DNA of 42,847 nucleotides from an uncultured Pseudomonadota bacterium (lineage in GTDB: Bacteria > Pseudomonadota > Gammaproteobacteria > Steroidobacterales > Steroidobacteraceae). Positions within the stretch are counted from its first letter, which is position 1; each line of letters starts with the position of its first letter. This document shows, one piece after another, positions 1 through 42,847 of the stretch. The notes beneath the pieces were generated by a model, which saw only the letters and a list, made by a program, of their open reading frames with translations, had not been told where the DNA came from and did not search any database. The position numbers were made by a program, and so were the translations under genes. Where the stretch lies: assembly GCA_903927005.1 (NCBI GenBank), contig CAIYLH010000025.1, positions 1 to 42,847 of the forward strand, in the 5' to 3' direction.

Positions 1-222
1 CGGGCTGATGGTACGGTTGCAGAGACGCGCATCGAGGCGTCGAGCGGATACCAACAGCTGGATGAATTGACGAGCCGGCTGCTGGCTGGCGCGCGCATTA
101 TGCCGAAGCTCCGAAATGGCGCGCCGACAGACTCTTGGCAGTTACTGCAGTGGCACTGGAGTGCCACCGAGGAACCCTGGAATTCGTTCGGCAAGCTGAA
201 TGCCATGCGACAGGCTCATTGA
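1..222 (+). CDS. C-terminal end of a TonB-like (energy transducer) protein, partial
   Basis: The first reading frame is open from base 1 to a TGA at 220-222, giving 73 residues. The stretch reading DGTVAETRIEASSGYQQLDE has the look of the TonB C-terminal domain, in which a 'DG-x-V-x-x-x-x-(V/I)-x-x-SSGY-x-x-LD' strand-loop-helix is typical. Such domains contact TonB-dependent receptors in the periplasm, or occur in TonB-like periplasmic proteins. The start lies outside the window, so total length and membrane anchor are unknown. The last residues are rich in Trp (WQLLQWHW), which is not a usual TonB ending, so a diverged TonB-like domain is also possible. Assignment rests on the short motif alone. 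Confidence 0.5.
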   Translation, partial: RADGTVAETRIEASSGYQQLDELTSRLLAGARIMPKLRNGAPTDSWQLLQWHWSATEEPWNSFGKLNAMRQAH

Positions 223-479
223 TCTGGACAATGGCGCTACTGATATCGCATTGGTAATCGCGCAATGAACCACGTTCTTCCGAGCTTATTCTTGAACGAG
301 CACGCTTTCGCCAGGCATTGGTATAGGCGAGTGATGACCAAGGGTCTCACTGATCGGCAGCGAGCGGCGCTGGATGAAGGTCTGTAGCTCAAACCAGGGC
401 CTTTCTGACTTCCAAGCAAATCATCTTTGGGGTCGTATTCTTGATTTTCGTAACACACCAGCCAGTTCCAGGAGTCTCC
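223..479. other. Short unassigned stretch between the TonB-like gene and the IS
   Basis: No recognisable gene. A 40-codon plus-strand frame (264-386) and an 81-codon minus-strand frame ending at 237 exist, but neither shows a known motif. The missing half of the SnoaL-like gene that the IS interrupts at 3139 is not recognisable here, so the IS insertion was probably accompanied or followed by a deletion or rearrangement. Confidence 0.4.
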
Positions 480-482
480 CAA

Positions 483-540
483 CCCCGGCGGCTACTTCGA
501 CTTCCTCCACCCGTGGCCGGGGCAAACTCCTCCACCTAAC
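483..540 (+). repeat. IS21 left terminal repeat block
   Basis: This block matches the complement of the right end block (3079-3138). Both contain CCCCGGCGGC, then a first (C/A)CTTCCyCCACC box, a GTGGCC spacer element, and a second box reading CTCCTCCACCT here and TTCCTCCACCT in the right block. They are the likely transposase-binding ends. Confidence 0.7.
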
Positions 541-591
541 CTGATCGCGATGGGGCGCACGTCGGAGGCGACGGCAGGATTTGTTGGAGTG

Positions 592-1368
592 TTACGCGGA
601 TTCCTCGGTGTTGACAAGGCGGCTGGAGGATTCCTTGAGCCGATAGCTGCGTCCGCGGAACTCGACGGGTACCGAGCGGTGCAGGAGCCGATCTAGGATC
701 GCGGTGGTGAGCGCGGCGTCGCCGAGGCACTTGCTCCAGTCGTCGATGACGCGGTTGGTCGTGATGATGCAGCTGCGGCGGAGTGAGTATCGGCGATGCA
801 GGATTGCCTGCAACTCGTCGGCGGACTCGGTCGCTATCCTGCGGCGTAGGAACAGATCGTCGAGCACGAGCAGATCGGCGTCCACGAGCGGCTTCAGGAG
901 CTTCTTCTTGCGCAGCGGCTCGGTCGAGGCGATGGCGAGATTGCCGAGGAGTTCATCGGCTTCGACGTAAGCGACGTGCATCCCGGAGCGGACCGCAGAG
1001 TACGCGATCGCCTTGGCCACATGACTCTTACCCGTGCCAGACTTCCCGACCAAGATCGCATTTTGGCCTTCGGCGATGAACTTCAGCGTGTTGAGCTCGA
1101 AGCAGGTTCGTTTCGGGATCTGCGGGTTGTAACTCCAGTCGAACTCGGCCAGCGAAGCGCGTTCCGGCAGCGCAGATCGCTGGTAGCACTTGTCGAGCAG
1201 CCGCGTGTGCCGTCGATCCAGCTCGTCCTGCAGCAGGTCGGAGAGCACCTCGACGGCCGACAGGTTGCTGCTCTGGGCCTCGAGCAGGCGCGTCTCCAGC
1301 GTCGCGAGCGCGCCGGACAGGCGCAACTGCTTCAGTGTTTTCTTCATCTCGATCATCGACATCGTCAT
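592..1368 (-). CDS. istB: IS21-family helper ATPase IstB
   Basis: A 258-residue AAA+ ATPase that assists the IstA transposase in target selection and strand transfer. A Walker A motif (GKSGTGKSHVAKA) is followed by a Walker B motif (LLVLDDLFL), and the length is normal for IstB. The ATG at 1368 overlaps the istA stop in an ATGA, so translation is coupled. There are several in-frame ATG codons in the first eight residues; the first is taken because of this coupling. The gene ends about 110 bp inside the left end of the element. It appears intact. Confidence 0.93.
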   Translation of the reverse strand: MTMSMIEMKKTLKQLRLSGALATLETRLLEAQSSNLSAVEVLSDLLQDELDRRHTRLLDKCYQRSALPERASLAEFDWSYNPQIPKRTCFELNTLKFIAEGQNAILVGKSGTGKSHVAKAIAYSAVRSGMHVAYVEADELLGNLAIASTEPLRKKKLLKPLVDADLLVLDDLFLRRRIATESADELQAILHRRYSLRRSCIITTNRVIDDWSKCLGDAALTTAILDRLLHRSVPVEFRGRSYRLKESSSRLVNTEESA

Positions 1369-2993
1369 GGGTCACCTCGGTGTGGAACGGGATGCAACGC
1401 GTCGCTGTGTTGCTGGAAGAACTCGGCATACTCGCGGGTCTCACGGATCAGCTCGTGCTGCTGCGTGAGCGGCTCCGGCGGCTCGGCGATGAGACGATCG
1501 AGGGCTTGCGCCAGCAGCCTCTCGGCGATCTGACGCACGACTTTGTAGCTGGTGACATGCGTGGCGAGCGCGACCGTAACCGCTTGCTCAACCAGCCTGG
1601 CCGGCATTCGCGGCACGAGGTTGACGATGCCCCACATGCTCTTTTGGGCCTCTCGGCCGCGCCGATCGAAGAGCCTCTGGCACAGGATCTGCGTGTTCGG
1701 CCCGATGTCCTCAGCTTTCTTGAGCAGCCGCCGCGTCTGGCGTGACGGGTTGAAGATCCGGTCTGCGTCCGGCAATTTCACTTCGCCCTTCTTGTACGCG
1801 AGCGTGTGGCGGCGTAGCAGCGCCAGCGTCGCAAAGTCGCGTATCTCGAGGTCGCGATCGAACACCCTCACGATCGCCACGCTACCGATCACCGCAGGCC
1901 TCGCCGCGTACCACGAGTCGTCGACCTGAACGGTCTGATCGTCCTGCACGATGCGCGTCTCTTCCTTGAAGTACCGGAACAACTCGATTGGCAACGCCGT
2001 CAGACGCGGCCTCTCCTCCTGGAACATGGCCTCCACCTGGCGCTTCGCCCGGCCGTGCATCCGCTTCGACGCCCAGCGCTCCTCCCAGTCCATCAGGTGC
2101 GCGTTCTGGGCCTCGATCGACTCGAAGCGTCGGCCCTTCAGGGCCGTCGACTGCGTGTGCTGTATTGCGTTCTCGACGGTTCCCTTTCGATCGGGATCCC
2201 GTATCCGTGCCGGGTCAGCTACGCAGCGGTAATGCGCGAGCACTGCGGCGTACAGGCGATTGATCTCAGGCTCGTAAATGTCGGGCTTGATCACACCTTC
2301 TTTGAGGTTGTCCAAAACAACGTACTGCGTACAGCCGCCGAAGTACCGGAACGCCTCCTCGTGGAGTCGCGCCCAGGTCTCGCTGCTCGATTTCCACACC
2401 ACCTGCCGGAACGAGCGCCGCGAGTACCGCAGCGTCATCACGAACAGCCGCGGCTTGCGATACTTGCCGCTCACCGGATGACGCGTCGGCGCTCCCTCGC
2501 CGTAGTCGACCTGCGCCTCTTCGCCGGGGTCGAACTCGAGGCGGTCGAACTGCTCCGGCGCCTGCCGCCGCAGGCCCCGGCAGAACCGCTTTACGCTGTT
2601 GTAGGCGTGCGTGAAGCCGCGCAGGTCCACCAGATCCTGATAGATCGAGACCGCGTTCCGCCGCAGTCGGACCTGCGCCTCGATCCAATCCCGGTGCGGC
2701 TCGCACGCCGACCTTGCCAGGCCGGTGCCGTCGGCCGGCGCTTCTTCCTCGGCAATAGCCGGTGGCCGGGGTGGAGGAATTTGATCTTGGGCTGCCGTCG
2801 GTCCCGCCGCCGAGCCGGTGGCCAGGGTGGGGGAATTTGCCGCCGTGACCGCCGCAGAGGCCGCCGCTGCCCTCGCGTACGTGCGGATCGTCTTGCGGTC
2901 CACGCCCGTCACGCGGTGGATCTCCCGCTGCGTGACGCCTCGAGAAATCAACGTCAAAACAGTACCTTGCAGATGCGGCTTCAAGACATTCAC
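1365..2993 (-). CDS. istA: IS21-family transposase IstA
   Basis: A 542-residue DDE transposase. The N-terminus holds a helix-turn-helix (residues about 15-40, ISRGVTQREIHRVTGVDRKT). The RNase-H-like core shows the expected acidic residues: D163 (QVDYGEG), D228 (VVLDNLKEG) and E274 (GTVENAIQ). Length is usual for IstA. Residues about 53-80, rich in Pro (NSPTLATG and QIPPPRPPA), are encoded by two copies of a 26-bp repeat resembling the IS terminal repeats, so the coding region itself carries extra end-like sequences. The frame is intact, so the element may be active. Confidence 0.93.
   Translation of the reverse strand: MNVLKPHLQGTVLTLISRGVTQREIHRVTGVDRKTIRTYARAAAASAAVTAANSPTLATGSAAGPTAAQDQIPPPRPPAIAEEEAPADGTGLARSACEPHRDWIEAQVRLRRNAVSIYQDLVDLRGFTHAYNSVKRFCRGLRRQAPEQFDRLEFDPGEEAQVDYGEGAPTRHPVSGKYRKPRLFVMTLRYSRRSFRQVVWKSSSETWARLHEEAFRYFGGCTQYVVLDNLKEGVIKPDIYEPEINRLYAAVLAHYRCVADPARIRDPDRKGTVENAIQHTQSTALKGRRFESIEAQNAHLMDWEERWASKRMHGRAKRQVEAMFQEERPRLTALPIELFRYFKEETRIVQDDQTVQVDDSWYAARPAVIGSVAIVRVFDRDLEIRDFATLALLRRHTLAYKKGEVKLPDADRIFNPSRQTRRLLKKAEDIGPNTQILCQRLFDRRGREAQKSMWGIVNLVPRMPARLVEQAVTVALATHVTSYKVVRQIAERLLAQALDRLIAEPPEPLTQQHELIRETREYAEFFQQHSDALHPVPHRGDP
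2758..2839. repeat. Two internal 26-bp repeats inside istA that resemble the IS ends
   Basis: Bases 2758-2783 and 2814-2839 are direct repeats of 26 bp with two mismatches. Each contains GCCGGTGGCC, then a GGGTGG(A/G)GGAATTTG core. The same GTGGAGGAATTTG core occurs in the right terminal block near 3084-3096. In the protein they give the two Pro-rich linkers of IstA. Confidence 0.75.
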
Positions 2994-3078
2994 CTCGTTC
3001 CCCCTCGGACTCGGAGGGGGCGGATCATGTCCTGCCGTCAGCGCCCGGAATACCGGCGCCTCACATCATCAGCGACTC

Positions 3079-3138
3079 GTCAGGTGGAGGAATTTGAAGT
3101 GGCCACAGGTGGGGGAAGTTGGGTGGCCGCCGGGGTCA
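3079..3138 (-). repeat. IS21 right terminal repeat block
   Basis: Reading outward on the plus strand: GGTGGAGGAATTTG, then GTGGCCACAGGTGGGGGAAG, then GGTGGCCGCCGGGGTCA ending at 3138. This is the inverted partner of the block at 483-540. The terminal CA dinucleotide fits IS21. Confidence 0.7.
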
Positions 3139-3343
3139 CGGCAGCGCGGCCTTTGATGTCAATTTCCCAAGGTGTTACCACTAAGCTGATTTCTTCGCAT
3201 AGCAGGGGACTCAACGCGTCGGGATTTCTAGCGTCAATCGCCTTACAGTAACTTCCAAGGACTCCTCGTATTTCGTTGATGCTCTCTTGTTGAAGCAATC
3301 GGCGTTCCAGGATCTCGATTCGCTCTTCAATTAATGGGGCCAT
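3139..3343 (-). pseudogene. SnoaL-like protein, 5' part only, cut off by the IS21 element
   Basis: The ATG at 3343 is preceded by a strong ribosome-binding site (AGGAGA, about 5 bases upstream). The first 68 residues or so have the profile of the SnoaL/NTF2-like fold of small hydrolases and isomerases: an N-terminal helix (EERIEILERRLLQQES) and 'INEIRGVLGSYCKAIDARN' followed by the start of the cone (DALSPLLCEE...). The frame then runs into the IS end at 3138 and reads IS sequence to 3080. SnoaL-like proteins are about 130-150 residues, so half is lost. It lies downstream of and co-oriented with the ketone carboxylase operon and was probably its last gene. Confidence 0.65.
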
Positions 3344-3512
3344 GAGTTTCTCCTAGTTCAGGAACTTTTCCAGGCAAGCCAATTCAACAGTTCAAGATCA
3401 GCGAATACTTTTTAATCTAGTCAGTTATGCGACGTACCTAGCGTTACTGATTTTCGCTAGATCACGGAGGCGCAGATCGCTCGTGGCCGCCAAGGGGTAT
3501 TCATACAGAGCG

Positions 3513-4061
3513 CTAAGGGTTCGCTCGCCCTATCTGGTATCCGCAATGCGCATGTCCCTTTGCCAGCCATTGGTCCTGCTTGATTCTAAAACCGAGCGTT
3601 TCATAGAATTTCTTGCCGATGTTGTGGCAATAAACATCGCATAACGGCGTCGTGCCTTTGTCCTTAAAGCGGTCAGGCGTCGTTGCATAAATGGGGCAGT
3701 GGTGTATTTTCTCGCGAGCGCTATCGTCGCCAGACATTTCCCACGTTGGAGTGGATCCCCGGCCTGGGCCCTCATAGGCCACAGCGCGATGTACGACGTC
3801 TAGTGCGCGCGTCACTTGCTGGAGGTTTTCGAACTCTCGGCCCCAAAGAGCCTTCATCGCCGTAACTTCGAGCGCGGCGAATCGTTCAGAAAGTTTCTTT
3901 AGAATATCCAACGTCGCTGATTCGCCGACTGTGTCTAGTGACGCCTCGTACCATGCCCAGTACACACTGCCGAAAAAGTCCTGACACATGCGCAGAAGTT
4001 CTTCATCACTGTAAGTGGTCGCATCTTTGAACACGGTGCCTCCAATTTTGACAAGAAGCAT
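3513..4061 (-). CDS. L-2-amino-thiazoline-4-carboxylate hydrolase-like protein
   Basis: About 182 residues from the ATG at 4061. The C-terminal half has the pattern of the ATC-hydrolase family: a first Cys (HHCPIYATTPDRF), then a cysteine pair (LCDVYCHNIGKKF), then the closing 'WLAKGHAHCGYQI' strand. The named family member opens a thiazoline ring, but many homologues lie in catabolic operons with unknown substrates, so the substrate cannot be read here. The frame stays open upstream to an ATG at 4157 inside the preceding monooxygenase gene; that start would give a 64-bp overlap and an unfamiliar Arg-rich N-terminus, so 4061 is preferred, although no strong ribosome-binding site is seen. It is probably co-transcribed with the luciferase-like gene. 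Confidence 0.6.
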   Translation of the reverse strand: MLLVKIGGTVFKDATTYSDEELLRMCQDFFGSVYWAWYEASLDTVGESATLDILKKLSERFAALEVTAMKALWGREFENLQQVTRALDVVHRAVAYEGPGRGSTPTWEMSGDDSAREKIHHCPIYATTPDRFKDKGTTPLCDVYCHNIGKKFYETLGFRIKQDQWLAKGHAHCGYQIGRANP

Positions 4062-4093
4062 AAAACGTCTTTGAAGATCGTCTGTTAGCGAGC

Positions 4094-5155
4094 TCAGCTG
4101 AAATGCGGGAGAACGGTTTCGCCGAACATGCGGATGCACTCGTTCGTCGCTTCCCACGAAGGTCCTAGCGGCATCCTGAACCTCATCACGACATAGTCCA
4201 CCTGATACTTGTCCCTATACATTTCGAGTGCCTCAATGCAATCGGCAGGGCTGCCTATCACGAGCGACCGCCGTAACTTCTCAATAGTTATGTCGCTGCG
4301 CGAGCGAATGCTCGGGTCATGGTGCGCAAGAATCCCTAGGTCGTAGTAGTAGAGCATTTCAGAAACGAATGCTTCGCCGTATGTCCGCTCTGCCTCCTCG
4401 CGGCTATTGGCAACGAACCCGTCCCGCATCAATACGATTTTTGGATTTTCGACGCCATGCGCGCGCGCCTCTTCTCGGAAAGCATCTGTCTGTCGCTTCC
4501 ATATATCCATATTCAGTGGGAAGGGATCACCGCACCATCCGCTTGCGAAACTACCGCAGCGTTTGATTGCGGGCGCAACCTGCCCACCGCCCCAGATTGT
4601 CGGATGCGGGTCGCGCTGGAATGGCTTTGGGGTTAAATATACGTTTTCATAATTGAAGTGCTTGCCGTGAAAGCTAAACGGTTCTGTTGATGTCCATGCT
4701 TTCTTAAGAACCTCTATGCACTCCATAAATCTCGACAGCCGTGAAGTTCCATCTACCCCAAACATCCGCCAGGAATCCGGCAATACGCCCATCGAGAGGA
4801 CCAAGCTAAGGCGACCCCCGGAGAGTTGATCTACGAGTGCGGCAGACTCCGCGAGGTGCATTGGATCCCATCCGTAAGTTGGGACCAAGGAGTAGGTGCC
4901 AAGTCTGACTCGCTCTGTCCTTGTCGCAAGGGCCGCCAGTAGGATCAGTGGGTTCGGGAACATGGTCTCTGTGCGCATGTGACGCTCAGGAATGAAAACG
5001 CCCTCAAACCCAGCGCGTTCTGCGATTACGGCCTCAGTTATCAGTTGGTCGACACATCGCTTGATGGTTTTTGCGTCAGGCTCTGCTCGGCCGTACTGCC
5101 CAAAGTTTGTGTCTGGCATATAGCCAATCGAAAACTTCTCGAGCTTATCTCTCAT
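4094..5155 (-). CDS. Luciferase-like flavin-dependent monooxygenase (LLM class)
   Basis: A 353-residue TIM-barrel protein of the bacterial luciferase-like family, which uses reduced FMN (or F420) supplied by a separate reductase. Typical features are 'AERAGFEGVFIPERH' (residues about 45-59), 'LAALATRTERVRLGT' and 'LVDQLSGGRLSLVLSMG' in the central barrel, and 'PTIWGGG' further on. Family members act as alkane or ketone monooxygenases (type II Baeyer-Villiger enzymes), sulfonate monooxygenases or F420 oxidoreductases; the sequence does not decide. Position within a ketone carboxylase operon makes an oxygenation step on a ketone or its derivative plausible. It starts 89 bp after the HyuB-like gene, and no flavin reductase gene is seen nearby. 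Confidence 0.85.
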   Translation of the reverse strand: MRDKLEKFSIGYMPDTNFGQYGRAEPDAKTIKRCVDQLITEAVIAERAGFEGVFIPERHMRTETMFPNPLILLAALATRTERVRLGTYSLVPTYGWDPMHLAESAALVDQLSGGRLSLVLSMGVLPDSWRMFGVDGTSRLSRFMECIEVLKKAWTSTEPFSFHGKHFNYENVYLTPKPFQRDPHPTIWGGGQVAPAIKRCGSFASGWCGDPFPLNMDIWKRQTDAFREEARAHGVENPKIVLMRDGFVANSREEAERTYGEAFVSEMLYYYDLGILAHHDPSIRSRSDITIEKLRRSLVIGSPADCIEALEMYRDKYQVDYVVMRFRMPLGPSWEATNECIRMFGETVLPHFS

Positions 5156-5244
5156 CGGAGCGCTCCAAATAACGTTAATCGACTTGGCTGTCTCACGAAA
5201 TTACGGAAGTCGTTTTTCTTCCATAAATCCACGCCACACAAATG

Positions 5245-7302
5245 TTATGAGGCAGGTGTTCTGTCTTTGGGAATAGGCCACGTGCCGTAAAGACGCAACG
5301 CTTCGCTTGGGGGATGGAGTTTCGCGAATTCACGGACGAAGTCGTGGTAAGGAACTGCTTCAGCAAGCCGCCTCTTTCGCTCCGCGGCCCGGCAGTCATT
5401 CGTAGCTTCTTTGTCTACGGATCCATCGGCACGTAACGAGACGCAATAAACGTGTTCCGCTGTCCATGGCGTGCAGATTCCACGAACGACATCGCTCGCG
5501 ACCAGATCCGGGTCACGCTCAAGCACATCGCCGTATCCAGCAGCGCCGGAAGCGACGACGCCAACGAAATCTCCGCCCTTAAACATTGCGCCGGGAATCT
5601 GGATTGGGAGAATTTGGACGTCGATCGCGAGCTTCTTTGCGACTGCAAGTAGTTCCAGATCGTTACGTGGCGTCGGCACGTTAGCGTCGTCCAGCTTTTT
5701 CCAGTTAGCGCCGGTTATTCTAATTCCTGGGCGCACGTTCGCCGAGTAGCCACCAAAGAGTCCGGGGTTTGCTGGGAAGCGGCTTGCTAGCCCAAACGTC
5801 TGTACATAGAAAGCAGGCGTATTGTGCATGCGAATTCCATACGCCATGCTCGCTCCGCCGCGAAACTTTCCATGACCGCAATTGTCCGGTGCGAAGTTGC
5901 AGTATTCGCTGAGGTAGGGATAGAGCACCTCCTCATGTTCCACATCCACTGCGTTCCCCCGGCCTACCCACCAAAACGATCCACATTCAACGCCGTCTTT
6001 GTCGGGGCGTGCGCCAATGCCGGAAGTGTTTCCCGGCCGTAGGGATACGCCTGCGACTTCCTTTCCATACTGGTTAATTCCGCCAAAAAAGAATGCTCTG
6101 GCGCTGGCGCCTGGTGGCGCAGCAATGTTTGTTGATATTTCAGCGTCATTCGCTGCGTACATGGCCTTGTTGAGGCAGAGCATGAAGGTATTGCCGGCGA
6201 TCGGCGCCATCGCAGTGCCGCTAGACACAGCGGCTTGGGAATTCGCGTTAAGAAACGAATATTTCGGGCAGCTAACGTCGAAGGGCACAAGCGTTCCCGA
6301 ACTTCCCGGTAGGTCAGAAAAGTAGTACTGAAATAGCATGCACGTTAGGTGCGCGTAAACGATGTGCTCAAATGCGTTGTAGGGGCCTGGAAGTTCTGGC
6401 GAGGCTCCGGAGAAGTCTGCGAGCATTGTTTCGCCAGTCTTGACGAGCGTGCAAGGCACTCGAATCAACGCCTCGGCAGGGCCGTAAGTGTCTAGGAACG
6501 TTACGCAGCGGTACTTTCCGTCTGGCAGGCTCTTGACGCGTTTTTTCGCTGCAACGGAACTATCCTCGATTACCTTGCGGCAAAGGCCTACTACAAATTC
6601 CTTGCCGCGTTCCGCTGCAATCTCCAGAAGTCTTGTCCGCAGTCTCAGGCAGGACGATAGTTTGACGGACGTGTCGATTGCGATCATTTCTGGGTATCGA
6701 ACCATATTTTCGAATAGTTCGATCATGTCCCGCCGGAGCTTGAAATTTTCGCCGATTCGTATCGGCGGAACTTTTAGTCCTTCGGCGTATCGATCGCGAG
6801 CGTCTGCAGGCTGTCCTCCTGGTTCGGTGGCGCCCGTCTCAGGCTCGTGTCCGGCGGAAGACACCCATGCGATCAGATCGCCCTCGTAGAATATGGGCAT
6901 GAATACAATTTGGTCAGGATTGTGGAGGCCGCCATAAATAGCTTCGTTGCAAAAGAAGATGTCTCCGTCACGTATTCCGACGGTCGCATCATTCTGGTAA
7001 TGCTTCAGCACGAACTTCATTGGCACAGCCGCGGTAATCGCGTGCAGAAAAGTTCCCATCTCGGCAAGAGCCAGATCGCCCTCTGCCGTATGGAAGCTCA
7101 AGCAGACGTCTCCAGACTGAAGAGGCGCCGAGATTCCGAGCCGAATTAAAATCTCCTTCCCTTCCTCGCAGGCGCTTGCCAGGCGCTGCGTGTAGATGCT
7201 GTAGTCCTCATGAGACACAAGCTTTATTGCACGGGCTTGGCGTTTTGTGATCGGTTCTGGTTTGTAACGTTTGTTAAGAAGAAAGCTGATATCCAGTGCC
7301 AT
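5245..7302 (-). CDS. HyuB-like carboxylase subunit (acetophenone carboxylase Apc4 / beta type)
   Basis: 685 residues of the hydantoinase B/oxoprolinase family. The metal-site region is visible: 'GGLHNPDQ' (H127, D130) corresponds to the family GTHLPD motif, and 'AGHEPETGA' (H152) to RGHHADIGG, with Glu near the place of the usual Asp. In acetone and acetophenone carboxylases this subunit joins the activated ketone and carboxyphosphate-derived CO2. The ATG at 7302 has AAGGAAG eight bases upstream and starts 2 bp after the HyuA-like stop. Next to two HyuA-like genes and a gamma subunit, Apc4 is the best match. A plain hydantoinase or oxoprolinase is less likely because those lack the Cys-rich gamma subunit. 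Confidence 0.85.
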   Translation of the reverse strand: MALDISFLLNKRYKPEPITKRQARAIKLVSHEDYSIYTQRLASACEEGKEILIRLGISAPLQSGDVCLSFHTAEGDLALAEMGTFLHAITAAVPMKFVLKHYQNDATVGIRDGDIFFCNEAIYGGLHNPDQIVFMPIFYEGDLIAWVSSAGHEPETGATEPGGQPADARDRYAEGLKVPPIRIGENFKLRRDMIELFENMVRYPEMIAIDTSVKLSSCLRLRTRLLEIAAERGKEFVVGLCRKVIEDSSVAAKKRVKSLPDGKYRCVTFLDTYGPAEALIRVPCTLVKTGETMLADFSGASPELPGPYNAFEHIVYAHLTCMLFQYYFSDLPGSSGTLVPFDVSCPKYSFLNANSQAAVSSGTAMAPIAGNTFMLCLNKAMYAANDAEISTNIAAPPGASARAFFFGGINQYGKEVAGVSLRPGNTSGIGARPDKDGVECGSFWWVGRGNAVDVEHEEVLYPYLSEYCNFAPDNCGHGKFRGGASMAYGIRMHNTPAFYVQTFGLASRFPANPGLFGGYSANVRPGIRITGANWKKLDDANVPTPRNDLELLAVAKKLAIDVQILPIQIPGAMFKGGDFVGVVASGAAGYGDVLERDPDLVASDVVRGICTPWTAEHVYCVSLRADGSVDKEATNDCRAAERKRRLAEAVPYHDFVREFAKLHPPSEALRLYGTWPIPKDRTPAS

Positions 7303-7304
7303 GG

Positions 7305-9533
7305 CTAAGCTTCCTTCTTTTTTGTGCTGTTGCGCTGGCCTGCGTCGGGTCGCGCTGTAGCCGTAGTCGCCTTGTTATTGATTGGTCGCATTTCGCATAC
7401 GCCGTCTCGTAAAACCTCAAATTCCCACCCTGGGGAAATGACATGAGTAGTGTCGCGGGCCTCCGCTATGGCAGGTCCTGAGATCACTTCGCCAGGACGA
7501 AGCGCGCTCAATGAAAATATTGGTGTATGCACTCGTTCTAGCGTGGAGTCCCAAATTATTGATCTATGGCCCGCAGGCGTTGAGCTCTGCCTACGTGGTG
7601 CGCGCAGTGTTCTTTTTTTCGTGAGGCCGCCACCTGCTCTGGGCAGGCTGCCATGCAAAACGAACGTTTCAATCCTAACTAAAGCCTCTGGGAGGTCTAT
7701 GCCGAGGCTCAGCGAGATAAGGTGCTCTCTAAAGTCACGATAGAGATCTTGTATGCTCTTCTGCGTATGTAGCCTAAGTTCCTTACACTGAATTCTCTGG
7801 GTCACTGGCGATGACCCGTAACGAAGCTCTAATTCAAGCGACACTTTCATCCCAGAGAGGTCGAGACCCTCCGACCTCATATCCCGATCTAGGTCTCGTT
7901 CTAGGTCTGCAACTGTTTCGTTGAACGTGGCCATATCGGTCAGATAGCTTTTCGTTATCGGATCGTAGAGCGACATCGGGCGGGACTTTTCGTAGACGTG
8001 GGTCACGTCGAGGGTGGAGGCCCCATAAGCGCAAAATACAGAAGATTCCGAGAACAGCAGAATTCGCTTAATTTTTAGCGCCTCAGCATAGCCACAGCAA
8101 TGAGCTGGGCCGGCTCCGCCATAAGCCAAAAGCGCGAAGTCCTGAGGGTCGAAGCCTTTTAGGACAACCTCCTTGAAGATCTCGATCCCCATTTTTCCAT
8201 CGACGACCCGCTTGATTGAGTACGCGGCCTGTTCTACTGACATGCCGCCTGGCTTCGCGATGTGGCGTCGGATAGCGTCAAATGAGCGCTCCTTTTCAAG
8301 CTTCATTCGGCCGCCGAGGAAATTGTCTGGAGATACATACCCGAGGACGACATCCGCGTCCGTTACCGTCGGCTTATTCCCACCCAGTCCGTAGCAGGCC
8401 GGGCCTGGAATCGAACCGGCGCTTTGCGGGCCGACTTCCAGTCGGTTCCCAAAAGCTTTGTTGAGCCATGCTATAGACCCGCCGCCTGCGCCGATGGACT
8501 TGACCTCGAGGAGCGGCAGATCAACTGCCCAACGGTCGATTACGGGTCTGACGGAATAGAATCTCGGTCGGCCTTGTACGACGAGTCCGAGATCAAAGCT
8601 CGTGCCTCCCATGTCAGTACAGACGGCGTTTTTTATTCCCATAGACCGCGCGCGAAATGCGCCACCCATGATTCCAGCGACTGGACCTGATTGGTAGGTG
8701 TCGACTACGCGCGTGCGAGAAAGCTTTGCGACTCCACCAGTGTTCTGGACCATTTGGAGGGGCTTGTGGTAGCCGCTGTCACGAAGCCGATCGCCAATTG
8801 ATAGCAACTGGTTAGTCAACTCCGTATGCAGAAACGCCGTTAAAACCGTGGTCGTCGTGCGGGTGTACTCTCGCCACTTGGGAACGACGTCGCTGGCGAG
8901 CAGTACCGGGATATTCCCGAGGTACACATCTGGATATTCGGACTGAATGATTTCCCGAACGCGCCGCTCATGAGTTGGGTTTGCAGAGCTCCAAAGTAGT
9001 GATACGACGATGCCCTGGACGCCGCGGTCTACCAGGTGCTGGAGCGCGTCGAGCACGTCGTTTTCGTCAAGTGTCCTTACGACAGTGCCGAACGTGTCCA
9101 CGCGCTCATTCAGTCCGACCACCATTTCTCGCGGTACGAGGCTTTCTGGCATCTGCGCCCGGGCGACTTTTCGCTGTTCAGCTAGCGGGAGTCCGTCACC
9201 GCACGCGCGGCCATTCCCAATAAAGAGCATGTCTTCGTGGCCGCCGGTAGTAATCAGCCCGAGACGAGGTCCATTGCGTTGTAGCAGGGCGTTGAGCGCT
9301 ACGGTAGTGGAGTATCGGAGGATGTCCGTGCCCTTGAGCAGTTCCTCCACGTCAACCTCGAGGTCTTTGCACGCCTCACCAAGTGCGTTCAAGAATCCCC
9401 GTGACAGATCGTCGGGCGTGGTCGCCGCTTTTCCCCAAGACAAGCGCCCACTTTTTGTGACATAGCAGTCAGTAAACGTACCTCCAATATCGATGTTTAC
9501 GGTTGTGCCGGAGTCTGCCTCTTGCGCGTTCAT
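7305..9533 (-). CDS. HyuA-like carboxylase subunit (acetophenone carboxylase Apc3 type)
   Basis: 742 residues of the hydantoinase A/oxoprolinase family with an ASKHA-type ATP-binding fold. The phosphate-binding loop is 'NIDIGGTFTDCY' near the N-terminus, and the second nucleotide motif is 'CTDMGGTSFDLGLV'. Family members phosphorylate the enol(ate) of the ketone or bicarbonate using ATP. The ATG at 9533 overlaps the gamma-subunit TGA (ATGA), with TTGGAG upstream. It is 90 residues longer than the other HyuA-like subunit of the same operon (9872-11830), so the two are not a recent duplication but distinct alpha-type subunits, as in the alpha-alpha' arrangement of acetophenone carboxylase. Confidence 0.87.
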   Translation of the reverse strand: MNAQEADSGTTVNIDIGGTFTDCYVTKSGRLSWGKAATTPDDLSRGFLNALGEACKDLEVDVEELLKGTDILRYSTTVALNALLQRNGPRLGLITTGGHEDMLFIGNGRACGDGLPLAEQRKVARAQMPESLVPREMVVGLNERVDTFGTVVRTLDENDVLDALQHLVDRGVQGIVVSLLWSSANPTHERRVREIIQSEYPDVYLGNIPVLLASDVVPKWREYTRTTTTVLTAFLHTELTNQLLSIGDRLRDSGYHKPLQMVQNTGGVAKLSRTRVVDTYQSGPVAGIMGGAFRARSMGIKNAVCTDMGGTSFDLGLVVQGRPRFYSVRPVIDRWAVDLPLLEVKSIGAGGGSIAWLNKAFGNRLEVGPQSAGSIPGPACYGLGGNKPTVTDADVVLGYVSPDNFLGGRMKLEKERSFDAIRRHIAKPGGMSVEQAAYSIKRVVDGKMGIEIFKEVVLKGFDPQDFALLAYGGAGPAHCCGYAEALKIKRILLFSESSVFCAYGASTLDVTHVYEKSRPMSLYDPITKSYLTDMATFNETVADLERDLDRDMRSEGLDLSGMKVSLELELRYGSSPVTQRIQCKELRLHTQKSIQDLYRDFREHLISLSLGIDLPEALVRIETFVLHGSLPRAGGGLTKKRTLRAPRRQSSTPAGHRSIIWDSTLERVHTPIFSLSALRPGEVISGPAIAEARDTTHVISPGWEFEVLRDGVCEMRPINNKATTATARPDAGQRNSTKKKEA

Positions 9534-9868
9534 CGAGCGGCTCCAACTGGCTGCGTTGCTTTAAGCGCGTCGAGGTCGATCTCTATGTCGTGCGTTATTG
9601 GGTGGCCGGGCGGAAGGTATTCGACCTCGATTAGAGTGGCGCAGCTCGGGCAAAACATCTCCACGAGGCGGCACCACTCTGGGTCGGGCGTGAACCGTGG
9701 CTCGCCTATCCCCGATGAATGAACCTCGCCTGGGTCTCGTTGGCGTAGTACGAGCCCAAACTTGTAGTTTTCGCGCGCGTTGCCGATGTCATGTTGGCAT
9801 TTTCGACAGATCCAGCGCTCACGCTCTAGATCTATGGCGAGGTATTCAGTTATGGCTCGGGTGCTCAT
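9530..9868 (-). CDS. Small Cys-rich gamma subunit of acetone/acetophenone carboxylase type (Apc2-like)
   Basis: 112 residues. Two CxxC pairs (C21/C24 in 'WICRKCQHDIG' and C73/C76 in 'FCPSCATLIEVE') plus C66 suggest a zinc-binding knuckle, as in the gamma subunit of acetone carboxylase and Apc2. The length, about 13 kDa, is nearer the small Apc2 type than the longer acetone carboxylase gamma chain. The middle reads 'NYKFGLVLRQRDPGEVH', matching the family's 'YK-x-x-(L/V)-x-R-x-x-x-E-(I/V)-H' style. It sits between the two HyuA-like genes. The ATG at 9868 follows the upstream stop by 3 bp. This subunit separates a ketone carboxylase from a hydantoinase. Confidence 0.82.
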   Translation of the reverse strand: MSTRAITEYLAIDLERERWICRKCQHDIGNARENYKFGLVLRQRDPGEVHSSGIGEPRFTPDPEWCRLVEMFCPSCATLIEVEYLPPGHPITHDIEIDLDALKATQPVGAAR

Positions 9869-9871
9869 TTT

Positions 9872-11830
9872 CTAGCCTCGATTGATCTGAACTTTTAACG
9901 CGCTGAATGCATCCTTTTCTGCTGCCCATCCAGCCGGGACGACGCAGGTTGTCTCCCCGAATTCGATCGTCATCGGTCCCTGATGCCGGACGCCAACTTC
10001 CATACGATCGATAGACACAACGGGTGTTGATCGGCGTCCATCAGCCCAGCCGATGTTGCGTATAGTCGTCTCCATCGATCGTCCGGGGCTACCTTTCGTA
10101 GTCGCCATCGGTTTCGGTTCCGTCGTATTCTGCAGCGTCGCTGTCAGGCGAACGACGATGTCGGTCCGGCCCTCCAGCGAGTCATCTATTGCGCCACTCG
10201 ACTGTGCCAGCAGCCGGCCGTCAGTGGTTTCAATGGTCGTCTGCATTACTGCGTGTTCTGGATCGAATCCCTCCCCACGGATGTCCCGTTTCGCGTGCAT
10301 TCGCAATTCTGACTGAGTTCTTTGCAAGGAATTTTTCAGAGATTCGGTGTCGCTGCGCTGAATGCGTCGTTCATACATGTGTTCGATCGCCATCGTCGAC
10401 GAGCCTGCAGCACTAAAAACCGCGCTCTCTGGAAATACATAGAAACTTGCGATGCCGAGCGCAGCCGCGAAATCTGCCGCGTGCAGGGGCCCGGCGCCGC
10501 CGTAGGCGAACAGAACAGCGCTGGCCAGATTAAAGTTGCGTCGTTGTGCCTCGTTGCGAACCTGGCTTGACAGTGCTCCTGCCAATATCTGGCGTACCTG
10601 CAAGGCCGCCTCGTCGACGCTTAATTTGAGCGGTGCTGCCAACACATTAGCTAGCGACTCCTGCGCTAGTGTCTGGTTGATACGGCGGCGTCCGCTGAGA
10701 AAATTCGATGGATCGATAAGTCCTAATGCTAAGTCCGCATCAGTCACTGTGGGTAGAGTGCTTCCCAGGTCGTAACACGCCGGTCCTGGTACTGCGCCGG
10801 CACTATCGGGGCCAACCACTATTTGTCCGTCGGAAACTCTAGCCAGCGAACCGCCGCCGCCGCCCAGGCCCAGCACGTCAATCATTGGAAGACTTACCGG
10901 GATCCCTTCGATCAACACGTCATGGGAAATCGCGACCTTCCCTGATTTTATAAAGGCGACGTCGGTGCTCGTTCCACCCATATCCATGGTGACGACCGAA
11001 TCAAGTCCATATCTCTGTGCGATCTTCGACGCGCCGAAAACACCAGCAGTCGGGCCAGAATTGTAGGTATTGATTGCTTTTGTCTTCGCAACCCTGGCAA
11101 GGCCGCCACTCGAATGGACGACGAGCAGTGGATGCCGATACCCTCGGCTGCGGACGGCGTCGTCACATTTATAAAGATATGAGACTAAGTCGCGATGCAA
11201 ATAGCCGGATATTACTGCAGTATTCAGTCTCTCGGAGTCACCGGCACGGGAGGTGACCTCGTGAGAAAGAAGTAGAAAAGGCATCCCTAGGTGATGGCTG
11301 GGAAACAGCTCCCGAAACAGTTGGAGCGCTCTTCGTTCGTTCGCGGCGTTGAGACTCGCGTTGCGAAATGCGACGACAAGAAGGCGGGCGCCGTGATCGA
11401 GAAGGCTTTCTGCAGCTTCCCGGAAACTGTCGGCATCGAGTTCGGCTTTTAGCTGTCCCGTTGAATCGACGTCTTCTCGTATGCCGCGGACCATCGAAGG
11501 ATTAAGTAGTGGCCAGATTTTAGAACGACCGTCGCCCCGGTGGTACAAACGTTCTTCGTCGTCAGCGCTGACTAACAGGCCAATTCTGGCGCCTCGGCGT
11601 TGGATAAGCGCGTTAGTCGCTGCAGTTGTTGAGTACCGTATGACGTCGGTATCTTGGAGGAGGTCGCGGACATCTTTGCCGAGAAGCAAAGCCCCGGCTT
11701 CTATGCAGTCCATAAAGCATTGGACACGATTGTGCGGCGTTGTATCGACTTTTGCAGTAACTATGGAGGCTCCGTAACGGAAGACGCCATCGGTAAATGT
11801 GCCGCCTGTGTCGATGTCAATCGTGTTCAT
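9872..11830 (-). CDS. HyuA-like carboxylase subunit (acetophenone carboxylase Apc1 type)
   Basis: About 652 residues from the ATG at 11830. ASKHA nucleotide-binding motifs are clear: 'TIDIDTGGTFTDGVF' at the N-terminus and 'VTMDMGGTSTDVAFI' in the second half of the fold, followed by the family's 'GLGGGGGSLARV'. The start is chosen because AGGAG lies 5-6 bases upstream; an ATG at 11872 is in frame but lies deeper in the upstream gene and adds a non-homologous leader. It overlaps the UroD-like gene end (11817) by 14 bp. Together with the other HyuA-like protein, the gamma subunit and HyuB it would form the carboxylase core that spends ATP to carboxylate a ketone. Confidence 0.86.
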   Translation of the reverse strand: MNTIDIDTGGTFTDGVFRYGASIVTAKVDTTPHNRVQCFMDCIEAGALLLGKDVRDLLQDTDVIRYSTTAATNALIQRRGARIGLLVSADDEERLYHRGDGRSKIWPLLNPSMVRGIREDVDSTGQLKAELDADSFREAAESLLDHGARLLVVAFRNASLNAANERRALQLFRELFPSHHLGMPFLLLSHEVTSRAGDSERLNTAVISGYLHRDLVSYLYKCDDAVRSRGYRHPLLVVHSSGGLARVAKTKAINTYNSGPTAGVFGASKIAQRYGLDSVVTMDMGGTSTDVAFIKSGKVAISHDVLIEGIPVSLPMIDVLGLGGGGGSLARVSDGQIVVGPDSAGAVPGPACYDLGSTLPTVTDADLALGLIDPSNFLSGRRRINQTLAQESLANVLAAPLKLSVDEAALQVRQILAGALSSQVRNEAQRRNFNLASAVLFAYGGAGPLHAADFAAALGIASFYVFPESAVFSAAGSSTMAIEHMYERRIQRSDTESLKNSLQRTQSELRMHAKRDIRGEGFDPEHAVMQTTIETTDGRLLAQSSGAIDDSLEGRTDIVVRLTATLQNTTEPKPMATTKGSPGRSMETTIRNIGWADGRRSTPVVSIDRMEVGVRHQGPMTIEFGETTCVVPAGWAAEKDAFSALKVQINRG

Positions 11831-12638
11831 GCTCGCTCCTAGCGAAATCGCTCCGCTCTGGACGATTCCCAATAAATTTTTCTCGGGCTAGTTCCGTAAG
11901 CTCCCGTAGAGTCTGTATTGGAGTGTCTTCCGGTACGTCCGACGCAGTCGTAAACGGCATTTGTGTGCCCGCTATGCCAACGCCGCGAACTAGCTCGTAA
12001 GGTCGTATGCTGGACTGCAAGAAGAATGAGCAGTGCGCAGAGGTCGCAGTTCTCGGTGCTTCGCTGGGGAGATGAAATACTATTTGGGCCCCGTCGTAGA
12101 ACTCAGCGATCCTGTTCGCGCTTCGATACAGGCTATCCACTTGAGGTAGTACTGTCGCCATCGATTTCTCAATTACTGCAATTCCGTGAGCCTCTGCGTT
12201 GAAGGACTCCCTCACTGCGGCAAGAAAAACGTCGCCCGCATAATCAAGGTCTGCGTCTGGCAGGTCTTCAGATCGCATCGCTAATTCCTCAAGTAACAGC
12301 TCCGGCCCGGTGAAGCTTGAGTAAACGCGCACTTTCTGAGGAAGTTGCGGGCGCAAAGCGCGAACGGCATTTAGAATTGACGCGAATGGTTCTGAGTAGG
12401 GGACGGATTCTGGCTCACGCAGTTCGGTGCGTCCGTCGCTTTTGATAAGACATGCGTCTACAAGAATTTGCGTATCAAAAATGCAAATTATTCCGTCGTG
12501 TCCGACCAGGCGCTGGCTGTCTAGTAGGGATCTTGCCAGTGCGGCGGGCGTCGCCCGGAGCTGAGGAGTCGCAAGGTTTCCAATTCGGTAAGTGTGGGCC
12601 GTTAGAATCGGCATAAATTCTGAGAGGAGGAGTGGCAT
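11817..12638 (-). CDS. UroD-like (uroporphyrinogen decarboxylase superfamily) protein in the carboxylase operon
   Basis: 273 residues. The order of motifs recalls the UroD/corrinoid methyltransferase TIM barrel: 'LARSLLDSQRLVGHDGIICIFD' (like the 'lGvD..(f/l)..D' strand), a 'VYSSFTGPELLLEELA' segment like the 'GPftla' strand-helix, and a C-terminal 'PEDTPIQTLRELTELARE' as in UroD. The zinc motif of the methyltransferases (HxC...C) is not kept; 'VFHLPSEA' has only the His. Size and operon place suggest a counterpart of the fifth acetophenone carboxylase subunit (Apc5, about 34 kDa), but that is inference. The start is uncertain: neither ATG (12638 or 12614) has a good ribosome-binding site. 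It lies 15 bp after the thiolase gene. Confidence 0.5.
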   Translation of the reverse strand: MPLLLSEFMPILTAHTYRIGNLATPQLRATPAALARSLLDSQRLVGHDGIICIFDTQILVDACLIKSDGRTELREPESVPYSEPFASILNAVRALRPQLPQKVRVYSSFTGPELLLEELAMRSEDLPDADLDYAGDVFLAAVRESFNAEAHGIAVIEKSMATVLPQVDSLYRSANRIAEFYDGAQIVFHLPSEAPRTATSAHCSFFLQSSIRPYELVRGVGIAGTQMPFTTASDVPEDTPIQTLRELTELAREKFIGNRPERSDFARSEHEHD

Positions 12639-12653
12639 TTTCGGCAGACGCGT

Positions 12654-13886
12654 CTAGCAGTCTTCGGCATGTACGACCAACGCCACTGCGTCGGCCTGTC
12701 CGAGTGCTCCGCAAATCGTCGCTACCCCGCGGCCGCCACCACGGTTTCTAAGCTCGTGAGCCAATTGAAGTAAAAGACGGGCCCCGCTTGCGCCGGTGGG
12801 ATGTCCGATAGCGACCGCTCCCCCATTTACGTTGGTTTTGCTGAGAAGCACCTTCTCGTGGCTTGGGCTTCCCTGGGCAAGGTATCGCGCTGTAACCAGT
12901 GGCACAGCGGCGAACGCTTCGTTTATCTCTAATGCGTCCAGAGCTTCTGTTTTCCAGCCTAACGGCGTAGTTGCTTTGAGAATCGCCGGTCCGGGTGCGA
13001 CGATGATTTCGCGTGGCGCGCACGCAATGCTTGAGAGACCGACGATTGTCGCCATTGGATGGGCGCCAATACTTAATGCCGCTGCGCGCGTTGTTATTAG
13101 TAGAGCGACAGCGCCAGTGTCTAGTCCCGGCGCGTTTCCGGCAGTGATTGTTGGGCTGTCATAGGCAGTCTTCAATAGAGAGAGAGTCGCCGGTGTGGTG
13201 CTCGTTCTCGCGAGTTCATCGTGGTCGAGGGTGGCTTTGTGTTCCGGAAATTCGACAGCGGCGACGTGGTTGTAGAAGCCACGGTGCTTTGCAGCGAAGT
13301 ACTTTTGGTGTGAGGCGGCAGCCCATTCGTCCTGCATCTCCCGTGTGACGCCCCACTCCAAAGCAACTTCACCGGCATCGACGGCGACAGGCCTATTGCT
13401 GATGTCGGCGCCGAGCCGGTACAGAGGATCTTTGAAGACGATCGGGCCCCCTCGGTGCCCGAAGCGAAGGCCAGGGGGTGCGAGAAAAGTTGCCCTGCCC
13501 ATGTTCTCTGCGCCAGCCGCCACTACCCACCTTGCGTCGCCGGCGCGAATGCTGCGCGCAGCAAGGAGCACTGCCGTTAGCGAGGAGCAACAGCCTCGGT
13601 CGATGGTTAGCGAGACTGTCGAGTCCGGAAGGCCTGCTCGCAGTAGTGCTTGCCGCCCTGAGGTTGGGCCGTCGAGTGCCACTTCGGCAGGGAGCGTTAC
13701 GCCGTAATATATTTCGTCCACTAGTAGCTTTGCGGGGGCAACTTGTTCGAGAAGTTGACGTATTACGTGGCCACCAAGCGTCACGCTAGGCACTTCCCGT
13801 AGCGCGCCCCCGAACTTCGAGAACGGCGTGCGTACGCCTGCCACTAAGACAATGTCCGTCGCGGCGGGAGCTGGAAGGGTAGACAT
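12654..13886 (-). CDS. Thiolase (acetyl-CoA C-acyltransferase type), first gene of the carboxylase operon
   Basis: 410 residues, the usual length of degradative or biosynthetic thiolases. The catalytic residues are visible: nucleophile C99 in 'DRGCCSSLTA' (family CxSG, here CCSS), 'NEAFA' at 322-326, H362 in 'AIGHPTGASGAR', and C392 in 'TICGALGQADA' (usual CGGGGQG). The CCSS and CGALGQ variants are unusual but keep all catalytic atoms. It would cleave a beta-ketoacyl-CoA, which is what a carboxylated ketone becomes after CoA ligation; no CoA ligase gene is seen in the window. The ATG at 13886 is the only early start and no strong ribosome-binding site is present. The genes from thiolase to HyuB are separated by at most 15 bp or overlap. 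Confidence 0.9.
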   Translation of the reverse strand: MSTLPAPAATDIVLVAGVRTPFSKFGGALREVPSVTLGGHVIRQLLEQVAPAKLLVDEIYYGVTLPAEVALDGPTSGRQALLRAGLPDSTVSLTIDRGCCSSLTAVLLAARSIRAGDARWVVAAGAENMGRATFLAPPGLRFGHRGGPIVFKDPLYRLGADISNRPVAVDAGEVALEWGVTREMQDEWAAASHQKYFAAKHRGFYNHVAAVEFPEHKATLDHDELARTSTTPATLSLLKTAYDSPTITAGNAPGLDTGAVALLITTRAAALSIGAHPMATIVGLSSIACAPREIIVAPGPAILKATTPLGWKTEALDALEINEAFAAVPLVTARYLAQGSPSHEKVLLSKTNVNGGAVAIGHPTGASGARLLLQLAHELRNRGGGRGVATICGALGQADAVALVVHAEDC

Positions 13887-15069
13887 TTGTGCTTACCGGT
13901 TGCGATCGATTACTGGACGATCATGACGGTGGTGTTTTTTCAGTTCGTGAAGGTGCGATTGCAGCGCAAGAAGGCGAGTCCAATGTATGGGCTTCGGTGT
14001 CTGTCGTTGTTCGGCCCGGTAGAGCTCAGGGCATGAGCCCGAAACCGGTGGGACGACTTTGGCCTGCGCGCCCAGATTTGGATAAGACGCCTCGTGACGG
14101 CACTCGAAAATGGCGGCTTTCCAACTCGTCTCGTGGGCTGTCTCGCCATTTAGATCCTCCGCTGCGCGGCGTTTGTGGTTGCCGTCTATAGGAAAGATAA
14201 AATCAGGCCTGAATGATTTTTATGTTGGGGCAAATATTTTCGTGAAGCAAGAAAAACACATCCGTCCACACTTCATCCTCCTACGAAATGCGAATGAGAA
14301 TCGACGTCAATTGCAACTTCTGTTCCGCACTGTCGTTGCCAAGCAGCAGAGACAACCGTTAACCGTTAGGACGTTTCGGGAGTGGGGCGGAACTAAAAGT
14401 TTAGTTTGCGCAGGACGATAATGTTTCGTGCGCGTATTGCGTCATGCGCGCCATCGCCTCATTTCAATAGCAATCCAGATGGCATGGATTGGAAAGCATG
14501 ATGCGCGAAATTGTCGTTGTGGAAACGCAGCTTTAGTAACGGCTGAAAGATTCTCCGCAGCGATATTTTTGGGTCCGCGGAATTGAAGTTCTCAACACAA
14601 CAATAGCGGTGACCATATTTCGCCGTTCGAGCTAATAAATATTAGGCGCGCCCCTGACACTTGGAAGTCACAGCTGTCTCGGCCGCGCCTCACTGGGCGT
14701 GGCTCTTGGGGAGCCATTAGTGCCGCCAGCGTTCCACGAGCGCAAAGCTACAGTTAGACGTTTTCGTGCCCGTTCGCGTGGTATATGGCGCCTGCCTTTT
14801 GCTATTTGGCGTGTTTAAGTGATTTCCATCTGCTAATTTATGTGTGACGTTAGGCGTCAAGAAACCTCCTCGCCCTACCGGCTTCTGCTGATTCACGTTG
14901 TGGGCTAAATGTATTCATCGTTAGGTTGGGCGCGGCTATAAGCCGGGCGGGTGATGTTTCGCTGGCTGAAGCGTAAACGGGCCCTGAGCAATCCTGTATT
15001 TGTCGTCGTCACCCGCTAGACTGAATTGCGCAAGATCGCGTTCAAAGAACACTAACTTTTCGGTGTCTA
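13887..15069. other. 1.2-kb gap between divergent catabolic transcription units
   Basis: No convincing gene is seen on either strand; the open frames here are short, Arg/Pro-rich and without family motifs. The gap separates the minus-strand carboxylase operon from the plus-strand SnoaL/esterase pair, so both promoters should lie here. The part from about 14190 to 14300 and around 14630-14650 is richer in A+T than the surroundings. No regulator gene is visible. A small hairpin (GGCTC-ttggg-GAGCC, near 14700-14715) is the only clear local structure. Confidence 0.5.
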
Positions 15070-15492
15070 ATGACTACGTCGCAAGCTGATTCTGGCTTCA
15101 CTCCCAACTCGCCCAGGGGGTGTGTTCTCTCGGCGATTGAGGCCGCGAGAACTGGTCGGGCTCAGGAATTTTTTGACCATTTCGATGGAAATGTAGAGTT
15201 CTGGATGCCGGGCTCTACGCCCATATCCGGTCGCTGGAACACGCGTGATGGATTCATCGAATACGCCACGCTGGTCTTCAGCTATCTGAGCATGCCGGTC
15301 CGGCTTGAAGTAAAAAATGTCATCGCGGCAGGTGACTGGGTGGTGACGGAATGCAGTGGGCATGGCGTGACGCGTGATGGTGTCGACTACGACAACGTGT
15401 ATTGCCTGGTTTGGCGAGTACAGCGCGGCAAGATCGTTCGCTTTACGGAATACTGCGACACCGACCTTGTTCGACAGGTGCTTTGCCGATGA
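15070..15492 (+). CDS. SnoaL/NTF2-like protein
   Basis: 140 residues with the SnoaL-like (ketosteroid isomerase-related) profile: 'FFDHFDGNVEFWMPGSTPISGRW' is the typical first half, where a Trp/Pro-Gly loop precedes the 'G-x-(W/Y)' turn. It continues with 'VKNVIAAGDWVVTECSGHGVTRDG' and 'YDNVYCLVWRVQRGKIVRFTEYCDT', the closing strands. Such proteins act as small isomerases, dehydratases or hydrolases, and several work in ring-compound catabolism. Its stop overlaps the start of the esterase gene (ATGA), so the two are co-translated. No ribosome-binding site is obvious before the ATG. The substrate is not readable. Confidence 0.8.
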   Translation: MTTSQADSGFTPNSPRGCVLSAIEAARTGRAQEFFDHFDGNVEFWMPGSTPISGRWNTRDGFIEYATLVFSYLSMPVRLEVKNVIAAGDWVVTECSGHGVTRDGVDYDNVYCLVWRVQRGKIVRFTEYCDTDLVRQVLCR

Positions 15493-16433
15493 ATACTGTG
15501 CCGCTCGACGAGCAGGCCCAAGAGCTTTTGCGAATGGGGCAGGAGAGCGGCGGTCAGCTGCTCGAGTCGCTCCCCATTTCGACAGTTCGTCAACAGGTCG
15601 ACGCGTCGCTGCCTGCCATTGGCGTAGCCTTTGAAAATGTCGCCCAGACGATCGACGTTGAGATCCCAGCTACCGGCACACAGCCCTCGTGCGCTGGGCG
15701 ACTCTATATTCCGTTGAGTTCTCGCCCTGGGCCGCTGCCGACTATCCTCTTCCTGCACGGCGGCGGCTGGGCGTGCTGCGGTTACGCAACCCATGACGCG
15801 CTGTTTCGGTATTTCGCCAATCGGACTTCCGCTGCGGTATTGGCTTTGGACTTCAGGCTCGCTCCGGAGCATAAGTTTCCCAGTGCATTCGATGACTGCG
15901 TTCGCGCGATGGAGTGGCTACTAAGTGGGCCGCGTGAGGATCTTGACCCGACGCGTCTGGCACTGGCAGGAGATTCCGCCGGCGGGAATCTGGCCGCTGC
16001 AGTGGCTGCTCGTTTTGCGGGCGAGCCCCGACTGCGGCATCAGCTGCTTCTGTATCCCGTGCTCGACTCATCCGAGAGGTATCCCTCACACGAGGAGTAC
16101 GGAGCCGGATATTTCCTCGATAATTCGACAATGGACTGGTTTGTCGGCCAATACGCCAGATCGGCAGCCGACACCCTTGACCCCCGCTTCTCCCCAGTGC
16201 ATGCGTCGAGCTTTGCCGGCGTGACAGCGACGACGCTGATGGCGTGTGGCTACGATATCAATCGAGATGCTTCGCTGCGTTACACAGACCGGCTGCGCGC
16301 GGCCGGGGTGGTATGTGATACGCGCCTCTTTGAGGGGCTGCCGCACGGCTTCGCAAGCATGGCCGGCTTCATCGCGTCGGCTCACGTGCCGTTAGAGCAG
16401 GGCGCTACCGCCCTGCGCGAGGCCCTGAAGTAG
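15489..16433 (+). CDS. HSL-family alpha/beta hydrolase (carboxylesterase)
   Basis: 314 residues from the ATG at 15489, which overlaps the upstream stop as ATGA. The hormone-sensitive-lipase family signatures are all present: oxyanion 'HGGGW' (residues 90-94), nucleophile S163 in 'GDSAGG', D256 in 'ACGYDINRD', and H286 in 'LPHGFASM'. It is a cytoplasmic esterase for short-chain or cyclic esters and lactones. Beside a luciferase-like monooxygenase, hydrolysis of an ester made by Baeyer-Villiger oxidation is an attractive but unproven role. No signal peptide is seen. Confidence 0.88.
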   Translation: MNTVPLDEQAQELLRMGQESGGQLLESLPISTVRQQVDASLPAIGVAFENVAQTIDVEIPATGTQPSCAGRLYIPLSSRPGPLPTILFLHGGGWACCGYATHDALFRYFANRTSAAVLALDFRLAPEHKFPSAFDDCVRAMEWLLSGPREDLDPTRLALAGDSAGGNLAAAVAARFAGEPRLRHQLLLYPVLDSSERYPSHEEYGAGYFLDNSTMDWFVGQYARSAADTLDPRFSPVHASSFAGVTATTLMACGYDINRDASLRYTDRLRAAGVVCDTRLFEGLPHGFASMAGFIASAHVPLEQGATALREALK

Positions 16434-16516
16434 AGGTATCGCGCTGCCGCGGTAGACGGCTGCCATCCTCGGGTGACGAGGCGCCCACTCGTTTCGCCCG
16501 GACGTATTTCAGGCTC

Positions 16517-17026
16517 TTACTTTGAGGTGCGCTTTGCGGCAGCGGCGGCGGCGACGTTGGCGCAATGCTCGTCCTCTGCAGGGGCGCCACCCGATACGCC
16601 TACTGCGCCGATGGCATCGCCTGCAGTTGATTCAACCAGGACGCCGCCGCCGACGCCCGTTAGCTGCAGCTGCGTCATGATATCGAGAATCAGCGGGTCT
16701 TTGGCCGCGATGCGGCCGAGTGTCGCGCTGGCAAGACGCGCGCGCAGCGCTGTTCTGGCCTTCAGCAAGGCGGCGTCACTTGAAACCGGTGACGCGCCAT
16801 CCTGGCGGCGAAACGCGATCATGGTGCCCGAGAGGTCGATGATCACAGCGCTCAGCGGCGGAAATTTTTCGGCAACACTTAGCTGGAAGCACTCGCCAAT
16901 CATCTGCTCGGCGAAGGCCAGCGGGAGCGGCTGAGCTCTGGGCGTGCTGGTGGTTGGATTTGCTGACACCGCCGACCCTGCGATCATTGCGGCGGCGACC
17001 CAGATGCCGCGATTTAGTAGGCTCAC
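16517..17026 (-). CDS. Secreted GlcG/HbpS-family heme-binding-like protein
   Basis: About 169 residues from a GTG at 17026, which has GGAGA seven bases upstream. The frame stays open upstream but adds an Arg-rich leader with no start signal. A Sec signal peptide is clear: basic 'LLNRG', a hydrophobic core, and a cleavage site after 'GSAVSA'. The mature part has the GlcG/HbpS fold pattern: 'AVIIDLSGTMIAFRRQDGA' followed by 'ALLKARTALRARLAS', then 'GGGVLVESTAGDAIGAVGVS' and 'AEDEHCANVAAAA'. Family members bind heme or sense redox, or have unknown roles in catabolic clusters. It converges on the esterase gene. Confidence 0.8.
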   Translation of the reverse strand: MSLLNRGIWVAAAMIAGSAVSANPTTSTPRAQPLPLAFAEQMIGECFQLSVAEKFPPLSAVIIDLSGTMIAFRRQDGASPVSSDAALLKARTALRARLASATLGRIAAKDPLILDIMTQLQLTGVGGGVLVESTAGDAIGAVGVSGGAPAEDEHCANVAAAAAAKRTSK

Positions 17027-17254
17027 GCTAGTTCTCCGTTGGTGTGTGCAAGGCCCCGAGAGTAACAGTCGGCCCCTAAGCCTGGCGAGGCTTGACCTGC
17101 TCCAAAGTAGACGGGGCGAGGTGCAGGGCTGGCCGATAATTACAAATAGACTTGGTCGCGTGACTGAAGCCTTGCTGGCGCCGGAGCGGGTAGCGTCCAC
17201 AGCCGACGATCCAGCTGCGGCGTAGCAGTGATCGCGGCACGGTCGGCATTTATT

Positions 17255-18583
17255 TTATGTGGCAGACGGGAGCAGATCTCGCCGCTCCCGCAAGAAGAGT
17301 CTCACAGCGCCGAGCAGGCGTTCGCACTCGGTGTCGCCGATAGATAGTGACAGCGCGATGAATCCGCGCCGCGCGAGATAGATGCCGTGGCGAAGCATGT
17401 CGAAGAAAAAGAGTTCCTTCATGAGCGCGTTTTCCTGCGCGGAATCGGCGCTCGACCGTATTTCCTTATCCGTGCAATGCAAGCTCATCAGCGAACCCAG
17501 CCCGAGCCATTGCATGGGTACCTTCGCGTCACGCGCCAGCTGGTTCAGCTGGGACCTGAGTTCATCGCCGCGGGTGTTTAGAGCGCTTGCTGCAGTTGGT
17601 GTGAAGACCTGAGTCAGTGCTGCAACGCCGGCCGCCATTGACAGGGCGTTATTGTTGAACGTTCCGGCGTGCGCAAAGGCATGAGGCTGAGTCGGATCGA
17701 ACATCGACATGATGTCGCGTCGACCGCCAAACGCGCCGATGGACATGCCGCCCCCAAGGTATTTCCCGAGGGTCGTGATGTCTGGCTGCAGCTTGAGCAA
17801 CGCTTGCCGGCCGCCGGCGCTGAGCCTGGATGTCATGACTTCGTCGAAGATAAGGACTGCGCCGACCGCTGTCGCCTCGCGACGTAGCGTCGCAAGGAAC
17901 GCCGGGTCCCCTGGAATGCAGCCACCGGATCCGAGCATAGGCTCGACCAGGATGGCGGCAAGCTCAGAACCGTGCGTGGCAATCAGGGCTTCTGTTCCAT
18001 GCAGGTCGTTGTAGGTTGCAACTAGGAAGTCGTGAGGCACGTTGACCGGCGATCCGCCGCGGGCGAAGGCGAGCACACCGCCGTGATAGGCGCCGCTGAA
18101 GACGAGGATCTTTCGTCTTTCGGTAAACGTCGTTGCGGCAGCCAGCGCCATGAGGTTGGCCTCGGTGCCGGAGTTCGTGAAGCGAACCAGCTCAATAGAG
18201 GGAAATCTCTCGCAGATAATCCGACCGAGCTCTGCCTCCTTGCGGCCCGGCGCTCCCATGTTGATGCCCAGGCTGAGCGCTGATGTAATGGTGCCGCAGA
18301 TGACTTCATTCGAGTGGCCGTAGAGGCCCGCAGTGAATTCACCGAGAAAATCAAGGTATTCGTGTCCATCCACGTCCCACAGGCGACAGCCGTTGCCCCG
18401 AGCCATTACCAGCGGAAACGGAGCGTAATGCAGCACGCTGCGGGTGTTGCCGCCGGGCAGGTAGGCGCTTGCCTGAGCGATTTGCTCGCGGCTCGCCGGG
18501 TTTGCCTGCAAGTAGGTGGAGCGGGCGCGGTCCACGGCGGATACCAGAGCCGCTAGTGATGCGGCTGCCATTTCGCGCTTCAT
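17255..18583 (-). CDS. Class III aminotransferase, glutamate-1-semialdehyde aminomutase-like
   Basis: About 442 residues. Fold-type I PLP enzyme: 'NSGTEA' (137-142) and the 'GAYHGG' strand for phosphate and ring stacking, 'FDEVMTSR' with D247, and the Schiff-base lysine K274 in 'TTLGKYLGGGMSIGAFGG'. These motifs are nearest to HemL-type proteins, but an N-terminal extension and weaker gate regions suggest a GSA-like aminotransferase of secondary metabolism rather than the heme enzyme. The start at 18583 is taken because GGAAGA lies just upstream; ATG 18595 and ATG 18721 are alternatives. It stands alone, with no clear pathway partners, downstream of an empty 1.1-kb stretch. Confidence 0.85.
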   Translation of the reverse strand: MKREMAAASLAALVSAVDRARSTYLQANPASREQIAQASAYLPGGNTRSVLHYAPFPLVMARGNGCRLWDVDGHEYLDFLGEFTAGLYGHSNEVICGTITSALSLGINMGAPGRKEAELGRIICERFPSIELVRFTNSGTEANLMALAAATTFTERRKILVFSGAYHGGVLAFARGGSPVNVPHDFLVATYNDLHGTEALIATHGSELAAILVEPMLGSGGCIPGDPAFLATLRREATAVGAVLIFDEVMTSRLSAGGRQALLKLQPDITTLGKYLGGGMSIGAFGGRRDIMSMFDPTQPHAFAHAGTFNNNALSMAAGVAALTQVFTPTAASALNTRGDELRSQLNQLARDAKVPMQWLGLGSLMSLHCTDKEIRSSADSAQENALMKELFFFDMLRHGIYLARRGFIALSLSIGDTECERLLGAVRLFLRERRDLLPSAT

Positions 18584-19537
18584 CGGGTCTTCCATGCTGC
18601 GTTGACTCGGTCGTTGCTTCGTATGCCGGCGCGGTGCTGTCCGCGACTGAGGCCGATTAGAAACCTCTACGGCGTTGAACGCGAGCGCTCGGCCTTCGTA
18701 CTGGGTTTCAGGTATCGGCACAGCGTTCCAGAGGGCAGCGCCGTTAAGTGCGCGCCTGGCTGCATTTCAGAACGCGACCCGATGATATTACCGCATCACC
18801 CCGAGTGGAGCGGTGCTTCGAAATCCTCTGCTGCACCGCCATCACGCGACTGAGTTTTCTGTGCGGGGGCTTGCTACGCGGCAACGCTAGTCGAAGGAGC
18901 GCGCGTAACCGGCCTCCTGTATCCGGATTCCGTGTGCCGCGGCGTTGACGCCTGCTTGTGATTGCTTCCTGAGGCGGGCTGCACGCCGGCGACCGTCAAG
19001 TGACAGGGCTCAATCGTCTTTGTGAACTTGTTCCATCTTTTCACATCGACATTGGTTTTGTGTTCCCTGCGTCTGGCTGGTTCAGCGCTACTGCCGTCGC
19101 GGCAGGGCCCGCCAGGCCCGTCGAGTCGTTCATGGCGCCTTGTCGCAGGGGGGGGCTGCGCTCTGCTCGCCCAATGCGAATGGCGGCGGACACGACTCAT
19201 AAAAATTCTGTTCTCCGCGTTCGGTCTAGTGCGTTCGTCTACGAGTGGTCAGGGAACACACCGGCAACGACAGGACCGGACGGGCGCGCTTCCAGTCGGC
19301 TGCGGGGCTTGCGACCCGCGATTTCCACTGCGTAATAGCACTTGTAGACGGCTTCAAAACGCCAGAACGACAACACGTGGGACATCCAGCGAAAAGCGAA
19401 GGGTATGTACGTATACAACCGTGACCCTATGACTGCGCATCATCGCCGACTTGGCGGAACGCCGCCCATGCCGACTTGCAGTGACCTACGTGGGTCCTCG
19501 TCTGTGTGGACAAAGACACAAAGTGGCAAAGATCGCC
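18584..19537. other. Long stretch without a recognisable gene upstream of nosZ
   Basis: Open frames on both strands here are short, Arg-rich and lack motifs, as expected for out-of-frame reading of high-GC DNA. It must carry the promoter of the aminotransferase on one side. The nosZ control region begins at the FNR-like box at 19538. A decayed gene cannot be excluded, but nothing identifiable remains. Confidence 0.4.
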
Positions 19538-19551
19538 TTGATCTAACTCAA
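19538..19551 (+). promoter_or_regulatory. FNR/Dnr-type binding box upstream of nosZ
   Basis: TTGATCTAACTCAA differs from the consensus TTGAT-N4-ATCAA at one position (C for A in the second half-site). It lies about 155 bp before the nosZ start. A CAGTAAAA stretch at 19571-19578 would be a suitable -10 element for an activator centred near -41.5. This fits oxygen- and NO-responsive control of N2O respiration by an FNR/Anr/Dnr regulator, which is not in the window. Confidence 0.6.
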
Positions 19552-19650
19552 GCCACACGCGCGTGAGCAGCAGTAAAAGGCGTGAGTTTCACGGATCCGG
19601 CACATGCGTGCCGCTAGATAAAATGCGGGCGGGAACCGGTCCCTGACTGA

Positions 19651-19662
19651 GCACGATCGTGC
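19651..19662. promoter_or_regulatory. Perfect 12-bp palindrome in the nosZ leader
   Basis: GCACGATCGTGC is a perfect inverted repeat 43 bp before the nosZ GTG. If transcription begins near 19584 it lies in the untranslated leader. It may be an operator or merely chance; no regulator is assigned. Confidence 0.3.
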
Positions 19663-19705
19663 GATGCCGGCGGAACTGGCGGGAAAACTCTTAGGGAGCG
19701 GTACA

Positions 19706-22000
19706 GTGCGAACTTATGCGCGAGTGTTCGGAACGTTGTTAATCGTCCTTGGCGTGACGGCGGCGGCCGGTATGGCCGTGTCAGCAGAGTCCCTGCAGGA
19801 CGTGATGAAGCGACGCGAGTTGACGCAGCAGGATCTGCTTGCGGCAGCAAAGACCTACGTCCCAAGCGGCAAGCGGGACGAGTTTCTCGGTTTCAGTTCT
19901 GGTGGCCAAAGTGGGCAGGTTATTGTCTACGGCATCCCGTCGATGCGAATCGTCAAGTACATCGGCGTCTTCACGCCCGAGCCCTGGCAGGGATACGGAT
20001 TCGATGAGAGCTCGAAAGTGGTTCTTGACGGTGGCAAGGTTGACGGCAAGACCATCACCTGGGGCGACTCACATCATCCGGCGATCTCTGAGACGAATGG
20101 TCAGTACGACGGACAGTTCTTGTTCATCAATGACAAGGGCAATTCGCGCATGGCGGTCATCGATCTGCGTGACTTCGAGACCAAGCAGATCGTAGCCAAC
20201 CCGATCTTCAAGTCCGAGCACGGCGGCGCCTTCGTTACGCCGAACACCGACTACGTGATCGAGACCGCGCAGTATCCGACGCCGCTTGAGAACAAGAAGT
20301 TCTACCCGCTGGAACAGTTCAACGACAAGTATCGCGGCGGTGTCACGTACTGGAAGTTTGACCGGACCGCCGGCCGAATCCAGCCGCAGAACTCGTTTAC
20401 GGTAGAGCTTCCGCCGTACAGCCAGGACCTCTCGGATGCTGGCAAGGGTCCATCGGACGGTTGGTCGTTCACTAATTCGTTCTGCACTGAGCGTTACGTC
20501 GGTGGCATCGAGAAGGGGCGCCCGCCGTACGAGGCTGGCTGCTCGGCTAAGGACACCGACTACCTGCATGTAATCAACTGGCGCAAGGCTGCCGAGCTCG
20601 TCGCGCAGGGGAAGGCGCGCAAGATCAACGGCCATAACGTCATTCCCTTGGAGACGGCAGTCAAGGAAGGCATTCTATTCCTGATTCCGGAGCCAAAGAG
20701 CCCGCACGGTGTAGACGTAACGCCAGATGGAAAGCTGATCATCATCGCCGGCAAGCTCGATACGCACGTGTCGGTGTTTAGCTTCGACAAGATTCAGGCC
20801 GCGATCCGTGCGCGCAAGTTTGAGTCGCGCGACGCATACGGCATTCCTGTCATCGCGATGAGCGATGTGATGCAGCTGCAGGTTCAGCTGGGCCTCGGGC
20901 CCTTGCACACGCAGTACGACTCAAAGCCCTGTATCGCCTACACCTCGCTGTACGTCGACTCGCAGGTAGCGAAGTGGAACTACTGTGACGGCAAAGTCCT
21001 CGACAAGATCAGCGTGCAGTACAACATCGGTCACCTGATGACGATGGAAGGCGATTCTGCGGATCCGAAGGGCCACTATCTGGTCGCCCTCAACAAGCTG
21101 GCAATCGACCGTTTCACGCCGGTCGGCCCGCTGCATCCCCAGAATCACCAGCTGATCGACATCAGTGGCGACAAGATGGAACTGCTGTATGACATGCCGC
21201 TGCCGCTTGGCGAGCCGCACTACGCTGTCGCGATCGCAGCTTCCAAGCTCAAACCTGCGATTCGCTACAAGGTCGGGACAGACAGTCGGACTGACAAGCC
21301 GCATCCTGGCGCAGTCAAGGCTGGCGAGGAGCACACCGTCCGCAAGGGAGCCCGTGTCGAGGTATTCGGCACGTTGATCCGTTCGCATATCACGCCGGAA
21401 ACCATCGAAGTCGAAGTTGGCGACGAAGTCGTCATTAACCTGACCAGCCTCGAGCGCGCCGAAGACGAGACACACGGCTTCGCGGTCTCGACGTACAACA
21501 TTCAGGCATCGATTGAGCCAGGCAAGACCGTGCAGGTGAAGTTCAAGGCTGACAAGGAAGGCGTCTATCCGTACTACTGCACGGAGTTCTGCTCGGCGCT
21601 GCACCTTGAAATGCAGGGTTACCTGCTGGTCAAGCCAAAGGGCTACAAAGCGGTGAAGGCCGTGGCTGAGGTCGCCGTATACACCAAGGTGGACTACGAC
21701 AAGGAGCTCAAGAAGATTGCAGATACTCAGGCAGTCATCGACTCGGTCGTCGGCTACATCACCAGTGTTAATTACAAGGACTTCCCGGACGTCGTTGCGA
21801 TGGTCGACGATGCGTTCGACCAGGCCGGGAAAATTCCCGCCGCGAAGGCAAAGCACGACGAAGCTGCCAAGCGCGGGGACTTCCAGAACGCGACGCTGTG
21901 GGCGGAGCAGGTCTGGCAGTACCAGGTGAAGACCGCCGATCTTGGGCTGCGTGCAAAGACGTATCTTGAGCAAAACGGCGCCAAGAAGGTATCTAAGTGA
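19706..22000 (+). CDS. nosZ: Nitrous oxide reductase, Sec-exported (clade II) type
   Basis: 764 residues from the GTG at 19706, preceded by AGGGAG. It reduces N2O to N2 in the periplasm. The signal peptide (core 'VFGTLLIVLGVTAAAG', cut near 'AVSA') is of Sec type with no twin arginine, which marks clade II. CuZ-site histidines are visible: H123/H124 in 'DSHHPAIS', then 'EHGGAF', 'SPHGVDVTPDG', 'LHTQYD', 'IGHLMTMEGD', 'HPQNHQ' and 'GEPHYAV'. The CuA site is C625, C629, H633 and M636 (CTEFCSALHLEM). After the CuA domain there are about 115 extra residues of helical character (from about 650), absent from the classical enzyme, which ends soon after the CuA loop. It is the first gene of a 13-gene locus. 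Confidence 0.97.
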   Translation: MRTYARVFGTLLIVLGVTAAAGMAVSAESLQDVMKRRELTQQDLLAAAKTYVPSGKRDEFLGFSSGGQSGQVIVYGIPSMRIVKYIGVFTPEPWQGYGFDESSKVVLDGGKVDGKTITWGDSHHPAISETNGQYDGQFLFINDKGNSRMAVIDLRDFETKQIVANPIFKSEHGGAFVTPNTDYVIETAQYPTPLENKKFYPLEQFNDKYRGGVTYWKFDRTAGRIQPQNSFTVELPPYSQDLSDAGKGPSDGWSFTNSFCTERYVGGIEKGRPPYEAGCSAKDTDYLHVINWRKAAELVAQGKARKINGHNVIPLETAVKEGILFLIPEPKSPHGVDVTPDGKLIIIAGKLDTHVSVFSFDKIQAAIRARKFESRDAYGIPVIAMSDVMQLQVQLGLGPLHTQYDSKPCIAYTSLYVDSQVAKWNYCDGKVLDKISVQYNIGHLMTMEGDSADPKGHYLVALNKLAIDRFTPVGPLHPQNHQLIDISGDKMELLYDMPLPLGEPHYAVAIAASKLKPAIRYKVGTDSRTDKPHPGAVKAGEEHTVRKGARVEVFGTLIRSHITPETIEVEVGDEVVINLTSLERAEDETHGFAVSTYNIQASIEPGKTVQVKFKADKEGVYPYYCTEFCSALHLEMQGYLLVKPKGYKAVKAVAEVAVYTKVDYDKELKKIADTQAVIDSVVGYITSVNYKDFPDVVAMVDDAFDQAGKIPAAKAKHDEAAKRGDFQNATLWAEQVWQYQVKTADLGLRAKTYLEQNGAKKVSK

Positions 22001-22010
22001 CACGTGGAAA

Positions 22011-22035
22011 GTCGGGGGGCAGCCAGCCCCCCGGC
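22011..22035 (+). terminator. Strong GC hairpin right after nosZ (stabiliser or partial terminator)
   Basis: GTCGGGGGGC and GCCCCCCGGC flank a 5-base AGCCA loop, giving a 10-bp stem (one G-T pair). It begins 11 bases after the nosZ stop and ends 24 bases before the next start. There is no T tract, so it is more likely to protect the nosZ mRNA 3' end or to attenuate read-through than to stop transcription fully. Confidence 0.5.
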
Positions 22036-22059
22036 GCTTCCTACCTGAAGGAGAAGGCC

Positions 22060-22371
22060 GTGAGAGCCGGGTATATCGCAGTGATTGTTGTTGGCGCGCT
22101 GATGGCTTCTACCGCCCTAGCTGACGGCGCCAGTCTCTTCAAGGAGAGGACCTGTTGGTCCTGTCACGGCAAGGACGGCAAGCATCCACTGATTCCTGAC
22201 TATCCGCGCATTGCGGGGCAAGGTGCGGCGTACGCAGAGCGGCAGATGCTCGACATCAAGAGCGGCGCTCGCAGCAATGGCAACAGCGCGGCGATGAAGG
22301 GTGTGATGGTGATCGTCACGGACGAAGAGATAAAGCTTCTTGCCCAGTACGTTTCGACGCTCGACCCGTAA
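22060..22371 (+). CDS. Small monoheme cytochrome c of the nos cluster
   Basis: 103 residues from a GTG at 22060 with AAGGAGAAG just before it; the longer frame upstream has no start signal. A Sec signal peptide (hydrophobic 'AVIVVGALMA', cut near 'TALA') leads to a class I cytochrome c with heme site C32-W-S-C-H36. The distal Met is probably in 'MKGVMVIVTD'. 'YPRIAGQGAAYAERQMLDIKSG' is typical of c553/c4-type domains. It should pass electrons to the CuA centre of NosZ. Clade II nos clusters usually carry one or two such cytochromes near nosZ, often named nosC1/C2. Confidence 0.9.
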   Translation: MRAGYIAVIVVGALMASTALADGASLFKERTCWSCHGKDGKHPLIPDYPRIAGQGAAYAERQMLDIKSGARSNGNSAAMKGVMVIVTDEEIKLLAQYVSTLDP

Positions 22372-22402
22372 CGCGACCATGTATCAAATGAGGAATGAAG
22401 TT

Positions 22403-23116
22403 ATGAAACGTGCCGTTCTGGTCGTGCTCACGCTGGCCTGCAGTGCCGCCATCGCTCAGTCGTCGGCGCCCGCCAAGGCCGGAATCGAGTCCAAGGGCTA
22501 CGTCTGGAATGCTCAGGAGGGCGAGAAGATCGAGGCCCTGCAGCATACCGGTGACATCAAGAATGGTGAGGAGGCGTATGAAATCTGCGGCGCCTGCCAC
22601 CTGCCTTCCGGCGCCGGTCGGCCAGATGGTACGTTTCCGCAGCTTGCCGGACAGCACGCCACGGTGCTTATCAAGCAAATGGCGGACATTCGCGGTGGGC
22701 AGCGCGATAACCCGACGATGTACCCGTTCGCAAAGACCCTGACGGACCCGCAGGAACTGGCCGACGTGGCCGCGTATATCTCCAGTCTGTGCATTCCGCG
22801 CGACCATGGGCATTACGAGGCGCCGGATGCGGCGTTGCAGACTGCAATGGGCAAAGGCTTGTACGAGAAGGAATGCAAGAACTGCCATGGTGCCAATGGC
22901 GAGGGCGACAAGGACAAGTTCTACCCGGTGATCGCGGGCCAGCACTACCAATACCTGCTTCGCCAGATGACCTCGATCCGTGACGGCAAGCGCCGCAACG
23001 CGAACCCCGACATGGTGAAGATCATCAAGGTCTACAGCGATCAGGATCTCGTTGCGATATCGGCCTATCAGGCAAGCTTGGCGATGCCTGGCGCGATGTG
23101 CAAGGCGAAGAAATAA
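22403..23116 (+). CDS. Diheme cytochrome c (c4-like) of the nos cluster
   Basis: 237 residues from the ATG at 22403, with GAGGA about 9 bases upstream. A Sec signal peptide ends near 'SAAIAQ'. Two heme sites are seen, C62-G-A-C-H66 and C158-K-N-C-H162, each followed by the c4-type pattern 'LAGQHATVLIKQM' or 'IAGQHYQYLLRQM' and a later Met ligand region. It is a periplasmic electron carrier between the membrane (NosB/NosG/NosH or the bc1 complex) and NosZ. It starts 32 bp after the monoheme cytochrome gene. Confidence 0.92.
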   Translation: MKRAVLVVLTLACSAAIAQSSAPAKAGIESKGYVWNAQEGEKIEALQHTGDIKNGEEAYEICGACHLPSGAGRPDGTFPQLAGQHATVLIKQMADIRGGQRDNPTMYPFAKTLTDPQELADVAAYISSLCIPRDHGHYEAPDAALQTAMGKGLYEKECKNCHGANGEGDKDKFYPVIAGQHYQYLLRQMTSIRDGKRRNANPDMVKIIKVYSDQDLVAISAYQASLAMPGAMCKAKK

Positions 23117-23163
23117 GCTAATTCGCGCTTTTTGGCGCAGGGTTGATCGCGGGATTTCATAGC

Positions 23164-24171
23164 ATGCGGATTGATAGAAAAAAAATTGCGATCAGCCGCG
23201 CGCTGGCGTTGCTTGCCCTGATTGCCATGACCGGCGCGTACTTCGCGCCGGTCTGGTGGGTGTCGCTGACTGCGCCAAACTATCCGCGCGATGCGTTCCC
23301 CGACGGCATCCGGATTCATTTCCACTTTGATGCCGTTTATAACGGTTGCAGCGCGGCGGGCAAGGGTAGCCGGCTTGCGAAGGAAGTGCTGCAGGAGGAC
23401 ATGTCGGAGACCACCGGCAGGTACAACCCAATTCTGGATAAAGACAAGGAGGTCGACAAGAACGCCTCCGCGCTTGACTGCGTTCACGAGATGAACACAA
23501 TCAATCACTACGTTGGCATGTACCCCATAGCGACCGGTGCACCGGTCGAGATGCCGATGGCGAAGTTCATTTTCGGCATGTTCGGCGTGATGCTGCTGGC
23601 GTTTCTCCCAACGGGCCGCCGGGCACAGCTGGCGGTTCTGGCGACGGGATTTGCCTGCGTCGCGACGTGGATGATCGTTGACCAGTTGGTTCTCAAGCAC
23701 CTCGACGCCTACGCGCAGCACTACTATCACGAGGCCAGTGCTTTCTTCAATCAGCCGGCGATTCTGCAGAACTGGGTCGATAACCTGAAGTTCGCGACCC
23801 ATGCCGCAATCGCTGGGCTGTGCGTCGCGATGATCGCCGCTCTGGTCGGCGTATGGCGAGTCCGCGGATTTTGGATGGTGTTGGTGCTTGCGCCGGCAGC
23901 GCTGCCGATCGTCTTTCTGGTGGACTATATTGGCTGGCTCTGGTTCTTCGGGCATCACCTGCATCCCTGGGGGGCCTTCACCGTTAAGCCGTTCATGCCC
24001 ACGGTGTTCGGCGAAGGCAAGGTCGCGCAGTTCTCGACTTACTCGTATCCCTACTGGGGTTACCTGCTGGCAGTGATTGCTGCGTTCGCGGCGGTGCTCG
24101 CGGCTCTGCTGCGCCGCCAGGCGCTCCGGCTCGGTGCCGGTGACGCCACGGTAGTCACGCACGGCGAGTGA
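23164..24171 (+). CDS. nosB: NosB-like integral membrane protein
   Basis: 335 residues from the ATG at 23164 (a TTG at 23143 is in frame, but GCGGGA before the ATG favours the latter). About five transmembrane segments: one near the N-terminus, then a periplasmic loop of about 100 residues with 'YPRDAFPDGIRIHFHFD' and two Cys, followed by four more segments after 'MYPIATGAP'. This layout and its place between the cytochromes and nosD identify it as NosB, a protein restricted to clade II clusters. Its function is not settled; a role in electron transfer to NosZ has been proposed. His-rich loops (HFHF, GHHLHPW) could bind metal. Confidence 0.82.
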   Translation: MRIDRKKIAISRALALLALIAMTGAYFAPVWWVSLTAPNYPRDAFPDGIRIHFHFDAVYNGCSAAGKGSRLAKEVLQEDMSETTGRYNPILDKDKEVDKNASALDCVHEMNTINHYVGMYPIATGAPVEMPMAKFIFGMFGVMLLAFLPTGRRAQLAVLATGFACVATWMIVDQLVLKHLDAYAQHYYHEASAFFNQPAILQNWVDNLKFATHAAIAGLCVAMIAALVGVWRVRGFWMVLVLAPAALPIVFLVDYIGWLWFFGHHLHPWGAFTVKPFMPTVFGEGKVAQFSTYSYPYWGYLLAVIAAFAAVLAALLRRQALRLGAGDATVVTHGE

Positions 24172-24179
24172 CTGTCGTC

Positions 24180-25544
24180 ATGCGTCGGTCCGCAAAATCG
24201 CTACTCCTGGCTGCCATCGCGGTCAGTATTCTCACCGGCGCTGCCCGTGATCCACGCGACGAGGAGGGGCCGCCACCGGCTGCGCAAACCTCCGGGATGG
24301 GTGCGCCGCGGGTGGATGTAGACCGGCCGGTAGACTTCGTGCCGCTGCGCGAGCGCGATCGCCGAATTTGGTCTTTGGCCTCGTTCCAGGCGCTGGTCGA
24401 CGCCGCCCCGGCCGGCTCTGTCCTGGCGCCGCCTGCAGGCACGTACGCGGGGCCGGTTCTGCTGACAAAGCCGCTCACTATCGATGGCCGCGGCCGTGTG
24501 ACCATCGATGGGGGCGATAAGGGCACCGTGTTTGTGCTGAAGGCAGACCGGGTCGTGTTGCGCGGGCTGCATTTGCAGGGCTCTGGCGCTGCGCATGACA
24601 GCGATGATGCGTGTCTCAACGTGCGCGGCAACCATAACGTTATCGAATCTCTGGTGCTGGATAACTGTTTGTTCGGAATTGACCTTAAGCAGTCCAACGA
24701 CAATGTGATCAGAGGCAACCACGTGCGCTCGAAGCCCTTCGAACTGGGCATGCGCGGCGACGGCATTCGCCTTTGGTACAGCATGCGCAACAACGTGGTA
24801 GCGAACGAAGTCACCGACTCGCGTGACATCGTCGTCTGGTACTCGAGCGATAATACCTTCCGTGCCAACATCGGCCGGCGTAACCGCTATTCGATGCACT
24901 TCATGTTCGCGCATAGGAACGAGGTGGTCGACAATCGCTTCTACGACAGCGCGGTAGGTGTCTACTTGATGTACACCGAAGGCACGAACCTGCGTCGCAA
25001 CGTGATTTCGCACGCGACCGGTTCGGCTGGCATGGGGATCGGATTTAAGGAGGCCTCCGACAGCATTGTCGAGGATAACGAGCTGGTCTACTGCGCGATC
25101 GGCATCGGCTCGGACCTTTCGCCATTTCAACCGGATACGACGATCCAGGTGCGACGCAATCATGTGGCGTACAACGGCATCGGCATGCTGCTCACGACCG
25201 CCCTGGGGGGTACGGTCGTCACGGGAAATACCTTCGAGGGCAACCTCACTAATGTCGCCGTCGGCGCGCGCAGCGCGGCCAACGTGAACGTCTGGCATGG
25301 TAACTACTGGGATGACTACGAGGGCTTTGACCGTAACCATGACGGTATTGGTGATCGCCCTTACGACCTGTACGCGTATGCCGACCGGATCTGGATGGAA
25401 TTCCCGCCGGCTCGCTTCTTCGCGACCAGTCCAGCACTTGAGTTGCTTGACTTTCTTGAGCGTCTCGCGCCGTTCACGTCGCCAGACCGGCTGGTCCGGG
25501 ACGACGCGCCCCGATTCCATCGCGCTGTTGCGAGGCATCCATGA
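24180..25544 (+). CDS. nosD: NosD, periplasmic copper-site maturation protein
   Basis: About 454 residues. A Sec signal peptide (RRSAKS then 'LLLAAIAVSILTGAA') precedes a right-handed beta-helix of the CASH/NosD type, seen as repeats such as 'GNHNVIESLVLDNC', 'SNDNVIRGNHV', 'SMRNNVVANEV' and 'SSDNTFRANI'. NosD works with the NosF/NosY ABC complex to assemble CuZ on NosZ. The end motif 'HGNYWDDYEGFDRNHDGIGD' is diagnostic of NosD. A GTG at 24168, overlapping the nosB stop as GTGA, is an alternative start. The length is normal. Confidence 0.93.
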   Translation: MRRSAKSLLLAAIAVSILTGAARDPRDEEGPPPAAQTSGMGAPRVDVDRPVDFVPLRERDRRIWSLASFQALVDAAPAGSVLAPPAGTYAGPVLLTKPLTIDGRGRVTIDGGDKGTVFVLKADRVVLRGLHLQGSGAAHDSDDACLNVRGNHNVIESLVLDNCLFGIDLKQSNDNVIRGNHVRSKPFELGMRGDGIRLWYSMRNNVVANEVTDSRDIVVWYSSDNTFRANIGRRNRYSMHFMFAHRNEVVDNRFYDSAVGVYLMYTEGTNLRRNVISHATGSAGMGIGFKEASDSIVEDNELVYCAIGIGSDLSPFQPDTTIQVRRNHVAYNGIGMLLTTALGGTVVTGNTFEGNLTNVAVGARSAANVNVWHGNYWDDYEGFDRNHDGIGDRPYDLYAYADRIWMEFPPARFFATSPALELLDFLERLAPFTSPDRLVRDDAPRFHRAVARHP

Positions 25545-26392
25545 GCGGGTCGGCTGACAGCCGTCGACCGGCGAGCAGCGACGTGCGGCCTAGCGGTGGG
25601 CGCAAGTCACGCCGCAGCTTTTTGCGGACCGTGCTGCTCGGCGGCGGGGTCGTGCTGGCGGCACTGTCGGGGTTCCTGCCCGTGAAATACGCCATGGCGC
25701 GCCGGTTGCGCCCGCCGGGTGCGCTTGATGAGGCGGACTTTCTGTCGTCGTGTATCAAGTGCGGCCAGTGCCTGCAGGTGTGCCCGGTGAGCGCGATCCG
25801 ACTGGGGGATCTTGTCGATGGCTACGGCGTTGGCGTGCCGTACATCGATTCACGCGAGCAGGCGTGTGACTTTTCCTGCGACGCGGCGCAATGCATTCTC
25901 GCGTGTCCGACGGGGGCGTTGACGTATGAGAAGCCGGCGTCGCTGCCGGTGCGTGTGGGTGCCGGGTTGAGTCGAAAGCCCATCCTCAAGGCTAAGGAGC
26001 GGGACGCAGAGAACACACTCAATTTTCGCGAGCGCATGGGTGTCGCGCGGCTGGCGCGGCCTGAGTCGTGTCTGGCGACGAAAGGCGAGGGCTTTACCGG
26101 CATTGCGCGTGGCGCGGACTTCAGCGGTCGTTTGCGCTATGTGAGCGTCGATCGATGGAAGCCGGTTCCGGTGCGGGAGCACCCATATGCTGCGACGCCC
26201 TGCGACCTGTGCATCACGTCCTGCCCGATTGTCGGCGCGATCTCCTTCGAAAAGTTCCTCGACGCGAGTGGGGCGTTGCGCGAGCGGCCGGCGGTTCACG
26301 AGGCCTGCGTCGGCTGCGGGGTGTGCGAAATGATCTGTCCGGTTGAGCCCGGCTGCATCGAGATAGATGCCCGCGAGGTGTGGAAGGCATGA
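25541..26392 (+). CDS. nosG: NosG, NapG-type periplasmic 4Fe-4S ferredoxin
   Basis: 283 residues, start overlapping the nosD stop (ATGA). A twin-arginine signal is seen (SRRSFLRT then a hydrophobic run to about residue 50). Four cysteine clusters follow: 'CIKCGQCLQVCP', 'CDFSCDAAQCILACP', 'CDLCITSCP' and 'CVGCGVCEMICP', the pattern of NapG/MauM ferredoxins. With NosH it forms a quinol-linked electron path that is typical of clade II N2O reduction and replaces NosR. Confidence 0.92.
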   Translation: MSGSADSRRPASSDVRPSGGRKSRRSFLRTVLLGGGVVLAALSGFLPVKYAMARRLRPPGALDEADFLSSCIKCGQCLQVCPVSAIRLGDLVDGYGVGVPYIDSREQACDFSCDAAQCILACPTGALTYEKPASLPVRVGAGLSRKPILKAKERDAENTLNFRERMGVARLARPESCLATKGEGFTGIARGADFSGRLRYVSVDRWKPVPVREHPYAATPCDLCITSCPIVGAISFEKFLDASGALRERPAVHEACVGCGVCEMICPVEPGCIEIDAREVWKA

Positions 26393-27357
26393 GCCGCTCT
26401 CGCCTTGACCCCATACGCGTGATGTTAGGCGCCGAGCCGTCGAAGACACTGCCGGTGTCGGAGGCGGCGCAGGGCATCCATGTCCTGAAGCGCCAATCTA
26501 CTAAGCAACTCAGCGCCCAGCGGGAGGCACTGCACTCCGGGTTTCGTAACAGCCACAAGTGGCGCAACCGGCGCTGGGCTGTGTTGCTTGCCGTGAACCT
26601 GTTGTTTGTCCTGTCGTTTCGACTCGATATTCAGATTCTGGAAGGCTCGCTCACCGCGTCCCGCTTTCTCGGCTTTCACCTTGCCGACCTGAACTCGGCG
26701 CTGCAGGTGATGCTCGCGCACAAGCACATCATCGTGAACCTCGTGATCGGCACGGTGACGGTGTTCATGTTGTGGCTGGTGCTCGGTGGGCGGACGTTCT
26801 GCTCGTGGGTGTGCCCGTACCACCTGTTGTCTGAGCTGGCGGAGATCGTTCACCTTGCGCTTGCGTCGCGCAAATTGGTGTCGGACCAGACGTTTCATCG
26901 TGGCTTGCGAACGGTGTGCTGGGTCGTGTTCGCGGTGCTTGCGATCGTCACCGGTTATACGGTTTTCGAATCGATATCGCCTACAGGCATCTTGAGTCGG
27001 GCGCTCATTTACGGGCCTGGGCTTGCGCTGCTGTGGGTGTTGGGTCTGCTGCTGTTCGAGGTGGTCGTCTCCCGCCGGGCCTGGTGTCGCTATGTCTGTC
27101 CCATCGGGGTGACGTACGGTGTCGCCGGGATCCTGTCGCCGGTGAGCGTGGTCTACCGACTGGAGAACTGCTTCCATGAAGGCGACTGCAAGAAGGTCTG
27201 CCTCGTGCCGCACGCGCTGGCGATGGTCGTGAAGGGGCGCGCAACCGAGGCTACGATGGCTGTAGGTCCGGACTGCACGCGCTGCGGGATGTGCGTCGAC
27301 GTCTGCCCGAGCGGTGCGCTGAGCTTTGGCGTCAAGGGACTGCACAGGCTGCTATAA
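26389..27357 (+). CDS. nosH: NosH, NapH-type membrane iron-sulfur protein
   Basis: 322 residues from the ATG at 26389, which overlaps the nosG stop (ATGA) and has GGAAGG before it. Four or five membrane segments are present, with the two conserved cytoplasmic CxxxCP motifs, 'CSWVCPYHLLSELAE' and 'CRYVCPIGVTYG', and a C-terminal ferredoxin domain ('CKKVCLVPHAL', 'CTRCGMCVDVCPSGAL'). NapH-type proteins oxidise menaquinol and pass electrons to the NapG-type partner. Confidence 0.92.
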   Translation: MSRSRLDPIRVMLGAEPSKTLPVSEAAQGIHVLKRQSTKQLSAQREALHSGFRNSHKWRNRRWAVLLAVNLLFVLSFRLDIQILEGSLTASRFLGFHLADLNSALQVMLAHKHIIVNLVIGTVTVFMLWLVLGGRTFCSWVCPYHLLSELAEIVHLALASRKLVSDQTFHRGLRTVCWVVFAVLAIVTGYTVFESISPTGILSRALIYGPGLALLWVLGLLLFEVVVSRRAWCRYVCPIGVTYGVAGILSPVSVVYRLENCFHEGDCKKVCLVPHALAMVVKGRATEATMAVGPDCTRCGMCVDVCPSGALSFGVKGLHRLL

Positions 27358-28241
27358 TGATTAAAATCAGCAACTTGAGAAAGACATTCCGGCGTGTGCC
27401 GGTGCTCGACGACCTTGCTCTGGAAATCGGGGTGGGCGAGCGTGTCGCGCTCATTGGCTCGAACGGTGCGGGCAAGACCTCGCTGATTCGCTGCCTGCTT
27501 GGCGAATACGTGCACGAAGGCTCCGTGACGATAGGCGGACGGGAGCCGCGTCGCCACCGACAGGAAGTGTTACGCAGGATTGGCTTCGTCCCACAACTTC
27601 CACCCCCGCTGGCAATGCCCGTGGCGCAGCTGATCGCCTACTCGGCATCGCTCTGTGCGACGTCCAGCGAGCGCATTGCCGGGGTCGCCAGTCGCCTTGG
27701 GCTGGATGTACGGGCCTGCGCCACCCAGCCCTTTCTGCGGCTGTCCGGCGGCATGAAGCAAAAGCTGCTGATAGCGATAGCGCTGGGTCGGGATACCGAC
27801 CTGCTGTTCATGGACGAACCGGCTGCCAATCTGGACCCTGCAGCCCGCGGTGGGCTGTTCGAGCTGCTCGCGGAGCGCGAGCAGCAGACGACGATGATCA
27901 TCTCCAGTCATCGGTTGAACGAGGTTTCGGCGCTGGTCACCCGGGTGGTCGAACTGGACCTGGGCAAGGTCACCCTCGACGAACGGACCGGCAATAGCGA
28001 CTCGCTGCGCACGATGTTGGATTGTCGCGTCGTCGCGCGTGAGCGCGATCCGTCCCTGCTGGCGCTGCTGATTGCGTGGCGGTTTACTGAGGTCGGCTCC
28101 AATGAGCCGGACTTCGAGTGGCGCGGCCGCATCGCGGCCGCCGATCGGCTGCGCTTTCTGGGCGCGATCACCCCCTATGCCTCCGCTACCCGCTCCATCT
28201 CGGTCGACGAAGCGGCCGTTGCGGGAGCCGTTCATGCATAG
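27357..28241 (+). CDS. nosF: NosF, ABC transporter ATPase for CuZ assembly
   Basis: 294 residues from the ATG at 27357, sharing a base with the nosH TAA (TAATG). ABC ATPase motifs: Walker A 'GSNGAGKTS', signature 'LSGGMKQKL', Walker B 'LLFMDEP', and H-loop 'IISSHR'. With NosY and NosD it forms the ABC complex needed for maturation of NosZ. Length is usual. Confidence 0.95.
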   Translation: MIKISNLRKTFRRVPVLDDLALEIGVGERVALIGSNGAGKTSLIRCLLGEYVHEGSVTIGGREPRRHRQEVLRRIGFVPQLPPPLAMPVAQLIAYSASLCATSSERIAGVASRLGLDVRACATQPFLRLSGGMKQKLLIAIALGRDTDLLFMDEPAANLDPAARGGLFELLAEREQQTTMIISSHRLNEVSALVTRVVELDLGKVTLDERTGNSDSLRTMLDCRVVARERDPSLLALLIAWRFTEVGSNEPDFEWRGRIAAADRLRFLGAITPYASATRSISVDEAAVAGAVHA

Positions 28242-28755
28242 CACGCGGCGGAGTTTTGCCCTAGGCACGCTGTACGGCATCGGCGCGCTTGCGGCGGTTC
28301 CGGGGGTTGTTGCGACACTCAGCGCTTGCTCGTCGTCCGCGGATGCCCTCGGGCCGGTTGCCGTCCGCTGGGATCGCGACCCCTGCACGAACTGCGGCAT
28401 GGTCATCAGCGACCGTCGCTACGCGGCGCAGGTGCAGTCCGGGCCAGGCCGGACGCCTTCCAAGTTCGACGATCTGGGTTGTGCGATCGGCTGGCTGGAG
28501 CAGCAGCCCTGGGGACGGGATGCCGCGCTGCGGATGTGGGTGATAGAGCCTGCCGATCCCTCGTCAGCACTTTGGACGGAGGCTACGCGCGCGCGTTTCG
28601 TGCGTCGTCACGGCTCGCCGATGGGGTACGACTTCGCGCCGGCAACGGCTGGCGACGAGCAGGGAGTCACCTTTGCCGCCATGCGAGCGGCGGTTCTTCA
28701 GGACACGCGCCAGCGCGGCCAGCGGCCGGCGGGAAGCGGGGGACAGAGATCATGA
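28234..28755 (+). CDS. nosL: NosL, copper-delivery lipoprotein
   Basis: 173 residues from the ATG at 28234, overlapping the nosF end by 8 bp and preceded by GGGAG. A lipoprotein signal with lipobox 'TLSAC' (C32) anchors it to a membrane in the periplasm; a twin arginine (RRSFAL) also precedes it. The copper-binding 'PCTNCGMVI' (C51, C54, M56) is the hallmark of NosL, which delivers Cu(I) to apo-NosZ via NosDFY. The order nosF-nosL-nosY differs from the classical nosDFYL. Confidence 0.93.
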   Translation: MHSTRRSFALGTLYGIGALAAVPGVVATLSACSSSADALGPVAVRWDRDPCTNCGMVISDRRYAAQVQSGPGRTPSKFDDLGCAIGWLEQQPWGRDAALRMWVIEPADPSSALWTEATRARFVRRHGSPMGYDFAPATAGDEQGVTFAAMRAAVLQDTRQRGQRPAGSGGQRS

Positions 28756-29579
28756 GTGACATGTGGTTGACGGCGAAACTCGACATCGCGGAGTCGCTGC
28801 GGGCACGCTGGTTCCTCGTCTACGCGCTGGTGTTCGGCGGCATCGTCGCATTGCTGTTCGCGTTCGGCCTGACCGAATCGCGTGTGCTGGGATTCATCGG
28901 CCTGTCGCGGTTGCTGGTGACCTATATCCAGCTGACGATGGCCATCCTGCCGATTTTCGTGCTGATCACTACCGTCCGCTCGGTAGCCGGCGATCGCGAG
29001 GCCGGCGTGTTCGAATATCTGCTGTCGCTGCCGGTGTCTCTGTGGGCATGGTTTTGGGGGAAGATTCTTGGCCGTTATCTCATAGTGTTCCTGCCGGTGT
29101 TGATTGCCATGACGGGTGCGGTGGGCTGGGCGCTGCTGCGAGGCATTGACGTGCCGTGGGCGATTTTTGGCTATTACACGGCACTGCTAGCGGCAATTTC
29201 TGCCTGCTTCCTGGGCATCGGCTTTCTCATCTCGTCGTTCGCCCGTTCGACCGACGTTGCGCAGGGCGCGGCCTTCATTGTCTGGCTGACGCTGCTGCTT
29301 TTTCTGGATCTGCTGTTGCTCGGCATCATGATTCAGGGAAAGATCTCCGCCGAGCTTGCGGTCATGATCTCGCTTGCAAATCCGCTGCAGGTTTTCAGGA
29401 CGGCGGCTCTTGCGCTATTCGACCCGCAGCTGATCGTGCTCGGCCCGGCGGCGGATCTGATACTCGATCGCTTCGGCCTTCCGGGCTATAAGATTTTCGC
29501 GCTGCTATACCCGAGTGCAATCGGTGTTACCTGCATGGGCCTCGGCTTCTGGAACTTCCGACGAGGGGATCTGCTGTGA
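28752..29579 (+). CDS. nosY: NosY, ABC transporter membrane subunit
   Basis: 275 residues from the ATG at 28752 (ATGA overlap with nosL). Six hydrophobic segments are seen, with the ABC-2 type pattern 'SVAGDREAGVFEYLLSLPVS' in the first cytoplasmic coupling loop. It pairs with NosF and docks NosD on the periplasmic side for CuZ assembly. Confidence 0.93.
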   Translation: MSDMWLTAKLDIAESLRARWFLVYALVFGGIVALLFAFGLTESRVLGFIGLSRLLVTYIQLTMAILPIFVLITTVRSVAGDREAGVFEYLLSLPVSLWAWFWGKILGRYLIVFLPVLIAMTGAVGWALLRGIDVPWAIFGYYTALLAAISACFLGIGFLISSFARSTDVAQGAAFIVWLTLLLFLDLLLLGIMIQGKISAELAVMISLANPLQVFRTAALALFDPQLIVLGPAADLILDRFGLPGYKIFALLYPSAIGVTCMGLGFWNFRRGDLL

Positions 29580-30142
29580 GCGCCCCGACTCGATGTGTGG
29601 GGCTCGTTGGAGCTTTCGTCATGTTGCTCCTGACCTCGGCAGTGCTTGGGGCCGAGCGGCCCGCGCTGTCTATCGCGCCGTTACTTGAGGCGCGACTCAC
29701 CGATATCGACGGCCGACCGGTGACGCTGGCTGGCATGGTGGGGCGGCCAGCCGTGGTTGCGTTCTGGGCTCGGTGGTGCGCGCCGTGCCGGGATGAGATC
29801 CCTGTGCTTGAAGCCGCCCGTGCACTGTATGCCGAGCGCGGTGTGGCGATCGTCGCTGTCGCGGTGGAAGACAATGTCGAGGCAGTGCGCGAGTTCGCCG
29901 CCGCCTACAAGATCGGGTATCGGGTCGTGGTAACAGGTCCTGATGGGACCCGACTGCTGCAGGCGCTCGGGAATCCAGAGGCGGACCTGCCATTTACGCT
30001 GGTTCTCGACGAGACCGGCGCGATCTTGGCAGAGCGCCGCGGGCGGCTCCGGATGGACGACATTGCCGCGGCGCTTAACCTGCGGCCGATGCCAGCCGCG
30101 GCTTCAGGCCAGGCCATTGTTGCTTCGGGGAGTGCGCCATGA
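29576..30142 (+). CDS. TlpA-like periplasmic thioredoxin
   Basis: 188 residues from a GTG at 29576 that overlaps the nosY stop (GTGA). A signal peptide runs to about residue 26 ('MLLLTSAVLGA'). The redox motif is W-C68-A-P-C71 in 'VVAFWARWCAPCRDEIP', typical of TlpA/ResA proteins. The cis-Pro loop is seen in 'DLPFTLVLDE'. TlpA reduces the cysteines of copper chaperones and of CuA sites; next to a Sco gene, keeping the Sco or NosZ CuA cysteines reduced is the likely task. Confidence 0.87.
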   Translation: MSAPTRCVGLVGAFVMLLLTSAVLGAERPALSIAPLLEARLTDIDGRPVTLAGMVGRPAVVAFWARWCAPCRDEIPVLEAARALYAERGVAIVAVAVEDNVEAVREFAAAYKIGYRVVVTGPDGTRLLQALGNPEADLPFTLVLDETGAILAERRGRLRMDDIAAALNLRPMPAAASGQAIVASGSAP

Positions 30143-30507
30143 GGGTCTGGGCACTGGTTCTGCTTGTGTTGGCGATTTTCGTCAACGCCGCCGCCTGGGC
30201 GGACGCCCACGAGTCGGCGTTGCTGTCTGCAATTCTGGACCTCGGGCGGCTGAACGGCGAAGCCTTGGCCTGCGACGATCAGGCCGCTGCCGCCCGCGCT
30301 AAGGCGCTGATTCTGGCCTACGCTCCGAAGGTGCGTCGGTACGGGGCTGCGTACGAGCAGGGGACCCAGGACGCTTTTTCAGAGCATGTGCGGAACGGGT
30401 CGAAGTGCCGTACTGCTGTGCAACTGGCCGGCGAGGTGGAACGCGCCGGTGTGATGCTCAGACTCAACGCTGAACGCGATGCTGTTGCCGGGACGGACTC
30501 ACAATGA
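30139..30507 (+). CDS. Exported protein of unknown function in the nos operon
   Basis: 122 residues, start overlapping the tlpA-like stop (ATGA) and stop overlapping the sco start (ATGA). A signal peptide ('VWALVLLVLAIFVNAAAWADA') is clear. The mature part of about 100 residues is helical, with two Cys (C45, C90) that could form a disulfide, and a motif 'LACDDQAAAARAKALILAYAP'. I do not recognise the family. Tight coupling between a thioredoxin and a copper chaperone suggests a periplasmic role in NosZ copper or redox assembly. Confidence 0.75.
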   Translation: MRVWALVLLVLAIFVNAAAWADAHESALLSAILDLGRLNGEALACDDQAAAARAKALILAYAPKVRRYGAAYEQGTQDAFSEHVRNGSKCRTAVQLAGEVERAGVMLRLNAERDAVAGTDSQ

Positions 30508-31115
30508 ACAGGTTCACATGGGCATTGGTTGCGGTGGTCCTGGCGCTGGGAGGTGGCGGAATTGCATGGTCTGCACGCGCTGAGGAAAGCGCCGAGACGG
30601 CAGTTATCAATACCCGCTATTTACTGAGCGACACCGCCGGACGCGTGGTGATGACAGACACGTTCGCAGGCCGGTTTCAGTTGCTGACCTTCGGCTACAC
30701 CTCTTGCGAGGAAATTTGCCCGGTGACTCTGACGACGCTCGGTCTGGTATTGAGCGAGTTAGGTGATCGCGCGCCCGAGCTGCAGGCGATCTTCATTTCG
30801 GTGGATCCCGCGCGGGACAGTACGGTGGCGTTGCGCGCGTACTTGTCGCATTTTGACGGCCGAATACTTGGCCTGACTGGGCCGCCAGAGTTTGTGCACA
30901 GTGCGGCCGAGCATTTCCGGGTCATCGTCAAGCAGGTGGCGGGTACCGGGGGTGGCGCTGACTACGCGGTGAACCACACCGCGGGGATGTACCTGCTCGG
31001 ACGCGACGGGGAGTTCCTGATGCGGTTGCCGTTCGGACTGTCAGCGGCAGAGATCGCGACGCAGCTGCGGCGATTCATCGACGTCCCACAACCCGCGCTG
31101 GCGCCAGCGTCGTAG
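30504..31115 (+). CDS. Sco/SenC-type copper chaperone
   Basis: 203 residues. A signal peptide or anchor ('WALVAVVLALGGGGIAWSA') precedes a thioredoxin fold with the Sco copper site: C68 and C72 in 'YTSCEEICP', and H158 in 'NHTAGMYLL'. Sco proteins load or reduce CuA centres; here NosZ CuA is the obvious client. It ends the overlapping run of nos genes. The start overlaps the preceding stop (ATGA). Confidence 0.92.
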   Translation: MNRFTWALVAVVLALGGGGIAWSARAEESAETAVINTRYLLSDTAGRVVMTDTFAGRFQLLTFGYTSCEEICPVTLTTLGLVLSELGDRAPELQAIFISVDPARDSTVALRAYLSHFDGRILGLTGPPEFVHSAAEHFRVIVKQVAGTGGGADYAVNHTAGMYLLGRDGEFLMRLPFGLSAAEIATQLRRFIDVPQPALAPAS

Positions 31116-31555
31116 ACCGCGAGTCGGCACCAAAACCGATCGGGCGGCAGGGCAGTTCGCACCAGCTGCTTGGGAGCCCGAGGTGGAGTGTCAGTAGGGG
31201 CTGTTAAGCATGCTCGGGCAGCTACGGCGTCCCTCCGCCTTGGAGTGCAGGGCTATTATCTGCCCCGGTCCTGGTGACGGCGGTTCGCCCGAGGCCGGTA
31301 GCGTCGACCCCGGCGGGGCGAATGCACTAGCAAGTGAACCGTTCCTCGCCGCGCTGGCGGCCTCAGTCGATTGGCCGCTTTTCCTGACGTGGACAATGAA
31401 CCGCACGCCCATCCGCCAAGCGCCGGCGGCAAGAGAGAAGGGAGCCGGGGCACTCCCAGTCCGCTCGCTTGCAGTATAGGATTGCGGTCGAGTTACGAGC
31501 CGGGCGCTCCCTGACATTTCGGGTGCGGCGAACGAGCGCGGCGACGGAGGGGTGC
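31116..31555. other. Gap between the nos locus and the molybdenum hydroxylase gene
   Basis: No gene is recognised. In particular, no 2Fe-2S subunit (about 150 residues with two CxxC-type clusters) is encoded here, although it usually stands just before the large subunit gene at 31556. A promoter for the latter should lie here; no clear hairpin terminator with a T tract follows the nos genes. Confidence 0.5.
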
Positions 31556-33814
31556 ATGAAAATCGATCAGAACCGAGTCGGAACCGACAACGCCCCGGTG
31601 GATACCGGGCGCCGAGCCTTGCTGAAGGCTGGCGGCGGCCTCGTCATCGGTTTTACCTGGCTGGTGGGCTCGAAGGCGATGGCCTTCGCGAAGCCCGTCC
31701 CGCAGCCCGGGGATGCGGCGATGGCCCGCGCTGATGGCAGTCCTGCCTTTGCGCCGAACGCCTTCATTCGTATCGGCAGCGACGGCAGCATCCGTCTCGT
31801 CATGCCAGAAGTCGAGATGGGGCAGGGCGCCTATACCGGCCAGGCGACGCTGCTGGCTGAGGAGCTCGGGGTCGATCTGGACCAGATTACCCTTGAGCAC
31901 GCACCACCGAGCGATGAGCTCTACGCGCTCGAGATACAAGGCTCCCAGGCTACCGGCGGTTCGAACACGATCCGCGGTTGCTGGGACCTGCTGCGCCAGG
32001 CGGGCGCCGTCGCCCGTACGATGCTGATCGGCGCGGCGGCCAAGCGCTGGGGCGTCCCGGCCGAGCAGTGCCGCGTGGAGCGCGCCGTTATCCATCACGA
32101 CGCCTCGCACCGCACCCTGTCGTTCGGCCAGGTGGCTGCCGACGCCTCGCGCCAGCCGGTGCCGGACAAGCCCGCGCTGCTGTCGGCAAAGGGGTTCCGC
32201 CTGATCGGCAAGTCGCTGCGACGGATCGATACCCCGCCGAAGACGGACGGCTCGCTCATCTTCGGCATCGATGTGCGTATCCCGGGCATGAAGGTTGCGG
32301 CGGTGGCCATGTCGCCGGTGGTCGGTGGCAAGGTGGCTCACGTCGACGATCGCAAGGCTCGTGCCATCAAGGGCGTGGTCGACGTCGTGATCCTTGATGA
32401 CGCGGTGGCGGTAACTGCTGGCGACTACTGGACGGCACAAAAGGCGGTGGCGGCACTGCAGATACGCTGGGACAGCGGCACCGGTGCGCAGATTTCGAGC
32501 GATGCGCTGTTCGCGGAGCTTGCGGAGGCGTCCCGCACCGGCACCGCCCGGACCGGCAAGCAGGTAGGCGCGGGGACGAAGGAGGGCGGCAAGACGGTGG
32601 AGGCGATCTACGAATCGCCGATGCTCGCGCATGCCACGATGGAACCGCAGAATACGGTGGTCTGGGTCAAGCCAGGCAGTTGCGAGATCTGGGTCGGCAC
32701 GCAGGTGCCGACGCGCGTGGTTGCAGCCGCAGCGGCTCTGACCGGACTGCCAGCGGAGAAGATTTCGGTCCACAACCAATACATCGGCGGGGGCTTCGGG
32801 CGTCGCCTTGAGGTGGACTCGGTAGAGCAGGCGGTGGCGATCGCCAAGCGCGTGAACTATCCCATCAAGCTTGTGTGGTCGCGTGAGCAGGATGTCGCGC
32901 ACGACTACTTTCGGCCGCCCTACCATGATCACTTGGTGGCGACGCTCGATTCCAAGGGCTATCCGGTCACCTGGCGGCATCGTGTCACCAGCGACACGGT
33001 TCTGGGCCGCTATAGCCCTGCCGACATGCCGAAGGACGGCCTCGATCCGGACACGATCGACGGTGCCGCCGAGCCTCCGTACTCGCTCGCCGCGCTCAAG
33101 GTGGAGTGGGTGCGACATGACCTGCCGAAGGCCGTCAAGATCGGCTGGTGGCGCGGCGTGGGTGCAACGCACAATCTATTCCCGGTAGAGAGTTTCATCG
33201 ACGAGCTCGCACACGCGGCCGGTCAGGATCCGCTTGCGTACCGGCGGGCGCTGCTTGGCCACAATCCCCGCGCGCGCGCCGTGCTTGACCTCGCCGCCGT
33301 GAAGTTCGGCTGGGACAAGCCGCTGGTCAAGGTGGATGGCCTGCGTGTCGGTCGTGGCGTGGCGCTCGGCACGTCGATGGGCACACTGATCTGCGCGATT
33401 ATCGAAGTTGGGGTGACGGCGCAGGGCGACGTCAGGCTTCGGCGTGCCGTGGCGGCAGCCGATTGCGGTCAGATCGTGAACCCGAACACTGTTGAGGCGC
33501 AGTTGCAGGGCGGGATGATATTTGGCCTGTCGGATGCGCTGTGGGGCGAGGCGACGCTCAAGGGCGGCGTGATCGAACAGGGTAACTTCCATAACTATCG
33601 CATCCTGCGGATGCACGAGACGCCCAGTATCGAGGCGTATATGGTGCCGAGTACTGAATCGCCCACCGGCATCGGTGAACCGCCAACGGCGATTTCAATG
33701 CCCGCACTCGCAAATGCTGTGTTTGCCGCCACAGGTGTGCGGGTTCGCAAGCTGCCGATCGCCCGCGCGGACCTCGCGATTGGGGCCTCGGCTCGTGACC
33801 AGGTGGTGATCTGA
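31556..33814 (+). CDS. Molybdenum hydroxylase large subunit, isoquinoline 1-oxidoreductase beta (IorB)-like
   Basis: 752 residues from the ATG at 31556, preceded by GGAGGGG. The xanthine oxidase family large subunit carries the molybdopterin-cytosine dinucleotide site. A twin-arginine leader (R19-R20, 'GRRALLKAGGGLVIGFTW') suggests periplasmic export, as in IorB-like aldehyde dehydrogenases. Family motifs: 'MPEVEMGQGAYTG', 'GGGFGRR' (411-417), 'WWRGVGATHN', and the catalytic Glu E708 in 'GIGEPPTAISMP'. It likely oxidises aldehydes or N-heterocycles and passes electrons to the cytochrome c downstream, one base after its stop. Its usual 2Fe-2S partner (IorA) is missing. Confidence 0.88.
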   Translation: MKIDQNRVGTDNAPVDTGRRALLKAGGGLVIGFTWLVGSKAMAFAKPVPQPGDAAMARADGSPAFAPNAFIRIGSDGSIRLVMPEVEMGQGAYTGQATLLAEELGVDLDQITLEHAPPSDELYALEIQGSQATGGSNTIRGCWDLLRQAGAVARTMLIGAAAKRWGVPAEQCRVERAVIHHDASHRTLSFGQVAADASRQPVPDKPALLSAKGFRLIGKSLRRIDTPPKTDGSLIFGIDVRIPGMKVAAVAMSPVVGGKVAHVDDRKARAIKGVVDVVILDDAVAVTAGDYWTAQKAVAALQIRWDSGTGAQISSDALFAELAEASRTGTARTGKQVGAGTKEGGKTVEAIYESPMLAHATMEPQNTVVWVKPGSCEIWVGTQVPTRVVAAAAALTGLPAEKISVHNQYIGGGFGRRLEVDSVEQAVAIAKRVNYPIKLVWSREQDVAHDYFRPPYHDHLVATLDSKGYPVTWRHRVTSDTVLGRYSPADMPKDGLDPDTIDGAAEPPYSLAALKVEWVRHDLPKAVKIGWWRGVGATHNLFPVESFIDELAHAAGQDPLAYRRALLGHNPRARAVLDLAAVKFGWDKPLVKVDGLRVGRGVALGTSMGTLICAIIEVGVTAQGDVRLRRAVAAADCGQIVNPNTVEAQLQGGMIFGLSDALWGEATLKGGVIEQGNFHNYRILRMHETPSIEAYMVPSTESPTGIGEPPTAISMPALANAVFAATGVRVRKLPIARADLAIGASARDQVVI

Positions 33815-33815
33815 C

Positions 33816-35057
33816 ATGCGCAACCTGAAGCTGGCGTTGATCGTAATTGCCCTTGCCGTGATCGGATTCATCGGCTTTGCCAAGTACCGCGACGGTCAGG
33901 CGCGGGTCGACCACGGAGCCGCCGAGGGGCCGCTGGCATTGACCGGCACTGTCGTTGAGCGAGGGCGCTATCTCGCGGCGGCGGCGGATTGCATCGCCTG
34001 CCACACGGTGCCGGGGGGCGGCGAATATGCGGGCGGTGTGGCCTTCAGGCTGCCGTTTGGGACCCTCTACTCCAGCAATCTCACGGCCGATCCCGAGACG
34101 GGTCTTGGGGGCTGGACCGACGATGAGTTCGTCGATGCCGTCCGGGCGGGAATGGCGCGCGGTGGTCGGCACCTGTATCCGGCGCATCCCTACAGCACGT
34201 ACGCCGGGATGGCGCGCAATGATGTGCTCGCGATCAAGGCCTATCTTGCCAGCCTGCCTGCGGTCAAAAATACGGTGCCGGTGAACGAGCTGTCGTTCCC
34301 GTATTCGCAGCGGGCCCTGTTGCCGCTATGGAATGCTCTTTATCTGCCGCCGGTCGGCTTTAAGGCTGATCCGGGCCGCGACGAGAGTTGGAACCGGGGC
34401 GCGTATCTTGCCAATGCACTGGGTCATTGTGGTGAATGCCACACGCCGCGCAATGCGGCGTATGCACTCAAGGCAGGTCATGCATTGTCGGGCGCAGTGA
34501 CGCGGGGCTGGAAGGCTTACGATATTACGCCGACTGGTCTTGCCGGTTGGACGGCGGAGGCGCTCGAGGCGTATCTGGCGACGGGACATGCCCCGAACCA
34601 CGGCATCGCGGCAGGGCCGATGAAGGCGGTCGTGGCCTTCGATACCGGACAGTTGACCGTCGAAGACCGACGCACGTTGGCGCACTACCTGCTCGGTGAC
34701 GCTCCGCGAGCTGCAGCGGTATCGGTGCAGGGTGCCGCGGATCCGGCGTCTGTTGGTGCGAACTTGTATGCCGGCGCCTGTGCCGGCTGTCATGCGCTCG
34801 ACGCACATGGTGGTGGGGTCGACTCCGCCAGGCTCGCCGGTGCGAGTTCCGTTCGCGATCCTGCTGGCACCAACGTGCTGCGCTTGCTCGTGGACGGCTC
34901 GTCGCACGGTGGAGAAACTGCGCTGGCGATGCCGGTGTTCGCACGCGGCTACAGCGACGCGGAGCGGGCGGCGTTGGCGAATTATGTGCTGGCCCAGTGG
35001 GGCGGGTTGACGCCGAAGCTTACGTCGAACGATGCCAAGGCAGCTGTGCTGCCTTGA
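33816..35057 (+). CDS. Triheme cytochrome c, electron acceptor of the molybdenum hydroxylase
   Basis: 413 residues. An N-terminal membrane anchor or signal ('LALIVIALAVIGFIGFAKY') is followed by three heme sites: C59-I-A-C-H63, C205-G-E-C-H209 and C322-A-G-C-H326. The pattern 'GRYLAAAADCIACHT...G' with 'LYSSNLTADPETGLGGWTDDEF' is that of the alcohol/aldehyde dehydrogenase cytochrome subunit family. It carries electrons from the periplasmic dehydrogenase to the quinone pool or oxidases. The start is one base after the hydroxylase stop. Confidence 0.92.
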   Translation: MRNLKLALIVIALAVIGFIGFAKYRDGQARVDHGAAEGPLALTGTVVERGRYLAAAADCIACHTVPGGGEYAGGVAFRLPFGTLYSSNLTADPETGLGGWTDDEFVDAVRAGMARGGRHLYPAHPYSTYAGMARNDVLAIKAYLASLPAVKNTVPVNELSFPYSQRALLPLWNALYLPPVGFKADPGRDESWNRGAYLANALGHCGECHTPRNAAYALKAGHALSGAVTRGWKAYDITPTGLAGWTAEALEAYLATGHAPNHGIAAGPMKAVVAFDTGQLTVEDRRTLAHYLLGDAPRAAAVSVQGAADPASVGANLYAGACAGCHALDAHGGGVDSARLAGASSVRDPAGTNVLRLLVDGSSHGGETALAMPVFARGYSDAERAALANYVLAQWGGLTPKLTSNDAKAAVLP

Positions 35058-35230
35058 TCGTACGGGTCATTAGGGCTCGTGGGAGCGCACAGCGCCGTGC
35101 CGCTGACTGTTCTGGCGGGCGATAGCTGGAAGTGATCGTCACAACTGAGCACGTAGGTGCTCAGTTCTATTTCAAGTGCGATGCTGCTCGGATCCTACCG
35201 AGAACTACCTTCGATATTTGCCTAAGTGCC

Positions 35231-35809
35231 TATGACGGGCGACAGCATAATGCCGCGGTGTTCCAGACGAACATCACCGGCGCCGATGTCTTCCAGTTCA
35301 TCCCCTCGGTGGGCCTGCAGACCACCGTCAGCATCGACAAGATCAAGAGCAAGGGCTTTGACCTCGACTTCTCCGCCCTGCTGCCAGGCGGCGCGACCAT
35401 CTTCGGAGGCTATGGCTACACCGATGCTGCGGTGGAGGCGTTTGCGGCGAACCCTGCCGACAACGGCAATGTTGCGCCGGGTACGTTCAAGTACACGATC
35501 AACCTTGGTGTGACGCAGACCTTCTCGATCTCGGACACCAAGACGCTGACGCCGCGAATCGAACTGAATCGACAGGGCCCGATCTGGTGGGACGTGAACA
35601 ACACGCCCGGCACCAAGCGCGATGCGCTGAACCTGTTGCGCGCGCGACTGAGCCTGAGCGGTGGCAAGCAGTGGGAGATCTCGGCCTACGGTGACAACCT
35701 CCTTAACAAGCAGTACTTCCAGGAGGTTGTGCCGATTCTTAGCAACTTCACAGTGAACTACCGGGGCTGGACCCGCACTTTCGGGATAGAAGGCAGCATG
35801 AAGTTCTGA
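35231..35809 (+). pseudogene. C-terminal remnant of a TonB-dependent receptor
   Basis: About 190 codons are similar to the end of the beta-barrel of TonB-dependent outer-membrane receptors: 'NAAVFQTNITGADVFQFIP', then 'GFDLDFSALL', 'GGYGYTDAAVEAF', 'LRARLSLSG', and a final strand ending in Phe ('GIEGSMKF'). Receptors of this kind are 700-900 residues; the signal peptide, plug domain and most of the barrel are absent. Upstream codons from 35132 are in frame but unrelated. The frame itself is intact, so the loss was a clean 5' deletion or a recombination near 35230. Confidence 0.8.
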
Positions 35810-35818
35810 GCATGCGGG

Positions 35819-35846
35819 GCCGTGACCGGGATCGCCCGGTCACGGC
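35819..35846 (+). terminator. Perfect 12-bp hairpin after the receptor remnant
   Basis: GCCGTGACCGGG and CCCGGTCACGGC flank an ATCG loop, ten bases after the receptor stop codon. There is no T tract, so it is either a terminator of the T-poor type or an mRNA 3' stabiliser. It has survived although most of the gene has gone. Confidence 0.6.
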
Positions 35847-36116
35847 TCATATGCCCCCAGTTTCGTGCAGTAGGCGCTTTCTGTCGGTCGCTCGGTAGCA
35901 TGGTTCTGCGACGGATGATCGGGGCGCGTGAGCGCAGGCCCCAACACGGCGCATGACGTCGCCTAGCCGGTATTGTCGTAGAAGTCACTGTCCGAAGGTG
36001 CGTGTCCACCTGATAAGGTCAGTTAGCGAACGTACCAATTGTTGCGCAAGACAACGCGTTTGAGGTTCCGAGTTAGACGAACCAAGGGCCTCTGCCCTGC
36101 TGATTGCATCGAATAA
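35847..36116. other. Unassigned spacer
   Basis: No gene or motif is recognised between the hairpin at 35846 and the stop of the PemK-like toxin gene at 36117. Confidence 0.4.
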
Positions 36117-36527
36117 CTAACTACGTTTTGAATTCGAAAGTGCCGCTTGAGCACGGCGCATCAGGCTTGGATGAAGGACGCCAAGCTTGGGCGAATTCCC
36201 AAACGGCCGCCCTAGCGCAACATCGAACCAGTCATCTGTGTATGGAAGGTCGACCGTCTTCAGCAAGTTGAACTTTGTCGGATAGCTCAAGCCGGCAATT
36301 TCGTACGCTGGCCCGTCGGCAGGCTCGATCAGAAACTCCCCGGCAAAGAGCCGGGAGGTCTTTTGGCTCGTGCCATATGCAATGGTCACCGCCGGATGGC
36401 CTTTCAGCTCACCTACCGCGACGACAAGGCCTGGGCGTGGCTTGGGACCCGGACCCGCGGTCAATTCCTCCGGAAACCGACACCACATTAAGTCACCCGG
36501 TGTCGGGTTTGGGAACCGCGTGCTCAC
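36117..36527 (-). CDS. PemK/MazF-like toxin (endoribonuclease type)
   Basis: About 136 residues from a GTG at 36527, one base after the antitoxin stop. Early residues 'TPGDLMWCRFPE' then 'KPRPGLVVAVGEL' match the MazF/PemK first strands (usual GDI-(V/I)-x-(V/A)-x-F...RPxLVV). The family cuts mRNA. Later strands 'AVTIAYGTSQKT' and 'NLLKTVDLPYTDDWF' fit the barrel. The frame extends upstream to an ATG at 36617 inside the antitoxin gene, but that adds an unrelated Arg-rich leader. Placement after a small antitoxin gene supports a type II system. Confidence 0.7.
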   Translation of the reverse strand: MSTRFPNPTPGDLMWCRFPEELTAGPGPKPRPGLVVAVGELKGHPAVTIAYGTSQKTSRLFAGEFLIEPADGPAYEIAGLSYPTKFNLLKTVDLPYTDDWFDVALGRPFGNSPKLGVLHPSLMRRAQAALSNSKRS

Positions 36528-36528
36528 A

Positions 36529-36813
36529 CTAGAACAGGCGTTGCGTAACCGACATCTTGCCCTGCGGTACGCGTTTCCCGATTTTGCGAAGCACTTCGGA
36601 GCTGACCGCCCCGTCATCAGGTGCGTACTGAGGGAGGTGCTTGGCAGCCAACTCAGCGAGCGCGAGATGGATGACCTGTGTTTCTGAGAGGCCGAGCTGG
36701 TCGGACAGGCGGGTCGCGGTCTGGCGTGAGACTGCGAAAGGCGTATCGCGCTCGCGGTAACGCAGCAATACGTTATCCGTGCGGCGCCGCGTGCCGGAGG
36801 AGGGGGTGGTCAT
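36529..36813 (-). CDS. Antitoxin partner of the PemK-like toxin
   Basis: 94 residues from the ATG at 36813, with GGAGG at a good distance upstream. The central segment 'FAVSRQTATRLSDQLGLSETQVIHLALAELAAKHLP' resembles a ribbon-helix-helix DNA-binding unit (a short strand, then two helices); the C-terminal part would neutralise the toxin. The gene sits directly before the toxin gene (1-bp gap), and an inverted repeat suited to autoregulation lies 36 bp upstream. Confidence 0.6.
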   Translation of the reverse strand: MTTPSSGTRRRTDNVLLRYRERDTPFAVSRQTATRLSDQLGLSETQVIHLALAELAAKHLPQYAPDDGAVSSEVLRKIGKRVPQGKMSVTQRLF

Positions 36814-36848
36814 GCGATCAAAGCCTCCGAATTGGGGCCAATTTATAT

Positions 36849-36863
36849 ATATCTATTAGATAT
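36849..36863 (-). promoter_or_regulatory. Palindromic operator candidate of the PemK-like toxin-antitoxin pair
   Basis: ATATCTATTAGATAT is a 7-bp perfect inverted repeat with a 1-bp centre in an AT-rich island, 36 bp upstream of the antitoxin ATG. It overlaps TATAT sequences that can serve as a -10 element. Antitoxin binding there would repress the pair. Confidence 0.5.
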
Positions 36864-37217
36864 CATGGCTTAAGGCCAGAAGCAATCGTAGGTTTGCCTT
36901 GCTCTGAATTGCCTAGGCCGCTAGCTCCGTAGGCAAGCCAAATCGAGCGTCCCTGCTGGGCTGGAAGCGCGAGGCCGCGATACGGTTATCGAACGAATTT
37001 CAGCGCCTACTCTGGTCTGCACCGGGCGGGGCCGGAGAGCTCGTCCGAGGTTAGAAAGCGGCGTGAGCGCTAAACCTGACTGCGGGTGCCTGTTTTGGCT
37101 CCGACCCGGATCGGGCCCGGATTCGGGTCGTGGTGTAACGGTCCAGATGGCGGAGGGGGCTGGCGGCTGGTCAGAATGCGCGGTAGGCTACGTCCAGTTA
37201 GCTAAGTCGGACTAATC
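36864..37217. other. Spacer between the two toxin-antitoxin pairs, with an 11-bp hairpin
   Basis: No gene is recognised. At 37102-37130, CGACCCGGATC and GATTCGGGTCG (one mismatch) flank a GGGCCCG loop. It is not followed by a T tract; it may be a regulatory or repeat-type palindrome before the Phd-like gene. The ribosome-binding site of that gene is weak. Confidence 0.4.
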
Positions 37218-37466
37218 GTGCGCAAGATCAACATACATGAGGCAAAAACCACGTTGTCTCGCCTCGTCGAGGCCGTAGAAGCGGGGGAGGAGATTGTTTT
37301 GGCACGCGCGGGCCGGCCGGTCGCCATGATCACCCGTTTGCCTGTACGCCACGGCATCCGGATCGGGACTGCCAAGGGGCTAGTTCGGTCCATTGCTAAG
37401 GACTTTGATCGGCCCCTGTCTAAGAAGCAGCGCGAGGTGCTCTTCGGCGGTCCCGTCGAGCCGTGA
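37218..37466 (+). CDS. Phd/YefM-family antitoxin
   Basis: 82 residues from a GTG at 37218. The fold signature is clear: 'NIHEAKTTLSRLVEAVEAGEEIVLARAGRPVAMI', the helix-strand pattern of Phd/YefM antitoxins. The C-terminal tail ('LSKKQREVLFGG') should wrap the toxin. The stop overlaps the toxin start (GTGA), so the two are made together and probably repressed by the antitoxin. Confidence 0.88.
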   Translation: MRKINIHEAKTTLSRLVEAVEAGEEIVLARAGRPVAMITRLPVRHGIRIGTAKGLVRSIAKDFDRPLSKKQREVLFGGPVEP

Positions 37467-37849
37467 GACTCCTGCTCGATACGCACGTTCTGCTGTGGGT
37501 CCTGGAAGACAGCCCGCGGCTGTCGCCCGCGACGCGGACGCTTGTTACCGATCCCGCCAATGAGTGCTGGGTGAGCGCCGTCAGCGTCTGGGAAATCGCG
37601 ATCAAGGTCGCAATCGGCAAGCTGACGTTGCGTGGATCGCTAGAGACCCTCGAGACTGCGATCACCGAAGCCCGACTTGCAACGCTCGACATGACGATCC
37701 GTCACGCTGTGGCGGTACCACGGGTTTCGAGCAAGCATGCGGATCCGTTCGATCGGCTGTTGCTCGCGCAGTGCGAGGTCGAGACTCTAAAGCTCCTCAC
37801 TGCCGACAAGCTTCTAAAATCATCTCAGCACGCGGTTGCGGCAGACTGA
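37463..37849 (+). CDS. PIN-domain toxin (VapC-like ribonuclease)
   Basis: 128 residues from a GTG at 37463. PIN-domain acidic residues are present: D6 (LLLDTHVLLW), E44 (SVWEIAIK), and D94/D97 (HADPFDRLLLAQ). The protein is of the Phd-associated PIN group, which cuts RNA with Mg2+. It overlaps its antitoxin gene by 4 bp. The length is normal and it looks intact. Confidence 0.9.
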   Translation: MRLLLDTHVLLWVLEDSPRLSPATRTLVTDPANECWVSAVSVWEIAIKVAIGKLTLRGSLETLETAITEARLATLDMTIRHAVAVPRVSSKHADPFDRLLLAQCEVETLKLLTADKLLKSSQHAVAAD

Positions 37850-38198
37850 CCTCCAGTAGTTGAGGGCCGCGGCGACTGGCGCCGCTAAGAGCGCAAGCTC
37901 GTGAACCGCAACCCGGCAAGCGTCCTCGTTGTCGGGGCTATCTTCCCCGGAGTTTACGGGCCTGACAGTGCGGACGACGAAGGCTGACCGTCGTATCAGG
38001 GATCCTCTCGAGCCTGAAGGTACGATCAGGCCAGTTATCGGGCATGCGCCCGGATTCGACGAGCGGATCGGCGCCTCATTGTCCCGAGACTGAACGTTGC
38101 CTGGAAAAAGGATGCCCATAGTCACGCAGCTAGTGGCTAAAATTAGTGGGAACCGTCCACCCAATCAAGAACGCCCATTGGCGTAGCGAGATCGACGT
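37850..38198. other. Spacer between the PIN toxin and the hydrolase pseudogene
   Basis: No gene is recognised on either strand. A small hairpin (GCGGCG-actgg-CGCCGC, 37869-37885) lies 20 bases after the toxin stop. The promoter of the downstream hydrolase gene should lie at the right end. Confidence 0.35.
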
Positions 38199-39345
38199 AT
38201 GAAGAACTTCGAATTCCGGGCAATCGTGGCTTTCGCTCTAATGCTGGTGATTCCAGCCTCGCAGGCGGCGGGCGCTTCTTGCGACGACCCTGACAAGGCC
38301 AAGTGCACAATCGAGCTCGCGACAGGAATAAGGATGGCCTATCTCGAAGTCGGCTCTCCGAGCGGCAAGGCCGTGCTCCTGCTTCACGGACTAACGGACT
38401 CGTCCCGATCTTGGTCCACGACGATGGCCACGTTGCACTCCGCCGATCCGACGTTGCATGTCTTTGCGCTGGATCAGCGTGGCCACGGCGCATCCAGCAT
38501 GCCGTCCGGCGCCGATTGTCCCATTTTTCCTAAGAGCTGTTTCCAACTCGAGCAGTTCAGTGCGGACGTGGTTGCCTTCATGAAGCAGAAGGGGCTAAAG
38601 AGCGCGACGATTGTCGGGCATTCGATGGGGTCGTTTGTGGCCCAACAGATTGCCTTCGATCGGCCCGAACTCGTCAAGGGCATCGTCCTGGTGGCGACGG
38701 CGCCCTATGCCAAGGGCAATCCCTTTCTGCGCGACTTCGTCCTCAGCGAGCCGGTGCTGGGCACATTGGAAGAAGGGCCTAGCGGCGAAGGGCATCACGT
38801 CACCGCAGGCGGTTTGGAATTCGATACCGCGCGATGGGGACCCCAGAGCGGATGAGTGGATCCTAACGAACTGGGTCGGTGATCCGGTCGTTGACCAGGC
38901 CTTCATCAAGGCAGTGCTGGCGGAGACCGCCATCGTAAAAATGGGCGTCTGGGTTGGCGCCACCGAAGCGCTGCTTGATCTAGACAACACGGCACGATTT
39001 CCGACGCGGAGCGTTCCCGTATTGGTGCTGTGGGGAACGCAGGATGGGATCTTTTGCAAGGATCCGGACGAGTCGGACCTGATTGCTGCATTGAAGACCA
39101 GCAAGGCGCCATTCGTCTGGAAGCAGTACGGTTCGGTGCCACTCCCGAAAGCGGGGGCAGAGGTGAACGACATCGGCCACAATCTGCAGTGGGCCGCGCC
39201 TCAACAGGTAGCGGCCGATATCCTCTCCTTCGTAAATACCGGCAAGCCGACCTCGGAGCACTACCGCGGCGTGCAAAACGCGTCGGGCTCGGGCTTCGAA
39301 ATCGTGACCGACGCAGGCAAGGCCGTAGTTATCGCTAACGAATGA
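38199..39345 (+). pseudogene. Exported alpha/beta hydrolase, frameshifted
   Basis: The gene begins at the ATG 38199 with a signal peptide ('RAIVAFALMLVIPASQA') and shows the alpha/beta hydrolase motifs 'LLHGLTDSSRSW', 'LDQRGHGAS' and nucleophile S142 in 'GHSMGS'. That frame stops at 38855 after 218 codons. A second frame, open from before 38611 to 39345, continues the fold with 'WILTNWVGDPVVDQAFIKAVLAET', the cap-region and the 'VLVLWGTQDGIF' acid strand, then the His region 'DIGHNLQWAAP'. A one-base change between about 38815 and 38855, probably in GGGGACCCC, separates the frames. It is either a true pseudogene or a sequencing error. Confidence 0.82.
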
Positions 39346-39421
39346 CGTCAACGCTGACGGTCGGGAGCGATCGTGACACATTCCTTTGGAACGCCAGCCA
39401 TGTCGGTTCGGAATATAAACA

Positions 39422-39427
39422 TATAAT
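39422..39427 (+). promoter_or_regulatory. Possible -10 element before the TonB-dependent receptor
   Basis: TATAAT at 39422-39427 lies in an AT-rich patch about 165 bp before the receptor start. No good -35 element is seen at 17 bp, so activation by a regulator is possible. Confidence 0.3.
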
Positions 39428-39591
39428 TGCGACCGATTTTATGCGCCAGATGCAACATGACTGATTCCTCAATCCTGCCGTGCTACGGTGCTGGTCGGTC
39501 GTCCGCAGACCCAGACCCGCCCGGGAGCGCGGAACGGAAAGCGCCGAATTTCGAGCTCGATTACAACGCAATATTCAGGGGAGAGGTCCTA

Positions 39592-42225
39592 GTGAAGATG
39601 CTTCATAAGTCCATCGGCGCTCTGACCCTGGCGGCGATGGTCTCAACGGCGCTCGCCCAGCAGCAGCCGGGAAGCACCGACGGTCCGCAAGCTACTGGAA
39701 ACAACTTGCTGGATGATGTGATTGTGACCGGCACGCGCCGCAACGATCGCACTGCACTCGAGTCCACGGCGCCCATCGATATCCTCAATGGCGCCGAGCT
39801 GACGACGCAGTCGACCGCGAACATGCTCGACTCGCTCGCGAGCATCGTCCCATCCTTCATCATCGGGCAGAACTCGCTCTCCGATGCGTCGAGCTTCGTC
39901 CGTTCGCCGTCGCTGCGCGGGCTGCCTGGCGATGAGATTCTGGTGCTGCTGAACGGTAAGCGTTTCAACCGCTCATCGTTGGTACAGGTGTACACCGGTG
40001 GCGAGACCGAACTTTCGTTCGGTTCACAGGGTTCGGACCTCGCGTCGATTCCCTCAATTTCCGTACGGTCGCTCGAAATTCTCCGCGACGGCGCGTCAGC
40101 GCAGTACGGATCGGATGCCATCGCTGGCGTGTTGAACTACCACTTCCGCGAAGACACTGGTGGGCTTGAGCTCACGGCACGTTCCGGCAAGTATTTTGCC
40201 CGCCCGTGGCCGTCCGACGGCGCAGACACGCAGATCGCGGCGAATGGAGGCATAGCGCTCGGCCAGAATGGCGGATTCGCCAACCTGAGCGTCGAATGGG
40301 CAACCAACGAGCAAACCGTTCGCAACACGACGCGACCTTCTGCGCTGGAGTTTGCGGCGGAGAATCCGAGCCTGGCTTCGCAGCTGCCTCACTGGCCGGA
40401 ACCTGTGCAGGAGTTCGGCACGCCGCCGTCCACCAGCACGAAGGCCGTCCTGAACGCGGGCTTGCCGCTGGCAAACGGCGACAAGATCTATTTCTTTGCC
40501 AACTACGCCCAGATCGAGTCGAACGAGAGCTTCAACTACCGGCTGCCGAAGGCCACGACCAACTTCAGCCCAAACTCATCCTTCCAGCCCGCCTATCTGG
40601 ACGCCTGCACGAGTGCGTATACGGACTGCCCGGCGGGCGGCTTCATCCTCGACGGCAACACCTACACTGCGAGTGCGATGTACCCCGCTGGCTTCACGCC
40701 GCGGTTCTATGGCACTACCAAGGAGATCTTCGCGGCGGTGGGCTACAAGGGCAAGACGGCGGGCGAGCTGAGCTATGACTTTTCGCTCAGCACCGGCCGT
40801 AACTCACTCGCACTGGGCATGAAGACGAGCTTGAACCCGTCGCTCGGTGCAGCCACCCCGCAGAGCTTTGACGATGGTTCATTCAAGCAGAGTGAATATA
40901 CCGGCAACCTCGACCTCGCCTATCCGCTGAAGCTGTCGTTACTGGAAGCGCCTGTGTTCCTGGCGGGCGGCCTCGAGTGGCATCACGAGAAGTACGAGCA
41001 GACCGCCGGAGATCCTGCGTCCTACGTCGTGGGCCCCTATGCCTACCAGCCGCTATACACGTGCAACGCCAGCAATGCCTGCACGCCCGCTCTGGACAGC
41101 AGCGGAGCGCAGATAATCTCTACATTGAGCACGGGATCTAACGGCTACGGCGGAAATTCCGAAAACCTGTCAGCGACGACACGGAACTATGCGGTGTATA
41201 TCGACGCGGAGACTGATCTCTCCAAGAGCGTCACGGTGGGCGCCGCGGTGCGCTACGAGAACTACGATACGTTCGGATCCACGACGCTCGGTAAGCTGCA
41301 GGGTCGCTGGACGGCCAGCGATACGGTTGCGCTGCGTGCAACGGCCAGCACGGGCTTCCACGCCCCGACTGCCGGACAGTCGAGTGTTGAGGTTATTACG
41401 ACGGGCTTTAGCTCCGCCGGTACGCAGTACTATCAGGGTACCTACCCGGTGACGAGCGCAGCAGCCCAGTCCTACGGGGCGAAGCCGATCAAGCCCGAAA
41501 AATCCAAAAACTTCAGCGCGGGCGTCGTGTTTACTCCGACCGCAAACCTCGTGACGACGTTGGACTTCTACCAGATCGACGTGACGGACCGGATTGGGAT
41601 CAGCAGGTCCTATACGGTGTCGCTGGCAGACATCCAAGCTCTGCCGGCGCTCATTTCGGTTGGCGTTGACGGCCAGGTGCAGTACTTTACCAATGGGTTC
41701 GACACCCGTACCCGTGGTATGGACCTGGTACTGACCCATACACTGAACTTCGATGGTGGCGGTCGCTTGGCGACGACCCTCGCGTACAACTACAACCAGT
41801 CGAAGGTGCCGAACCGGAATCCGGATGTGGTCTCCAACGAGCGGGTCACGGACATCGAGCGCTACGCGCCTCTGAACCGAATCAACCTCAACTTGACCTA
41901 TACCGTCGGCAAATTCACCGGTTCACTGCGTGAAGCCTACTACGGTAGTTTCATGGACGTCTCGGACTACGGGTACGGTCAGACGTTCTCGGCGAAGATG
42001 ACCACGGACCTCGATCTGGCCTACGAGGTGCTCCCGAAGGTGAGCTTCGCGGTGGGCTCTCGCAATCTGTTCAACGCTTTCCCTGATCGCCTGATCACCA
42101 CGGTGGACAATACGGTGTACGCCTCCACGGGAAGCCTGGGCAACGGGTCGGTTTATCCGAGAACGGGCGGCCCGTTCGGCTTCAACGGGCGTTTCGTCTA
42201 CGCCCGGATCAACGCGAAGTTTTAA
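39592..42225 (+). CDS. TonB-dependent outer-membrane receptor
   Basis: 877 residues from a GTG at 39592 (ATG at 39598 is the alternative); GGGGAGAGG lies five bases before the GTG. A signal peptide ends after 'STALAQQ'. The TonB box is in 'DDVIVTGTR', followed by a plug domain ('APIDILNGAELTTQS', 'LRGLPGDEILVLLNGKR', 'LEILRDGASAQYGSDAIAGV') and a long barrel ending in Phe ('FVYARINAKF'). It imports a bulky substrate such as a siderophore or oligomer. The plug type is common in receptors of carbohydrate- or xenobiotic-using pseudomonadotes. It is intact, in contrast to the receptor remnant at 35231. Confidence 0.93.
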   Translation: MKMLHKSIGALTLAAMVSTALAQQQPGSTDGPQATGNNLLDDVIVTGTRRNDRTALESTAPIDILNGAELTTQSTANMLDSLASIVPSFIIGQNSLSDASSFVRSPSLRGLPGDEILVLLNGKRFNRSSLVQVYTGGETELSFGSQGSDLASIPSISVRSLEILRDGASAQYGSDAIAGVLNYHFREDTGGLELTARSGKYFARPWPSDGADTQIAANGGIALGQNGGFANLSVEWATNEQTVRNTTRPSALEFAAENPSLASQLPHWPEPVQEFGTPPSTSTKAVLNAGLPLANGDKIYFFANYAQIESNESFNYRLPKATTNFSPNSSFQPAYLDACTSAYTDCPAGGFILDGNTYTASAMYPAGFTPRFYGTTKEIFAAVGYKGKTAGELSYDFSLSTGRNSLALGMKTSLNPSLGAATPQSFDDGSFKQSEYTGNLDLAYPLKLSLLEAPVFLAGGLEWHHEKYEQTAGDPASYVVGPYAYQPLYTCNASNACTPALDSSGAQIISTLSTGSNGYGGNSENLSATTRNYAVYIDAETDLSKSVTVGAAVRYENYDTFGSTTLGKLQGRWTASDTVALRATASTGFHAPTAGQSSVEVITTGFSSAGTQYYQGTYPVTSAAAQSYGAKPIKPEKSKNFSAGVVFTPTANLVTTLDFYQIDVTDRIGISRSYTVSLADIQALPALISVGVDGQVQYFTNGFDTRTRGMDLVLTHTLNFDGGGRLATTLAYNYNQSKVPNRNPDVVSNERVTDIERYAPLNRINLNLTYTVGKFTGSLREAYYGSFMDVSDYGYGQTFSAKMTTDLDLAYEVLPKVSFAVGSRNLFNAFPDRLITTVDNTVYASTGSLGNGSVYPRTGGPFGFNGRFVYARINAKF

Positions 42226-42226
42226 G

Positions 42227-42241
42227 GCACGACGCTCGTGC
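42227..42241 (+). terminator. Small hairpin after the receptor gene
   Basis: GCACGA and TCGTGC around a CGC loop start one base after the receptor stop codon. There is no T tract; it is a weak terminator candidate. Confidence 0.35.
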
Positions 42242-42532
42242 TCGAGGCGGGTCGGTCTCCGATTGCCTCATGCTGCTCACGAGGAGAGTTGCTCGACGCG
42301 CAGCAATGCGCGGCGGATGACCCGTATGCCGACGTCGCGATCGATACGCGGGTCCGCGCTGGTCTCCGTGACCCGTGGCGGATTTCAGGCAGAACCTGGA
42401 GGCGCTCCAGAGCCTCGTCGCCGTGTTGCGCTCGCTTTGGGCATTCAGCGGTCTGCGATCAGCGGTACGTATAATCAGTTATCGAACGCACGGGTTTAGG
42501 CGTTTCGTACCCCAGAAGTTCCTGAATTACAC
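42242..42532. other. Unassigned spacer before the BrnT-like gene
   Basis: No gene is recognised. A TATAAT at 42470-42475 exists but lacks a good -35 element. Confidence 0.35.
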
Positions 42533-42561
42533 TTGCTGTGTACGTACAACGTCAATACACT
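42533..42561 (+). promoter_or_regulatory. Promoter with palindromic operator for the BrnT-like gene
   Basis: TTGCTG (42533-42538) and TACACT (42556-42561) are separated by 17 bp. Between them lies TGTACGTACA (42539-42548), a perfect 10-bp palindrome. The -10 ends five bases before the ATG, so the transcript would be leaderless or nearly so. A palindrome between -35 and -10 suits repression by a BrnA-type antitoxin. Confidence 0.5.
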
Positions 42562-42566
42562 TGTAA

Positions 42567-42847
42567 ATGCGGATCAGCTACGAGCTGCGGGGTGTCTCGT
42601 TCGAATGGGACTCCGAAAAGGCCGACGCCAACATCCAGAAGCATGGCGTTTCATTTCTCACGGCCTGCGAAGCCTTTTTCGACCCGTTTGTTCGGATTTT
42701 CGATGCCAGCGCCCCCGGCTGAGTCGCGCGAAGCCGCCATCGGCTATGCCGAAGGCGAACAACTCCTCTATGTCGTACACGTGATCCGCCATGAAGAAAT
42801 CATCCGCCTCATATCCGCGCGCGAAGCGACCCGCGAAGAACGCCGCC
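42567..42847 (+). pseudogene. BrnT-family toxin, frameshifted and cut by the window end
   Basis: From the ATG at 42567 the frame reads 'VSFEWDSEKADANIQKHGVSF', the BrnT signature (F-x-WD-x-x-K-x-x-x-N-x-x-KHG-(V/I)-x-F), then 'EAFFDPF', and stops at 42722. The next frame carries on with 'ESREAAIGYAEGEQLLYVVHV' and 'IIRLISAREATREER', the exact C-terminal pattern of BrnT (strands, then ISAR-x-A-x-x-ER). One extra base in the run GCCCCCGG near 42711-42718 explains the break. BrnT is an RNase toxin whose antitoxin brnA normally follows; that would be beyond the window. It may be a real knock-out or a sequencing error. Confidence 0.82.

Follow-up and report, generated by a model that had tools for sequence, protein, structure and literature searches.

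We propose that a gene cassette in an uncultured Pseudomonadota bacterium of the family Steroidobacteraceae (assembly GCA_903927005.1) probably encodes a complete ketone carboxylase of the acetophenone carboxylase (Apc) type, with alpha, alpha', beta, gamma and epsilon subunits, together with two enzymes that would use its product. The window, a stretch of 42,847 nucleotides on contig CAIYLH010000025.1, contains a minus-strand run at positions 3513-13886 of genes for a thiolase, the epsilon, alpha', gamma, alpha and beta subunits, a luciferase-like (LLM) oxidoreductase and a Cys-rich protein (Table 1), separated by intergenic gaps of -64 to +89 bp when the longest frames are taken. The subunit genes lie at 5245-12638 in the order E-A-B-C-D, an unusual position for epsilon. 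Apc-type clusters combine alpha', gamma, alpha and beta genes and may or may not include epsilon (PMC5214803); this operon has all of them. The original prediction, which listed HyuA-gamma-HyuA-HyuB with a thiolase in front and an LLM gene behind, was correct in gene content and order, and all four of its subunits are present; it overlooked the fifth, a divergent ApcE at 11817-12638.

Table 1. Features of the carboxylase cassette and the adjoining IS21-family element in the window.
Feature	Position	Strand	Basis
Acyl-CoA thiolase, first gene of run	12654..13886	-	Pfam Thiolase_N/C; TIGR01930
ApcE-like epsilon subunit	11817..12638	-	NCBIfam NF042977 (weak); member of alignment A2
ApcA-like alpha' subunit, second HyuA	9872..11872, likely start ATG at 11830	-	Inside alpha' clade
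ApcB-like gamma subunit	9530..9868	-	PF08882; PDB 5l9w_C
ApcC-like alpha subunit, HyuA, presumed ketone kinase	7305..9533	-	PDB 5l9w_B
ApcD-like beta subunit, HyuB	5245..7302	-	PDB 5l9w_A; beta trees
Luciferase-like (LLM) oxidoreductase, possibly F420-dependent	4094..5155	-	PF00296
Small Cys/His-rich protein	3513..4157, likely start ATG 4061	-	57.2% identity to L032 gene
SnoaL-like gene, 5' part, IS21-interrupted	3136..3343	-	Aligns to L032 SnoaL-like protein
IS21-family element	483..3135	istB 592-1368 -, istA 1365-2993 -	IstB_IS21 E 8.1e-57, rve

The core subunits match the solved Apc complex of Aromatoleum aromaticum EbN1 (PDB 5l9w) better than any other structure. The best PDB match of alpha is 5l9w_B (E 4.9e-187; next best 4e-105), beta matches 5l9w_A at E 6.4e-136 as against 1.4e-49 for acetone carboxylase (Acx), and gamma matches 5l9w_C at E 5.2e-32 as against 4.1e-10. 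A profile search upheld the assignment of the small protein as a gamma subunit (Pfam Acetone_carb_G, PF08882, E 2.3e-34); its cysteines are Cys21, Cys24, Cys73 and Cys76, corresponding to the four conserved residues C22, C25, C75 and C78 of Apc (PMC5214803), plus Cys66. The best PDB matches of alpha' are the two HyuA chains of 5l9w, with a higher score to the alpha chain (368.5 bits) than to the alpha' chain (332.2 bits), and ATP-site motifs are readable in both alphas, here and in the EbN1 enzyme. None of the five subunits, nonetheless, comes near its NCBIfam equivalog cut-off (bits/cut-off: ApcA 411.8/1250, ApcB 134.2/250, ApcC 673.9/1500, ApcD 457.2/1500, ApcE 21.9/450). Beta (685 aa) and gamma (112 aa) are both shorter than their Acx counterparts (776 and 168 aa; the Apc chains have 684 and 129 aa). 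By an approximate rule alpha is about 30 residues shorter in Apc than in Acx (PMC5214803), and the alpha here, at 742 aa, is longer than the Acx chains; the rule separates not even the reference enzymes, because the solved chains have 732 residues in Apc and 717 and 727 in Acx. The alpha fingerprint R/KERiDsxG reads NERVDTFG, such that ER.D..G is retained and the first residue is N.

The epsilon protein is only a weak match to the NCBIfam ApcE model (NF042977, E 9.1e-5, 21.9 bits), and the Pfam search returned no match to it, to URO-D (PF01208) or otherwise. It belongs, however, to a 51-row alignment (A2). The profile of that alignment retrieves both the solved structure titled Apc epsilon subunit (PDB 9fou, E 2.2e-39) and MtaA (4ay7, E 2.4e-15), and 17 of the 51 members match PF01208 at E up to 0.1; by profile, then, the family is kin to MtaA and uroporphyrinogen decarboxylase. 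Epsilon is present at 68 of 88 apc loci, a count in which L021 and L088 are the same place counted twice.

In the beta tree the operon falls in an Apc group of 71 rows (SH-aLRT 99), apart from 7 Acx rows (support 100) and 2 hydantoinase rows (97), and its alpha' falls in a single clade of 72 rows (support 100); alpha forms one group with a support of only 52, and the trees are quick searches that carried a warning of long branches meeting. The phylogeny of HyuA and HyuB proposed as a check against Apc, acetone carboxylase and hydantoinases therefore puts beta and alpha' in the Apc branch, and the predicted two-alpha complex is supported by these placements, the gamma-family match and the presence of all five subunits. 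Acetone carboxylase (PDB 5svb, 5m45) shares HyuA, HyuB and gamma homologues but has one HyuA, a longer gamma and no epsilon (PMC5214803); with two HyuA proteins, a 112-aa gamma and an epsilon here, and a separate tree group, we reject this identity. Hydantoinase is rejected as well, as beta and alpha' are separate from the 2 hydantoinase rows used and a gamma and a second HyuA are present.

A locus in the MAG Acidobacteriaceae palsa_286 (L032, PKXK01000075.1), titled to a phylum other than the host's, carries all eight genes of this run in identical order with 38.7-78.8% identity (thiolase 67.3%, epsilon 38.7%, alpha 75.7%, beta 78.8%, LLM 74.1%, Cys-rich protein 57.2%). This recurrence in a MAG of another phylum speaks against a chance arrangement of the eight-gene run. 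The likeness extends to the SnoaL-like and CoA ligase genes that follow; L032 differs in that an SDR gene separates the Cys-rich gene from the SnoaL-like gene, which is uninterrupted there; a second LLM gene follows the ligase, and FAD oxidase and CCG protein genes lie upstream. The whole looks like a mobile pathway cassette. Relatives of gamma number 371 in one genome collection; a plasmid search found no DNA close to the cassette, and the plasmid protein closest to alpha shares 42.5% identity with it.

The earlier statement that there is no CoA ligase is true within the window (no AMP-binding match among its 30 scanned proteins) but wrong for the genome. Contig C2 of the same genome starts with the IS21 end, which the window shares with C2:1-120 at 99% identity, followed by the second part of the SnoaL-like gene and then by a CoA ligase gene at C2:409-1962, whose product is 62% identical to the L032 ligase (next best 33%). 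The two SnoaL-like pieces align to neighboring stretches of the L032 SnoaL-like protein, and by this alignment the IS21 element splits the SnoaL-like gene of the operon and its 3' part lies at the start of C2. Since the element separates the ligase gene from the carboxylase genes, the pathway may be impaired in this population. There is a single full IS21 copy in the assembly, and window positions 1-482, past the IS21 end, run into sequence other than that of C2, so that either the assembly is missing further copies of the IS or one of the junctions is chimeric. The GC content of the cassette is low, and misbinning is a less likely cause because GC is host-like in the flanking parts of both C25 (the window's contig) and C2, although a MAG alone cannot settle this.

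A thiolase is not, as had been supposed, an unusual partner for apc genes: the window thiolase is the best match of a frame at 10 of the 88 loci, and the SCP-type thiolase of L020 is the best match of a frame at 18 of the 88, L020 counted. The protein encoded here exceeds the TIGR01930 cut-off (328.8 versus 240.55 bits) and would cleave the 3-oxoacyl-CoA formed after carboxylation; thiolase and ligase together fit a known pathway of carboxylation, activation and thiolysis. Their fit to a 3-oxo acid also bears on whether the operon instead encodes an ATP-dependent hydrolase of a lactam, hydantoin or amide that acquired extra subunits and is no carboxylase. We regard this as rather improbable, even with HyuA and HyuB in one superfamily with hydantoinases and caprolactamase, an alpha that scores 495.8 bits with caprolactamase alpha, and an alpha' with D at position 281 and not the Aromatoleum K, a feature of 61 of 80 alpha' rows; the clusters of hydantoinase, 5-oxoprolinase and caprolactamase that share the HyuA and HyuB families consist of two genes with no gamma (PMC5214803), and the trees set beta and alpha' apart from the 2 hydantoinase rows.

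The LLM protein matches PF00296 at E 5.4e-48, and its best NCBIfam match is TIGR03619 (F420_Rv2161c) at 137 bits, under the cut-off of 166.9. The host genome encodes CofGH, CofE, CofD and Fgd, all over their cut-offs, and the L032 genome also encodes F420 genes, for which reason the LLM may act as an alcohol dehydrogenase that depends on F420 and provides the ketone. CofE is present in 4 of 14 genus mates, none of which has an ApcB match. The Cys-rich protein had been called ATC-hydrolase-like, a name that finds no support, as no Pfam or NCBIfam family matches it at E up to 10; searches of plasmids and the PDB gave chance matches only, and among 369 genomes of the host's class it is found in one, the host's own.

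As originally suggested, the ketone is probably something other than acetophenone, a view made likely by the position of the operon outside the Aromatoleum clades and by its pocket residues. Beta and alpha are 36.5% and 44.2% identical to their Aromatoleum chains, as against 52.9-73.8% for the beta proteins of the six best loci, and the operon, like L032, lies outside the clades of the characterized enzyme (15 rows for beta, 18 for alpha'). Four of the seven named ketone-pocket residues differ from those in Aromatoleum. In alpha', a polar pocket of E248, D274 and K281 has been tentatively assigned (PMC5214803), and the residues here are N, D and D, such that two of three differ; E248 and K281 had been suggested for bicarbonate, and the substrate of this alpha' may therefore not be bicarbonate. 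E248 occurs with K281 in 19 of the 80 alpha' rows, and the 17 of these in the tree make up, with the Aromatoleum chain, a single clade that has no other members.

These same differences make it improbable that the operon encodes a true acetophenone carboxylase with an ethylbenzene/acetophenone pathway, merely divergent in sequence. The two systems do have all five subunits in common, as well as the alpha'-gamma-alpha-beta order, a four-Cys gamma and a CoA ligase encoded in the vicinity of the operon (beyond the IS21 in this case), and a ligase and thiolase are what passages of PMC4729919 lead one to expect for benzoylacetate. The epsilon gene, however, is the first of the subunit genes here and the last in Aromatoleum, the thiolase lies within the run, and LLM and Cys-rich proteins are added. 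Least probable is a two-alpha carboxylase whose substrate is not a simple ketone but, for example, a CoA ester or enone, with the LLM, SnoaL-like and Cys-rich proteins performing prior ring or side-chain chemistry: the carboxylase genes have other partners here than in the Aromatoleum operon (PMC4729919) and the L032 cassette is flanked by genes for an FAD oxidase, a CCG Fe-S protein and SDRs, but there is no sequence pointer to such a substrate and, as weak contrary evidence, the ligase gene comes after the carboxylase genes and not before them.

Returning to the ketone carboxylase that we favor, alpha would phosphorylate the enol of the ketone with ATP, and a second ATP would be used by alpha', presumably on bicarbonate. 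Epsilon, whose family is kin to MtaA and URO-D, could then couple both activated parts on the core complex. The CoA ligase encoded on C2, beyond the IS21, would activate the 3-oxo acid product, which the thiolase would then split into acetyl-CoA and a shorter acyl-CoA, and the LLM protein, possibly F420-dependent, may make or modify the ketone. A bolder and more doubtful version holds that the LLM is an F420-dependent dehydrogenase converting a secondary alcohol to the ketone, that the carboxylase is a new five-subunit subtype without the Aromatoleum-type alpha' bicarbonate residues in which a URO-D-like epsilon carries out the C-C step, and that Acidobacteriota and Pseudomonadota have exchanged the cassette.

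The Apc branch is large, yet only a single enzyme from it had been characterized as of 2017 (PMC5214803), and the cassette described here adds a divergent and complete member whose possible upstream oxidoreductase, together with a ligase and a thiolase for the product, makes the substrate searchable. The wide presence of epsilon and its kinship with MtaA and URO-D bear on how two distant kinase sites are bridged. Finally, the E248/K281 split in alpha' provides a sequence test that sets Aromatoleum-type enzymes apart from the other rows seen, and it opens the tentative link between alpha' and bicarbonate to testing.

The host genome comprises 3.99 Mb in 139 contigs, one of which, C25, is represented in full by the window. 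Open reading frames together with profile scans establish a gene run with intergenic gaps of -64 to +89 bp when the longest frames are taken, and bear out the original prediction of a minus-strand HyuA-gamma-HyuA-HyuB order with a thiolase in front and a luciferase-like oxidoreductase (LLM) behind.

Genes of the apc-like run, with the evidence by which each was recognized
Gene	Coordinates	Strand	Evidence
Thiolase	12654-13886	minus	ORF and profile scan
Epsilon-like protein, 273 aa	11817-12638	minus	ORF; weak NCBIfam ApcE match
Second HyuA (alpha')	9872-11872	minus	ORF and profile scan
Gamma	9530-9868	minus	ORF and profile scan
HyuA (alpha)	7305-9533	minus	ORF and profile scan
HyuB (beta)	5245-7302	minus	ORF and profile scan
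LLM	4094-5155	minus	ORF and profile scan
Cys-rich protein	3513-4157	minus	ORF

Beyond the thiolase, a divergent SnoaL-like gene and a hormone-sensitive-lipase-type hydrolase lie on the plus strand (15070-16433), starting in a low-GC part. Further along are a nitrous-oxide-reductase (nos) cluster (19664-31115) with nosZ-like, cytochrome c, nosD, ferredoxin-type, ABC transporter and SCO1-like genes, and, at 31469-35057, the gene for the large subunit of a molybdenum hydroxylase with a cytochrome c gene after it.

The closest solved structures for alpha, beta and gamma are chains of the Aromatoleum acetophenone carboxylase (Apc) core, 5l9w (E 4.9e-187, 6.4e-136 and 5.2e-32, respectively), the last of these upholding the gamma similarity claimed for the small protein; the structure families that follow 5l9w give much weaker matches for all three. 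Alpha' scores slightly higher against the alpha chain of 5l9w (368.5 bits) than against the alpha' chain (332.2 bits), and in NCBIfam ApcA (411.8) is ahead of ApcC (379.7). A profile search of genome contigs with a gamma alignment yielded 371 relatives, and trees were built from the best 80 of these plus loci from further genomes; all are quick searches with SH-aLRT as the only support, each carrying a warning of long branches meeting. In these quick trees both beta and alpha' are placed in Apc groups, apart from the two hydantoinase rows. The beta tree (82 rows) resolves an Apc group of 71 rows (support 99), an acetone carboxylase group of seven (100) and a hydantoinase group of two (97), and the window pairs on a long branch (support 100) with L032, a syntenic cassette in the MAG Acidobacteriaceae palsa_286 (PKXK01000075.1). 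In a second beta tree, from which seven of the 82 rows were deliberately left out and to which the Aromatoleum chain was added, that chain lies within a 15-row clade (support 100) and the window outside it. The tree of alpha and alpha' (151 of 170 rows plus two 5l9w chains, with rows below 560 aa and 11 loci left out) recovers alpha' as a single clade of 72 rows that includes the window (support 100), and alpha as a group with a support of only 52. The window enzyme is thus predicted to be a member of the Apc branch.

We note that the HyuB-type frames of two loci, L028 (G668:C19) and L029 (G724:C31), at 769 and 825 aa, have their own gamma-like match, stand beside a single HyuA and form a separate tree group. 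Two Apc clusters, L051 and L097, are on contigs titled as a Klebsiella pneumoniae MAG, a label that is probably wrong; in the trees their proteins fall among those of environmental bacteria.

Seven residues are described as lining the presumed ketone site of alpha (PMC5214803); the window keeps L81, P285 and I333 and has Y281, Q282, E344 and V345 at the other four, and the L032 residue set is identical to that of the window. For alpha', the same account tentatively assigns E248, D274 and K281 to a presumed bicarbonate site (PMC5214803), positions at which the window has N, D and D. Among 80 alpha' rows longer than 430 aa (83 aligned rows minus three alpha rows; loci L020-L111), E248 and K281 occur together in 19, the other 61 having D at 281. 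The 17 of these 19 present in the tree form, with the Aromatoleum chain, exactly one 18-row clade (support 100), so that the pairing of E248 with K281 precisely delimits the group to which the Aromatoleum enzyme belongs. The window enzyme is not classed as an acetophenone carboxylase, because it falls below the NCBIfam equivalog cut-offs and lacks the E248/K281 signature.

All four subunits originally listed were found, and a fifth, epsilon, had been overlooked. It scores 21.9 bits with the NCBIfam model ApcE (E 9.1e-5; cut-off 450); a single-sequence search of the PDB gave chance-level matches only, and a Pfam search no match. An iterative profile seeded with it recovered relatives adjoining apc genes, and the profile of an alignment of 51 of these, the window's copy included, matches 9fou, a solved chain titled acetophenone carboxylase epsilon subunit (E 2.2e-39), the methylcobalamin:CoM methyltransferase MtaA (E 2.4e-15) and, weakly, uroporphyrinogen decarboxylases (E 0.039 and 0.22). 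Pfam URO-D is matched by 17 of the 51 members (E up to 0.1) and NCBIfam ApcE by 23. An archaeal Apc-type cluster on a Haloterrigena alkaliphila plasmid (NZ_CP084319.1) shows a further order, alpha'-epsilon-gamma-alpha-beta; the epsilon profile picks up the gene that separates alpha' from gamma there, and the annotation of that gene reads uroporphyrinogen decarboxylase family protein. Together, the profile matches and this annotation indicate that MtaA/URO-D and the epsilon family are related, the window's copy being included by family membership rather than by a direct match. Epsilon has been called elusive and absent from some operons (PMC5214803); an epsilon-like frame is present in 68 of 88 loci (truncated contigs scored as misses, one place present twice), after apcD in 58 and, in nine, between apcB and apcC or else behind apcB where the contig stops. 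It stands first, as in the window, in L032 only.

L032 shares all eight genes of the run with the window, in unchanged order (38.7-78.8% identity); behind them lie, in turn, an SDR gene and genes for a SnoaL-like protein, a CoA ligase and another LLM. When the 88 loci, many of them cut short, were searched by phmmer (E 1e-6), a frame best matching the window's LLM or Cys-rich protein was found in L032 only; locus L027 has an LLM of a different subfamily adjoining its apc genes. The reported lack of a CoA ligase is a contig effect: in the host genome the best relative of the L032 ligase (62%; next best, 33%) is encoded on another contig, at C2:409-1962, behind an IS21 end. The first 120 bases of C2 are 99% identical to the end of the window's IS21 and are followed by the 3' portion of a SnoaL-like gene. 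The 5' portion of that gene is in the window, at the opposite end of the element; the two pieces align with neighbouring stretches of the L032 protein. The shared end and adjoining pieces indicate that an IS21 insertion most likely split the operon and that the assembly broke at that point. The junction is ambiguous in the assembly, since window positions 1-482, beyond the element, differ from the sequence on C2.

The best NCBIfam model for the LLM is of the F420 type (137 bits, under the cut-off of 166.9), and the host encodes CofGH (1097.8 bits, cut-off 1018), CofE (273.9, 180.65), CofD (302.1, 257.45) and Fgd (487.9, 420). CofE is present in nine of 20 selected genomes (the host, those of L032 and L027 (G515), four of 14 genus mates, G668 and G733), and so occurs in each of the three genomes in which an LLM was seen next to apc, yet it is not rare in the others. 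In a plasmid search the closest LLM relative is haloarchaeal (44.3%), with CoA ligase-like and thiolase-like frames within 9 kb. The luciferase family includes a known F420-reducing secondary alcohol dehydrogenase (PMC8498797). We infer F420 use by the window's LLM, with FMN a possible alternative. On contig G000:C61, in a Pseudomonadota genome, CofGH, CofE and Fgd genes lie close to those for a CoA ligase and for a flavoprotein resembling ketosteroid dehydrogenases.

The GC content is 0.553 in the cassette and 0.552 in the first 2 kb of C2, 0.617-0.693 in ten genome stretches (including the first 20 kb of C2) and 0.59-0.63 in the remainder of the window. Counting the host, ApcB-family matches occur in one of 60 relatives, nine of 398 genomes of the phylum (five strong, E below 1e-36) and seven of 396 of the order (five strong); the other matches, with E from 1e-10 to 1e-4, are weak, and several of them belong to acetone-carboxylase loci of three genes. 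The cassette looks to have been horizontally acquired.

No such ketone carboxylase cassette, with LLM, F420 and Acidobacteria contexts covered, was found in the titles and abstract openings listed by text searches of open-licence papers. In the route described for Aromatoleum, acetophenone is converted to benzoylacetate, followed by a CoA ligase and then a thiolase (PMC4729919). Compared with that pathway, the window cassette and C2 together hold a gene for every step. The genes and their kinship are read from the sequences; the substrate, the reaction and the accessory-gene roles are inferred.
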